The notes beneath the pieces are model-generated. The model was not told where the DNA came from and did not search any database. It saw only the letters and a program-made list of their open reading frames with translations. The translations under genes and the position numbers were made by a program. Below are positions 1-64,000 of a stretch of 64,000 bases of DNA, piece after piece (position 1 is the stretch's first letter; every line of letters begins with the position of its first letter). This DNA is from Ahaetulla prasina (Eukaryota > Chordata > Lepidosauria > Squamata > Colubridae): positions 167,777,752-167,841,751 of the forward strand of contig NC_080540.1 of assembly GCF_028640845.1 (NCBI RefSeq). The letters run 5' to 3'.

Positions 1-198
1 TTGGGCTGAATGCAAACTTGTCATGGCAATGTCTCTTATGAATCTACTTTCACTGATAGAAGTCTATGGTTAATGTTATCCTATCTAGAGGAGCCTAGTG
101 GTGTTGATAGAAGTGTAAATCTTTACATTTACTTGTCAGATCTTAGATGCATGAAGTGGCCTATATAACAAGCAAAAGAAAATTTCTAACCTCTATAC

Positions 199-333
199 CA
201 GGGGTCTCCAACCTTGTCAACTTTAAGCCTGGCGGACTTCAACTCCCAGAATTCCCCAGCCAGCAAAGCTGACTGGGGAATTCTGGGAGTTGAAATCCGC
301 CAGGCTTAAAGTTGACAAAGTTGGAGACCCCTG
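199..333. mobile_element. palindromic hAT MITE with 8-bp target duplication
   Basis: A near-perfect foldback of two ~64-bp arms with ends CAGGGGTCTCCAAC and its complement. It is flanked on both sides by ctctatac (191-198 and 334-341). The 8-bp duplication and CAGGGG ends indicate the hAT superfamily. The intact arms suggest a young insertion. Confidence 0.92.
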
Positions 334-519
334 CTCTATACAATACTCAGTTCTACTAAAAAACAAAAAGAGCTCAACTCTACAGCTTGTATTGATAATG
401 AAAGCCGAATAGATTTATATATGTCCTCTCATAACAATTGCCTGAATTAGTCCTTGCAATTTTCTTGACAAGGTTCTTTTGGAAGTGGTTTGCTTCCTAG
501 GATTCAGAAAGAAGCATGG

Positions 520-592
520 AGCTAGAGATGCAACTAGAACTCACAGCTCCAGGTTTCTAGGTGATGTCTTAACCACTACATCACATTGGCTT
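520..592 (-). mobile_element. tRNA-derived SINE fragment
   Basis: The reverse complement reads tgatgtagtggttaagac and gtgagttctagt, the head of the same SINE family seen at 25553, 28313 and 39385. Short and diverged. The surrounding 342-790 shows nothing else recognisable. Confidence 0.5.
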
Positions 593-794
593 CTTATAGC
601 TATATTCTGCTCCTTTACTATTTGTTATTATTGCTCTTGGTCATGCAAAGCGACCAAGAGCTATTCAGATACTGAACCCAATTCCAACCATTGATCATTT
701 TTATTCCACACCCCATCTGGTTGGCAATATTTTAGTAGCTATTACTCCTTGTATCCTTTATATTGCTCTCATTATAAAAGCAAAATACAGGAAC

Positions 795-1160
795 TGGGCA
801 TGGCTAGTCTAGTGAATTGCAGGACTAGGGGAGACACGATAGCTGTGTTCCAATGCTTGCGGGGCTGCCACAGAGAGGAGGGTGTCAACCTATTTTCTAA
901 ATAGGCCAGACAAAGAATAATGGATGGAAACTGATCAAGGAGAGAGTCAACCCAGAAATAAAAAGACATTTTCTGACAATGAGAACAATCAACCAATGGA
1001 ACAGCTTGCCTTCCGATGTTGTGGGAGCTTCATCACTGGAAGCTTTCAAGAAGAAACTGGACCGCCATCTATCAGAAAGGGTGTAGGGTCTCCTGCTTGG
1101 GCAGGGGGTTGGACTAGATGACCTACTAGGTCCCTTCCAACTTGGTTATTTTGTTATATA
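795..1160 (+). mobile_element. CR1 LINE, 5'-truncated 3' end
   Basis: End of CR1 ORF2 and 3' UTR, ending with gttggactagatgacctac and aggtcccttccaac, the standard CR1 terminus. Same family as the - strand copy at 37005-37445. The stretch 1161-1519 up to the STAT6 exon shows nothing recognised. Confidence 0.8.
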
Positions 1161-1519
1161 TATTGACCTAGAATCCTTTCTAGATAGAGCAGCCATGTAG
1201 ACAGTCTAGAGTTCTCTTTTGAGTCCAGTACTAGTACTTGATTGTTCTTGATCATGAAGGATCTACTATAGCCTAATGCCATGTTGGCTGGGAAATTAGG
1301 GAACTGTACTGTAATCCAAAACTTTTAAAGGGCAAAAGTTAGGGAAGTTTGTTTTTAACCCTTAACAAATATAAAAACGGGGCCCATCTTTAGTGCTTGG
1401 TAAAAAGTGATTGCTACACCCCTTGAAAAGTTTGCTTCTCTCTTGAAACTTGGATAATCTTGGTTTGGATGGATGTGGGATTTCCAGTCTGGGATATAAA
1501 TCTGTCATGTTTCTAACAG

Positions 1520-1639
1520 GTTGGAATGCCTGGTAGATATTTGGTTCCAGTTTCGCCAGCAGTTGATCACATCTGGAATTGAACTTCAATCTCATATTCG
1601 AGAACATCTTGATGATACATTCAACTCTCTTATACAAAA
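1520..1639 (+). CDS. STAT6: STAT6 exon: end of coiled-coil domain
   Basis: Acceptor ttctaacag, donor gtaagg. It codes for about 40 residues beginning [15 protein letters not shown] and ending SLIQ. This aligns with the human segment CESLVDIYSQLQQEV...LDEVLRTL at the end of the coiled coil. Entry phase needs two bases from the previous exon. Exit leaves AA, joined to T of the next exon (Asn). It lies 11.6 kb upstream of the next exon. The divergence is typical of this fast-evolving segment. Confidence 0.85.
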
Positions 1640-4600
1640 GTAAGGAGAATCTCAAAGTGCTGTCTTTCTTTCCCATTGGTGTCTCTTTTCATGCTATGCC
1701 TATTATGAGGATTATTGTCGGTGTTGTTTGGTGACTCTCGACCATGGATTATCAGCAGGAGAGGCTGAATATATTCAGAGGAGACCATAAAGACATTCTA
1801 TCAACTGTTTTTGGTGTTGGTTTTTTAAAGAGTTTAAATTAAGATTTTTTTAAATAAAGTTTTTTATTTTATACCCAAACAAACATTTAATACATCAGTC
1901 ATTTCTTCCATGTGACATCTCGGTGTTTTCTTCTTGACTTCATATTCTTTGTTATTTCTTCTATCTTCATTTTCATATAATCTGTTACGTTTTTCACAAG
2001 TACAATATTCTAAATATACCGTTTTCTTACATAAGTATTAGTTTGCTTATCTGTATCTTTTTTCTAACCAATGGTAAAATTGATCCCATATCATAAAATA
2101 TTCTGAATCCTCTCTTTCTTTAATCATCAAAATTAATCTATTCATTACTGCACAGTCTAATTTTTTTTTGATAACTTCCCCTTCCAGAGGTATTATCTCT
2201 GCTTTCCCATTTTGTGCAAAAACAATCCTTGCTGCTATTACATGTACTATATAATCAAGTAAATATTTTCTTTACTAATTTTCTCTGGGAGGATACCCAA
2301 CAGGAACAGTTCCGGTTTTAAATTGATATGTTGTTTTATCATTTCTTCTAACCATGTCTTAATTTTAAACCAATAATATTTAGCTTCTGGGCATGTCCAC
2401 CACATATGATAAGATGATCCTGGTAACTGGTGACATTTCCAACATTTAGCTGATTTAGCTTTAAACATTTTTGCCAGTTTTTCAGGAGGCATATGCCATC
2501 TATAGAACATTTTGTATTGATTTTCTTTATATGCAGTGGACATTGTTAATTTATAATTCCTTTCCCATAGCTGTTGCCATTTATCTAAATCAATTGAGTA
2601 TCCAAAATTTTTAGCCCACGCTATCATTGTTTCCTTTACTTGTTCTTCTTCTAACTCAATACCAAGTAAAAAGTTATAGATTTTTTTAATTAATTTGTCC
2701 TCTGTTCCCATGAGTATCCTATCCAGCTCTCTCTTTTCTAAGTATAGTTTACTTAGAAGTTTACCATCTTTTTCATATCTTGTTTGTATTTGCATGTACA
2801 TATACCAATCTAGTTCAATCAATCCCCTGTTCTTCCAATTCTTGTTTCTGCCCTTGTCTGTTAGTAATTCCTTGTATCTTAACAATATTTCTAAAATTAA
2901 AAGTATTTGGATGTAGTAAAGCTTCCATTGTTGATAACCATGTTGGAATTTTCATATAATATTTATCTCTAACCTTCTCCCATACCAATAACAGTGCATT
3001 TCTTATATAATGTCTATGAAAGTACGTATGTATTTTGCTTCTCCCATACCACAAAAAGGCATACCATCCCAGTTGCAGATCACGTCCTTCCAGAGTTAAT
3101 AGTCTAGTGTTTCTTAATTCCACCCATTTCTTCATCCAAGTTTAGAAAGCTTAGAACTCCACCGACTCCGACAAGACCTGTGCTTAACTCATAGAATCAT
3201 CTATTGCAATGTCCTTCCTGTTGAAGACTACTTCAGCTTCAATTGCAATAATACAAGAGCAAACAATAGATTTAAACTTAATGTTAAACCGCTTCAATCT
3301 TGATTGCAGAAAATATGACTTCTGTAACAGAGTTATCAGTGCTTGGAACACACTACCTGACTCTGTGGTCTCTTCTCAAAATCCCAAAAGCTTTAACCAA
3401 AAACTGTCTACTATTGACCTCACCCCATTCCTACGAGGACTATAAGGGGCGTGCATAAGAGCACAAAAGTGCCTATCTTTCCTGTCCTATTGTTTCCTTT
3501 CATTATATCAAATTAATATAGTTATTGCATACTTTTGCTCATATATATATTACAGCTTTGGTCGCGTTGGTGGATGACCTCTGGAGGGCTCGGAACAGGG
3601 GTTGTTCCTCTGTCCTGGTTCTGTTAGATCTCTCGGCGGCTTTTGATACCATCGACCATGGTATCCTGCTGCGGCGGTTGGAGGGATTGGGGGTGGGAGG
3701 CACCGTTTATTGGTGGTTCTTCTCCTATCTCTCTGACCGTTCGCAGACGGTGTTGGCAGGAGGGCAGAGGTCGACCCCAAGGCGCCTCACTTGTGGGGTG
3801 CCTCAGGGGTCTGTTCTCTCGCCTCTCCTGTTCAACATCTATATGAAGCCGCTGGGTGAAGTTATCCGTGGTTTCGGGGTGGATTATCATCTGTACGCTG
3901 ATGATACTCAACTGTACATTTCCACCCTGAACCACCCCAACAAAGCCGTTGAGGTGATGGACCGGTGTCTTGAGGCCGTGCGGGTCTGGATGGGGAGGAA
4001 CAGGCTCCGACTCAACCCTTCCAAGACAGAGTGGCTGTGGGTTCCGGTGTCCCGGTACAGTCAGCTCACACCATCGCTGACTGTGGGGGGGGGGAAGTAC
4101 TGACCCCCAGGGGAGGAGTGCGCAACTTAGGCGTTCTCCTGGACAATCGGCTGTCCTTAGAGGAATATTTGACAGCCGTCACCAGGGGAGCATTTTATCA
4201 GGTTCACCTGATTTGCCAGTTGCACCCCTTCCTTGACTGGGACGCCTTACGCACGGTCACTCACGCCCTCATCACTTCCCGTCTGGATTATTGCAATGCT
4301 CTCTACATGGGGCTCCCCTTGAAGAGCACCAGGAGGCTCCAGCTAGTCCAGAATGCGGCCGCGCGGGTGATAGAGGGAGCACCGCGTTGCTCCCACATAA
4401 CACCTATCCTGCACGGCCTACACTGGCTGCCGGTAGCCTTCCGGGTGCAATTCAAGGTTTTGGTCACCATCTTTAAAGCGCTCCATGGCTTACGACTGGG
4501 ATATCTACGAGACTGCCTTCTGCTGCCGATTGCCTCCCAACGACCCGTGCGCTCCCACAGAGCGGGCCTCCTCAGGGTGCCGTCGACCAAACAATGTAGA

Positions 4601-4930
4601 TTGGCGACCCCCAGGGGGAGGGCCTTCTCTGTGGCAGCACCGGCCTTGTGGAACGAGCTTCCTCCGGGGCTACGACAACTCCCCGACCTCCGGGCCTTCA
4701 GACGTGAACTGAAGACGTTATTATTTCAACGAGCTGGACTAGCCTAAGAATAAAATATTTTAGTTAAATTTTAAATGGGTTTTTAACCGGTCTTTACCGT
4801 TTTAGTGATTTGGCTATTATAATATTTAGTTTTAATTGGGTTTTATATTGTTATTTATTATATTGTTTTATTTTAATATGCCTATGAACCGCCCTGAGTC
4901 CTGCGGGAGATGGTGCAGTATAAAAGTTTG

Positions 4931-4992
<62 letters not shown>

Positions 4993-7900
4993 TTATATGA
5001 TATGTAGTTATTTTATGTTGATGCTTGTGTATATTGTTGTGACAAAAAAAAAAAAGTCAGCACTGCTGCCTGGTAATATAGTTCCCAGTTCGGCAGTCCA
5101 AATCCTCCACGTAACCTCATATCTTGTAACACCTATATCCTTATTCTAGCTTTTTTCCTTTGCCATATAAATCTTCTTATTATCTTGTTAAGATGTTGAA
5201 CGTAATTTTTTTTTCAATTTTTATCAGTACTATCTGGAATAAGAATAATAGTTTTGGCATTATATTTATCTTTATAATTGCAATCCTTCCCATAAATGAT
5301 AATTGTAAGTTTTTCCATTGCTCCAAATCTTTCTCAATTTGATCTTTTAGTTTGTAGTAATTGTCCTCTTTTATCGTCACATATCTTGATGTTAGGTGTA
5401 TTCCTAAGTATTTCACTTTTTTCACCACTTATTTATTTATTTATTAAACTTATATACCGCACCATCTCCCGTAGGACTCAGGGCGGTTCACAGGCATATT
5501 AAAACAGTATAATAAATAAACATTAAAACCCAATTAAAACTAAATATTATCATGGCCTGATCACTAAAACAGTAAAACCTATAAAAACCCCATTAAAATA
5601 TGCTAAAACCTTCTATCTTAGGCTAGTCCTGCACGCTGAAACAATAGAGTCTTCAGTTCACGTCTGAAGCTCCGGAGGTCGGGTAGTTGTCGTAATCCTG
5701 GAGGAAGCTCGTTCCACAGAGCTGGTGCCGCCACAGAGAAGGCCCTCCCCCTGGGGGCCGCCAACCTACATTGTTTGGTCGACGGCACCCTGAGGAGGCC
5801 CACTCTGTGGGAGCGCACAGGTCGTTGGGAGGCAATCGGCGGCAGAAGGCGGTCTCGAAGGTATCCCGGTCCTAAGCCATGTACGTCCAATTTCTTTTTT
5901 ATCTCTCTTTTCTGTTTTTCTGTAGTGTGAGTTGAAATTAAGATTTCAGCCTAGCATCAGACTAGCATTCTATCAGCTTTCTGTTTCCTAGGTGTGAAAC
6001 ATTAAAAGAATATTTTGTGTACAAATGATGCAGAGTCATGATCTTTGACCCATTTCTCCAATTTGATGCACATCAAAATCTTCTAATAGTTGTCAAGTAT
6101 TCCTCAATTTCAGCAACTTTAAGATGTGTGGACAGCATACTGGCTGGGAGCTTCTGGGAAGTGAAGTCCATATATCTTAAAATTGATGAGGTTGAGATTT
6201 AAACAATTTTTTTTTTTAGATATCCCCAACCTGGTCTTTGCTTTCTCATTTTTCCTCCATTGTTTGTCTTCTCAATCAGCTGCATTTTTTGTTTTTAGTT
6301 ATTCATTTCTCTGATGGAGATGGGTGACTAAGAAATAGTTTTTAAAAAAAGCTAACGGGGACATGGAGCTACAGTCTAAGAGAACATGGAGTTATACTCT
6401 TAAGATTCAGCCATCATAGGAAGCTTAGGTCCTTGTTACTCTCAAAACTTTCTCCATAACTTTCTTTTGCCCTTGTGCTGCAGACTGGGACAGGTATTCC
6501 TATCTAGGGTCATATTTGGCCCTGGAACTATGAGGTGTATATATGTGTATGTTTGTACATACATGTATATATGTATATACACATCTATGTACAGTTTTAT
6601 ATACTGTACACACACATAGACACTTAATATGTCTCTGTGTAAAATAAGCTATTACCCTAATAATGTATTGGACACGAGTTGTGAAGTGCACATCAAATTT
6701 CCCTGAGGAAATAACTTATTTTCCTGAGCTCTTAAATGCACTATATTTAGTTTTTGTATTATCTGTGAAGTTAAAAAAGCCTTTTCTTTTTTAACACTTC
6801 TTTTCTTTTATAATACTTCTGTTATAGATTAAAACAGGCAAAAATAGCATAAACATCAGAAACCAAATTAGTAACCTATTTCTTGATCAAGGTTTGTAAA
6901 GTGCCAGGAAACCCCACTTTTCCAGAATTGGCTAAAATGGACTTCATAAACAGTAGCCCATATCTGGTGGTGTAGTGGTTAGAATGCAGTATTGCAGCCT
7001 AACTCACTGCTCACTGCCAGCAGTTCGATACTAAACAGCTCAAGGTTGACTCAACTTTCCTTCCTTCCGAGGTTGGTAAAATAAGAACCTAGATTGTTGG
7101 GGGCAATATGCTGACTCTGTAAACTGCTTAGAGAGGGCTGTAAAGCACTGTGAATCGGTATATACATGCTATTGCTATTTACATACCCTGTTTCCCCCAA
7201 AATAAGACATCCACTCATAATAAGGCCAATCGGGCTTTTGAGCGCATGGCAATAAGGCCAAGTGCTTATTTCAGGATTCAAAAAAATATAAGACAGGGTC
7301 TTATTTTCAGGGAAATACGGTACATACATATACATACATACATACATACATACATTTGATGATCTTATCATGCTAATGACATAAATGTCAGTGACCATTC
7401 AATCCAATTTCATAGACATTCATGACTTATAATCACCCTTCCCCCAGTTGCCGATTGTAAGTCTGCTCATTGATCCATTAAAGCAAGATTTCACTGTACT
7501 TGTGAACAGGTTTATTTTATATGTTTGCAAGTAGGAATAAACCTAGCTGTGCATTTCAGAGAGCCTAAGCAGCTTCACATGCCTTCACTTTTTCTATCTT
7601 TCTAATTGAATATGTCTTTAATTGTTTATATCTTACATTGATAGATATGTTAGAGCTAATAAATTAAGAGTATTTTCTCTCCCAACATGTAAAAAATCCA
7701 ACATCATGCATCTTCATCATTTTCTGAGACGTGGAGGAAATCATAGCCCCGATATCATGAATATTTGTGTATATTAGTCATTGGACTTTTTGTTTTGAGA
7801 TTATTAGTCATTGAATTTTTTTTGAGATATGCCTAATTAATAGTCCAAGGTTATAGCCTGTGACCAAAGATATTTTCTTGGAATGTTGTCTTTGATTTAC

Positions 7901-10900
7901 TAATATTCATATTCTAATAATTAAATAATGTAGGCAGTGTGTGACTGGTAGCTTTCTATGACTTTTATGTTCAATTAAAAACTCATAGTGGAAAACCATT
8001 GGTTTGTACTTTGTTCGGATACCTTGACAAAAAAAGCAAACATTTGTTCTGCAATTATGACTTCCCAGTCATTTTCTTTGGCAGAACCAGTAAGGTGATT
8101 TACGACTAAAGCTGCTAATCCCTCTTCTGTCTCCTTCTCCCCATTTTAAGGCACTGCCAGTTGCAGTTCTAACGATGAAGAGTACTTAGAGCTATATACC
8201 GCTTCACAGTGTTTTCCAGCCCTCTCTAAGCGGTTTACAGAGTCAGCATATTGCCCCCAACAATCTGGGTCCTCATTTTATTGATCTCGGAAGGATGGAA
8301 GGCTGAGTCAACCTTGAGCCAAGTCAGGACCGAACTCCTGGCAGTGGGCAGAGTTAGCCTGCAATACTGCATTCTAACCACTATACCAGCAGGGTCCCTA
8401 AAGTAATTGGAGTTTTTTTTCTGTACACTTGAAAATGATGAAGTGTAAGTTTTCCTCCTTGAATATTTATTTATTTTTATTTATTTGTATCCCGCCTTTA
8501 TTTTTACAAATAACTCAAGGTGGTGAACATATCCAACACCCTTACCTCCTCCTATTTTCCCCACAACAATCCTGTGAGGGAGATTGGGCTGAGAGAGAGT
8601 GACTGGCCCAAAGTCACTCTGTTGGTTTTCATAGCTAAGGCAGCACTAGAACTCGCAGTCTCCCGGTTTCTAGATAGACCACACTGTCTTTTTGCATGTA
8701 TGTGTGCATATTTATGTATCCTGTAGTATTGGCTTCTCTCTCTCTCTCTCAATATATACTTGATATTTACTAAGAGTAAGCAGGCAGACAATGGGAAATA
8801 TGTATTGAAAGGAATGTGCTAGCACTGGCTAATGATTGCCTAATGCTGCTCACTTAGGATGGGAACCAAAGTCTTGAGGGTGAAACTCATTAGGTCTTGT
8901 CAATTACAAGCAGGAGCTGGCGTTTACTCCGTTGTACAAGTAGTCCTCCACTTAAATTGTGTCTAAAACTGTGGTTAGGCAATGGCAGGTATTAAGTTAA
9001 ATGTGAGGGTCATTAAGCAAACATGGCATTTGTTACGCAAACATATTATACTGAATGAGTGGCTTTTTTGCTGAAAATCAGAAGTACACACTGGTTTCCA
9101 GCCAAAATATCACAGATTATGTGACCGCAGAACTCTGCAGATAGTTATAAATGTGGGTTGGTTGCCAAGCACCCCAAAAATGCAATCCTGATTGCAGAAG
9201 GGGCAGCCATTAGAATTTCAAAACTGGGTTGTAAGTAGTTCTGGGGAGATCCATCATAACTTCAAACCGTCACTAAGCAATTGGTCACAAGTTGAGGGCT
9301 ACCCGTAAACCCTTTCTTTCCAATGAATTTAAATGTAAACATTAATCCTCTTCACGCTAATTATCCCGACACCAGGGTGAGCATTCTGAAGGGCGAGGGA
9401 GTCGGCAAAAAGAGTGATAAGATTTTCCCTTGTGATAAGATTGCAGTGCGGTCTTTTGTAATCAAAAGATGGAAATTTTACCAATGTGCAGGTTTTCTAA
9501 TTGCCATTCAACACTTTTTGGTATGGTTACCAATGTGCTGATAACCCAGGGGTGAAATGTAAAATTTGTTACTACCGGTTCTGTGGTCGTGGCTTGGTCG
9601 GGGTGTATGTGTAATGTGACTCCGTGGGCTTGGCCAACTTTTTTTTTTTTTACTTTTAAAAGCATTTTTTTCTACAACCTATTTGGCCAAAGAGGTTGTA
9701 GAAAAAATGCTTTTAAAAGGCTCCTCTGACGATCCCAGCTGAGTTGCCTGATTATCAGGGGCTTTTAAAAGCATTTTTCTACAATCTCTTCGGCTGAAGA
9801 GGTTGTAAAAAAATGCTTTTAAAAGCCTCTGATGGTCCCAGCTGAGCTGCACGATCATCAGAGGCTTTTTTTTTACTTTTAAAAGGATTTTTTCGACCAA
9901 AGAAATAATGCTTTTAAAAGTAAAAAAACAAACCTCTGCTGATTGCACGGCTCAGCTGGGCATGGGGGTGGATTTTTGCTACCGGTTCTCCAAACCACCC
10001 ACCGCCATCACTACCAGATCAGGCAATCCGGTCCGAACAGGGAGCATTTCACCCCTGTCCGATCCGGTCCGAACAGGGAGCATTTCACCCCACCGCAAAC
10101 AGTTTATGCCATCTTTCAACTTTGATTTTCAGAGCTTGATACCTTTAGATTCTTTGACTTCTATTCTGTTATCCTCTGATATTGCCACTTTAATTATCCA
10201 CACTTTCTTATTTTCAACTCCGAATCTGGTGTGATGTGCCAAGACGTTATCAGTTTGTACTTGGAAATCTCGCAATATTTTATCTTGCTCATTTTTTGGC
10301 TACTTATGTTTCCCACAAATTTTTCATAACAAGGACATGATAATTTATACAGCGGTTCCAAGGAATTATATTGGCCACTGTGCAATGCTATTGTTTATAA
10401 TCAGTTTGTGCGATCTTCTCGCACAAGATTATACAACCTACTGTTTCTTCTGTTTCTTTGCACAATCTGCACTTTGAGATGACTTTATTTGGTTTGTTTA
10501 AAGTAGAGAGATAAAAGAACAAAAACTAATAAGATAGAAAAAGTCAAAAGTGCAGAAAGAAAAAGACATACGAAGAAATGTCTTCTTCTACAGCAAGTAT
10601 GAGCATAAATTTACAAAGAGCTCTTGCTCTAAGTTTGCAACCTAATTTTCATTTTTTCTGTTATTTATTTTTTCTACTCTTAAATCCTTACATCGTAATT
10701 TCATTTTTTTGTGTTTCATGCCAAAAATCCAAAAGCAGCTTCCAATTAGCATTAAAATTAATCATATTTTTTCTCTAATCAAAGCTGTCAATCTTGCCTT
10801 CTTAGCCAACTTCATCAACTTCACCACCTATTCTTCCATTCTAGGTAATGTCAGATCCATTCTAGATAATGTGCATATAAAAGTCTTGTTGATGTCATGA

Positions 10901-12811
10901 AATATGGAAATGAACTCCCATAAATGTTTGCCCAACTGTTTGATCATCGGTCCCAAAAGGAGCATTTTGTTTCAGTTGCGTATCACTTTTTAAACTTGTC
11001 TAAATCAATGTGTGTATTTGTTGTGGCCTGTCGGCAGCCAGCAAAACAATCAGCAGAGTCAGACGATGAGGAGGTTAAGGGAAGGCCTATGACAGCTTTG
11101 GAGCCTTTGGAAGGCTCTGATAAGGAAACAGCATCGGAGGCAGAGACAGAGCCGGGGCCTTCTGTCCTCCCTCAGGTGGAGAGGCAGCTGTCTTTGGAGC
11201 CCGAGCTGAGTGAGGGGGAGGAACAGATGGGGCCCATCCCAGATGCACGTATCTGTAGGGAGGAAAGGAGTTGAGAGCAAAGGAAAACAATAAGTCGGCT
11301 CTCAGGGAAAGGCAGCCATTGACACTAGCCAGCTGCTCGCTGGCTGAGAAATAAATAGGAGGGGTTTGGGAGTGGTCAGTTGTTGCAGACAATCGTTTAT
11401 TTCTAATATACAGCAAGCAATTCGGATTCCTTGGACAAACCCAGTTTTTTTGGGACTACTTAAGTTTGATTTTTGTTGTTTATCCACGTAAATAAAAAAT
11501 TGTTACTGCCCTGTTATAAAAAGGTGGTTACTTTACTCACGAGTAAACAGCTTATTATTATTATTTGCGAAGGCTGGGTCAAAACAGTGTTTGACTCCAG
11601 ATGTTTTTGGGTTTTTTAACATGCTCGTCAAACTTCCAGCAGAAAACATGGCCAAATATATGCTATCCCATAGTGCTTCCCATCCCAAAGTTGCTCTTCC
11701 CATCCTAAACTAGAATATTTTTTTCCTGCCTGCTGTCTTTATGAATAGGGACGGGGAAACTTAGAACTTAGAATAACTTTATTGTCACTTTGAATGTACA
11801 CTACTTGGCATACATTACAATGAAATTAAGTTGCATACATCTCTCAAGTTAGGGATGTGGTGGCTCAGTGGCTAAGACGCTGAGCTTGTCGATCGAAAGG
11901 TCAGCAGTTCAGCGGTTTGAATCTCTAGTGCCACGTAATGGGGTGAGCTCCTGTTACTTGTCCCAGCTTCTGCCAACCTAGCAGTTCGAAAGGACATAAA
12001 AATGCAAGTAGAAAAATAGGGACCACTTTTGGTGGGAAGGTAACAGTGTTGTTTTGTCCTTCTCCGCCTCCATCCAAGTGATGGCTTAATTAGCTGGCAC
12101 TATCAGCTCTGGCAGCAGAATAGCCAGCGTCTGCCAAGAATGTTCGTTATCTTCCACGCTGGTGAGTCACCCAGGAACAAACTTCAGCTCTAAGTCAATC
12201 AGTGGATTTGCCTGTTACAAAGAGACACAGCAGCTCTTGCTGCCTTTTATATCCTGTGGGGTGTGGCTCCATGACTCAGCCCTTCCTAGGCCTGCCCCAC
12301 CCCTGCTTCTGTTGTTCCTTCCTCTCCTGCCTACGAAACCTAGGGTCCAAACAATCCTGATTGCTGTCAGCTGGGTCTGAAGGCGTGGCCTGGGGGAGGG
12401 AAAGAATCAGGGGACGGAGGCCTCGTTATCTCTTCCACCTGGTCTGCTTCTGGCTCCTGGAGCTGAGCCAGGGAAGCCGGTGTTCCGAGGTAAGTCCTGA
12501 CGGCCCTTCCCCCTTACTGTCCAAGTCACTTTCTGGCAGCAGGCCCAGCTCCAAGTCACTTTCTGGCAGCAGGGCCGGCTCGGGGGGTGCAGACACAACA
12601 AGCGTTCCGTGAGCCTTTGAAGTTTACTTATGCTAGCCACATGACCACGGAGATGTCTTCGGACAGTGCTGGCTCTTCAGCTTTGAAATAAAGATGAGCA
12701 CCATCCCCTAGAGTCGGGAACGACTAGCACATACGTACAAGGGGAACCTTTCCCTTTCCCTTTACATCTCTCAAAAGGTCTCCACCTCTAATATAAATAT
12801 AAACTTGACAG

Positions 12812-12881
<70 letters not shown>

Positions 12882-15800
12882 AAATTATGCATGTACCCAC
12901 ATACATTATATGGCATAGAGAAACAATGCAGTCTAGTTCGGATGTATACATGTACCTTGCAAGAGAAACAAATCCTGCAAGTTTACCAGATGGATGTCAT
13001 AAGGAACAAAGCTGTTACAGAATCTGATAGTCCTGCTAGAAATACTTTGAAACCTCCTCCCAGAGGGGAGCAACAGAAACAGACCGTGAGGTGTGTGTGT
13101 GTGTGGGGTCTCTAACAATGCTTTGAGCTCTAAGCACATAGTGCTTATAAGCAATATCCTGGGGAAGGGAGTAGGGTGAATATTAAAGCCTGTTGCTGCT
13201 GTTCCCAGAACTGACTCTTCTCATACTTGAGCCTGGCTTGTGTTTCCTCTCCAGTTCCTTCTTGGTGGAAAAACAGCCTCCGCAAGTTTTAAAGACGCAG
13301 ACCAAATTTCAAGCCAGTGTTCGCTTCCTGCTGGGACCTCAGTTACTCAAACATCCGCCAACATCATTTCTGGTCACGGCTGACATTGTGACAGAGAAAC
13401 AGGCCCGGGAACTGTCTGCCAACCATTCTGCCTCAGTCTTTAGGTGAGAGACACCATTGCAGCCTCAGTGTATCTCTCCTGGTGGCTTTGTTTCCAGGTT
13501 TCTTTTTTTAAAGAATGTATTTGGCTTTAAAAGGTATAGATTCTTAACCAAGAATAGATTTTTAAACACAGATCTCAGGTAGAGTGAGAAAATTTCACAC
13601 AAACTGTTCACAAGAACTGCTTTGAAATATACTTTCAGGGATCCACATACGAGCTGTTTCACTCTTCTCTTGTCTTAAAGAGAAAGAAGAACTGTCAAAA
13701 TGGGGAATGATTTATCTCATGTAACTAGTGAATATCTATAGTAATTTACAGAAGACTTAGAATTAGAATAACTTTGTCATTTGCAAACTCTTGTTTCTCG
13801 AGTACCCTGCCCGAAGTTTCCCGTGCCACTTCAGGGAGCGCTCCTCGAGAGACGAGAGCTTGCAGGGGGCTGATCTGGCGTCCACAATAGAGAGCAAAAT
13901 CCGGCTGCTCCCTGGATCAATCACCATTTACTGCTCCAAGTCCCAAGCGGCAGGAGACGAGGGCTGCTTATCACCACTGGTTGGGCAAATATACTGAGGC
14001 GGAATACTGATGCTGCGCAAGTGCAAGTAGTGCTTTGCTCCCACAGTTTCCAGCCATCGCAATCGCTGCTTTGGCCCGCTTGCGCCACAGCTCCTCCAAC
14101 AGGGTGCACCGGCAAAAATACGAAGATTTCTCCACAGACCACCAAAATTTTCTCGTGGACCACCAGTAGTCCGCAGACCACCGGTTGGTGACCACTGCGC
14201 TAATCAGCATACATTAAAATGAAATTTCGTTGCATATGAAATTTGCGAAGGTGGAGGCTTCTGGGTGGCGCCATCTTTCTCGCTGGGTGCCAATTTATGG
14301 CACTCCGCATTGAATACCGTAAAAGCCGGATTTAACAACTGATCCCGGCTTCATTTCTCTCTCTGGTTGAAAGAGAGAGACAGAGCAAGGGGGAGGAATT
14401 GGGTAGATTCCCCTAGAGGCTTTGTTTTTGTAATACAAAGTCTTGAACGGCGAATCCCCTTATTTACCCCTCCCCCACCTCCAGTATTCTCTGCGCTCCT
14501 GAAAAAGCAGGAAAAGAGGAAGATGTCCACTTCTGCTAGCAATTGATTTTTTTTGTGGATACGAAAAGCAGGCGGAACAAATGTGAGGAGCAATTATTGG
14601 TTTGCAAGTATTTTTGATTTTCTGACTTCCTCCCCCCCTTCAGTTTCGTTTTAGAGAAACTGAAAGCAGAGCGATACATCAAAGGGAGCTTTGCTGTTGA
14701 ATCGAAACTGAATGGAGATTTTATCTTATTGTGTTTGACTGTGGACTGTTGGATTATATTACGCTGTTTAAGTACGTTACAAGGGGATTCTCAGCAGGAA
14801 TTTTGTTATGGAGGTTCTTTCAGAAGAATGGGTTCGGGACGTTATACAGGACTACACAGAAAGAATGTATTTAATTATTCAAAAATACAAATTGATAAAA
14901 AATGGGGACGTTTTGGATGAGAGTTTGGAGCAAATTAACCAGTGCAATTATTCGGAAAATGGAATGGAGGATATACAAATAAAAGTGGATAAATATGAAG
15001 ATTTGATCGTGAAGAAACAAGGTGATCTAAAGAAGTTTTCTTTAAATAGTTTGGATGAGCTGCCTGAATTTGTGCTACAGGAGATTGTCCTCAAATGGAA
15101 AAGACTCACAAGCTTAATGTTTCCCAAGAGTTCTCTTTTGGACTGATGGAATATCGGCAGTAATTTTTGGATTTCTGGACATAAGGAATTACTAGGAAAT
15201 ATTGTGATTGACTTTTAAAAGGAGCAACGAAGGAAAGACAGAGATTAATGCACCAAAAAATGGCAAGAGACAATAGTATTATTTTTGAAACAAGGTTTTT
15301 AAAATATTAATAGACAAAATATTTGTGTCCCGAAAGAATTATATGGTTATATGGTTATAGAAGCTATAAGGAGATATTCTCTGAACTGGATTGGATTTTA
15401 TGTTTTAGCTGGTTTTAAATATTTTAGGATTAATTTGTTCTACTGATTTATATATTTTATTATTGTTTATTGTTAATTTTTGAAGGATTTGGTTATGTAA
15501 GGAGGAAGTCAGAGCTAGAGAGGAGAATTGGTATAATAGTTTTGGGGAAAAAAAATTTTTTTTAGCATATGTTTGTTTTATTTTTAACTATACCTTGTGT
15601 TTGTTCCGGGAAGCCAGGGGGGGAGGGGGGAGGGGGTTGTGAAGGGAAAGGGGTTGGGGGGAAAGGGGGGAAAAAATTTTTGTAAAACTTTTTGAATAAA
15701 AAAAAGAAATTTGCGAAGGTGGAGAAGGGGAAGTAACTAAATGAATAAAGTTCATCTTCAACTCAAATGATATCTGAATGAGAGAAATGTATCATAATAG

Positions 15801-18800
15801 TTTGCCCAGAGAAGTTTTCAAATTATTCTTAATAATATAGTAAAAGATAAATTTATAGGTATATGGAAACACTGAGCGCGAGAGGGAGAATGAGTAGTAG
15901 TTGAAATTCTGGGCGACTGCCGATTAGTCTTCAAATTAAAAAGCAGTCATTCTGTTATTTCTTGACAACATACAGGTAGTCCTCAACTTACGATCATAAT
16001 TGAGCCCAAAATTTCTGTTGCTAAGTGAGACATTTGTTAAGTGAGTTTTGCCCCATTTAAGACCTTTCTTGCCAATTGTTCAGTGAATCACTGCAGTCGA
16101 TAAGTTAGTAACCTGGTGGTTAAGTAAATCTGGTTAACCGATTGATTTTGCTTGTCAGAAAGTTGCAAGAGGCAATCACTTGACCTTGAGATATTGCACC
16201 AGTCACAAATATGAACCAGTTGCCAAGCATCTGAATTTTGATCACATGATCATGGAGATGCTGCAAAGGTTGTAACTGTGAAAAATTTTAAAAAAGTGTC
16301 ATCGTAACTTTGAACAGTCACTAAAGGAACTGTTGTAACTTGAGGACTACCTGTAATGCGGTGGCCTGTTTCTTCTCTTCAGAACTAATGTTTCAAAATG
16401 GAATATTTTACAAAGACAAGATTAGCTCCAATGTTTATCCACAGAAGAACTGTTTTCACTATAGCACATAAACAAACTTTAGAGTGGGAAGCCTCGGCTT
16501 CGAAGTTGAGTTTGTCACAATGAATAATCACTTCCTGGTAGTAAAGGAACCAGCTCATCATCTCTTGTTTTCCTTTTTGACTTCAGTGAAAGCACTGGAG
16601 AGATTGTAAACAACACAGCATCCCTGGACATAAATGCCTCCAGCAATTCCTGTACTGCTCAGTTCAAAAATTTGGTAAGTGGATTGAGAAGAAGTGAGTA
16701 GGAGAGAATTCAAACAACCTAACTGGTGAGATAGGATGTAAATTGGGCTGGGAAGCAACTTACCAAAAAATTGCAGAGAAAGCAAAATTGGAGGGGGAGG
16801 TGAAGTGTTGGTCATCTCTATCATTATGCATCTGTGTGTAAACTCAAATCAGTTTACAAAAAAATCTCCATGTCATGGTCAGCTCCTTACGCAAACCCTG
16901 CTCCCAATGAGACATCCATCTGCAACCAGGGTGGGGGTGGGGAGAAGGCATTGGAATGCAAGGGAGGGTATTGGGGAGGGTACAGGAATGCAAGTCTACC
17001 GGCTTGAAGCCTGAGACTGATCCAGCTCCTTAAGGTCATCAGATGGGAAAAAGGCGGAGAGACTGTTCCTAAAACAACCGGCAAGTGTAACCGATTGGCT
17101 GGACAATGGACAGTGGGAGGACCAGGGGAAAGTTGTCCTATGCTATTTGTGCACGAAAATGTTAGAACTGGCTTTTCCACGCCTATACTCACATGGCATT
17201 TTCAGTAAAGTTTTAATCTTGGTAAAAGATGTCTCCTCTGCTATCTCAACCAGTGGGACGGTTGACACCCCAGAAGCAACTCACATTCAGGCCATGGCCA
17301 GGTTATAACCATGATTAACTTTAGAAATGTAGAAGTGTCAACCATCATTTGGGATGATGTAACTCAGGTCTGATTCACACTTGCACCATGACAAGATACC
17401 GGAAGTGGTAGGAAGATGACGTATATCCCTTCAGACTGCCAGAGGGGATAATAATCTCCCATCTAGATAATGATAAGAGGAAAATGGGTGCAGCAGGGAA
17501 GACAATTCTTATCTAAGTTTTTTCCTTCGAAGTTCCTTCTTGTAAGGGAACTTTTTAAAAAGTTATTTCCCCCATCTTCAGGACTGTGGCTGAGTCACTG
17601 AGAGATGTAGTAGAAGTGTCCCATTGCTGGGAATCCCCTTTTCTCCTTCAAATCTGAATGGTTGCTCGGCCTTACAAGAGATGTTTTGCTTAGAAGCATG
17701 TTTGGTGAGCTTTGTCGTTCAAGAAGGCCATGGGGGCAGTGCTGAAATCCATTTATTTTACTTCTGTGGGCGTGGCTTGGTGGGCGTGGCATGGGAAGGA
17801 TACTGCAAAATCCCCATTCCCTCCCCACTCCTGGGGGAAGGATATTGCAAAATCCCCATTCCCACCCCAGTCTGGGGCCAGCCAGAGGTGGTATTTGCCG
17901 GTTCTCCAAACTGCTCAAAATTTCTGCTACCGGTTCTCCAGAACCTGCTGGATTTCACCCCTGCATGGGGGACAACAAATTATAAGCTGGGAGCTAAGAT
18001 TTGGAACAGATTTTCCCTTGCAGAAGTTAAGCCAACAGAAATGTGCCTTTTCTCATCTTCAGCTTCTCAAAAAGATCAAGCGTTGTGACCGCAAGAGTAC
18101 AGAATCGGTAACGGAAGAGAAATGTGCTGTCCTCTTCAGTAGCAGCATTTGCCTTGGACCCAACCAAACCAACTTCCACCTACAGGTAGCAACACCATGT
18201 GGGGGCTGGTATTGTTCTTAGTACTAGAGATGTAATGGGCTGCTGGTTTATTGCTTCCTTGAGCGAGAGACACACAAATAAGTTAGGCAAAGCCTTGAAA
18301 AGGGATAAATACCATTAGTGCCCTGCATTGTCTCCTTTCTTCCCTCTTGAGTGGTTTGGCACCAGAGATACAAATAAGATGCAAATTTCTAGGTCTGGCA
18401 ACGAGAAGGTTTTGCGGTGCTCTTTTGGGAGGAATAATTGGATGCATACCTCCTGCTATGAGAAGAAACACCCACAAGTGGGGCAGTATCAGGATTGGTT
18501 GACTATATGGTTTTTTTTTTTTACCCATGCAAATTTCCTTCTCTTGCCCCAGGGTCTGTTTCCAATAATGGTTTCATTAATCATGCATTAAGCCCCAGTT
18601 TCCAACAACAGACAGATAGCTGGCTGTCAACCCAACTTTTATTAGGTTCAAAGAGATAAAATGAAATCTTTAATGGAATTAGAGACACTTAAGTAAGAAA
18701 ATGAAGCCCTATATATATATTTTAACAACCGGTTCTCTACCCTAATGACTAGCTGGGTGGGCATGGCTGGGTGGGCGTGGCCAACTCGATGTCACTTATG

Positions 18801-21800
18801 TTGAGGGGCGCTTCACCTCGCCCACCCTCTCATGACCGTGGGGATGCTGCACGCAAGTGTGGCAAACGATCATAAGTCACTTTTTTCAGTGCCATTGTAA
18901 CTTTGAATGGTCACTAAATGAACTGTTGTAATTCAAGGATTACTTGTACAAAAAGCTTCTTTGCTAGCAAAAAGCTGCCCTAAATACCAGTCATTAGATT
19001 AGAAATGGAGGAATACACACTGAAGATCAATGAGTCACATAGCCGTCGTGGAAACCTAAACCATTCTCTCTGAGTACCTTCCTTTTCCTCAGCAATACTT
19101 GCAACCCAGAGTTACAAATCAGGCAGGTTGCCAGAGCACATTGAGGAATTAAAATAGTTAAAATACAAGGATAACTAACAGCAGCCAAGTTACTCTTGCT
19201 CATAAAGTGAAACCCTTTAGCGGAGAGGTCATTTAAGCTCTCCAGAAAGTGTATATTTGGGCTACAAAATATACTTGGGCTACAAAATGCCCCGCTAAAG
19301 AGACAAATAAACAAATTAACATCTTGAATGAGGGCTAATCCCATTCTGCCTTTGTTCAGACCTTGCTGCAGGGAATTTTTGCCTAAATTGGAAGGAGGAT
19401 CCACTTGGTGGCTCAGTGGCTAAGACCCTGAGCTTGTCGATCAGAAAGGTCAGCAGTTCGAATCCCTACTATAGGTCTCCTACATGAGCAGGGGGTTGGA
19501 CTATATGACCTCCAAGGTCCCTTCCAGCTCTGTTACTGTTACTTATTATCAGTGAGCAATCATATGCCTTGCCCACTCCGAAGCAATGCAAGAGATTCTG
19601 GAAACCAAGAAAGTCCAGTTGCCTCTTGAAAAAAGTACCTTTGGGACAACCATGACCTGGATGACTGAAGAATCCCCATAGACAAGATACTCCTGTGCTC
19701 AGTGAACTGCCCAAAGCAACCTTTCCCACCCAGGAGAAGGAATCATTAGATGCATTTGCACCACTTAAAGCTGGTCTTACTCACCTCACAAGATATCCTT
19801 AGGTCAGTGGTTCTCAACCTTTATAGTGCTGCAACCCCTTTAATACAATTCCCCACGATGTGGCGACCCCTTTAATACAATTCCCCACGATGTGGCGACC
19901 CCTTTAATACAATTCCCCACGATGTGGTGACCCCAACCATAAAATTATTTTCGTTTTGAATTTATCGCGCCTGAAGCCGTATTGGCTAGCGATCTGAACT
20001 GCTTGCGATTGCCTGGAGGACGGAGGCATTAAAGCAGAGACTCCTCCCCTATTAAGTTTATCTCGTCTGAAGCCAGATTAGGCTAGCGATTGGGAGTGAT
20101 TGCTGTTGGCTTGAGAGGGAGACATCAGAGCAAAGATTTCTCTCTTTTTTAATTCATCGCACCTGAAGCCGAATTCGGCTAGCGATTTGAAAAGCCTGCA
20201 GCTGGCTTGTGGAGTCAACCATTGGAGCGCGATTCTTCGACTCGCAAGTATACTTCCCATATTTCCGATGGTCTTAGGCAACCCCTGGCAAATCGTCATT
20301 CGACCCCCAATGGGGTCCCGACCCACAGGTTGAGAACCGCTGCCTTAGGTAATCATCCAGATTTAAGGAAAGATCATATGCCCCCAGAAAGGCAGTAAAA
20401 AAATCAGACAGAATGCCAAGCTTGCATTCTGCCTCTCAGCCATTTCTTCTACGGCTATGCCAACTCTTATGTAAATAGCTGTTACAGCCGTGTTGGAAGG
20501 ATACTCCAAAAAGCTTAAAACAACACTTTAACAATCTTTAAGAAAGTCAAGTCCCAGGAATAAAAGTACCACAAAAAACTCTGGGGGGGGGGGGACGACA
20601 GACGGACAGACTCCGGAGAAGTGCCATCTACAGAAAGAAAGTCTGGGTGTAAGGCTTACAATGTAATAAGCTTATCCCAGAGGCAATTTCTGAAAACACT
20701 TAAAGCAGCAGGGCAATTAAGATAAGGATTAGGCTAGAAATACAGGCATAGCACAATGTTTCCTTCCTGCCTCCCTTGCAGGATTAGCCCTGTAAAGTGG
20801 GAAAAAATTTCTTCCAACAAGCGGCTCTCCAAACTGCTCAGAAAATTAACATCCGGCTCGGGAGAACTGGTGCGGGCTTCATTTTCTTACTTAGGTCTCT
20901 TTGGATTTCTGGGCTCCACAGGATCTAATAGGGTCTCTGTCTGTATTGTACCACCTTTCCCATCTTGTAGTAAATTGAGCTTTATTATAAGTTCTCTAGG
21001 TCTGATTTGAATACCTTGCTGTTCTGAGAAGATCAGGAGCTTATGAAAGCTGAGATAAGTAGAGAAAGTTGTGGAAAATTGTCAATTTGGCAGCATCCTG
21101 ACCTAAACCCTTTTGTTCAATATGTTACAGTAGGGGAAGACTTCAGGTAGCTAGTCTTCTCCTCAGGGGTGAAATTTACTTACCTTTCCTAGCAGTTCAG
21201 AAGCACGTGCTCTGCATGCCCCTGCACATCCTGATTGCACTTGGACCCTCTGTGCATGTGCAAAACCTTCTGCACTTGTGCAGAGGCTCAAAAACAGGTT
21301 ACTTCCTGGTTAAAACCAGGAAGTAATGACGTCTGGGCAGATGGGCGGAGCCTCGCACTGCCACCACTACCGATTCTGTGAATCACGCACCGCCATCTCT
21401 ACCGGATCGGCCAAACCGGTCCGAACCGAGAGCCTTTCACTCCTGCTTCTCCTTCATGCAGTCACTCTTGCCCTGCTGTGTGCCCTAAAACTGGTTTAGA
21501 CTGGCTTGAATCCTGTACAAAAGCATTCAAGATAAGAATTCAGGATAGTTCTTGTTACATAGATCTATATAACAAGGGGTTCTAAGCTGAACAGTCAGAA
21601 ACAGAAGACAGTAGGCCAGTTTTAAAGAAAATCACAGTTGTTAACTACAACTCTTTGTTCCCTCCTGTCGTTTTAGGCTCTGTCGCTGCCCCTTGTGGTG
21701 ATTGTCCATGGAAATCAGGACAACAATGCTAAAGCCACCATCTTATGGGACAATGCCTTTGCTGCTCCTGTAAGTGAAAGATGCAGACTAAGACTGCTAC

Positions 21801-24800
21801 TCATTAAGGGAAGAATTTAATGTAGACATTTAATTGTCAAAAAAATGTGGATTTTTTAAAAAAACGTTTCTTAGGGGAAGGATTTCAACTCGTGAGCCTC
21901 CAGAAATCTAAGCCAGTTTGTAAAAAAAAAAAAAAGGATACTAGGAGCTGTTCAGCAACTTCTGTCTGCCCACAGATTCCCTATCTCCAGCCTAGAGCCT
22001 CTCCATAATACCTACCAGCAGTTCAAATCTCACCAGCTCAAAGTTGACTCCGCCTTCCATCTCTCCGAAGCCAGTAAAATGAGGAGCCAGATTGTTGGGG
22101 GCAATAGGCTTACGCTTAGAGTATGCTGTAAAGCACTGTAAAGCGGTACAGTAGAACCTCTGGTCACGAACGCTTCTGACTACAACCAAATCGGGTTCTG
22201 ACCAAAAAATGTACACACAATTTATTTTTTTTTGCGACCAATTTCCCCTTCCGTGCCATTTTTTTTTGTAAATTTCCAAAATTAGTTTCAGGTCACGACC
22301 AAATTGGGTTGTGACCAAAGTTATGGAATGTATTATGGTCATGACCAGAGGTTCTACTGTATATAAGTCTAAGTGCTGTTCCTATTGCTAATGGTAGAAT
22401 AGAATAGAATAGAATAGAATAGAATAGAATAGAATAGAATAGAATAGAATAGAATAGAATAGAATAGAATAGAATAGAATAGAATAGAATAGAATAGAAT
22501 AGAATAGATTTATTGGCCAAGTGTGATTGGACACACAAGGAATTTGTCTTGGTGCATATGCTCTCAATGAACATAAAAGAAAAGATACATTCATCAAGAA
22601 TCATAAGGTACAACAATTAATGATAGTCATAGGGAAACAGTCAATATAAATCTTAGAGATACCAGCAACAAGGTTACAGTCATACAGTCGTAAGTGGGAG
22701 GAGATGGGTGATAGGAACGATGAGAAAATTAATAGTAATGCAGACTTAGTAAATAGTTTGACAGTGTTGAGGGAATTATTTGTTTAGCAGAGTGATGGCA
22801 TTTGGGGAAAAACTGTTCTTGTGTCTAGTTGTTCTGGTGTGCAGTGCTCTATAGTGTCGTTTTGAGGGTAGGAGTTGAAACAGTTTATGTCCAGGATGTG
22901 AGGGATCTGTAAATATTTTCACAGCCCTCTTTTTGACTCCTGCAGTATACAGGTCCTCAATGGAAGGCAGGTTGGTAGCAATTGTTTTTTCTGCAGTTCT
23001 AATTATCCTCTGAAGTCTGTGTCTTTTTTGTTGGGTTGCAGAACCAAACCAGACAGTTATAGAGGTGCAAATGACAGACTCAATAATTCCTTTGTAGAAC
23101 TGGATCAGCAGCTCCTTGGGCAGTTTGAGTTTTCTGAGTTGGCGCAGAAAGAACATTCTTTGTTGTCCTTTTTTGATTATGTTTTTGATGTTAGCTGTAC
23201 ATTTTAGATCTTGTGATATGATAGAACCTAGAAATTTGAAGGTTTCTACTGTTGATACTGTGTTGTCTAGTATTGTGAGAGGTGGAAGTATGGGAGGATT
23301 TCTCCTAAAGTCTACCACCATTTCTACGGTTTTGAGTGTGTTCAGTTCTAGATTGTTCCGGTCGCACCATGAGGCTAGTTGTTCAACCTCACGTCTGTAT
23401 GCAGATTCATCATTGTCTCGAATGAGACCGATCACCATTGTATCATCTGTGAACTTCAGTAGTTTGACAGATGGATCATTAAGAGATGCAGTCATTGGTA
23501 TACAGAGAGAAGTGGGGAGAGCACACAGCCTTAGCCCCCTGTGCTAATTGTACAGGTATCTGATGTGATTCTTAGCTTCACCTGCTGCTTCCTGTTTGTT
23601 AGGAAGCTTATGATCCATTTACAAGTGTGTTCAGGTACCTGTAGCTGATTTAACTTAGAAGAGTATCTGGAATGATGGTATTGAATATTGAACTAAAGTC
23701 TACAAAAAGGACCCTTGCATAGGTCTTTGGAGACTCAAGATGTTGTAGGATGTAGTGCAGAGCCATATTAACAGCATCATCTGTTGATCTATTTGCTCAG
23801 TATGCAAATTGCAAGGGGTTTAACAGCGGATCCATGATGGTTTCCAAGTGGGACAGCACTAGCCTTTCAAAGGTTTTCATGACTACAGATGTTAGAGCAA
23901 CTGGTCTTTAGTTATTCAGTTCCTTGATGGTGGGCTTCTTCGGTACTGGGATGATAGTAGAGTGTTTGAAGCAAGAAGGAACATAGCACATCTCTAGTGA
24001 TTTATTGAAGATATGGGTGAAGATGGGGGCCAATTGGTCAGCACAGACTTTTAAGCAAGAAAAAAGTTATCTTGTATGGGCCTGGAGCTTTTCCTGGCTT
24101 TTGTCTGTGAAATAGGTCTTGCAGTTCCTTTTCTGTGATCACTAAGGGTTGTGAACCCAATGGGATGGGGTCAGTTGTAGGAGGCTTGGCTGTTGTTGCT
24201 GTGTCTGAGATGGGGGTTGTGGAGATAGGTGACTGTAGTTTCCTTTCAAACCTGCAATAAAACATGTTCAGGTCATCTGCCAGTTGCTGATTTCCTTCAG
24301 CCTGGGAAGGAGGTTTGATATTTTTAAGATTTTTCCACATGTTTGCTGGTTCATTTGTTGAAAACTGATTCTTTAGCTTTTCAGAGCAGCTTCTTTTTGC
24401 TGCTCTGATCTCCCTTGTTAATATATTTCTGGCCTGATTGTACAGCATTTTATCACCTTTTCTGTAGGCTTCCTGTTTAGAACGACATAGCTGCTTAAGT
24501 TTAGCTGCGAACCAAGGTTTATTGTTACTGTATATTCGCAAGTTCCTGGTGGGTACACATAGGTCTTCATAGAAGCTGACATACGATGTTACAGTATCTG
24601 AGTTCATCTAAGTCTGCAGAGGTACTTTCAAAACATTCCAATCAGTGCAGTCAAGGCAGGCCTGTAGCTTTAACTTTGCTTCCTCAGTCCAGGTCTTCAC
24701 TGATTTAATTGTTGGTTTTGTGGTTTTAAGATGTTGCCTCTAAGCAGGTATAAGGTGAATCATGCAATGATCAGAGTGTCCCACAGCTGCCCGTGGTAAG

Positions 24801-27800
24801 GACTGATAAGCATCTTTCAGTGTTGTGTAGCAATGATCTAAAGTATTCTTGCCTCTAGCCGGACAATTGACATGCTGAAAGTATTTTGGTAGCTCTTTCC
24901 TTAAGTTTGCTTTGTTTGTAAACCAGCTAACACAAATTGGTAAGGCAGTGAGAAACCAAGTTAAGATTTAGAGTTGCTGTTCTTAGTGAGGGTTATTTTT
25001 TAGTACCAGATCAGCCTTTGGGGAAATATAGGATTCGGAGTATTGTTGCCTGCTACTGTTTATAGCAGGTGTGTGATGCTGTCTCTCTTGATCTGTTCCA
25101 GGATCGCATTCCATTTGTGGTGGCTGAGCGTGTTAGCTGGAAGGCAATGTGTGACACTCTCAACCAGAAGTTCCTTGCAGAGGTGCAAACCACAAAAGGT
25201 CTACTCAAGGATCATTATTTCTTCTTGGCCCAGAAGATCTTTGGTGACAACATCACCAGTCTAGAGGAACTGCAGAGATGCCACGTCTCTTGGTCCCAAT
25301 TCAATAAGGTCTCTCAATGGGTTTTGTTAGAAGGGTGATATGATAGTCTCTTGAGCTTATCTGGTTGGTGTCATCTGCTTCTCATACTCACCTTGTAACT
25401 TACAGGAGATGCTTCCTGGTAGAGGATTCACATTTTGGCAATGGTTTGAAGGCATTCTTGACCTCACCAAGAAATATCTGAAGAACTATTGGTCTGACAG
25501 GTAAGAAAATAAATGGATCAAAACCAGAATGCGCTACATAATTCAGTTTGGTGCAGTGGTTAAGGTGCTGGACTAGAAATGAGGAGGTTGAGTTCTAGTC
25601 CTGCCTTAGGTATGAGAGCCAGCTGGGTGAATTTGGGCTAGTTACTATTCCTCAGCCTAAACTTTTGTAGCATTTTTGTTTTGGGGAAAATAGGAAGAGG
25701 GAGCATTATGTAGACAGCCTTGAGTTGTAAAAGATAAAGGTTGGTTGGGTAAATAAATAAATAAAGTAATTATAAAATTGAATTAGGAGTGAAAGTCTGA
25801 AAACAGAACTTATTTTCCTCCCAATTTTTTTTTCCAGTATAAGAAAGTAGATTTATTGACCAGGTTGGTTGAGTCTTTCTGAGTTGACACAGAAAGAACA
25901 TTCTTTGTTGTGCTTTTTTGATGACGTTTTTGATGTTGGGTGTCCATTTTAGGTCATGAGATATGGTAGAACCTAGAAATTTGAAGGTCTCTACTGTTGA
26001 TACTGTGTTATCTAGTATTTTAAGCGGTGGTAGCATGGGAGGGTTTCTCCTAAAGTCCACCACTATTTCTAGGTTTTGATGTATTTAGTTCCAGATTGTT
26101 CTGGTCGCAGCATGAAGCTAGTTATTCAACCTCCCATCTGTATGCAAATTCATCATTGTCTCGAATGAAACCGATCTTTGTTGTGTCATCTGCGAACTTC
26201 AGTAGTTTAACAGATGGATCATTTGAGATGCAGCCATTGATATGCAGAGAGAAGAGAAGTGGGGAGAACACACAGCCTTGTGGGGGGGGCACTGTGCTAA
26301 TTGTACAGGTATCTGAAGTGATTCTGCTTAGCTTCACCTGCTGCTTCCTGTCTGTTAGGAAGTTTATGATCCATTTACATGTTCAGGTACCGCTAGCTGG
26401 TTTAGCTTAGTTTGAAGAATGTCTGGAATGATGGTGTTGAATGCTGAACTAAAGTCTACAAAGAGGACCCTTGCGTAGGTCTTTGGAGATTCAAAATGTT
26501 GTAGGATGTAGTGCAGAGCCATATTAACAGCATCATCTGTTGATCTATTTGCTCAGTATGCAAATTTCAGGGGGTCTAACAGCAGATCCATGATGGTTTT
26601 CAAGTGAGACAGCACCAGGCTTTCAAAGGTTTTCATAACTACAGATGTTAGAGCAAGTGGTCTGTAGTCATTCAGTTCCTTGATGGTGGGCTTCTTCAGC
26701 AATGGATGATAGTAGAGCGTTTGAAGTAAGAAGGAACATAGCCCATCTCTAGCGATTTATTGAAGATACAGGTGAAGATGGAGGCCAATTGGTCAGCACA
26801 GACTTTTAAGCAAGAAGGAGTTATCTTGTCTGGGCCTGGAGCTTTTCCTGGCTTTTGTCTGTGAAATAGGTCTCGCACTTCCTTTTCTGTAATCACTAGG
26901 GATTGTGAACCCAATGGGATGGGGTCAGTTGTAGGAGGCTTGGCTGTTGTTAGTGTGTCTGAGATGGGGGTTGTGAAGATAGGTGGCTGCAATTTCCTTT
27001 CAAACCTGCAGTAAAACACGTTCAGGTCATCTGCCAATTGTTGATATCCTTCAGCCTGGGAAGGAGGTTTGCCATAACTGGTGATATTTTTAAGACTTTT
27101 CCACGTTTGCTGGTTCATTTGTTGAGAACTGATTCTTTAGCTTTTCAGAGTAGCTTCTTTTTGCTGCTCTGATCTCCCTTGTTAATAAATTTTTGGCCTG
27201 ATTATACAGCATTTTATCACCTTTTCTGTAGACTTCCTGTTTGGAACGATGTAGCTGCTTAAGTTTAGCTGTGAACCAAGGTTTATTGTTACTGTATATT
27301 CACAAGTTCCTGGTGGGTACACATAGGTCTTCACAGTAGCTGACATATGATGTTGCAGTATCTGAGTTCATCTAAGTCTGCAGAGGTACTTTCAAAAACA
27401 TTCCAATCAGTGCAGTCAAGGCAGGTCTGTAGCTTTAACTTTGCTTCCTCAGTCAAGGTCTTCACTGATTTAATTGTTGGTTCTGTGGTTTTAAGTCTTT
27501 GCCTGTAAGCAGGTACAAGGTGAATCATGCAATGATCAGAGTGTCCCACAGCTGCCCGTGATAAGGACCGATAAGCATCTTTCAGTGTTGTATGGGAATG
27601 ATCTAAAGTATTCTTGCCTCTAGCGGGACAATTGACATGCTGAAAGTATTTTGGTAGCTCTTTCCTTAAGTTTGCTGTGTTTGTAAACCAGCTAACACAA
27701 ATTGGTAAGGCAGTGAGAAACCAAGTTAAGATTTAGAGTTACTGTTCTTAGTGAGGGTTATTTTTTAGTACCAGATCAGCCTTTGGGGAAATATAGGATT

Positions 27801-30800
27801 CGGAGTATTGTTGCCTGCTACTGTTTATAGCAGGTGTGTGATGCTGTCTCTCTTGATCTGTTCCAGGATCGCATTCCCTTTGTGGTGGCCGAGCGTGTTA
27901 GCTGGAAGGCAATGTGTGACACTCTCAACCAGAAGTTCCTTGCAGAGGTGCAAACCACAAAAGGTCTACTCAAGGATCATTATTTCTTCTTGGCCCAGAA
28001 GATCTTTGGTGACAACATCACCAGTCTAGAGGAACTGCAGAGATGCCACGTCTCTTGGTCCCAATTCAATAAGGTCTCTCAATGGGTTTTGTTAGAAGGG
28101 TGATATGATAGCCTCTTGAGCTTATCTGGTTGGTGTCATCTGCTTCTCACACTCACCTTGTAATTTACAGGAGATGCTTCCTGGTAGAGGATTCACATTT
28201 TGGCAATGGTTTGAAGGCATTCTTGACCTCACCAAGAAATACCTGAAGAACTATTGGTCTGACAGGTAAGAAAATAAATGGATCAAAACCAGGATGCGCT
28301 ACATAATTCAGTTTGGTGCAGTGGTTAAGGTGCTGGACTAGAAATGAGGAGATTGAGTTCTAGTCCTGCCTTAGGTATGAGAGCCAGCTGGGTGAATTTG
28401 GGCTAGTTACTATCCCTCAGCCTAAACTTTTGTAGCATTTTTGTTTTGGGGAAAATAGGAAGAGGGAGCATTATGTAGACAGCCTTGAGTTGTAAAAGAT
28501 AAAGGTTGGTTGGGTAAATAAATAAATAAATAAATAAAGTAATTATAAAATTGAATTAGGAGTGAAAGTCTGAAAACAGAATTTATTTTCCTCCCAATTT
28601 TTTTTTCCAGTATAAGAAAGTAGATTTATTGACCAGGTTGGTTGAGTCTTATACTGATACACACAGAATAAGAAGTTTCAGTTAGTTTTTTTTATTTATT
28701 TCAAAATCAGAGGGGTGCACTTTTTTCTTTCAACCCTTACTACAATTCTCTAAGCCCTGCAGTGTTGATTATTGATTTTCTCCTGTTTTTTTTCTGTCTG
28801 TCCATTATGTTCATTCAGATTGATCATGGGCTTTGTCAGCAAGCAATATGTTTTCAATTACCTGAGCAATGCGCCAGCTGGGACTTTCCTGTTACGTTTC
28901 AGTGATTCGGAGATTGGTGGCATCAGCATCGCCTATGTTAACTACTTCCCAGATGGTATGTCTTTGCGTAGGACAGGTCCATATTCGCAGAGCTTAAAGT
29001 GGAGGAAAAATAGGTTTTTCTGTCTCTGTTAGATAGGTGATTGTCCATGAAACCCTTTTAACGGTTAATTTGAAGTCAGGATTGTTGAAACTGAGAATAG
29101 TTTTATTATATTTATATGCCAACTGCAAGCGATTCTGGGCAATTTATAATTGTTAAAACGTTTTTTAAAAAACGAAGAACGATACAAAAACAGCCCAAGA
29201 CAAAAAAAATAAGGATGGCAAAGAAAAGAAAGCATCAGCACTTAGACTTATATAGAATAGAATAGAATAGAATTTTATTGGCCAAGTGTGATTGGACACA
29301 CAAGGAATTTGTCTTGGTGCATATATCGCTTCAAAGTGTTGTACAGCCTAGAGGTGAAATCTAAAATTTTTCCCTACCGGTTCTGTGGGCGTGGCTTAAT
29401 TGGTGGGTGTGGCTTGGTGGTCAAGTGACCGGGTGGGTCACAATAAATAATAAAAATAATAAACAAAGTACACAAAACAATAAGAGGTACCAAAAACTAA
29501 CTTTCACACTTTACATACACACACAACACAACACAACTGACTCACACACAATGTAAAAGAAGCTGTACTTCACCCAAAACGGCCCCTGCAACAAGCACAA
29601 AAACTCAAAACGGCCCCTCACACAGCCACAAAAACTCAAAAACCAACTTTCACACTTTACACACCCACAACACAACACAACTGACTCACACACACAAAAT
29701 GTCACACACAGCTTTGTGAGATTTTGTGTGTTTGGGTAGTTAGAATGAAACACTAGAGAAACACACCAAATCTCAGAAAGCTGCACAAATATTTTATTTT
29801 TTTATTTTATTTATATTTTTTAGATAAAAGCAGCTAAATTTAAAACTTCCGTAACTTTAATTTGCTGTCTAAAAAAAAAAACTCCTTAAAAAAGCCAATT
29901 AACTATTTTTTAAAACTTCCCCCCTCCAGTTAGTTACCCAATTGTGAAGGAAGGCAGATTGAGTTACTCACTGATGAGATGGCTTGCAGGCAGGCAGATT
30001 CAGTTGCTAGCTGATGCAATTGATTGCAGCAGCCGAATCAAGGCTTAGTGAGGCCGAAAGAAGCAGCAAGTAGACAAGAGGGGACCGGGCGATTGCGTGG
30101 GCATGGGCTGTTGTAAGAGGTTGTAAAAAAATGATTTTAAAAGCCTGTGATTAACAGGCAACTCAGCTGGGATCGCCAGAGGAGCCTTTTAAAAGCCGAA
30201 GAGGTTGTTAAAAAAAAAGCTTTTAAAGGATTCTGACAATCCCAGCTGAGCCGCTCGATCATCAAAGGTATTTTTTACTTTTAAAAACATTTTTTTTGGC
30301 CGAAGAAAAAATGCTTTTAAAAGTAAAAAAACCCCTCTGATGATCACGTGGCTCAGCTGGGGCAGGGGGTGGGGCCAGGGATTTTTGCTACCAGTTCTCC
30401 AAACCACCCGCCGCAACCGCTACCGGATCAGGCGATCTGGTCCAAATCGGGAGCATTTCACCCCTGGTACAGCCCCCTCTAAGCAGTTTACGGAGTCAGC
30501 CTATTGCCCCCAACAATCTGGGTCCTCATTTTACCCACCTCGGAAAGATAGAATGCTGAGTCGACCTTGAGCCGGTGAGATTCAAACTGCCAAATTGTAG
30601 GCAGCTGGCAGTCAGCAGAAGTAGCCTGCAGTACTGCACTCTAACCACTGCGCCACCACAAGGAAGAAAGGAGTTCTCCCAAGGCTTGGGCAAAGAGCCA
30701 GATCTTTAAGGCCCTTTGAAACACAGCAGGGTGGGACCATTTAAATTTCAGGGGAAACTTCATTCCCGAGAGCAGGCACTGCTGCAGGGAAGGCACACTT

Positions 30801-33800
30801 CCAGAGTCCCAATAGGTGGCAATGTTTAATTGATGGAACCCAGAGTGCATCGACCCTGCCAAATTGAACCAGTTGAGCACATATTATGGGAGAGAGGCAG
30901 TCCCTGAAATAACTAGGTCCTATGCCATGTGGGGCTTTAAAGATAGCAACCAGCATTTTGAATTTCACCCCAAAGCAAACTGGCAGCAAGTATAGCTCAC
31001 AAAGCAGAAGTATTACATAGGCATATTATGGCAAACCCATCACTGCCTGTGTGTCTGCATTCTGGATGAGCTGAAGCTTTCAAGTGGTCTTCAAGAGCAG
31101 CCTCATGTAGACAGCATTGCCATAGTCAAGCAGTGAAGTGATCGGGGTACAAGTCACTGACTGAAGGAACCCTCAATTTAGGAAAGGCACAACTGGTACA
31201 CCAGATGAAATTGGGCAAAATTTCCGGCTGGCACCTGCTCAATGAACAGGAGCTGTAAGCCCACAAAAGACTTCCAAATTAGGTATTATCCTTGATGAAA
31301 CTCCATACAAAGTCAAACTTGGATTATCCCCAGATCTGGGTGGTCCAAACACTGAAACCCTAACCCTTACCCTAACCTTTACCCTTACCCTAACCCTTAC
31401 CCTTATCCTAACCCTTACTGTAACCCTAACCCTTACCTTTACCCTAACCCTTACCGTAACCCTAACCCTAACCCTAGCCTTAAACCTTACCCTAATTCTT
31501 ACCCTAACCCTTACCCTTACCCTGACCCTAACCCTAACCCTAATCCTTACCTTACCCTAACCCTAACCCTTACCCTAACCCTTACCCTAACCCTAACCCT
31601 AACCCTTACCCTTACCCTAACCCTTATCCTTATCCTTACCCTTTCCCTAACCCTAACCATAAGTAGGTTTACCATCCAATGGGATTTTTCCATGTAGAAA
31701 AAGATAGAAAAGCATGATTGAAAAATTCAGTGCTCTTCTAAGCATACTGATGCGCTGTGAATTCATTGGCGACATCCATTTTGCTCTACAAAATGTTGAT
31801 GGGGATCTAACCCTAACCCTAAAGTCACTTGGTCTTGGTAGGATTGAGTTAGAGACAGTTCTTCTTCATCCAAACCCAGACAGTCTCCAGGCACTTGGAC
31901 AGAATTTGACAGCTTCACTTGGCCAGCCTGGACTCAAAAGGGTACCATCATCATACTGATGTTACTGAACCACCACCCCAAACTGGCAGCTCACCGAGCT
32001 ATTTCATGTAGATGTTGAAAAGGAGGGGAGAGAATACAACCTTGTGGCACACCACAAGCGAGAGACCTAAGGGAAGATCTCTTCCCATCAATCAACACCA
32101 ACTGGAATCAGCCCTGGGGAAAAGAATAGAGGCATGCTCCCAATGTCCTACTCAAGGAATCAGCTGAGAAAAGTACTGGGATCAGTAGAATCAAAAGCCA
32201 CCGAGACCACCATCCCAGCTCTGCCAAAATCATCAACAAGCTCTGATAGGAATAATACCCTCATCAACTGAGTAATGCCATGGAAACATCCGTTTCCCTT
32301 CCCAGCTCTAATCTGGAGCAGGGTTGGAAGGGAAGAATCAATCCCATTGATTTAAAAGGGCAAGGAATTAACTAATTACATTCCAGCTCTCTGCTAACCT
32401 CCAGTTGTAAGGGCGCTGGGAAGGATGGGTGTGGTTATTGGTCCAAAGCAGCACGGCTGGAACTGGCTGTTGGTGAAACTCAGTACATTAGCATGAACAT
32501 ACAATACTGGGCCAAATTATCTACTCAATATTGTTCTACTTCTCTAATGAATAGCAGTATTTCTTAGGGGTTTCACATGAAACCTTTCACGTTCCTATCA
32601 TGGAGTAGTTTCTGCTTCCACCTTTTTATAGTGGCTCTTTGAACTTTCATGTGTATACAGTATATATAACAGTGGTGGAATTCAAATTTTTTACTACCGG
32701 TTCTGTGGGTGTGGCTTGGTAGGCGTGGTATGGCTTGGTGGGCATGGCAGGGGAAGGGTACTGCAAAATCCCCATTCCCACCCCACTCCAGGGGAAGGAT
32801 ACTACAAAATCCCCATTCCCTCCCCACTTCTGGGGGAAGGATATTTCAAAATCTCCATTCCCACCCCACTCTGGGGCCAGCCAGAGGTAGTATTTGCCGG
32901 TTCTCCAAACTACTCAAAATTTCCGCTACCAGTCTCCAGAACCTGCTGAATTGCACCCTTGATTATATAATATACCCCCAACAATTCCTCCTGGTATCTC
33001 TGTGCCTCACCAAAACACATGACTTGCAATTTGCCATCAAGCAGAACTCACAAAGTTTGACCATAGCTGTGTATTCTCAGTAGAGAGAGGATTTAAGTCT
33101 TACAGGAACAATGTGATCTTGCTAGAAGCAACTCCAGCATTTGGCTTGTGTATCGTGATTCTTGGAATCTAGTTGCTTGTTGACTAACCACAACCTCATT
33201 CCTCCCTTGATTTGCTGTTGTAAATTTGACTTGACTTTGGACTGCTCTACTTGGAAATTTGCCTTGCCCAACTAATAACTGACTGCTGTTTCCTTGCTGT
33301 GGGGATTTGCAAAAGCAAGTCTTTCCCTTAACACACCGAGTGCCTGGCTTTTGAAAGGGTGCTAAAAAAATGCTAGGTTGGGAATTTGGACAGTTTCCCA
33401 TGATTCACATGCATATTGTCGCGTGGCAGCAGAGGAGACCCAATCACTGGTCCACCATTTTGAAGATTGTGTGGGCTGGAATTGCTGAAGAAGGATGGTT
33501 GGCATTGGAAGGTTGGCTGGTTCTCCCGTAGAAAAGAACATAGAGCTTTTTGGTGAGGAGCAGTATAGTCAGGTGTTGGTGCAAGTATTTGACCTACTCA
33601 AGTTTTTGCAGCTGCCTGGGCATTGACCTCTTGCATTTGCAGCCAAAATGTTGCCTGTTCAGGCAACTACTAGGCTCACCTATTGAATTATCAGTCAGTC
33701 TGTCTGCTGGACTGTTGGACCTTAGTTTTTGTCCTGCAATGGAGATTGGATACATAAGATAATAGTTAAATTCCAAGGCAGCTTCTAACTCCCTTGGAAT

Positions 33801-36800
33801 TGGAGACTAGCAAGGAGAAGAAGAAATGCATGTGTGGGAATCGAATCGAATAGAATCGAATAGAATAGAATTTTTATTGGCCAAGTATGATTGGACACAC
33901 AAGGAATTTGTCTTGGTGCATATGGTCTCAATGTACATAAAAGAAAAGATACCTTCATCAAGGTATAGCACTTACAACACTTAATGATAGTCATAAAAGT
34001 AAAGGTAAAGGTTCCCCTTGCACATACGTGCTAGTCGTTGCCGACTCTAGGGGGCGGTGCTCATCTTCGTTTCAAAGCCGAAGAGCCAGCGCTGTCCAAA
34101 GATGTCTCCGTGGTCATGTGGCTGGCATGACTCAATGCCAAAGGCGCACGGAATGCTGTTACCTTCCCACCAAAGGTGGTTCCTAATTTTTCTACTTGCA
34201 TTTTTACGTGCTTTCGAAACTGCTAGGTTGGCAGAAGCTGGGACTAGTAACGGGAGCTCACCCCATTACACGGCAGCACTAGGGATTTGAACCGCCGAGC
34301 TGCCTACCTTTCGATCGACAAGCTCAACGTCCTAGCCCCTGAGCCACCGTGTCCCTGTATGATAGTCATAGGGTACAAATTTAACACTTAATGACACAAC
34401 ACTTAATGATAGTCAAAGGCTACAAATAGCAATCAGGAAACAATCAATATCAGTATAAATTGTAAGGATACAAGCAACAAAGTTACAATCATAAGTGGAA
34501 GGAAATGGGTGATGGGAATGATGAGAAGATTAATAGTAGTGCAGATTGTAATAAATAGTTATAAATAGTAAATAGTTTGACAATGTTGAGGGAATTATTT
34601 GTTTAGCAGAGTGATGGCATTTGGGAAAAAACTATTCTTGTGTCTAGTTGTTCTGGTGTGCAGTGCAATTGCATCATTTTGAGGGTAGAAGTTGATACGG
34701 TTTATGTCCAGGATGTCAATTATAATTAGAATTTGTAGAAGTCCCACCCAAAGGCCTGATATACAGAGAAGCCAAATTCAAGCAAATCCAATGCAACCAG
34801 AAGGTATGGGTGGCTGCTATGAATCATAAGTATACATTTTGTGTGTGTGATGGGCTGACATTTTCATTTCTTTACGGGCTGTTTTCTCTTCCTTTGTCTC
34901 AGGTTCCACTCAGGTGGAGAACATCCAGCCATTCACGGCCAAGCAATTGTCCATTCGTTCACTGGCTGACTGTGTTCTGGATCTCCCACAACTCCATGTG
35001 CTTTATCCTAACAGGCCCAAACACGAGGCTTTCAGGAGGGACTACAACAGTGAGTGGCGGGGAGAAAGGCAGGGGAGAAGATCCAGACAGAAGGAAGCTC
35101 AATATTTTACAAGGGTGTTCCTTCCCCATGTGAGCTCTTCCTTTCCTGTGCCCGACAGTCAGGGACAGAATTTAACATTTGCTGGAATATATCGGGTTGA
35201 AAATCAAGCTGGAAGAAGGAGGCTTGATGGGAAAAAATATGGCCTGACAAAAGCGTGGCTTTCAAAAACAAGATCCAGAAGAATTCCCTTATTTAAATTA
35301 TTGGTTCATTAAAAAAAAAATTGGGGGGGGGCTTACGTACACCCAAAAGGAAATTTTCTGCCAATATACAGCATAATGAGGAATGTAACATGATTAGAGC
35401 AGTACAAACTAAAAAAAATAATAAAGTAAAATGGCAAGGCATAATATTTTTTTCAATTAGATAAAGACATTTAATTTATATTCAAAATTCCCAAGAAAAA
35501 AGTTGAAAAGGGAACAAAACTGGTACCAAGAATACTCCTCTAAGAAGTTATTCCAAAATCGTTTTGCCATTGTAAAGTCTCTTTTTTTAGAGACTGTAAA
35601 TCCATTTACTGTGTACATGGTCCTATAGCAAGAGTTGCTGGTTAACTTTCTTTTTATGTGTTTTGTTTTTTTCCCCTTGACTTTATATTTGTTCAGATGG
35701 ATGTAGTAAAGAACAAGATTAAGTTAAGTTTGAAAAACAGAGGAGCAAAATTAAAGTCAGGTAGGGAAAAATGGGTTCTGTACAGATTCTGAAGGACAGG
35801 ATATAATCTAGTGTATGTATATGTATATTTATTTGTTATATAAATCTTATTATTTTATGCAAGGGCAATATTTTATGTGTCCCACAATCAAAATAACTAG
35901 AAATGTTTGGGAAGTCAAATGCAATTTTGATGACTGATCTACTATAATTGGAACTTGGCAGCTTAATATGCTCATTGTGTAAGCTGAATAAAATTATCAA
36001 AATGTAGTAGAAAATGTTTATTTTGAGAGAATATATGTTATAATTCTGCTTGCAGGTGCAAATTTTGGTGAAGGTTCTTATAAATCACAAAATAACGTGA
36101 ACATGGGACTTGGAATAAAAACATACAAAATGGCATAGACCCGATTAGGATTGATTTGCTTATCCATATCTGATTGCTCTCCCCAGTTCCATTCTGCATT
36201 TAAGACAGAGCTAACTTTCAGCAAATCCATGAATTTTCTCACATAAACTTTCATAGTTCGAGTGACATGACACATAATTGAACAAAAGGTGTGTCTCCAG
36301 AGCTTTTGCTGTATATCAGTCAGAAAATATGAAGAGGCTCATTTCTATTAATGAACCAATACTCCAAGCAGAAACTGCTTGGAGATTCTAAAGATAAGGC
36401 TGAGCAGGTCACAGGATAAGCTCCATCTAATATTTGGATGGCAGGCAGGAATTCCTGCCTGGATCATTTCCAGCATCCTTGTCTGAGAATTTATAAGAGT
36501 CATTGAATACATCAAACACCAAACAATTGACTCATCCCTATTTGGGACTCTACCTTTCTGTAATTGATAAGTTGGAAGACATCAGCCTGGGAACTGCTGC
36601 TATAGAGGGAAAGCAACTTCTGCTTTAGGGCTTCCTCTTGTTACAAAACTTCTTGAAATTTCTTTGTGTATGACAAATACGAACCGATTTGTGCATTGAG
36701 AAGCTAAAATGCGGTTATGTTTCTTTCCACAGCAGAGACACGAAAAAACACCAGCAGTTACGTCCCAGCCAGGTTAACCATAACTGTAGACACGTGAGTG

Positions 36801-39800
36801 TGTGAATTCTCCAACTTTTTTCTTCTTCTTTTAACATTTCCTGGGATTGGGTACAAATATGTTGATCATCTTTTCCTAATTAACCTTTCCAGGAGTAGAC
36901 AATAAATTCAGACCTATCTTAATGTAGCTCTACTGAAATGAAGGGAAGGTCTGAAAACACTTTGGTCAGATGGCACTTTCTTTCATCTATGTCCCTTTTG
37001 TCCTTAGAACATAGAACATATAATAACAAGGTTAGAAGGGACCTTGGAGGTCTTATAGTCCAAGCCCCTGCTCAAAAAAGAGATCCTATACCATTCTGGA
37101 TAAATGGTTGTCTAATCTCTTCTTGAAAACCTCCAGTGATGGAGCACCCACAACTTCTGGAAGCAAGCTGTTCTGATTAGCTGTTCTCACTGTCAGGAAA
37201 TTTCTCCTTAGTTCTAGGTTGGATCTCTCTTTAATGATCTTCCACCCATTATTTCTTGTCCTGCTTTGCAGAATAGGTCGACCCTCTCCTCTATGTGGCA
37301 GCCCCTCAAATATTGGAAGACTGCTATCATGTTGCCCCCTAGTCCTTCTCTTCACCAGACTAGATATACCTACCAACCATTCATCATACAATTTAGCTCC
37401 AGACTCCTTATCATTATTTGCTTTTCTCTGTACTTTTTCCTAGGATCTCAGCATTGTTTTGTGTGTATTGTGTTCTTCCATTATTATCTTACTGGACTTC
37501 CAGTTTGGACTGTTTCTCTCTCCCTCCCTTCTTGCTATGGGGAAAAGAATCCAACATAACATCATCAGACTGTTGAAGGAAACTAATGGATAGCAGCATC
37601 TGGGTGGGGTTTTATTATATGCCACCCAGGGTCACATTCATGAGATGGACAACTATATATTGTAAATTGGATGGGTCAGGTTTAGGTTTAGGTGATTTAA
37701 ATTTAGATTTAAATCTAGATTTCACCTTCTCCATCAGCCTTGATTTTATCCTATTGGTGCCATTTTGAATAAGGCAAGGGAAAACACTCTTTAAGATCAG
37801 ATATGCCTCTTAGATCAGAATCTGTGAAAGTGCCAGAAGTGACCTGTGGCTTAGCAAATGGATGTTCACACAAGCTGTGTTCAATTTCAGACCCTGCTCA
37901 TTTCCTACGTCCGTTCAGAAACCAGCTGACACTCTGGCTGGTTCTAATGTGAATCTTGCAGTCCATTCTGTTTCAACTTATCATGAGTAAGTATCAACTT
38001 ACTGATTAATTGCAGAGAATCCTACCATTGTGTTTCTATTATATAATGAGCATGTGTCTATGAAGCAGTACCAAGAGGAAGTACCTTCACATTGCCCCCA
38101 TTCTTTATCCCCCAATCCTTCAAAAGTCTCGGTTTCACTCCTTTAATATTGAAGGAGAATGCTGTAGAGGCCCAAACGTGAGCTATTCCTGGTCCTGGAG
38201 AATGAGAATTCTCTGACACTAGACAAGAAGGGAAGAGAATAAATTGCTGTTTGTTCTCCAATCCTATCTATATTCTTAGTTTACCTTGTGTACATGTACC
38301 TGATTATATTGGGGTGGGGTGGGGGAGATAAGATAAAAAAACAGAACTGTTGTTCTGAAGAGAAGCTGCAATCTCAGGAAAAATGTTGAGGGCAAGATTT
38401 CTCACCAATGGAAAATGATCCACCTACAAGTTCTGTAAAGCTGCTGCCTTCCAGTGGAAAAGAACAATTTCATTTACTCTAATGTGAAACCACAAGGGGA
38501 AAAAAAAGATTTAGCTTCCAAGTACAGTACAGCTTACAGTACAGTAAGACCATGTCCAGAGCAGTTTCTGAACTTCTGCAAAGAGATGTAGAGAAAAAAG
38601 AACCATAAAATGCAGCTATTTATAAAATGCTTCAAAGTAGGATTGACGTCAGCATCGTCTTCCTTTCAATTTTATGAAAGAAGATTTGGGATGTGAAAGT
38701 ACTGCGTTAGATTTCTTTTTTTGGTAGTGCTGATGTGTATCCTTGGGATGGTTTTGCTCAGAAGCAAAAATGCTGATTAATTTAGTCTACCTGTAAAGAC
38801 TAAGGAAGATGACCTTGTAAGAAATACGCAGGAACCATTACTTAGGCAAAAGAAGACTGAAACATTATTTTTTACCCAAAACAACTAAATCCCATTCAGC
38901 AGCAGCTCAGACAGACTGGGACATAAGAAGGAAGAGGAAGTACAACACAACACAACACAATGAGACTTGACTGACTCATGTCAGTTCCTTTGGATAGAAG
39001 AGATCAGGAAATCAACTCCGCAGAAAGGCTAAAATAACTTTTGAGATTGGCTATAGTTATAATGTCTCATTCTGAACTTAAAAGATGTTTCTGCCCTTTT
39101 TGTCTAGGTGGCAGTTCCTACGTATTTCTGTAAGATCATCTTCCTTAGTCTCTGTGCTAATATTGACTGGATTCTCTGACCTCTTTTGTTAAAAGCAGTG
39201 ATTCAGAGGGTGAAAGTGGATGTTGGCTGTAAATGTGAATGAGAGCAGATGCCTCATTTCTCCCCTCCCCTCCCCAATTATTTTGACAATGCAACCCCTC
39301 TCCCTTTGGTGCAAAGACGTGACTCTCCAGTGCTGCATCATTTTTTTTAGGTTTCAGCGATCTTTGATATTGAAATAGATAGAGCCAGTTTAGTCTAGTG
39401 CTTAAGCATCAGGTTAGAAACCAGGAGAGAGTGAATTCGAGTCCCATCTTAGGCATGAAAGCCAGCTGGCTGACTTTGGGGGTGGTCACTCTCTTTCAAT
39501 GCAATCCACCTCACAGAGTTGTTGTGGGGAAAATAGGAGGAGGAAAGAGCATTAGTTCACTGCCTTGAGTTATTTAAAAATAGTAAAGGCAGAATTTTTT
39601 TTTTTAAATGTGTGTGTGTGTCTCTCTCTCTCCCAAAGTACTTAGGAAGGACACCAGTGCATTGATTGGGAATTCTGCTTGATTTAGGTGGAAGGAGAGA
39701 AGCTTCAAAGGAAATAACTTATAAGGAAAGATTAACCACTCTTTCCTGTACTAGTTTTGCATCTCGTGGCATATTGCAAGTTACAAAATGGTGCCTATTG

Positions 39801-42800
39801 TGTGATAAACGTTTTATTATGTAAAACCCAGGGGTGAAATGCTCCTGGTTCAGACCGGATCGCCCGATCTGCTAGTGATGGCAGTGGGTGGTTCAGAGAA
39901 CCAGTAGCAAAAATCTCTGTGTCCCCCACCATGCCCAGCTGAGCCGCACGATCATCAGAGGGTTTTTTTTCTTTTAAAAGCATTTTTTCTTCGGCTGAAA
40001 AAGTGCTTTTAAAAGTAAAAAAAAAAGCCTCTGATGATCCTGCGGCTCAGCTGGGACCTTTTCGGTTGAAGAGGTTGTAGAAAAAATTCTTTTAAAAGGC
40101 TCCTCTGATGATCTCAGCTGAGTTGCCTGATCGTCAGAGGCTTTTTTTTTTCCTTTTAAAGGCAAAAAAATGCTTTTGAAAGAAAACAAAAGCCTCTGAA
40201 GATCAGGCAACTCAGCTGGGATCGTCAGAGCCTTTTAAAAGCATTTTTTACAACCTTTTCGGCCAAAGAGGCTGTAGAAAAAATGCTTTTAAAAGTTAAA
40301 AAAAAAAAGTTGGCCATTCCCACCCAGTCACATTACTCCCCCTCCCACCAAGCCATGCCCACAGAACCGGTAGTAACAAATTTTATATTTCACCACTGGT
40401 AAAAACCACTATTCTGGTTACTCCTCCCTTAGAGTCATACAGTATGTGAACTCCCAGACTCTTTCTCCCCACCAAACCTTTCTCAAAAGACTGGTGAAGG
40501 GAGAAGACCCCACATCTAGGCCAGGCTTCTCAACTTCAGCAACTTAAAATGTGTGGACTTCAAGTTTTGGACTTCAAGGACCCAAATTTTTCCATCCAGA
40601 ATGCTGAGTTGAGAAACCCTGATCTACACTGCCCTTGAAGGCCGCTTGAAGAAAGAGCAAAATTAAAATGCAGGAAAATAAAGTATAAAGGTAGGATTAA
40701 AAAAAAAACACCTAGCGATGCGATCAGTACAGGTGATCCTTGACTTACAACTGTAATTGAGCCCACAGTTTTGGCCTGAAGTTGGGACAGTTGTAAAACG
40801 GGTCACCATGTGACCAGACCTGACTTTACAACCTTTTTTGAGGCAATCGCTAAGCGAGTGTGGCAGTCATTAAGCAGTCTTTGTTAAGCAAGCTCATCAT
40901 TCGCTGTGAGGCAGTTTTCGCCAGAAACTGGAAATAAGTGGTGATTTTCAGGAAAATGTCATAAATCACAGTCACGTGACCACGGGTGCTGCAAATGGCT
41001 GTAAATGCGGCCTAATTGCCGAGCGCCCAAAATTTGGTTACAACTTCAAAACTGGGTCGTAAGTAGTTTTTGAGGGGGGATTCTGTTGTAACATCGACTA
41101 GTTACTAAGCAACTGGTTGTAAGTCAAGGATTACCAGAAGGTTAAAAAGAAATCAGTGCAGATGTGTTGTATGCTCATTCCAACATCGATAGAATCTTGA
41201 GATTATTCTGTCCAGTGTTTGACGTAGCCTTCTCTGTGTTTGCCGCAGCCCACCAGTCATGGTTCCATCATCCATTGGGACATCTTTAGCCAGCAGCACA
41301 ACATATGGAAGCTCACAGCTGCCATTGTAAGGATTCCTTCTGTTTTGTTTGTCTCAGAAAGAATAGCGGGGAGCAAGCAGGACACTGACTGAATGTTATA
41401 TGGGTAGTCCTCACTTAACCAACACACTGGGGACCAGCAACCCAGTTGCCAAGCCACGTGTTCCTTAAGTGAAACTTCATGTGACCGCGCCCAGACTTAT
41501 GACATTAGGTTACATTGTGGTTGCTAAGCGAAACACTCCTGGTTGGTAATAAGAGGTCATGTGACCGAGGCTTGCGTTTTTACAGTCGGCTTTTCCATTG
41601 ACTTTGGAATCCAGCTGTGAAGCTTACAAATGGTGATTGTGTAACCTTGGAGTACTGGATGTGCTGATTGCAAAGCACCAGAATGGCAGTCACGTGGCTG
41701 TAGAAAACCCCAAGGGTCATATGTTTGAGGATCAGTCATAAAGTTATATTTTCAGTGCTGTCCTTACTTCACAGTCACTAAACAGCAATTGTTAAGCAAA
41801 GACTATCTGTACTTAGATCTCACCAAAAACAGAACTACTGTATTTTTTGGACTATAAGACACACCTAGCTTTTGGGGAGGAAAACAAGGGGAAAAACTCT
41901 GCCTCTGCCTCCCAGCAATTTGCCTCCTTACAGCAAACAGCCTGGTCAGCTTCAGCACAGCCTGATTTAGCACAAGCAGCTGATTGGCGGTTGGATCTGC
42001 CTCCTGGAATACCACCTATCAGCTGTTCCAGGCTGCAGGGATCGCCGCCACCAACAGCTGCCATGGCCACCTATCGCTGCTGCTGCCTATTGTCACCTCT
42101 GCAAACGCCATTTTTTTGTTTCTGTGCGTCCCATTTCCAGCCTCCCCGCGCCTCACTTTCGGCCTGTTCCAGGCGGCAGGGATAGGTGACGGCGATCCCC
42201 GCTGCCTGGAGTGGGCCAAAAATTGGGTGCACGGAGACTGAAAATGGGGCACATGGAGGCGGTGGTAGGTGGCAGTGGCGATGGGTGGCGACTGTGGCAA
42301 TGGACAGTAGCGATCCCCGCAGCCTGGAACAGCTGATAGGTGGTATTGTGGGAGGCAGATCCAACCTCCAATCAGCTCGTGCTAAATCAGGCTGTGCTGA
42401 AACTGACCAAGCTATTTGCTGCAAGGAGGCAAATTGCTGGAAGGCAGAGGCTGACGGGTAAGGGCCGGCAGGTGGGCGGAGCTTCAGCAACATTTCCTGT
42501 ATATGATGCACAGACATTTCGACCCACTTTGGGGGGGGTGGGAAGTGTATCTTATACACCGAAAAATATGGTATTCACTCCAGCATAACGTAGAGACCTA
42601 GGCATAATATATAGAAATATTTATTAAAATGTGCAATATGAAAAAACAATAAAAATAGCTATTTGCCCAAGATTGATACCATACATAAAGCCTAAGACTA
42701 ATGTAAATATAATTGGTTAATTCAAAAGCATATTTGCATATTGTCATATTAATTTAATGCAAGTTCTCTTTTTCATTTTGGAACTGCAATATTGGGCAAT

Positions 42801-45800
42801 CAACCCAAACTACCTAGAGAGCAAAAAACCTCGGTGTCATTTTTCCATCTCACTAGTCCCTTGGCTTTGGATTTTCAGTTGATACCACCTAGCAATGTCA
42901 GGATACCCTGTTCCACTTTTCAGTCTCTAGAACTGCATTGTGACCATCATTTCTCTCCTCTCACAGTGAATTAATGACTTGCTCATACCCTTTGGGCAAT
43001 GCTTCGCCTCTTGGTTCAGTGGATTCATACTCCATGTGCCAAGACGTAGAGATGCCGGACCTCTCTATGCCCACTGAGAACAACATAACATACCCAGGGA
43101 ATCTTCAGCTCCATGTGATGGCAGACCCGTTAAGGTGAGTGCAGATGGCATTTTGCAGGTGGAAAGATAAAAGATAATTATCAGAGACATTTCTCACAAT
43201 GGGGCTTTACAAATATTGCTTTTTCTTCCTGTGGTTTTATCTGTCATTGCTTCCTCCAGAGTCCCCAGAAATTATAGCATAGGGAACCTTTTATAAGATC
43301 GATTGTTTCAAGCAACCTTTCAAAGGAGGACAGGATGACATACTTCTTAGTTGACTGAAACACTAAGCAAATTGGTTTAATTATCGATGTCCTCAGTTTC
43401 TTTTTTTGAGATTTTTTTTTATTTTTTATAAACATAATTAAAAGAAAATCATTTTGAACAGGTTATCAGTCAGGTACATTCTTATACATATTTCAAATTT
43501 CATCCCCCATTGTATTGTATACAATACATTTCCTTCTCCTTCTCTAAAGTGATTGTTATTTGCACAAATCTGGTAAAAAAAAAAATCATCCCATTCTGAA
43601 ACCAACGTTAGATGAAGTCTAGTCCTAATATTTTAAACCCCTTTTAAACCTATATCTTTTTAAATTACACATCAAAACTTATTTCTATATTATTTTTACC
43701 TCAGAGGTCAAACCCTAAAAGCTCTTTCTAATGCCCTGCAATCACATAGACATTCCCATCATGCTTGGAAGCAATCCTGAAATCACAAAGATTGTTCCCT
43801 CTTATCATCTATCTTTGCCTCTAGATAACCTATGCTTAAAAAGTCCCACATAATCAATTCTCAATAGAAGAGAGAGAGAAAAAAATAAAAAGGGGTAAAT
43901 ATTTCTTATCTATCCAAATAGTTTCTCTGATTATATTCAGCTGTTCCTTTGGAAGTTGCTAGTCATTTTAATTTCCTTACAAATTCTTTAAAAAAAGAAA
44001 AAAAAAGAAAAAATAACCTTATTTCCTCAATGTGAGTTTTTAACACCCATTTCCCTCCTTCCCCATTTGGTCCTCCTCCATTCCTCAAAACATCATTAAT
44101 AGTTATTTTATAGATACCATTTGTATTTTTACACCCATAATAAAATTCTCTGCTTAATTCCTTAACAAAAATTTCTTAAAGCTGTCGTGTTATAACACCA
44201 CCGCACCAATTTTCGGGGGAATGGTCCTGAAATCACCAAGGCCATTCGATTCTTACATTCTTCCTCTGCCACTAGAAATCAGTCATAGAATTACAAATCA
44301 CAGATAACAAATTATGCATTTTAAGTGACAATCATATTTCTTCTTATTGTTGTATAATTTAAATCATAAAAATTCAGCTTTCTAAATCAAATTCTTTATC
44401 GCTTTATTTCACTTAGAATGACAAAAGTTCTCTACTTAGTTCTTTTGTGTATTTTCTAAAGGCAGCCATCCAAAATTCCTTCTTGAAACTGTCGTAAATT
44501 CACAGCAGCATCCCATCTTCTTGGGAATAGTGACAAAACTATTCAGATCCTGCTTTCCTTCCTCTGCCTCTAGGTATCACATTTGATGCAATTGCAGACA
44601 CAGTTAAAAAAATAGCCATTTTAAGTAGCAATAAAGTTTCTTGTTATTCTTAGATGTTTTGTGTCATGGAGATCAGCTTTTATATCCAAATTCTTCTCAT
44701 AAATAAGTCCTGAAATCACACTGGAATTGCTTTGAGTTAACAAAGACAACTTCTTTCTTTCATTCTGTCCTGTATCTTTAAACGTCTTCTTTGATTTGCA
44801 GTCCATATTAACACAGTCTCCATTTTACTTTTGTGGAAGCCATGCCTTCCCTTTGTCTCCCTTTGTTTTTCCTTTTTACAACTCTTGTCCCTTTTTTTAA
44901 AATAGTTTTTTAATTTTTATTAGTCCCAGGATAGAGGGATTTGAGATGTTTCATTAAAATCAATATTTCCAGCTTTCTTTTTCTTTTTCTTTCTTTCTTT
45001 TTTTCCCTTGTTTCTTTTGTATCTACATAGTCCATCCAAATTTCCAGGAGCCTCAAACCAATTATTTATTCAGTAAGAAAAAAATATATTTTTCTATTTA
45101 ATTAGGGCTCTAGACTTCCATTCCAAGCCCTTTCTTCAGAATCGGGGTATTCCTTAAAGTATTTCCTTCCGTTTTCACTTTCCAATGCAATTAGCTGCTC
45201 AATCAACATTTCTTTAAGGCTTGTGCCTATTTTTAAATAAAGTTTCTTCGTGAGTAGATGAAAACTCACCCAACTTCCAAACTCTGTTCTAAAATTATGC
45301 TTCGTCCTCCTGCCCGTACTTGTGGCCGTCCCAACTTTGTAGCAGTGATGGCCGCTGCAGTTCCTCCCCGCTGGGTCGGGGGAAATAGACCGGAGCTGCG
45401 GGGAGTTTGCAACCTTCCCGTTCGCTCCGGCGGCTCCCCCATTCTTCGCTGCCTCTACGGGGCAGCTATGGTCCTGAACGGACCTCTATATCGGGGGGGA
45501 TTTTGGCGTGCTCCCTGCAGTTGTCGGGGAGTGCGACCGTCCCGTTTGCGACACTGGCCACGCCTCCAATGTCCTCAGTTTCTGATGCACACACAGCAAG
45601 GAAAGTGTTGCTGAGGTTAGTTATTGAGAAGCAAGTAGACACTGAATGGCAGGTAAAACGGGGCAGGGCCATCTAGAAAGCGCAGTTGAGAATGATAATT
45701 GTTGGACTGATGTCTATGGAGGTTCTCAGTCATCCAGGTCATGCTTGTCCCAAAGGTGCTTTTTTTTCAAGAGGCAACTGACTTTCCAGTTTTTCTTTGA

Positions 45801-46260
45801 AGACGTTTCGCTTCTCATCCAAGAAGCATCTTCGGCTGTGAAGAAGAAACGAAACGTCGTTGAAGAAAAACCAGAAAGTCCAGTTGCCTCTTGGAAAAAA
45901 AAGCACCTTTGGGATGTTGGGCTGATGCAATTTGTTTTGTCTACTGATAAGAAGCCAAGGGAAGCTGGGGAGGCTGAAATGGGGGTGCGTAGCTGGATTC
46001 AAACTTGCAAGTTCTTGGCCAGAACCCAAGAAACTGGGGAGGGAAAATATAATGGGATGATAGCATGATCCTGCCTGTTGGCTGTGAGGTGCTTCATGAG
46101 AACAAATTCCTCAAGTCCGCTTGCTCACTGCCTGTTTCCCCTCCCCACCTCCAGTGTGCCTGAGACCATTTCGCCACCTTCCAGTGAAGAGTTTGAAAAG
46201 CTTCTGCATCCAGACCAAGACCTGCACCCAGACCTTCACTTTTGCCATAATTCAGTGTGA
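1520..46260 (+). CDS. STAT6: STAT6 gene span (partial at 5' end; 13 distinct coding exons, two of them duplicated)
   Basis: Signal transducer and activator of transcription 6, the cytoplasmic-to-nuclear factor that JAKs phosphorylate after IL-4/IL-13 receptor engagement. The exons, in order, match the vertebrate STAT6 architecture from memory of the human protein: end of coiled coil, DNA-binding domain ([29 protein letters not shown]), linker (WSQFNK), SH2 domain ([15 protein letters not shown]), SSYVPA tyrosine site and C-terminal tail. Every exon shown has AG/GT borders and junction phases that agree with the next exon. The N-terminal domain and most of the coiled coil lie before base 1. 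The region after the tyrosine is about 130 residues, against about 206 in human, so the transactivation tail is short. Introns are large (the first is 11.6 kb) and full of transposons. NAB2 follows in convergent orientation. The STAT6 rather than STAT5 or STAT2 identity is secure from the DNA-binding and SH2 sequence plus the neighbour. Confidence 0.96.
1825..3150 (-). mobile_element. L1 LINE, ORF2 C-terminal part
   Basis: Minus-strand open stretches with an L1 C-terminal zinc-knuckle ([19 protein letters not shown]) and [20 protein letters not shown], then an AT-rich 3' end near 1830. It continues after an interruption at 5063-5428. Broken by several frame shifts. Confidence 0.85.
3150..3535 (+). 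mobile_element. LINE 3'-terminal fragment
   Basis: A 78-residue open frame ends with a non-LTR type C-terminus ([20 protein letters not shown] and NTLPDSVV), followed by an AT-rich tail. The L1 reading breaks off around 3140-3150. It is part of the material that interrupts the L1. Confidence 0.55.
3541..4990 (+). mobile_element. CR1/L2-type LINE, RT and C-terminal domain, frameshifted
   Basis: RT motifs are visible: [38 protein letters not shown] and [12 protein letters not shown] (the catalytic YADD). The C-terminal [20 protein letters not shown] segment is in a second frame. The frame changes at a G run near 4084-4093. The 3' UTR is followed by a (TA)n tract. It is a dead copy inserted in the L1. 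Confidence 0.88.
4931..4990. repeat. (AT)n microsatellite
   Basis: About 30 uninterrupted AT repeats directly after the LINE 3' end. Confidence 0.97.
5063..5428 (-). mobile_element. L1 LINE, upstream part of the interrupted ORF2
   Basis: The minus strand codes for [30 protein letters not shown] and then [17 protein letters not shown] in different frames. These are L1 ORF2 motifs that precede those at 1825-3150, so the two pieces are one L1 split by the LINE material between them. Confidence 0.82.
5430..5890 (-). mobile_element. CR1/L2-type LINE 3' end, inverted relative to 3541-4990
   Basis: The minus strand codes for [20 protein letters not shown] and [20 protein letters not shown], the same C-terminus as the + strand copy at 4500-4745. 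It has a TTAT-rich tail at 5430-5452. The two copies form an inverted pair about 0.5 kb apart. Confidence 0.88.
5891..6960. other. STAT6 intron, no feature recognised
   Basis: AT-rich sequence with a degenerate hAT MITE trace near 6110-6215 and a purine/pyrimidine-alternating tatgtata-rich patch at 6535-6625. No exon was seen on either strand. Confidence 0.5.
6961..7175 (+). mobile_element. CORE/MIR-like tRNA SINE
   Basis: tRNA-like head (gtggtgtagtggttagaatg), then ggttgactcaactttccttc, attgttgggggcaatatgct and a gcttagagagggct tail. Same family at 8170-8400, 22008-22148 and around 29326/30467. Confidence 0.75.
7186..7320. mobile_element. TA-flanked MITE (aataagac family)
   Basis: Terminal inverted repeats ccctgtttcccccaaaataagac and the complement, flanked by TA. 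Further copies lie at 57678, 57920, 58172 and 60952. TA duplication suggests the Tc1/mariner superfamily. Confidence 0.85.
7321..8160. other. STAT6 intron, no feature recognised
   Basis: A short (CATA)n run at 7322-7355, then AT-rich sequence without exon or clear repeat. Confidence 0.5.
8170..8400 (-). mobile_element. CORE/MIR-like tRNA SINE
   Basis: Reverse complement of the family at 6961: agccctctctaagcggttta, ttgcccccaacaatctgggt and the tRNA-like end ctaaccactataccagc. Confidence 0.78.
8465..8690 (-). mobile_element. tRNA-derived SINE
   Basis: TTTATT-rich tail, then the reverse of the gaaaataggaggagg and ccttgagttattt segments seen at 39385-39600, and the head at tagatagaccaca. Confidence 0.7.
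8937..9305. mobile_element. Tigger-like MITE, old copy
   Basis: Degenerate version of the CAGGTAGTCCTCGACTTA...CTACCTG family, with TA flanks. Clearer copies lie at 15973, 48395, 49097 and 59975. Confidence 0.7.
9549..10092. mobile_element. hAT nonautonomous element (CAGGGGTGAAAT family)
   Basis: Starts CAGGGGTGAAAT and ends catttcacccc. The interior has repeated, inverted gcttttaaaagcatttttt blocks. The right terminus is diverged, and no clear 8-bp duplication is left. Related full copies lie at 29349 and 39829. Confidence 0.75.
10093..11020. other. STAT6 intron, no feature recognised
   Basis: AT-rich sequence without a supported exon or repeat on either strand. Confidence 0.5.
11021..11551 (+). 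mobile_element. possible solo LTR
   Basis: Begins TGTGGCCTGTCGGCAGCC. It has a TATA-like aaataaata at 11349, an AATAAA at about 11489, and a plausible end taaaca near 11551. No matching target duplication was found, so the limits are uncertain. The 116-codon acidic frame inside is not a recognisable protein. Confidence 0.4.
11848..12763 (+). mobile_element. Sauria SINE interrupted by an LTR
   Basis: tRNA head (gtggctcagtggctaagacg, gcttgtcgatcgaaaggtca), a central gcaagtagaaaaataggga block and the 3' part ctagagtcgggaacgactag with a CCTTTCCCTTT tail. It is flanked by acatctctcaa at 11837-11847 and 12764-12774. A 551-bp LTR sits inside it. Confidence 0.9.
12050..12600. mobile_element. solo LTR inside the Sauria SINE
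   Basis: Begins TGTTTTGTCC and ends GACACAACA. It is flanked by agtgt (12045-12049) and agcgt (12601-12605), a 5-bp duplication with one mismatch. It has the TATA-like ttttatatcc and the ggctccatgactcagc block shared with the LTR at 49343. It contains a doubled ~30-bp unit at 12521-12575. No internal retroviral or gypsy-type coding region is present. Confidence 0.85.
12813..12880. repeat. (GATA)n microsatellite
   Basis: About 17 GATA units. The rest of 12775-13254 is intron without other recognisable features. Confidence 0.97.
13255..13443 (+). CDS. STAT6: STAT6 exon: start of DNA-binding domain
   Basis: Acceptor tttcctctccag, donor gtgaga. It codes for [18 protein letters not shown] near the start and [17 protein letters not shown] near the end, nearly identical to the human STAT6 DNA-binding domain entry. 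The 189-bp exon enters after two bases and leaves two bases (AG). Confidence 0.97.
13444..14237. other. STAT6 intron with an undefined repeat
   Basis: 13747-13790 (ttagaattagaataactttg) resembles 11762-11800, and 14215-14240 resembles the sequence near 11820-11835, so both are probably pieces of one LINE-like repeat. The family was not identified. Confidence 0.4.
14257..15705 (+). mobile_element. short L1-like retroposon with 19-bp target duplication
   Basis: Flanked exactly by gaaatttgcgaaggtggag at 14238-14256 and 15706-15724. It has an L1-like GC-rich 5' leader, one 112-codon frame (14808-15146: [20 protein letters not shown]...), then a G-rich 3' UTR and an A-rich tail after ttttgaataaaa. 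No RT is present. It looks like an internally deleted or ORF1-only L1 moved by L1 machinery. The frame is not a known host protein. Confidence 0.85.
15725..15972. other. STAT6 intron, no feature recognised
   Basis: AT-rich unique-looking sequence between the L1-like insertion and a MITE. Confidence 0.45.
15973..16353. mobile_element. Tigger-like MITE (CAGGTAGTCCTC family)
   Basis: Ends CAGGTAGTCCTCAACTTACG and the complement ...GAGGACTACCTG, flanked by TA on both sides. Interior gtcacttttttcagtg-type sequence is shared by many copies in this window. TA flanks and CAG ends suggest pogo/Tigger of the Tc1/mariner group. Confidence 0.9.
16587..16674 (+). CDS. STAT6: STAT6 exon: DNA-binding domain
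   Basis: Acceptor gacttcag, donor gtaagt. It codes for ESTGEIVNN...SCTAQFKNL, matching human ESTGEIINN...CCSALFKNL. The 88-bp exon exits in phase 0. Confidence 0.96.
16675..17736. other. STAT6 intron, no feature recognised
   Basis: Contains open frames but none with splice borders or recognisable residues. Confidence 0.5.
17737..17963. mobile_element. hAT MITE with perfect 8-bp duplication
   Basis: Ends CAGTGCTGAAAT and ATTTCACCCCTG, flanked by catggggg at 17729-17736 and 17964-17971. Interior gtgggcgtggcttggtgggc and ccggttctccagaacctgc. Confidence 0.9.
18063..18185 (+). CDS. STAT6: STAT6 exon: DNA-binding domain core
   Basis: Acceptor catcttcag, donor gtagca. 41 codons, phase 0 to 0, starting [20 protein letters not shown]; human has [20 protein letters not shown]. 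This is the basic DNA-contacting stretch. Confidence 0.97.
18716..18948. mobile_element. hAT and Tigger-like MITE fragments
   Basis: 18716-18800 carries the accggttctc and gggtgggcgtggc motifs of the hAT MITE. 18835-18948 is the 3' part of the Tigger-like family (cagtgccattgtaactttga). Both are truncated. The rest of 18186-19392 is plain intron. Confidence 0.65.
19393..19550 (+). mobile_element. chimeric SINE: Sauria-type tRNA head with CR1 tail
   Basis: Head ggtggctcagtggctaagac, gagcttgtcgatcagaaagg and gcagttcgaatccct, followed directly by ttggactatatgacctccaa and ggtcccttccagctct, the CR1 terminus. A second copy lies on the - strand at 48885-49032. Confidence 0.85.
19605..19675 (+). repeat. 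fragment of an unassigned palindromic retroelement end
   Basis: aaagtccagttgcctcttg, acctttgggacaaccatgac and tggatgactg match the right arms of the foldbacks at 45715 and 61580. Confidence 0.7.
19805..20342. mobile_element. SPIN-type hAT element, nonautonomous
   Basis: Ends CAGTGGTTCTCAACCT and AGGTTGAGAACCGCTG, flanked by the perfect duplication ccttaggt (19797-19804, 20343-20350). On the reverse strand the right end reads gtgggtcgggaccccattgg and then gcctaagaccatcggaaat, as remembered for SPIN. A 32-bp unit (aatacaattccccacgatgt...) is repeated three times at about 19851-19925. No transposase. Confidence 0.88.
20351..21163. other. STAT6 intron, no feature recognised
   Basis: A G run at 20583-20593. 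No exon or repeat was recognised. Confidence 0.5.
21164..21445. mobile_element. hAT MITE with perfect 8-bp duplication
   Basis: Ends CAGGGGTGAAAT and TTTCACTCCTG, flanked by cttctcct at 21156-21163 and 21446-21453. Contains ggttacttcctggttaaaac, a local inverted repeat. Confidence 0.9.
21677..21769 (+). CDS. STAT6: STAT6 exon: end of DNA-binding domain
   Basis: Acceptor cgttttag, donor gtaagt. 31 codons, phase 0 to 0: [20 protein letters not shown] followed by TILWDNAF. This is the strongly conserved STAT signature segment. Confidence 0.98.
22008..22392 (+). mobile_element. CORE/MIR-like SINE interrupted by a TA MITE
   Basis: SINE sequence 22020-22148 stops at gcggTA and resumes at 22360 with TAtaagtctaagtgctg. 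The insert is the MITE at 22149-22359. Confidence 0.8.
22149..22359. mobile_element. TA-flanked MITE (CAGTAGAACCTCTGGTCA family)
   Basis: Inverted ends CAGTAGAACCTCTGGTCACG and the complement, flanked by TA, inserted into a SINE. Only this copy was seen in the window. Confidence 0.9.
22394..22508. repeat. (TAGAA)n microsatellite at a LINE 3' end
   Basis: About 23 near-perfect copies of a 5-bp unit directly next to the 3' end of the LINE at 22509. Confidence 0.97.
22509..24960 (-). mobile_element. CR1/L2/L3-type LINE, 3' part, in STAT6 intron
   Basis: Reverse-strand reverse transcriptase with decayed frames. The left part codes for a C-terminal RT segment with [20 protein letters not shown] and [13 protein letters not shown], and ends with [13 protein letters not shown]. 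The right part holds [12 protein letters not shown] and endonuclease-like sequence. The 3' end abuts the (TAGAA)n tract, the microsatellite-seeding pattern known for snake L3/CR1 LINEs. The right boundary is approximate. Confidence 0.85.
25102..25308 (+). CDS. STAT6: STAT6 linker-domain exon, duplicate copy A
   Basis: Acceptor gatctgttccag, donor gtctct (a weak GT). 69 codons, phase 0 to 0, from [17 protein letters not shown] to VSWSQFNK. It encodes the same protein as the copy at 27867-28073. The two differ at two synonymous third positions (Pro cca/ccc, Ala gct/gcc). Either copy can join the exon at 21769 in frame. Confidence 0.93.
25406..25500 (+). CDS. STAT6: STAT6 linker/SH2 junction exon, duplicate copy A
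   Basis: Acceptor cttacag, donor gtaaga. It codes for [20 protein letters not shown] and ends KNYWSDR, with the last Arg split AG/A. The 95-bp exon enters in phase 0 and leaves two bases. It joins 28819 correctly. Joined to the duplicate linker exon at 27867 it would shift frame and reach a stop (TAG) at about 28027. Confidence 0.92.
25553..25765 (+). mobile_element. tRNA-derived SINE (duplicated unit A)
   Basis: ggtgcagtggttaaggtgct, ctggactagaaatgagg, gagagccagctgggtgaatt and an (AAAT)n tail. It is carried along in the tandem duplication. Confidence 0.8.
25877..27720 (-). mobile_element. LINE fragment in duplicated unit B (3' end missing)
   Basis: Same family and orientation as 22509-24960, but cut at 25877 by the duplication junction, so it lacks the 3' UTR and the (TAGAA)n tail. 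RT pieces [20 protein letters not shown] and [15 protein letters not shown] are visible with frame breaks between them. Confidence 0.85.
27867..28073 (+). CDS. STAT6: STAT6 linker-domain exon, duplicate copy B
   Basis: Identical in protein to 25102-25308 and with the same splice borders, sitting in the second unit of the tandem duplication. A normal mRNA can contain only one of the two exon pairs. Both copies are free of stops and splice-site damage, so sequence alone does not show which is used. Confidence 0.9.
28171..28265 (+). CDS. STAT6: STAT6 linker/SH2 junction exon, duplicate copy B
   Basis: Same borders and protein as 25406-25500. The only coding change seen is Tyr tat to tac. It is the copy nearest the next unique exon (28819), so in a simple linear splice it would be the natural partner. 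Confidence 0.9.
28313..28540 (+). mobile_element. tRNA-derived SINE (duplicated unit B)
   Basis: The partner of 25553-25765. It differs at a few bases and has a longer AAAT tail, an expansion since duplication. Confidence 0.8.
28819..28955 (+). CDS. STAT6: STAT6 exon: SH2 domain with FLLRFS
   Basis: Acceptor gttcattcag, donor gtatgt. It codes for [17 protein letters not shown] and then [18 protein letters not shown]. The Arg of FLLRFS is the phosphotyrosine-binding residue of STAT SH2 domains and is intact. Phases 2 in, 1 out. Confidence 0.98.
29253..29325 (-). mobile_element. L3/CR1 LINE 3' tip
   Basis: (TAGAA)n followed by attttattggccaagtgtga and ttggacacacaaggaatttg, the same 3' end as at 22509. 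The sequence 29041-29252 between it and the STAT6 SH2 exon is plain intron. Confidence 0.85.
29326..30660 (-). mobile_element. CORE/MIR-like SINE split by a hAT element
   Basis: SINE start tatcgcttcaaagtgttgtacagcc is cut at 29348 and continues at 30467 (gtacagccccctctaagcag) through the tRNA-like end near 30655. Confidence 0.82.
29349..30466. mobile_element. hAT nonautonomous element, 1.1 kb, inserted in a SINE
   Basis: Ends tagaggtgaaat and ATTTCACCCCTG, flanked by the perfect duplication gtacagcc (29341-29348, 30467-30474). Interior includes acacaacacaactgactcac repeated twice and ttttaaaagc inverted blocks like those at 9549 and 39829. No transposase frame was found. Confidence 0.88.
30661..31020 (-). 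mobile_element. CR1/L2-type LINE C-terminal fragment, decayed
   Basis: The minus strand resembles the family C-terminus ([25 protein letters not shown]). No intact frame. Confidence 0.7.
31357..31659. repeat. interstitial telomere-like tract (CCCTAA/CCCTTA)n
   Basis: About 300 bp of ccctaa mixed with cccttac variants, the C-rich strand of TTAGGG repeats, in a STAT6 intron between decayed LINE pieces. A short ctaaccctaaccctaa echo lies at 31808-31823. Confidence 0.95.
31960..32330 (-). mobile_element. decayed LINE reverse transcriptase fragment
   Basis: The reverse complement near 32000-32055 gives VPQGCILSP followed, after a frame break, by FNIYMK, the RT motif also seen at 3785-3850. It probably belongs with 30661-31020, split by the telomere-like tract. 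Confidence 0.65.
32670..32961. mobile_element. hAT MITE (accggttctgtgggtgtggc family)
   Basis: Ends CAGTGGTGGAATTC and AATTGCACCCTTG. Contains tandem ~35-bp units (gggaaggatactacaaaatccccattcc). Flanks are AT-rich, so the 8-bp duplication is unclear. Confidence 0.8.
33841..34735 (-). mobile_element. L3/CR1 LINE 3' end interrupted by a Sauria SINE
   Basis: (TCGAA/TAGAA)n, then ttattggccaagtatgattg and the same 3' UTR as at 22509-22860. The interruption is 33996-34358. Confidence 0.88.
33996..34358 (-). mobile_element. full-length Sauria SINE
   Basis: On the reverse strand: gccaccgtgtccc-side tRNA head, agcttgtcgatcg, and the 3' end ctagagtcggcaacgactag with an ACCTTTACCTTTACTTT tail. Perfect 12-bp duplication atgatagtcata at 33984-33995 and 34359-34370. 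Confidence 0.93.
34903..35049 (+). CDS. STAT6: STAT6 exon: C-terminal half of SH2
   Basis: Acceptor ttgtctcag, donor gtgagt. It codes for [20 protein letters not shown] and ends [10 protein letters not shown]; human has IENIQPFSAKDLSIRSL...DEAFRSHY. 147 bp, phases consistent with both neighbours. Confidence 0.97.
35050..36732. other. STAT6 intron, no repeat recognised
   Basis: Unique-looking AT-rich sequence between the SH2 exon and the tyrosine exon. Confidence 0.5.
36733..36793 (+). CDS. STAT6: STAT6 exon: activating tyrosine (human Y641 equivalent)
   Basis: Donor gtgagt. A 61-bp exon coding for [18 protein letters not shown]. The Tyr codon is at 36759-36761 and aligns with human GRGYVPATIKMT, the JAK target that lets STAT6 dimerise. 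The acceptor is a CAGCAG tandem (NAGNAG), so splicing three bases later (36736) would change Asn-Thr-Glu-Thr to Asn-Lys-Thr without altering frame. Confidence 0.94.
37005..37445 (-). mobile_element. CR1 LINE 3' end
   Basis: Begins with the reverse of the CR1 terminus (aaggttagaagggaccttgg, aggtcttatagtccaagccc) and continues through ctccagtgatggagcaccca and ctatgtggcagcccctcaaa. Confidence 0.9.
37891..37986 (+). CDS. STAT6: STAT6 exon: C-terminal tail
   Basis: Acceptor caatttcag, donor gtaagt. It codes for 31 complete residues from [17 protein letters not shown] to HSVSTYH. There is no clear residue match to the human tail, which is poorly conserved. The call rests on splice borders, matching phases (1 base in, 2 out) and position. 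Confidence 0.82.
37987..39384. other. STAT6 intron, no repeat recognised
   Basis: Unique-looking sequence after the tail exon. No further exon found. Confidence 0.45.
39385..39605 (+). mobile_element. tRNA-derived SINE
   Basis: gtctagtgcttaagcatcag, ggcatgaaagccagctggct, ggggaaaataggaggaggaa and cttgagttatttaaaaata. Same family as 25553 and 8465. Confidence 0.78.
39829..40398. mobile_element. hAT nonautonomous element (CAGGGGTGAAAT family)
   Basis: Ends CAGGGGTGAAAT and ATTTCACCACTG, flanked by gtaaaacc and gtaaaaac (one mismatch). Interior inverted gcttttaaaagcattttt blocks. Confidence 0.85.
40730..41136. mobile_element. Tigger-like MITE
   Basis: Starts TA-CAGGTGATCCTTGACTTAC and ends gtaagtcaaggattacc. 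Confidence 0.8.
41401..41813. mobile_element. Tigger-like MITE, old copy
   Basis: gggtagtcctcacttaacca at the left, aagcaaagactatctgta at the right. Diverged. Confidence 0.7.
41838..42571. mobile_element. 734-bp foldback element, TA duplication
   Basis: Ends ctgtattttttggactataa and the complement, flanked by TA. Left (about 41850-42180) and right (about 42190-42560) arms are imperfect inverted copies of each other, which explains the similar open frames on opposite strands ([24 protein letters not shown]). These are not genes. Confidence 0.85.
42572..42966. other. STAT6 intron, no feature recognised
   Basis: AT-rich sequence up to the acceptor of the 42967 exon. Confidence 0.45.
42967..43134 (+). 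CDS. STAT6: STAT6 exon: C-terminal tail
   Basis: Acceptor ctctcacag, donor gtgagt. It codes for 55 complete residues, including [17 protein letters not shown] and [11 protein letters not shown]. It is acidic and Ser/Pro rich, as expected for a transactivation region. Phases fit both neighbours, and the reading frame is open for exactly the exon. Confidence 0.85.
43401..45568 (-). mobile_element. 2.2-kb L1-like insertion with 14-bp target duplication
   Basis: Flanked exactly by atgtcctcagtttc at 43387-43400 and 45569-45582. A T-rich left end is the poly(A) side of a minus-strand element. The GC-rich right end (45300-45568) is an L1-like 5' UTR. A short frame, [17 protein letters not shown] (44806-44621), may be an ORF1 remnant. 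No RT was found. Confidence 0.82.
45715..45925. repeat. inverted dimer of a retroelement end
   Basis: The left arm (cccaaaggtgctttttttt, aagaggcaactgactttcca) and right arm (gaaagtccagttgcctcttg, agcacctttgggatg) are inverted copies around cttcggctgtgaag. Family also at 61580 and 19605. The ggatgag and gaaacgtctt motifs resemble ends of Penelope- or DIRS-like elements; unproven. Confidence 0.75.
46155..46260 (+). CDS. STAT6: STAT6 last coding exon and stop
   Basis: Acceptor ccacctccag. It codes for [20 protein letters not shown] and ends HFCHNSV, then [15 protein letters not shown] resembles the human segment holding the LxxLL motif that binds the NCoA-1 co-activator. Here the first Leu is Phe (FEKLL). 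About 40 residues that follow in human are replaced by a short unrelated end. Confidence 0.86.
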
Positions 46261-48384
46261 CCCATTTATATGTGCTTGTCGTCTTTCTCTCTAACACCTT
46301 GGAGATACTTTAATGGACCTTTTATGTACTTCTCCCTATCAAGCCGGGACATAAACAGTGATGGCTGGTAACCCAGAAGACTTACCATGTACAGAAAACG
46401 ACTCCTGGGCTCTTCTGCATATCTACTTCATCCTTCATTAGATCTTTGCAAGTTCTTCTGAACCAAGACCCGCTTCAGTTGCGTGCCAAGTCAGGCACAT
46501 GCTCAGCCTATATTGTCAGCACAGCCAATGGAGTAAGAGAGGTTCTCCCACTGACTCACACCTCCTTTGCTGTGGGCAGTAATATCTGGGGGAAGGGGGA
46601 CAAACATGATGCAATAGCACCTCCGTGTGCTTTACCGCTTATCTGTGTTACCTCTGGATCGCAAGGGAGATTTGGTGGTTTTCCATTTATAGCACATTAG
46701 ATTGATTGTTTATCAGTTACCAGCAGCCAAGACAGAAAATATTTCATCAGGAACTTCAGAAGAAAATTTCTTTGTTCAATTAATGTAGGTAAAGTCTTGG
46801 TTGGGCTGCTGATCCTTTCATGTATTTAGATGGGTCAGTTGCGCAAATGAAATGATTCCAATGGAGTCTTCATTATTTTTCATTTCTCCTTTGGAAGAAG
46901 AGACACCGGATTTCCTCCCAGAATTTAATGTTCCACAGCCTTTCGCCGTATCGTACAGAATTGTTAGGTAGAGTGAGGTGACCATCTCAGGCCAAAACAA
47001 GAGCGATGGTGGGAAAGTGTTGAATTGTCACATGGCCTCCCTTGCCAATTTGCCAAAGTAACCTACTGCCTTCGGTATGGTGGTGAATGCAATCTTCTCA
47101 CCAAGTTTCGGTCCATAGTTGGGAGGTGGGGGTGTAGGTGGGATTCAATTTTCACCCAAACAGCTACAAAATATTTTGGGCCAGTTTTGCCAACTTGCAG
47201 TTCCTCTATAATAGATGGAGCCTAGATTCTTTACACCTTTTTCTCTGACCCAGTGAATTTTGGCTTCTTAAGATAAGGACTGCAACACTTGTGCCATTGT
47301 TCCTGGGTAGGATAATGTAAAATAGAGATTTCCCCCTATATTAGCAGCTGGCACGGCCCAATCATTTATACTAGATTTCTTATTGTACAGACTCTATTCT
47401 CATTTGCCAAATCCTGGTAAAAGGTGCAGTGTAAAATAACCCATAAAATCTTTATTCCAAAATAACAAAATAAATAATCTACTGTATACATTACAAATGA
47501 AAGAATGCTAGTTTTCCTATAAAGACACAAAGGCTGTAGGGTAGAAGATGGAGACTTGACTGAATACCAGTTGAGTATTAATTTTAATTCAACAGGAGTT
47601 CCAAGGTTTACCTGAACAATGTATGTTTTGCAAGTCAGTTTGTTTCAGCAAATGTTGCTTTCAGACTGCTTTGAAGGAGATATTGTTCCGCCTTTATCTC
47701 ATACTGTCATTATGCCATAATTATAATGCACAAAGGAGAATGGGAGAATGTTATTTTCCTCAGGGAAGATACAATCCCTGGAGGGGAAACTGAAACTCTC
47801 CTGTCCCAGAGTCAGACAGGGGTTTAATTCCCTTCCTTTTTAAGGTTTTCTCAATTTCACCCCATTCCCCTTTGGCATAAAGAGGACTATACCATTGAGA
47901 AAGCCTTAGGAAATGTTCTCCTATTCCCTTAAAAAAAAACAAAAAAACACAGAGTAGTTGTAAAGTTAACTGTTGAATTACAATCCCCCCTCTCCATTGC
48001 ATGTGTGTTTAAGGGCACCGAATCCAACACGTTCCTCTCAAGAGGCGATAACTCCAGAAATATCTGTTCTGATTCCTGTTCAAAAATCTCAGCAAATACA
48101 GCAGTTACTATAAACCAAATGGTCGGGGTGTGGGTGTGTGTGGGTTTACCTGAACTTGAAACTAGTAAGGGATAGTCATCCAGCAGACTTATAAAAGCCT
48201 GTAATTTTCCATCAGCTGATTTTACTTTCTATAAAACTGCTTCAAAATGGAAGATCCATACAGGATCTTCCATTTTCTGCGTGTGGTGTAGAGACCAGCC
48301 CATCTACTTCTCGCTATGATGGCACTGGGTTCCTCTTTGCTGTTCATTTCTCTTCCCCGAATACAGGAAATTGAAGTGGTAGGG
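46261..48384. other. STAT6 3' UTR and intergenic sequence
   Basis: No coding exon or recognisable repeat was seen. The first part is presumably STAT6 3' UTR. The rest is unique-looking sequence up to the next MITE. Confidence 0.5.
47451..47474. terminator. possible back-to-back poly(A) signals between STAT6 and NAB2
   Basis: AATAAA on the + strand at 47469-47474 and AATAAA on the - strand (tttatt, 47456-47451) lie within 24 bp. The + signal would give STAT6 a 3' UTR of about 1.2 kb. NAB2 also has closer ATTAAA candidates on the - strand at 50449-50444 and 50143-50138. No transcript evidence is available, and AT-rich DNA gives such hexamers by chance. Confidence 0.25.
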
Positions 48385-48394
48385 AAGAAAAGTA

Positions 48395-48776
48395 CAGGTA
48401 ATCCTTGACACACAACCATTCCTGTTAAATGGGCACTGAAAAAAGTGACTTTTAAATGTAAGTGCCCTCGCACTTACAACTGTCACAGCAGTCATGTGAT
48501 CAAAATTCTGTTACTTGGAAACCGGCATATATTATTTGATGGTTGCAGCATGGGGGGGGCTGGGGTTACATGATCATCATTTGTGACCTCCTCAGATGCC
48601 TTCCAATGAGCAAAGTGAAGGGGGGAAAGCCGGATTTACTTCACTGCAGTGGTTTGCTTAACAACTGTGGCAAAAAAAAATGTATTATAAAACCAGGCAC
48701 GATTCATTTAATGACTACCTTGCTTAACAAGACAAATTCTGGTCACAGTTGTGGTTGTTAAACTGAGGATTACCTG
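48395..48776. mobile_element. Tigger-like MITE
   Basis: CAGGTAATCCTTGACACACA to GAGGATTACCTG, flanked by TA. Confidence 0.88.
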
Positions 48777-48884
48777 TATAAATAAGCTCTGAGAATAGGC
48801 GCGAGAAGCCTTAGGGAAAGAGTAGGGGAGCACTGAGGGAGAATGACATTCGACATGAATCTCAGCAAGGCCTCCTCTCCGTCG

Positions 48885-49032
48885 ATAGAATAACAACAGA
48901 GTTGGAAGGGACCTTGGAGGTCATCTAGTCCAAACCCCTGCTCACACAGGAGACCTATACTAGGGATTCGAACCGCCGACCTTTCTGATCGACAAACTCA
49001 GCATCTTAGCCACTGAGCCAGCTAGCCAGGCC
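48885..49032 (-). mobile_element. chimeric SINE: tRNA head with CR1 tail
   Basis: Reverse of the 19393 family: agagttggaagggaccttgg, aggtcatctagtccaaaccc, then gattcgaaccgccgaccttt and cttagccactgagcca. Confidence 0.85.
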
Positions 49033-49096
49033 TTGGTTGGAAAAGGGATGGATTCTGATATTAATTCACCTCCCTGCATCAAGTTTTGATAGAATA

Positions 49097-50042
49097 CAGG
49101 TAGTCCTTGAGTTACAACAGTTCATTTAGTGACCGTTCGAAGTTACAATGGCATTGAAAAAAGTGATTTACAACACACGACCATTGCGGCTTTCCCAAGG
49201 TCACATGAACAAAATTCGGACACTTGGAAACTTGTTTTGTATTTATGACAGTTGCAGTGTCCCAGGGCCATGTGAGACCTGACAAGCAAAGTCAATGGGG
49301 AAGTCAGATTCACCCCACAGCTGTTTCTAACGTAACAACTGCTGTCGTGTCCCACTCCTCCGCTGACGGCCGGGTCAGGGAAATCCGAATCAGGCTTGCC
49401 TCTGCAGCTCTGCCCAAAGTCCTAGCAAAGTCCTCAGAGCAGGCAGGAGACCAGTAAGTGACTTCAGCAAGATAAGTTCGACTTTGCCTGACTCAGAGAC
49501 TGCCAGAAAGCAGATCCTTTATATAGGCCATGGAGTGTGGCTCCATGACTCAGCACTCATTAAGGCCTGCCCCTCCCTTCCTTCTGTTGCCTCCGCCTAT
49601 CCAGTCTTCTGATGCGAGGGTCACTCCAATCAGCAGCTGTTGGAAGTAAACTTTCCTCAGGCTCACATGCTGTGGAGGAGGGGGAGGGGTCTAGCTGCTC
49701 CGTTTGCCTGGGCATGGAGCCAGGGCTGGGGCCGGGGGATGCTCCCTCCTCTGCAGCCTGCTTGGGCATGGAGCCAGGGCTGGGACCGGGAGGTGCCCCC
49801 TCCTCTGCAGCTTGTCTGGGCATGGAGCCAGGACTGGGGCCGGGAGGCATACATTCCTCCGTGTTCAGGAGCAGATAAGCAGACCCCGGCTGCGGTGAGA
49901 GCGGACAAGACACAACTGCAGTGGTTCACTTAACAAGTGTGTCAAGAAAAATCGTAAAACGGGGCAAAGCTCACTTAATAAATGTCTCACTTAGCAACAG
50001 AAATTTTGGGCTCAATGGCAGTCGTACATCGAGAACTACCTG
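49097..50042. mobile_element. Tigger-like MITE interrupted by a solo LTR
   Basis: CAGGTAGTCCTTGAGTTACA at the left and cgagaactacctg at the right, TA flanked. Normal MITE interior resumes after the LTR (agtggttcacttaacaa). Confidence 0.9.
49343..49914. mobile_element. solo LTR, 572 bp, perfect 5-bp target duplication
   Basis: TGTCGTGTCCC...AAGACACA, flanked by actgc at 49338-49342 and 49915-49919. TATA-like tttatata at about 49519; the following ggctccatgactcagc block is shared with 12050-12600. A ~55-bp unit (ctgggcatggagccagg...) is repeated three times at about 49706-49855, giving artefactual open frames on both strands. Confidence 0.92.
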
Positions 50043-51209
50043 TACACAAATGAAAACTGCTGCTGGGATGCAGTTTAGTGTGAAGGCAGCTGTTTCTAGT
50101 GTGCCCATATCCAAATGGCAGCAGTTCAATCCTTATTTTTAATGGGGTAAACTTCTAGCTCCCTAGAGCCATTAGGAAACAAAATACCTCGAAGCATTCC
50201 AAATTCAGCTGAAAAGCAATCAACGCTTCTGATGATTAACCACAATATAAAATCAGCAGGCAAGAGAAGTAATGAGGATATTTTCGGCACTGTATACACG
50301 ATAAAAAACAGGAAAATTCTGGGGATGGGCAAAATGTGTGGCATTAAGATGTCCCAGTTCTCCTGATCTGAGGATCATCCTTGGTCTTCAAAGTGCCTAC
50401 TGGGACCATATTCCAATGGAGGGGAGGGGACACAAAAACTGAATTTAATTCAATTTACATATTTTGCTTAGTTATACATATAGCATAGTAACCTCTGATG
50501 TCTTTGATACATTTTTTTTCCTTCTGTCACATCAAGGATTATCCTTTCTATGGCAATTTGTAAAATGGTTTGCAGGGTGTGTGTGCTACGAACAGTCCTG
50601 GGGATGCAGTTTCTGCGCATACAGGAAACATCTGTTGACAAAGACCAACGGCAGCGACAAACATGTTTCATGTGTATGCGTGTGGTTGAGAGTACAGGAG
50701 CATGGGGACGATTTGGAAACAAGATATATTGTTTATGGCCAATCACTTATATGCCTTTCAATAAAATATGTACAGGATATTAATGTGCTTTTTTTATGGC
50801 TATGTACCCCTCGGTTTCAAGTCTCACGTGGGAGGAAAGGCTGTGGGTAAGTATGACCTTCCATTAGTCCATCAGAGGGCTAGAGATTTGGTCTACCTGA
50901 GCTCATGCTATCAACTGTAGCCAGGGCATCCCCTTCTGTGTGGAGTTAAATTAAGATGGCAGGCTTCCTTCCTACGTCATTCGCTGTCCAAAGGTCCATG
51001 GCTCTTCTGTTTGGGAGCCAAAGCACGCTCTCCGTTTCATGAAGAGAACAGGGTGAAGAGTGGGTTGTGCTAGTATGACAGCTCGCTTTCTGCGAGGAAG
51101 TCCCACAGGCCTCCCTGGGAGTGATGCAGACGACAGCCCACCCCTGTCTAACGCTCAGAGCTGGCTGGAGTATTATTGCTTAATGACTGAGCAAGGCCGT
51201 CCCTGCTTC
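50043..51209 (-). other. NAB2: probable NAB2 3' UTR
   Basis: Sequence directly downstream of the NAB2 stop on the - strand, without a recognised transposon until the MITE ending at 50042. ATTAAA signals on the - strand at 50449 and 50143 could end the transcript. The extent is inferred. Confidence 0.4.
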
Positions 51210-51310
51210 TCACTGCCGGCTGGTGTCTGGTTCCATCTTAATGCTGTTTCTTCTAGCTTCAGGCTGTGCTGCTGGAGGCTGGCGTCGCTCAGAAAGAGTT
51301 TCCCCAAACT
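51210..51310 (-). CDS. NAB2: NAB2 last coding exon and stop
   Basis: Acceptor is a T-run followed by ag. It codes for [20 protein letters not shown] and then [12 protein letters not shown], ending in TGA at 51212-51210. Human ends EGRRSSVKVEAEASRQ, so the Arg-Arg, Ile/Val-Lys and terminal SRQ are conserved. It joins the previous exon as G+AG (Glu). Confidence 0.93.
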
Positions 51311-54300
51311 CTAAAAAAAAAAGAGAGAGAGAGAGGCAGAAATAAAAAGTTAAGATTTTGTAATCCATTTCCAAGCAGTCATGGACATATAATCTGGCAC
51401 AAGGAAAAACAGTTCAATAGGTTTCCTATCTGAGCACTGAAGGAATCCAACTTTCATTTTTTGCTGTCCTCCAACGGCTACTGGATGAGGTTCCTATGGA
51501 TAGCCTTTGCTTCATCAAAAATCCATGTATTGATACTTTTAAAAACGAATTATCAAGAAAGTTAAAACAACTGGGCAGGGATTTCTCTAATAAGGGACTA
51601 TTAATGTTGGGGAAGGGGGGTTTCACACCGACTGGGATATCCTGCGATGAATATGACTTCTCCCATTTTTCAGAGCCTAAACTTCCACTTTGGAGGCCAG
51701 CAATATAAAGTCCAGGTAAATCTGTCTGCTATGTATTTTTTTTTCTTCAAATTTCTATCCTGTCTTTGAAATCTGAAGAGGACTTAAGGCAACTAACAAA
51801 ACTTAAAAATAAAATTAGAACTATATGTCATAATAGAGCTCCAGTCTTTTCCCAGAATATTTTGGGTTGAATCCAAAACGTAACTAGTTGCCTTGGGCTG
51901 CAATCCTGTTCCTTGGTTTCTAAACCACATACATTTAGTGCCCCCAAAGTGCCCTGTGACTCACTAAAGCTGATAAAGCTGGCCTTTTCTGAATGATATG
52001 CAATTTGCTTCTTTCCATATTCCAGGACACAACTGCAAGTTGGACCCAGTAAGAACCTTTACTTTTGGCAACTTGGTGAATCTTTTTCAGAAACAGAAGC
52101 CCATCTTCCCCTCCTCTAATGTGATTTCAGTTTCTTTAACACCAACATACAAGGTTTTCAGTCTGCTCCCTGAAGAAAATTAATAGTCTTGACCTTTACT
52201 ATACAGTGACCGTGTTTCCCCAAAGGGATGCAACTGATCTTCATAAAGATGGGAGACTGCAGTTCTCCTCATTCTCAATTGTACCCTTTGCTCCTGCCAG
52301 GCTCCCTGATAAGCTTATTGTGTCAGCACTGACAGACTTCCTTTTGCCATCTCAGCCCTCTGGTGCCCATCAGATTTCAAATGAAGCATGAAGAGCCTTT
52401 TCTGCTGTGGCTCCTGCACTTTAGAACATCTTATACCTCCCAAAATGAGATCTGCTATCCCTTTCCCCACTCCGCTTCTGATCTTCCGTAAGGGCTTGAA
52501 CACCTGGCTCTGCCAGCTGGCTTATGGCCCCAGTGGGGGAGTATCATGCTGTTGTTAATAGATTAGAAGAAAATCCCACCTCCCCTCCTGCTCCTACTAT
52601 TAATCGTTTCATAGCTCCCATCACCAATCTCTTTCCACTTATGACTGTATGACTATAACTTGTTGCTGGCAATCCTTATGATTTATATTGATATATTGAC
52701 CATCAATTGTGTTGTAAATGTTGTAGCTTGATGAACGTATCTTTTCTTTTATGTACACTGAGAGCATATGTACCAAGACAAATTCCTTGTGTGTCCAATC
52801 ACACTTGGCCAATAAAATTCTATTCTATTCTCCCTCCCTCCCTCTCCATCTTTTTATTATAATTTTACTTTTGCTTGTAATTCTATTTTATTGTTTTTAG
52901 AAATATTTATGTTTTATGTTTTTATAACTTTTAATGTTGTAAGCCACCTAGAGTCACCTCATAGCAAGGTGGAGAGCAAACATAAATAAAATAAAATAAA
53001 ATAAAATAATAAAATCAGAACAGAACAAAAATAAAAATACAATATAAATAAAATAAAATATTAAATAAAATAAAATACAGCTCGTCCTCAACGTGCGATC
53101 ACAATTGAGTCCAAAATTTACGTTGCTAAATGAGACGTTTGTTAAGTGAGTTTTGTTGTCCCATTTTACGACTTTTCTTGACACACTTTTTAAGTGAATC
53201 ATTGCAGTTGTTAAGTTGGGAACACGGTTGTTAAGTGAACCTGCCTTCCCTGTTGACTTTGCTTGTCAGAAGGTCGTAAAAGGCGATCACATGACTCCGG
53301 GACACCGCAACCGTCATAAATGCGAGTCAGTTGTCAAGCATCCGAATGTAAATCACGTGACAGTCACATCTAACAGTAACGGTCATACATGTGAAAAATG
53401 GTCAGAAGTCACTTTTTTCAGTGCTGTTGTTAACTTCCAATGGTCACTAAGACAACTGTTGTAGTTGAGGACTACCGTATATACTCGAGTATAAGCCGAG
53501 TTTTTCAGCACGTTTTTTGTGCTGAAAAACGTCCCCTCGGCTTATACTCGAGTTTTTTTTTTTCTTCTTTTTTTCACATTATACCGGATGGCGCAAACTT
53601 GGCGGGCTTTTGCATTAGCGCGGGGAAGCCCTGCCGGTGCAGTGAGAGGGCGGGGCGGGGGAGCCGCCAGCCTTCTCGGCTGAGGGAGGGAGGCTTTCCC
53701 TGACCGGTAGCTGCCTCATTTCCCTCCCTCGGCTTATACTCGAGTCCCCAGTTTACCCCAGTTTTTTGGGGTAAAATTGGGGACCTCGGCTTATACTCGG
53801 ATCGGCTTATATTCGAGTATATACGGTACTCGTAAGATAAGATAAAATAAATAAATAAAATAAAATACCAGAAAGAAAAGGAAGAAAAGAAAAGGGAAAA
53901 CAGCTACTTACCAGGGATCTGGGGTTTTCCTTGCAAACATGGGCTGAGCCGTCCCACTCGCTCATGGGACACCAGCCGGGCCAATCGCAGCCCTTCATCC
54001 ATCAGTGTCTGCTGCAGGATGTGACGGCTCCATAACCCATGTGGCGGGAGACTGAGCAGCGCATCAGAAGCGGTGTTGGGGGGTGGCGTAAGCCGGGGAC
54101 AAGAGCCCGTAGCTGTGGGGAAAAAGAATCAGGAGGGGAAAGACATGCCTTTAAGTAAAAGGTATTAAATCAGTAGTATACTGCTCTTGAATAATCTGTC
54201 CTGAGCTTCAGATAGCTAGTATAGGTCTAAAGGTAACAGGGAAAAAAGTTGGTGTCCAATACTCTGCATGAATTTGACTCTGGAGTTATCAAAAACTATA

Positions 54301-57300
54301 TATATTCAGTTGTACTTAAAGGTGAGAGAGAGAGAGAGAGAAAGAGCAGGAAGGCAGATTGAGGTTCTTCAGTATCCTTCCCACCACCTCACTTCCCTGT
54401 AGGAAATGCAACACCTTTTCCTAGAACAGGGGTCAGCAACCTTAAACACTCAAAGAGCCACAAAGGTCCCAACCGGAAGCCCCTCTTCAATTTTGGAGCC
54501 AACCAGAAGACTGGTTCCCCCATCATAGTCTCCTCCTGGCGTGGCGTCCTTTTTTCTCTGCTGACCAGAAGTCTGGTTTCCCCCACCAGAGTCTCCTCCT
54601 AGCATGGCGTCCTTTTTGCTCTGCCTGTCTTAGCCGAAAGCCCTATCAATTGTAGAGCTGATCAGCAACAGGAAGCCATAGAGGGATGAAAGAACCATGC
54701 GGCTCCAGAGCCACGGGTTGCTGACCCTTGTCCTAGATAGTGTGTTAGGGAGGGGAAGGATAGCTACAAAAACCGGAAGACGAGGTGAACTTTAGAGAAT
54801 GTGTGTTTTCCATAAAGGGTTATCAACTTTTCAAAGAAACATGAAGATATATTACTTTAATCCAATGCTTTTTAAACTTGGCGACTTTAAAATGTGTGGG
54901 CTTCAACTCCCAGAATTCCTCAGCCAGCATGCTAAATTTTGAAGTTGCCAAATTGGAAAAACATTTCCTTTTTATCGGAGAATAAATAAATGGATGTCTA
55001 AATGAGTATAACTGAAGTTCTCCAAAACTATTAGGACATTCACTCTATTATTATTACTAATTTTAGACTGCTATTTAAAAGAACGGTGCTAATTGAACAG
55101 GTATGCTGAACAGTATGTTTTCTGTTCTGTTGTATTCTTTTTTTCCCCACCCCTATTCTCAGAATGTACAGATAATCCTCAATTTACAACATCTTATTTA
55201 GGGACCATTCAAAGTTGCAACGGCTCTGAAAATAGGGACATGGCCGTTTTTCACATTTACACTGCTGCAACATCTCTATGGTCACATGATCAAAATTAAG
55301 ACACTTGGCAGCTGATTCCTATTTATGACGGTTGCAGAATCTCATGGTTACGTGATCCCCTTTTGTGAGCTTCTGACAAGCAAAGTCAACAAGGAAGCCG
55401 GATTCATTTAACAAGTTAAGTTAAGTGTTATTAACTTATCAACTGCAGTGATTCGCTTAATAACTATCCGCTTTAAAAATGTCTCACTTAGCAACAGAAA
55501 TTTTGGGTTCAATTGTGGTTGTTAAGTTGAGGACTGTCTATATAAAGTTCTCTTGCTCAGTCTTTACAAACTAAACCAAAAACACAGAAGTGCTAACTGG
55601 ATTCTGGAAAAAGTAGAACTGCATCATTGAAAGTTACGTAAAAAGAAAAAGTCAACATAGTTTACGTTGGGGTAAATAAAAAAATCATTAAGTTAAAATG
55701 ATAAACTAGAGGTATTAAAGTACAAAATAATCCTAAAAATCATCCTATAACTTTGCAATGAATAATATAAACGCTATAAATAATTAGGACAGATAACTTT
55801 ACAAGGCTATAAATAAAACTAGAATTTATAAACAACAGTAAGAATGTAAAGCTATGCTAATTTACGTTAAGTTAATACTTGCTGAAGCCCTGCTAGGGTT
55901 TATTTGGACTGAGACCATTATGACACAACTGATTATAACTAAGATATAGCAAAATAAAACATAGAGTGGTATGTTTGTATTTAAAAGGAGAAGAGGGAAA
56001 AAGAACGGGGGGGGGGGGAGGGGAAACAAAGAGAAAAAAGGAAGAGAAAACATACTAAATTATGGAAATCTAATTAAAGCTCAGTATCACCTCACTTGGA
56101 GGAAGCTGGTTTGGGTACACTCATCATATTTAAACTACCATGTGGTTTGTTTATTTTTGGTTTCCGTAATGTGTAAACCCAAACATTCTGATTTCTAGAC
56201 TATGATTCATGGCTTAGCACACTGTATAAACCTAGCCAATCATGGTTTCTTCCACAAAGCAACGAAATTAATAATACTTTAGTTTAAGTCACAGTCACAC
56301 ACAGCAAACCAGATAGAGTGAAGGGGAGGGGGGCAGCAAACTGACATAATAAAATGTACAAATTGCAGCTTCTATTTGTAGTTAGGGTAATGCACATAGG
56401 ATAAAGTGTGATTCAATACTGCACACATAAAGTTCAGCATGTTCCTTGCTCTTGTAAAGTGGTGCGTGAGAGTCACTGTTCCAGAGACAAGATGGATTCT
56501 ACAAACAGGAATGACATCACTTTGTGTGAAGCCTACCAAGAAACAAAGCCTCTTTCATAGTTTCTCATTTTACAGTCTCGTTCCACAGACGATACCCACA
56601 GAAAACTTCCTTGGAACCCACAGCACTCACCTTGAGGATGTCCATCTAAGCTTTCCCCAGACAAGCTGGCTGTGTCTTCTTCTATACTGGATCGGTATGG
56701 AGGGAGGAAGGGTTCACAGACCAAAGGAAGCTCAGGGCGACTGTGTTCTGTAACCTATTGGGAGAGTTACCAAGAAAAATAAAAGGGAAGCTGTTTGCCT
56801 GCCAGCCAATTTCACATTCTCTGCGAGAGCTGTGAACTTTTAAAACTGGAAAGAGATGATACAATTTTTCTTACTGGAAGTAATAAATGTCATTAAACAC
56901 AGTGCTAACCTCCACCCAAAATATAATCTTGGAATAATCTGAAATGTGCCACAAGTAATATGCTTGTATGATTTTTAATGCTGATTGATCAGCCAGTTGG
57001 CTTGCCTGGAATCATGTTGTATACGGATTAGTATGACATTTCCTCCTGCACTTACTGGTACTCGTAGTAATTTCCATTTAATCCGTTTAGTTACAAATGA
57101 CACTAGAAGGGTTGGATAAGAATCTGATAAAAGTAACATGGAAACTTTGGTTTAGGAGCTTGGAACTTAAAAAAAAAACATGTTTTGGCCAGAGTTCAGC
57201 GCACAAGGAAATGCCTTCATCTCTTTAGCTTGCTTCCTTCTAATCTGCCTACTCCCTGTCAGGACTGCTATGTAATTATTTTAAAATGCCTCCATTAAAG

Positions 57301-60300
57301 AGGACCCTCGATCTCCTGAATTGGCAAGAAGTACATCCTGTTTCTCAAACCCTATAATCCACTCTCCCCCCACTCTAAATTGCTAGAGCATGATTGCAAA
57401 TTTCAGGTAGAAATTGGTAGGCGTTATCTCATTCAGTAAAATAATGAAGACACAGAACTGATGTTTTCTATCGTGCATGTCTTCACACTAAGGCAAACTC
57501 TGACCTGTCACACATTCAATCCATGACCAAAGTTAGAACTGGTTGGGAATGGGGCTGGGAGCAATTTTAGATTCCTTAAATATCATGGATCATTGTGATC
57601 CTACATGTAATGATCATATAATACACGTAATGAAGAATATATTCACAATGTAATGAATAATACAGGATAAATATGTACCCTGTTTTCCCCAAAACAAGAC
57701 ATTCCCTGATAATAAGCCCAATCGGGCTTTTGAGTGCATGGCAATAAGGCCAAGAGCTTATTACAGGGTTCAAGAAAATATAAGACAGGGTCTTTTTTTC
57801 AGGGAAACACGGTATTCACTATTCATTCAGAAATGTACATATACATCAATATATGCAGAAAGATGTGCTTACATAGGATAGATAGATAGATAATAGATGG
57901 ATGGATGGATAGATAGATACTGTTTCCCCCAAAATAAGACATCCCCTGATAATAAGCCCAATCGGGCTTTTGAGCGCATGGCAATAAAGCCAAGAGCTTA
58001 TTTCAGGGTTCAAGAAAATATAAGACAGGGTCTTTTTTTCAGGGAAACACTGTATTCACCATTCATTCAGAAATGTACATATACATCAATATATACAGAA
58101 AGATGTGCTTACATAGGATAGATAGATGGATGGAAGGATGGACAGACAGATAGATGATAGATCAATTGATACCTTATTTCCCCCAAAATAAGACATCCCC
58201 TGATAATAAGCCCAATCGGGCTTTTGCGCGCATGGCAATAAGGCCAAGCGCTTATTTCAGGGTTCAAAAAATGTAAGACAGGGTCTTATTTTCGGGAAAA
58301 ACATGGAAGGGAGAGAGAGAGAGAGCAAGAGAGAGCCAGACAGACAGACAGAGATGTCTCTGTTGCCTTATTCTTGAAATTAAAAGTTGCCAACTTGTAA
58401 ACCCAGAGAATTCTTCTAGTTCTTCAAGGATCCATAGGCCAAAGAAAGATGCTGTCACACTGGTAAAGCACACAAAGCTAGACTGTTGAGAAATCTGGAC
58501 TCACACCTTTACCATATTCTTTATGGTACAGAGGTGTATGGACAGAGGTGTGAAACTCGCGGTCCACTGGCCAGATGCATCCTGCACCGGCCACCCCCAC
58601 CCCCGTTTTAGCAAAGGGGAAAAAAGTCACGTATGTCACATGACGTGATGCTGCGAGTTTCACACCTCTGATCTGAGATTAAAAACGATTTTTACTAACA
58701 ATTAGCCTGATCTTATCTGGACTCAGAAGAGAAGGGTAATTTTAAATTAATTCTAATCTCCAGCTTCTGGGTAAAGAAATGAGAGGTAAGGGCAGTTGTA
58801 AAACTGTAAAACTCTTTTTTTTCTCCCCAACCCTTAGGCATACTACAAGTGTGAAAACTGGGGACACAAACAAAAACACGGCACAAACAAAAACACGTGG
58901 CCAGCCAATCAGGCAAAAATGGATAGCCTTGTTCCCCACAAACAAATCAGAATTGCCCTCCTCTGCTAGGTCTTCTGAAGTCAGACCAACAGGTAAGTGC
59001 CAACCTAACCTCAGTACGCAGTATGAAAAGAACAGCAGGTTTTCTTCTGCTATCACTCCTCTCTTCCTATTGCTCATTTTCTGATCCTGTTTTCAATGGA
59101 GCAAACAGCTTTCTCATTTTGCATAATTTATCATCCAGGACATGAACATACAGCAGGCAACAGAGAACAGGGGCATCCTACTTTCCCGATTTGAATCTCT
59201 TTAAGGACTGAAAGATTACAAGAGGGGGGGGGATGGGAGAACCCAGAGAAACCTCTGTTTAATTGAAGAAAAGATCCAAATGGACCGATCACTGGTTTAC
59301 AAAGAAAGCATGTGTTGTTTCATTGCTATATTTCCTACAGTATTTTTCTCTGAAAACTCAAAGCATTTCTCTGTCTTTTTTCTCTTGTGCATACACATAT
59401 AGCGTATCTTTTTCACTTACCTCCTGCTTGAAGCGCTTAGCTTGCCCACCACAGTTTTCATCTGGACGCAGCCTGAGGACAAAAGTCATAAAGGAGTCAG
59501 CATATCCAATTAAATAATATATCCAGGAAATCACTTCTAGCCCAATCATAGAAGAATCATTCAAGCAACACTCCATATGTTCTGGACTGCCCTGGTCCAG
59601 GAATGTGCCTATGTCAATTTAGCATTTACAGAAATATGCAGCCTGGGTGGGTGTTGGAATGAATATAATTTAATGGCCTGTTATAAAGAATTAATAACAT
59701 CACAGAAGCTAATTACCTGTTGCTGGGGTTATATTAAATAAGGTTCGATATCAGCTGAAATTTAATTTTCCTCAAACACAGCTTGCTAAACAGACCATAA
59801 TGAATCAATCTACATATTAAGCTTAATGGCTAAGTCTGTTGCACTAAATTGCATTTTTGTTCATTGTGGTCTGTTAGATTAGGCCTAACTGGATTGGTTC
59901 ACTCATCATGCTTCACATGGTTCACTGGTTGTGATGGCTGAATATACAAATTAAAGTATATATTAAAAAAATTACAGGTAGTTCTCGACTTACGACAACT
60001 GAACCCAATGTTTCTGTTGCTAGGCAAGACAACTGTTAAGTGAATTTAACCCTATTTTATGACCTTTCTTGCAACAGTCGTTATTTGAATTTGATTTTTT
60101 TTTATTGGCCAAGTATGATTGGATACACAAGGAATTTGTCTTTGGTGCATACGCTCTCAAAAAAAGGTACGTTCATCAAGAGTTCTAAGGTAAAACACTT
60201 AATGATAGTCATGGGGTACAAATAAGCAATCAGGAAACAATCAATATCAATATATTTTGAATCAATCAAATCAATATTTGAATCACTGCAGTTAGTAACG

Positions 60301-63300
60301 TGATTGTTAAGTGAATCTGACTTCCCCATTGACTTTGCCTGTCAGAAGGTTGCAAAAGGGAATCGCATGTCCCCAGGATATTTCAACCTTCATAAATATG
60401 AGTCAGTTGCCAAGCGTCTGAATTTTTATCACGACCATGGGGATGCTGTAATGGTTGTTACGTTGGAAAACAGTTTTTCAGTGCTGTTGTAACTTTGAAC
60501 AGTCACTAAATGAACTGTTGTAAGTCGAGGGGTACCTATAAATCAGATCACTTTATCCTTATGGGTAAATAGGCCCTTAGTTTAAACATAAGAAACGATG
60601 GCCTCATATGATGAGAATGTGTTTAAGTTATTCTTTGGCTCAGGTTCTCCCTCTGTCCTAAAATTCATATTTATGAGAAAATCCAATTGCAATTTCACAT
60701 GGTCGCTCAAATCAGGATACTGAGATTTATTCCAACCATGTTACTCAAAACGGTGTGAAAGTACAATTTAATATGAATGAAGGCAAATATAAGTGTCCCA
60801 GGATAATGTTGCAAGATCGAAGCTGCAAGATTCCCCAGGAAAGTGGCCGAAAGCTCGGAAGAGTAAACCGCTGGTCCCGTTGACCAACCCAGATTGGATC
60901 TTACAATTTACATCCTGATTTGGTAAGTGATCACAGTCAGCATAAATCCTACCCTTTTCCTCCCAAAATAAGGCATCCCCTGATAATAAGCCCAATCGGG
61001 CTTTTGAGTGCATGGCAATAAGGCCAAGCGCTTATTTCAGGGTTCCAGAAAATATAAGACAGGGTCTTATTTTCGGGGAAACACGGTAGTTCTCAATTTT
61101 CAGCTGTAAAAGGGAAAGTGATTAGTTCAAAAGTCAAAGCAGAAACTTTTAAATTTACTTTTTAAAACATCAGAATAAAAATGAATTACAGGAAAAATTC
61201 TAGGTACCAAATTTCAGCTTTAACGGGACAACAGTGGTTTCAAAATGGAAAACAGAAGTTTTTGAGCTTTTTGTCAGACACAAAAAGTTGGGAAAAAGTT
61301 CTGAATGCCTGAGATATTCTTGGGATAATTACCTGTAATCATTAGCATTAGTGGGCAGATAATTAACATAGATGGACAAATCTTACTTTAGCTCCAGCTT
61401 AGCAGAGATCACTTTGTATCAATATTCAGCATACTTCACATCTAGCACTTATTTTTGACAGCATGCTCAATAATAGAAGAATCAAGGTCAGATGGAATAC
61501 ATGCAAAATGCTTTTTTCATCTGCCAGGGGACATTTCCAACCTTTTGAAGAAATTAGGCTTTTTCAAGCAACCTGAAAGGGATAATACCTCCAAAGGTGC
61601 TTTTTCAAGAGGCAAGTGGGCTTTCTGGTTTTTCTTTGAAGACATTTTGCTTCTCATCCAAGAAGCTTCTTCAGCTCTTGACGAAAAAAATGTCTTCAAG
61701 AAGCGAAACGCCTTCAAAGAAAAAACAGAAAGCCCAGTTGCCTCTTGAAAAAGCATCTTTGGGACAACCCTGACCTGGATGACTGAGAATCTCCATAGAC
61801 TGAAAGGGTTAGTTGATGAAGATATGACTAGAAGCAACAGCAATTTGTTCTGCTCACTGAGAACCTTCCCAACAGGTTTACAACAATCACTCAAAAGTAG
61901 CCCACTTCGAGAACTTCCCATTGCTAACAAAACCACCAAGATCTGAGTCTTACCTAGAACCTTTCAGTGAAGAGAGATAGCTGCTCTCCCGAGCCACCTG
62001 ACGTGACAGTGAGAACAATTCCACACGACGCAACAGCAGTGAATTGTCTCGCAGACAGAACTGAGCAGCAGCCTCATTAATTGTGAGCTGGGAGAGAAGA
62101 GTGAACAGAATTGATTCTCTGAGGAAGCATAGGACCTCAAAGAGTATTAGGCCCACAGCATTTAAAGCTCTGATTTTCAAAGTTACTGAAAGCATGGACC
62201 GTGAATAAACTAGCTTCATTTGAGATTGACCATCCTCTTTATTTTAAATTAAATTTGTATCAAAATATAATTCAAAATTATATATTTGCTACTGTTTGGA
62301 TTATTTTATGTTCCCCACCTCTTGATACATCTTAATACAAACTAGTCAACAATGTTCTTCAATAAAAATCTTTTGAGTACGAAGAGAAAAGGGATGAATA
62401 GGTCACCAGCCCAATGAAATCTCATTTTTAGTCATCAATCATATTTTCTATTACATTAATGATACCACATATAACCTTCTACATTTATTTCACCACCATA
62501 TATTATTTGCGCTATTAATGTTAATCATAATTTTTGGTAATTCTTTGTACATTTTAGTCCCATGAGGATTTATAGTTGTATACTATATTTTAGTATACAA
62601 CTATACAGATTGCTGACTGCTGTCATAGGAAGAACAATCCCCTAGTTTTAAACATTCTTTATGCTGGTCTTGGATTGAAAAATTATATATTTGCCTTTTC
62701 TGTCTGGGTTGTCTGTATGAGGCAACAGCTCGAGTCATTGCATTGCACATGGATTCACAGTCAGTAACTGCATTTGAGGCCTGTTCATTATTAGCATTTT
62801 CTTGGAAGTTAATATTCACATTCCTTCATGTACTATCAATTGCCGACTACATGAAGCACTTTTCAACTAAAGATCCATTTTCATGAATTTGCTAACTGGC
62901 ACTGAAGCCAGAGAAGGATGCCTGGCCACCGAACATGAGAAGGTGAGTCTCCACAGACTCTTGATGGCTTGTAGAGAACAGTTGGAGAATGATGGATATT
63001 TAAAGAATTAGCAGGAGAAAGAAAAAGAGAGAAGGAGAGGGGGAGGAGGGAGGGAGGTTCTGATCTGGGATAAGGCAGATGCCACATTCACTAAAATGAA
63101 CTCTTAAGTGAATCAGTGGACATTCCTGTTAGTGAGTGAAAGACTGGAAGGCTCATCCTCTGCAGTTACTTTCTAAGGCCCCACTCCTTGGTTCTTCATC
63201 CAAAACTCTTGAAGTTGGTGGTCCCACCATCATGAAATTCTTTTTCCTTAGAAACTTTTAGATTAATTCTGTATCATTAAAAAACAAAATTACTACCTTC

Positions 63301-64000
63301 ACTACACAGAGGACTGCATCAGTAAGGCCTCCTTTGAGTTAAGCTCAGTTCTCAGGGATTACGTCAACACATTCATACAGGTTTTTTTCATGCCATCTGG
63401 GAACAAGTTGCCTTCTTTCAATATTTTTTTAAACTTCTTAAATCTGGCCTACTTCCCCACTATATCCTGAGGTCCCCCATCGAAGTGGTAAACAGACCCG
63501 CTCTTGCTTAGCTTCCCTTTCCAAATGAAGTCAGGCAGATGCTGCCCCCCACTGAGAGTGTATAGGTTTTTTTATTTTATTATCACGATAGTATTAATAT
63601 TAGACATTCTTTAGTCTACTAAACCTATTGAATACTTTAAGTAAATGCCATTCCTGAGTTTTGGTTGACCAGTGTAGCTTCCCTCGTGACTCACCTCATG
63701 AAGGGTGAACTGTTTGCCCTCGCATCGCCGAGTCTCACCCCGCCCATAGATGGCACTGTGACGCCGGATCTCTTCTTCTTTGTGGGGGTCCCCGTTGTCC
63801 ATCTGGAAGATATGCCCCACTGTTTTAGCCAACTTCTTATTCAGCTTCAGGAGAGTCTTCAATTCTACATCTCCGCTGCGTGGACAGCTCCGCAGCAAAC
63901 GATCCACCCCCTCAGACACTGCACGGGCCAGCTCTGGATCGAGATGCTCAGTGGACGACGGGGGCTCGCTGGGTGAAGTGACCCCTCCTTCTTCTTCAGA
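51210..64000 (-). CDS. NAB2: NAB2 gene span (partial at 5' end; six coding exons seen)
   Basis: NGFI-A-binding protein 2, a nuclear co-repressor that binds EGR1/2/3 through its N-terminal NCD1 (outside the window) and represses through NCD2. Reading down the - strand the exons give, in order, [119 protein letters not shown] and finally SRQ with a stop. This is collinear with human NAB2 as remembered. All five internal junctions have AG/GT borders and matching phases. NAB1 is the alternative paralogue, but the SCPRLTPPP and [15 protein letters not shown] segments and the STAT6 neighbour favour NAB2. Introns contain MITEs and LINE fragments. The gene is convergent with STAT6. Confidence 0.96.
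51311..52585. other. NAB2 intron, no feature recognised
   Basis: A 70-codon + strand frame at 51496-51708 ([20 protein letters not shown]) has no known match and no splice support. Confidence 0.45.
52590..52835 (+). mobile_element. L3/CR1 LINE 3' end
   Basis: Forward-oriented copy of the family at 22509, ending ttggccaataaaattctatt and (CTATT)n. Confidence 0.88.
52985..53075. repeat. (AAAAT)n-rich tract
   Basis: Imperfect aaaataaaat repeats directly left of a MITE. Confidence 0.85.
53078..53477. mobile_element. Tigger-like MITE
   Basis: CAGCTCGTCCTCAACGTGCG to gttgaggactacc, adjacent to the next MITE, which begins at its right end. Confidence 0.82.
53476..53827. mobile_element. TA-flanked MITE (tatactcgagtataagccga family)
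   Basis: Inverted ends ccgtatatactcgagtataa and ttatattcgagtatatacgg. It has an internal perfect hairpin (ttcagcacgttttttgtgctgaa) and a third inverted copy of the terminus near 53725. It abuts the previous element. Confidence 0.85.
53912..54112 (-). CDS. NAB2: NAB2 exon: C-terminal conserved domain
   Basis: Acceptor ccccacag, donor gtaagt. It codes for [10 protein letters not shown], then [20 protein letters not shown] and [15 protein letters not shown]. 201 bp, phases 1 in and 1 out. This is the best conserved part of NAB2 in the window. Confidence 0.98.
54427..54730. mobile_element. hAT element (CAGGGGTCAGCAACC family)
   Basis: Inverted ends CAGGGGTCAGCAACC and GGTTGCTGACCCTTG, flanked by tcctagaa and tcctagat. 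Nonautonomous; 304 bp in a NAB2 intron. Confidence 0.88.
54860..54962. mobile_element. hAT MITE fragment (aactcccagaattcc family)
   Basis: acttggcgactttaaaatgt, ggcttcaactcccagaattc and a diverged second arm. Related to 199-333; another trace at 40517-40625. Confidence 0.65.
55169..55540. mobile_element. Tigger-like MITE
   Basis: TA-CAGATAATCCTCAATTTAC to gttaagttgaggactgtc. Confidence 0.82.
55541..56630. other. NAB2 intron, no feature recognised
   Basis: AT-rich with a G run at 56008-56020. No other feature. Confidence 0.45.
56631..56754 (-). CDS. NAB2: NAB2 exon: [10 protein letters not shown] segment
   Basis: Acceptor ctcccaatag, donor gtgagt. 41 codons plus one base. [20 protein letters not shown] matches human [20 protein letters not shown]. 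The upstream part of the exon ([16 protein letters not shown]) is diverged. Confidence 0.95.
56755..57677. other. NAB2 intron, no feature recognised
   Basis: Unique-looking sequence without repeat or exon. Confidence 0.45.
57678..58305. repeat. local tandem array: three aataagac MITEs with shared flank
   Basis: MITE copies at 57678-57812, 57920-58052 and 58172-58305. The spacers 57813-57919 and 58053-58171 are near-identical (tcattcagaaatgtacatat..., gatagatagatag), so a unit of about 245 bp has been duplicated in tandem with a third MITE at the end. Confidence 0.88.
58543..58670. mobile_element. hAT MITE (CAGAGGTGTGAAACTC family)
   Basis: Ends CAGAGGTGTGAAACTCGC and GCGAGTTTCACACCTCTG. An 8-bp duplication was not found. 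The rest of 58671-59420 is plain NAB2 intron. Confidence 0.75.
59421..59472 (-). CDS. NAB2: NAB2 exon: basic segment (KQE)
   Basis: A 52-bp exon, acceptor tgtcctcag, donor gtaagt. [17 protein letters not shown] aligns with human LHPEELGGPPLKKLKQE; KQE is a sumoylation-like context. Phases fit both neighbours. Confidence 0.93.
59975..60537. mobile_element. Tigger-like MITE interrupted by a LINE fragment
   Basis: TA-CAGGTAGTTCTCGACTTACG to gtaagtcgaggggtacct. Interrupted at about 60085-60285 by an L3/CR1 3' piece (ttattggccaagtatgattg) between tatttgaat repeats. Confidence 0.82.
60952..61086. mobile_element. TA-flanked MITE (aataagac family)
   Basis: cccttttcctcccaaaataa to ttattttcggggaaacacgg with TA flanks. 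Confidence 0.87.
61580..61800. repeat. inverted dimer of the 45715-type retroelement end
   Basis: Left arm ccaaaggtgctttttcaaga and right arm cagttgcctcttgaaaaagc are inverted about the tcttcagctcttgacgaa centre. The right end has tgacctggatgactgagaat. Confidence 0.78.
61954..62087 (-). CDS. NAB2: NAB2 exon: NCD2 core
   Basis: Acceptor tctctcccag, donor gtaaga. 44 codons starting [20 protein letters not shown] and ending YLSSLKGS, nearly identical to human. Phase 0 in, 2 out. Confidence 0.97.
62088..63694. other. NAB2 intron, no feature recognised
   Basis: A GA-rich stretch at 63009-63056. No recognised repeat or additional exon between the two NCD2 exons. Confidence 0.5.
63695..64000 (-). 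CDS. NAB2: NAB2 exon: NCD2 region (continues past window end)
   Basis: Open for 102 codons from the window edge to donor gtgagt. It contains [37 protein letters not shown] and [16 protein letters not shown], and ends KQFTLHE. The start lies beyond base 64000; the SEEEGG...PSEPPSS segment at the edge is the low-complexity spacer before NCD2. Confidence 0.96.

Follow-up and report, generated by a model that had tools for sequence, protein, structure and literature searches.

Two frame-incompatible tandem copies of a STAT6 exon pair in Ahaetulla prasina, probably formed by recombination between LINEs

Two copies of a STAT6 exon pair

The STAT6 gene found in the 64,000-nucleotide stretch of Ahaetulla prasina DNA analysed here (the window) carries two tandem copies of a pair of exons whose joint inclusion breaks the reading frame. 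We consider it probable that this is a real duplication, made by LINE recombination and homogenised later, and that transcripts with one 95-nt exon are functional. Exons were located by tblastn, using as query a human STAT6 sequence, and then by coordinates and translation. The features of the coding region are:

25102..25308, + strand: LA, first copy of the STAT6 linker-domain exon, 207 bp, phase 0-0 (tblastn, coordinates, translation)
25406..25500, + strand: EA, first copy of the exon that follows, 95 bp (tblastn, coordinates, translation)
27867..28073, + strand: LB, second copy of the linker exon, 207 bp (tblastn, coordinates, translation)
28171..28265, + strand: EB, second copy of the exon that follows, 95 bp (tblastn, coordinates, translation)
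28027..28029, + strand: TAG, the first stop in a message with all four exons (frame translation)
28819..28955, + strand: exon after the pairs, start of the SH2 domain (tblastn, frame, Pfam)

The closest solved relative is STAT6, whose PDB chains matched at E 3.5e-168, and Pfam recognised STAT_bind, STAT_linker and SH2, with the DNA-binding, linker and SH2 domains standing in order; the gene name proposed in an earlier sequence-only reading is thus borne out. The STAT6 exons recognised upstream and downstream of the pairs, read by eye, are open and bounded by GT-AG, which is weak evidence because open exons are more readily recognised. The three final coding exons (36733, 42967 and 46155) were placed by weak matches and frame, and one exon within 36793 to 42967 may be absent from the gene model, so that calling the gene intact is tentative at its 3' end.

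All four duplicated exons have GT-AG sites. The splice-site contexts compared for LA and LB are identical, and the acceptors of EA and EB differ by two pyrimidine swaps. Three coding differences separate the pairs and none of the three changes a residue, so both encode one and the same 101-residue stretch. This identity is a weak sign of constraint, with about 3.0 such changes expected (P about 0.05). The sizes of 207 and 95 bp, the intact splice sites and the three synonymous differences of the sequence-only reading all survived the GT-AG check and exon translation.

Extent of the duplicate and stepped divergence

A self-BLAST of the window aligned 23125-25894 with 25869-28668 at 92.7% over 2812 columns, which agrees with the direct repeat of about 2.75 kb described before. 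Its reading as one single duplicate fails, as the left 1.2-1.3 kb of the two units are different LINE insertions. The elements concerned and the proposed limits of the duplicate are:

22395..22508, no strand assigned: AATAG/TAGAA pentamer array at the LINE-A 3' end (Tandem Repeats Finder)
22508..24919, - strand: LINE-A, CR1-type, 5'-truncated, ORF decayed (reverse-strand reading, RVT_1, family alignment)
25876..27046, - strand: LINE-B part of copy 2, without 3' end (groups with L025-L027; junction letters)
24475..25877, + strand: putative true duplicated block, copy 1 (states confined to copies 1 and 2 start at 24475; sisters at 99/97 and 100/97)
27239..28650, + strand: putative true duplicated block, copy 2 (trees; register of the two units)
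27597..28650, + strand: low-divergence part of copy 2, probably homogenised (1.24% from 24832-25877; Fisher test)

In the tree of the left segment (23131-24292), copy 2 grouped with the LINE copies L025-L027 (100/99) and not with copy 1, and a clade of the two copies was rejected (p-AU 6.4e-5 with 19 rows, 1.8e-4 with 31 rows). These left-segment trees rule out the whole unit as one duplicated insertion. In the right segment (24475-24919) the two copies were sisters, at 99/97 with 19 rows and 100/97 with 31 rows. Among the 31 rows, the two copies alone shared a 2-bp deletion and five base states, all at or to the right of 24475; no such state was found to its left in these rows. The left edge of the copy 1 block lies somewhere from 24292 to 24475, the switch from LINE-B to the LINE-A copy falls within 27046-27239, and the LINE-A 5' junction at 24919/24920 is common to copy 2 (an edge placed by visual comparison with aligned family copies). 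From these limits, the true duplicate appears to be about 1.4-1.6 kb long and not the whole of the 2.75 kb.

Divergence between the units falls in steps. The left LINE part differs at 110 of 1153 sites (9.5%, between different LINEs), the shared LINE tail at 22 of 357 (6.2%, a private change of about 2.8% per side in this sister tail) and the exon block, 24832-25877 against 27597-28650, at 13 of 1046 (1.24%) plus one microsatellite length. A change point was placed at 24832 with a log-likelihood ratio of 38.7, against a maximum of 7.8 in 300 shuffles. The exon block differs from the shared tail by Fisher's test (p 2.4e-6), also when only its noncoding sites are used (10/744, p 2.4e-5) or when clustered tail changes are counted once (18/357; p 9.7e-5 for all sites, 6.8e-4 for noncoding sites only). 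These steps suggest an older duplication with later homogenisation of the exon block, and the duplication would be several times older than the divergence of that block implies. The LINE part showed no excess of long unchanged runs, such as conversion might leave (longest 71, P 0.22).

LINE-A resembles the CR1-L3 elements of colubroid snakes, which are described beside AATAG loci (PMC6050309). It has the pentamer array at its 3' end (114 bp, 22.8 copies, 100% matches) and a reverse-transcriptase domain, one fragment with X at its stops matching RVT_1 at E 3.4e-10. The name CR1-L3 rests here on the AATAG tail, a link that Rex LINEs are reported to share (PMC6050309). When viral_contigs was searched for the LINE, a pattern was matched by 26 stretches, and no relative was among them.

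Origin of the duplication

In the explanation that we prefer, the tandem duplication of about 1.4-1.6 kb would have arisen when two LINEs of one family underwent homologous recombination. The LINE-A tail and the exons would have been copied behind a separate LINE-B, giving the chimeric LINE that is observed between the copies, and the exon block would later have been homogenised by gene conversion or unequal exchange, as the step in divergence suggests. Repeats in direct orientation, with a chimeric LINE in homologous register between the exon copies, are what characterises repeat-mediated recombination, and this arrangement was found. After an unequal crossing-over of the textbook kind, a copy of LINE-B should remain behind unit 2. 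When the LINEs were searched within the window, BLAST gave no match to LINE-B between 28650 and 28819, and the next pieces on the same strand, at 29264-29324 and 33862-34716, are 3' ends of LINEs. Because no LINE-B copy stands behind unit 2 and LINE-B lacks its 3' end, extra events have to be supposed, for instance that LINE-B was polymorphic or was deleted.

A somewhat unlikely alternative is a simple tandem duplication of 2.75 kb through a 9-bp similarity at 25876, after which the LINE of one unit was overwritten by ectopic gene conversion. LINE-B joins the intron at 25876, where both sequences read TTGAGTYTT, and its missing 3' end would fit a breakpoint that fell within a LINE; a LINE copy about 136 kb upstream (L024) has nine exclusive states in common with copy 2, more than the five that copy 1 has in common with copy 2. 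This alternative, however, requires that a LINE from a different subfamily donated a conversion tract of more than 1.1 kb, and no long donor above 92% was seen among the candidates scored (40 per search).

Among the 40 of 7379 first-look candidates that were scored genome-wide, the longest other LINE-B copies are at most 91-92% alike, and fragments of 78-136 bases match at up to 92-94%. These longest scored copies give no support to the idea that LINE-B was recently copied from a template elsewhere in the genome.

Real locus or assembly artefact

The exon pair occurs at exactly two places in the 1.77 Gb of the genome, and the 284,000 bases around the pairs hold no N. The sequence-only reading had left an assembly artefact open, and we regard it as unlikely that two haplotypes were placed in series or that a chimeric join was made inside LINE sequence. 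The 1.24% of the exon block, with its one microsatellite length difference, is an allele-like level, and false exon gains with gaps, discordant reads and near-half depth have been documented in vertebrate assemblies (PMC9516828). STAT6 resembles the cases described there in having a duplicated exon inside one gene and one scaffold, and departs from them in its lack of a gap, its stepped divergence and its separate LINEs (PMC9516828). A false heterotype duplication would show allele-level divergence along the whole unit and a gap nearby. Here, divergence runs through 9.5%, 6.2% and 1.24% over different insertions, no gap lies near the duplication, and the locus is on a sequence of 304.6 Mb. Separate LINE insertions followed by a sister tail with private change on each side also speak against an artefact, and no misjoined source was seen, long copies being at most 92% alike in each search's set of 40 scored candidates, which included the locus itself. 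Joining two alleles would not make the stepped LINE pattern. Simple unmerged haplotypes are therefore disfavoured by the absence of N, the two genomic places and the stepped divergence with unrelated LINEs.

Predicted splicing

When LA, EA, LB and EB are joined, the first stop is the TAG at 28027-28029, as the earlier frame arithmetic had placed it. The frame is kept in six of the 16 inclusion patterns: LA+EA, LB+EB, LA+EB, LA+LB+EB, EA alone and EB alone. The sequence-only reading had foreseen the single pairs and missed the other four. A pattern is open when it has a single 95-nt exon and no linker exon downstream of that exon; with EA or EB and no linker exon at all, the open frame is 69 residues shorter.

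Under the preferred explanation, functional STAT6 would come from transcripts with only one 95-nt exon, mostly those with a single pair, and transcripts with both pairs would stop at 28027 and be removed by nonsense-mediated decay. We infer mutually exclusive use of the pairs, although the splice sites do not speak for it, as they are near-identical and would pick neither pair. The intron from EA to LB, of 2366 nt, seems too long for steric exclusion. Joining of all four exons might even be the default, making a poor allele. On the splicing side, simple duplication followed by conversion overlaps with the preferred explanation.

Another reading is a real duplication on a damaging allele, in which the four exons are joined, the mRNA decays and the other allele supplies function. 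The near-identical splice sites and the long intron give the spliceosome no reason to skip. We nevertheless find this improbable: the shared LINE tail is 6.2% diverged, so that the duplication looks old, and an old null should decay elsewhere, whereas the recognised exons are open (a weak point, as recognition favours open exons). Very unlikely indeed is use of the LA+LB+EB isoform, in which STAT6 would carry a 69-residue linker segment twice. This isoform is open to its end (69 extra residues, 579 residues of the partial model) but would need EA alone to be skipped in spite of the near-identical sites of EA and EB.

If the duplication is real and fixed, an important immune gene must owe its protection to splice choice although neither the sites nor the products differ, and the locus would allow one to ask how a vertebrate gene can persist at all after a tandem exon duplication that breaks its frame. 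Its stepped divergence would make it a datable example of exon duplication by LINE recombination with the coding part homogenised later. A tentative possibility is that such pairs, frame-incompatible and with identical products, are long-lived and kept alike by gene conversion, and that STAT6 dose is settable by double inclusion. The rate of double inclusion could set the dose because each productive message leaves out one 95-nt exon.

Comparison with known systems

A limited literature search found no STAT6 exon duplication in snakes, and we do not claim its absence from print. The closest known case appears to be U2AF1, whose tandem exons 3a and 3b are described as mutually exclusive, double inclusion giving U2AF1c, which is subject to nonsense-mediated decay (PMC6821156). 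Like U2AF1, STAT6 has tandem homologous coding exons with intact splice sites and a premature stop on double inclusion (TAG at 28027), and it is predicted to give decay when both are used and full protein when one is. The isoforms of U2AF1 differ by seven residues in a conserved arrangement, while in STAT6 a two-exon block is duplicated and both choices give the same residues. Duplicated alternative exons with mutually exclusive splicing are also reported for Dscam in Daphnia and Drosophila (PMC3236188). The likeness to STAT6 lies in the tandem duplicated exons and, presumably, in their mutually exclusive use. The Dscam exons tested in that study gave no evidence of gene conversion (PMC3236188), whereas the STAT6 exon block appears to have been homogenised.

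STAT6 gene and its duplicated exons

The window occupies positions 167777752-167841751 of a sequence 304.6 Mb long, in an assembly of 1.772 Gb and 745 pieces, and STAT6 lies on the + strand. A 399-residue part of STAT6 ending at 35049 had solved STAT6 chains as best match (E 3.5e-168).

STAT6 exons and the two LINE parts
L015, L004 (three exons) and L003, stretches of the same genome upstream of the window: recognised STAT6 exons
1520, 13255, 16587, 18063 and 21677, + strand: STAT6 exons
25102-25308 and 25406-25500, + strand: linker exon LA (207 bp) and next exon EA (95 bp), copy 1
27867-28073 and 28171-28265, + strand: linker exon LB and next exon EB, copy 2
28819 and 34903, + strand: STAT6 exons
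36733, 42967 and 46155-46260: last three STAT6 exons, tentative, from weak matches (E above 1) and frame
22508-24919, - strand: LINE-A, copy 1
25876-27046, - strand: LINE-B part, copy 2

Re-examination of exons and frames bore out the sequence-only reading on the exon pairs and their splice sites, on the stop at 28027 and on the three differences between the pairs, all synonymous. In the partial gene model, six of 16 inclusion patterns remain open as far as the natural stop (EA, LA+EA, EB, LA+EB, LB+EB and LA+LB+EB); across the 16, the frame requires a single 95-nt exon that is not followed by any linker exon. When both pairs are included, the stop starts within LB, 47 nt from its end, and EB and later junctions are still downstream. 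A stop upstream of further exon junctions is the usual rule for decay, which is therefore predicted for this message. Productive STAT6 mRNA would use one 95-nt exon and double-inclusion transcripts would be filtered out by decay, a predicted parallel to the double-inclusion message U2AF1c, which is subject to decay (PMC6821156). Acceptors and donors are alike in both pairs except for two pyrimidine swaps, and the between-pair intron measures 2366 nt; thus, a choice would be explained neither by site strength nor by steric hindrance. Amino-acid changes between the pairs numbered 0 versus about 3.0 expected at the noncoding rate (P about 0.05), a weak hint that both pairs have been under constraint from the time when they were last the same.

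Stepped divergence between the units

The sequence-only reading had also described two direct tandem units of about 2.75 kb. Self-comparison does pair 23125-25894 with 25869-28668; a single duplicate of that length does not hold, as the left LINE parts are different insertions by tree. Divergence changes along the units as follows.

Differences between the units (copy-1 register)
23131-24292: 110/1153 (9.5%), tier 1, different LINE insertions
24475-24831: 22/357 (6.2%), tier 2, single insertion, duplicated
24832-25877: 13/1046 (1.24%), tier 3, exons, introns and 88 LINE bases

Between tiers 1 and 2 (24293-24474), 7/180 positions differ. The change at 24832 had an LLR of 38.7 versus at most 7.8 in 300 shuffles, and a second, weaker step at 23539 reached 10.0 versus at most 8.7. 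Tier 2 against tier 3 gave a Fisher p of 2.4e-6 (2.4e-5 for noncoding bases only, 10/744), and 9.7e-5 (noncoding only, 6.8e-4) with the clustered changes at 24731-24733 and 24827-24831, each maybe one event, counted once (18/357); these values somewhat flatter the step since the boundary was picked from the same data. The simplest reading of the three tiers is an older duplication whose exon block was homogenised later. Short-read polishing of the assembly could in principle have made the exon copies look more alike. Within the exon block the copies differ in length at one place only, by two TAAA-type units (8 bp; 25749 / 28515-28522), typical of a microsatellite.

Two LINE parts compared with other genomic copies

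The left part of both units is LINE sequence. A 1.7-kb piece of each served as query against the genome. Copy 1 was absent among the 40 copies scored, out of 7379 candidates, for copy 2 (itself included), where other matches reached 91% at full length, 92% for longer partial ones and 94% for short pieces. Copy 2 was likewise absent among the 40 scored, out of 8499, for copy 1 (itself included), whose best other match was 92%.

Trees served to distinguish between a single copied insertion and separate insertions as the source of the two left LINE parts. The first (19 rows) included copies 1 and 2, 16 copies from the copy-2 list and L024, a LINE on the same chromosome; the 16 were selected for score as well as length, with a shorter copy on C7 from among the top 17 replaced by a partial one of 92%. 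The second (31 rows) added the 12 best copy-1 matches not already included. Both comprised these copies to the exclusion of other local LINE fragments around the window. In 23131-24292, copy 2 clusters with the genomic copies L025, L026 and L027 (100/99) and copy 1 is placed elsewhere. A clade of copies 1 and 2 was rejected there, at a cost of 60 (19 rows) and 55 (31 rows) log units, with p-AU of 6.4e-5 and 1.8e-4. In 24475-24919 the two are sisters (99/97 with 19 rows, 100/97 with 31), each with private change of 0.027-0.029 per site. Exclusive states of the pair start at 24475. With 31 rows they amount to five bases and one 2-bp deletion; a further base, at 24680, is exclusive with 19 rows but not with 31, and two columns at 24918-24919 were left out of the count as alignment edge effects.

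L024 has nine exclusive states in common with the LINE-B part, more than copies 1 and 2 have with each other, possibly through conversion between LINEs on one chromosome; LINE-B may therefore be mosaic in its own right. L024 (7698-9999) is located upstream of copy 2, at a distance of about 136 kb, and the nine states fall between 23336 and 24292 in copy-1 register. Short end branches of the genomic copies L042, L044, L045 and L046 (0.002-0.006 in the left-segment tree) suggest a recently active LINE family.

Origin of the duplication

Between the copies lies a chimeric LINE in homologous register, the pattern expected when two directly oriented LINEs recombine. LINE-B meets the intron on its left at 25876, TTGAGTYTT being read on both sides, and has lost its 3' end. 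One-step crossing-over would place LINE-B behind copy 2, and it is not present there; the crossover may have joined a chromosome carrying LINE-B to one that lacked it, or a later loss may have removed LINE-B. Alternatively, one of the LINE parts would have been overwritten after a simple duplication. Either LINE-A or LINE-B may be the native neighbour of the exons.

Repeats nearby

The SH2 exon is closely followed by a short 3' end of a LINE (29264-29324, LINE-A strand) that carries pentamer repeats and has 51 bases identical to the LINE-A 3' end. A CR1-type LINE terminates in a 114-bp AATAG-type array, an arrangement typical of colubroid snakes (PMC6050309), which makes a colubroid the probable host. 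A STAT6 intron contains a telomere-like AACCCT array (31356-31662, about 300 bp, 80% matches), and a 240-bp tandem repeat is found at 57679-58299 (2.5 copies, 90% matches).
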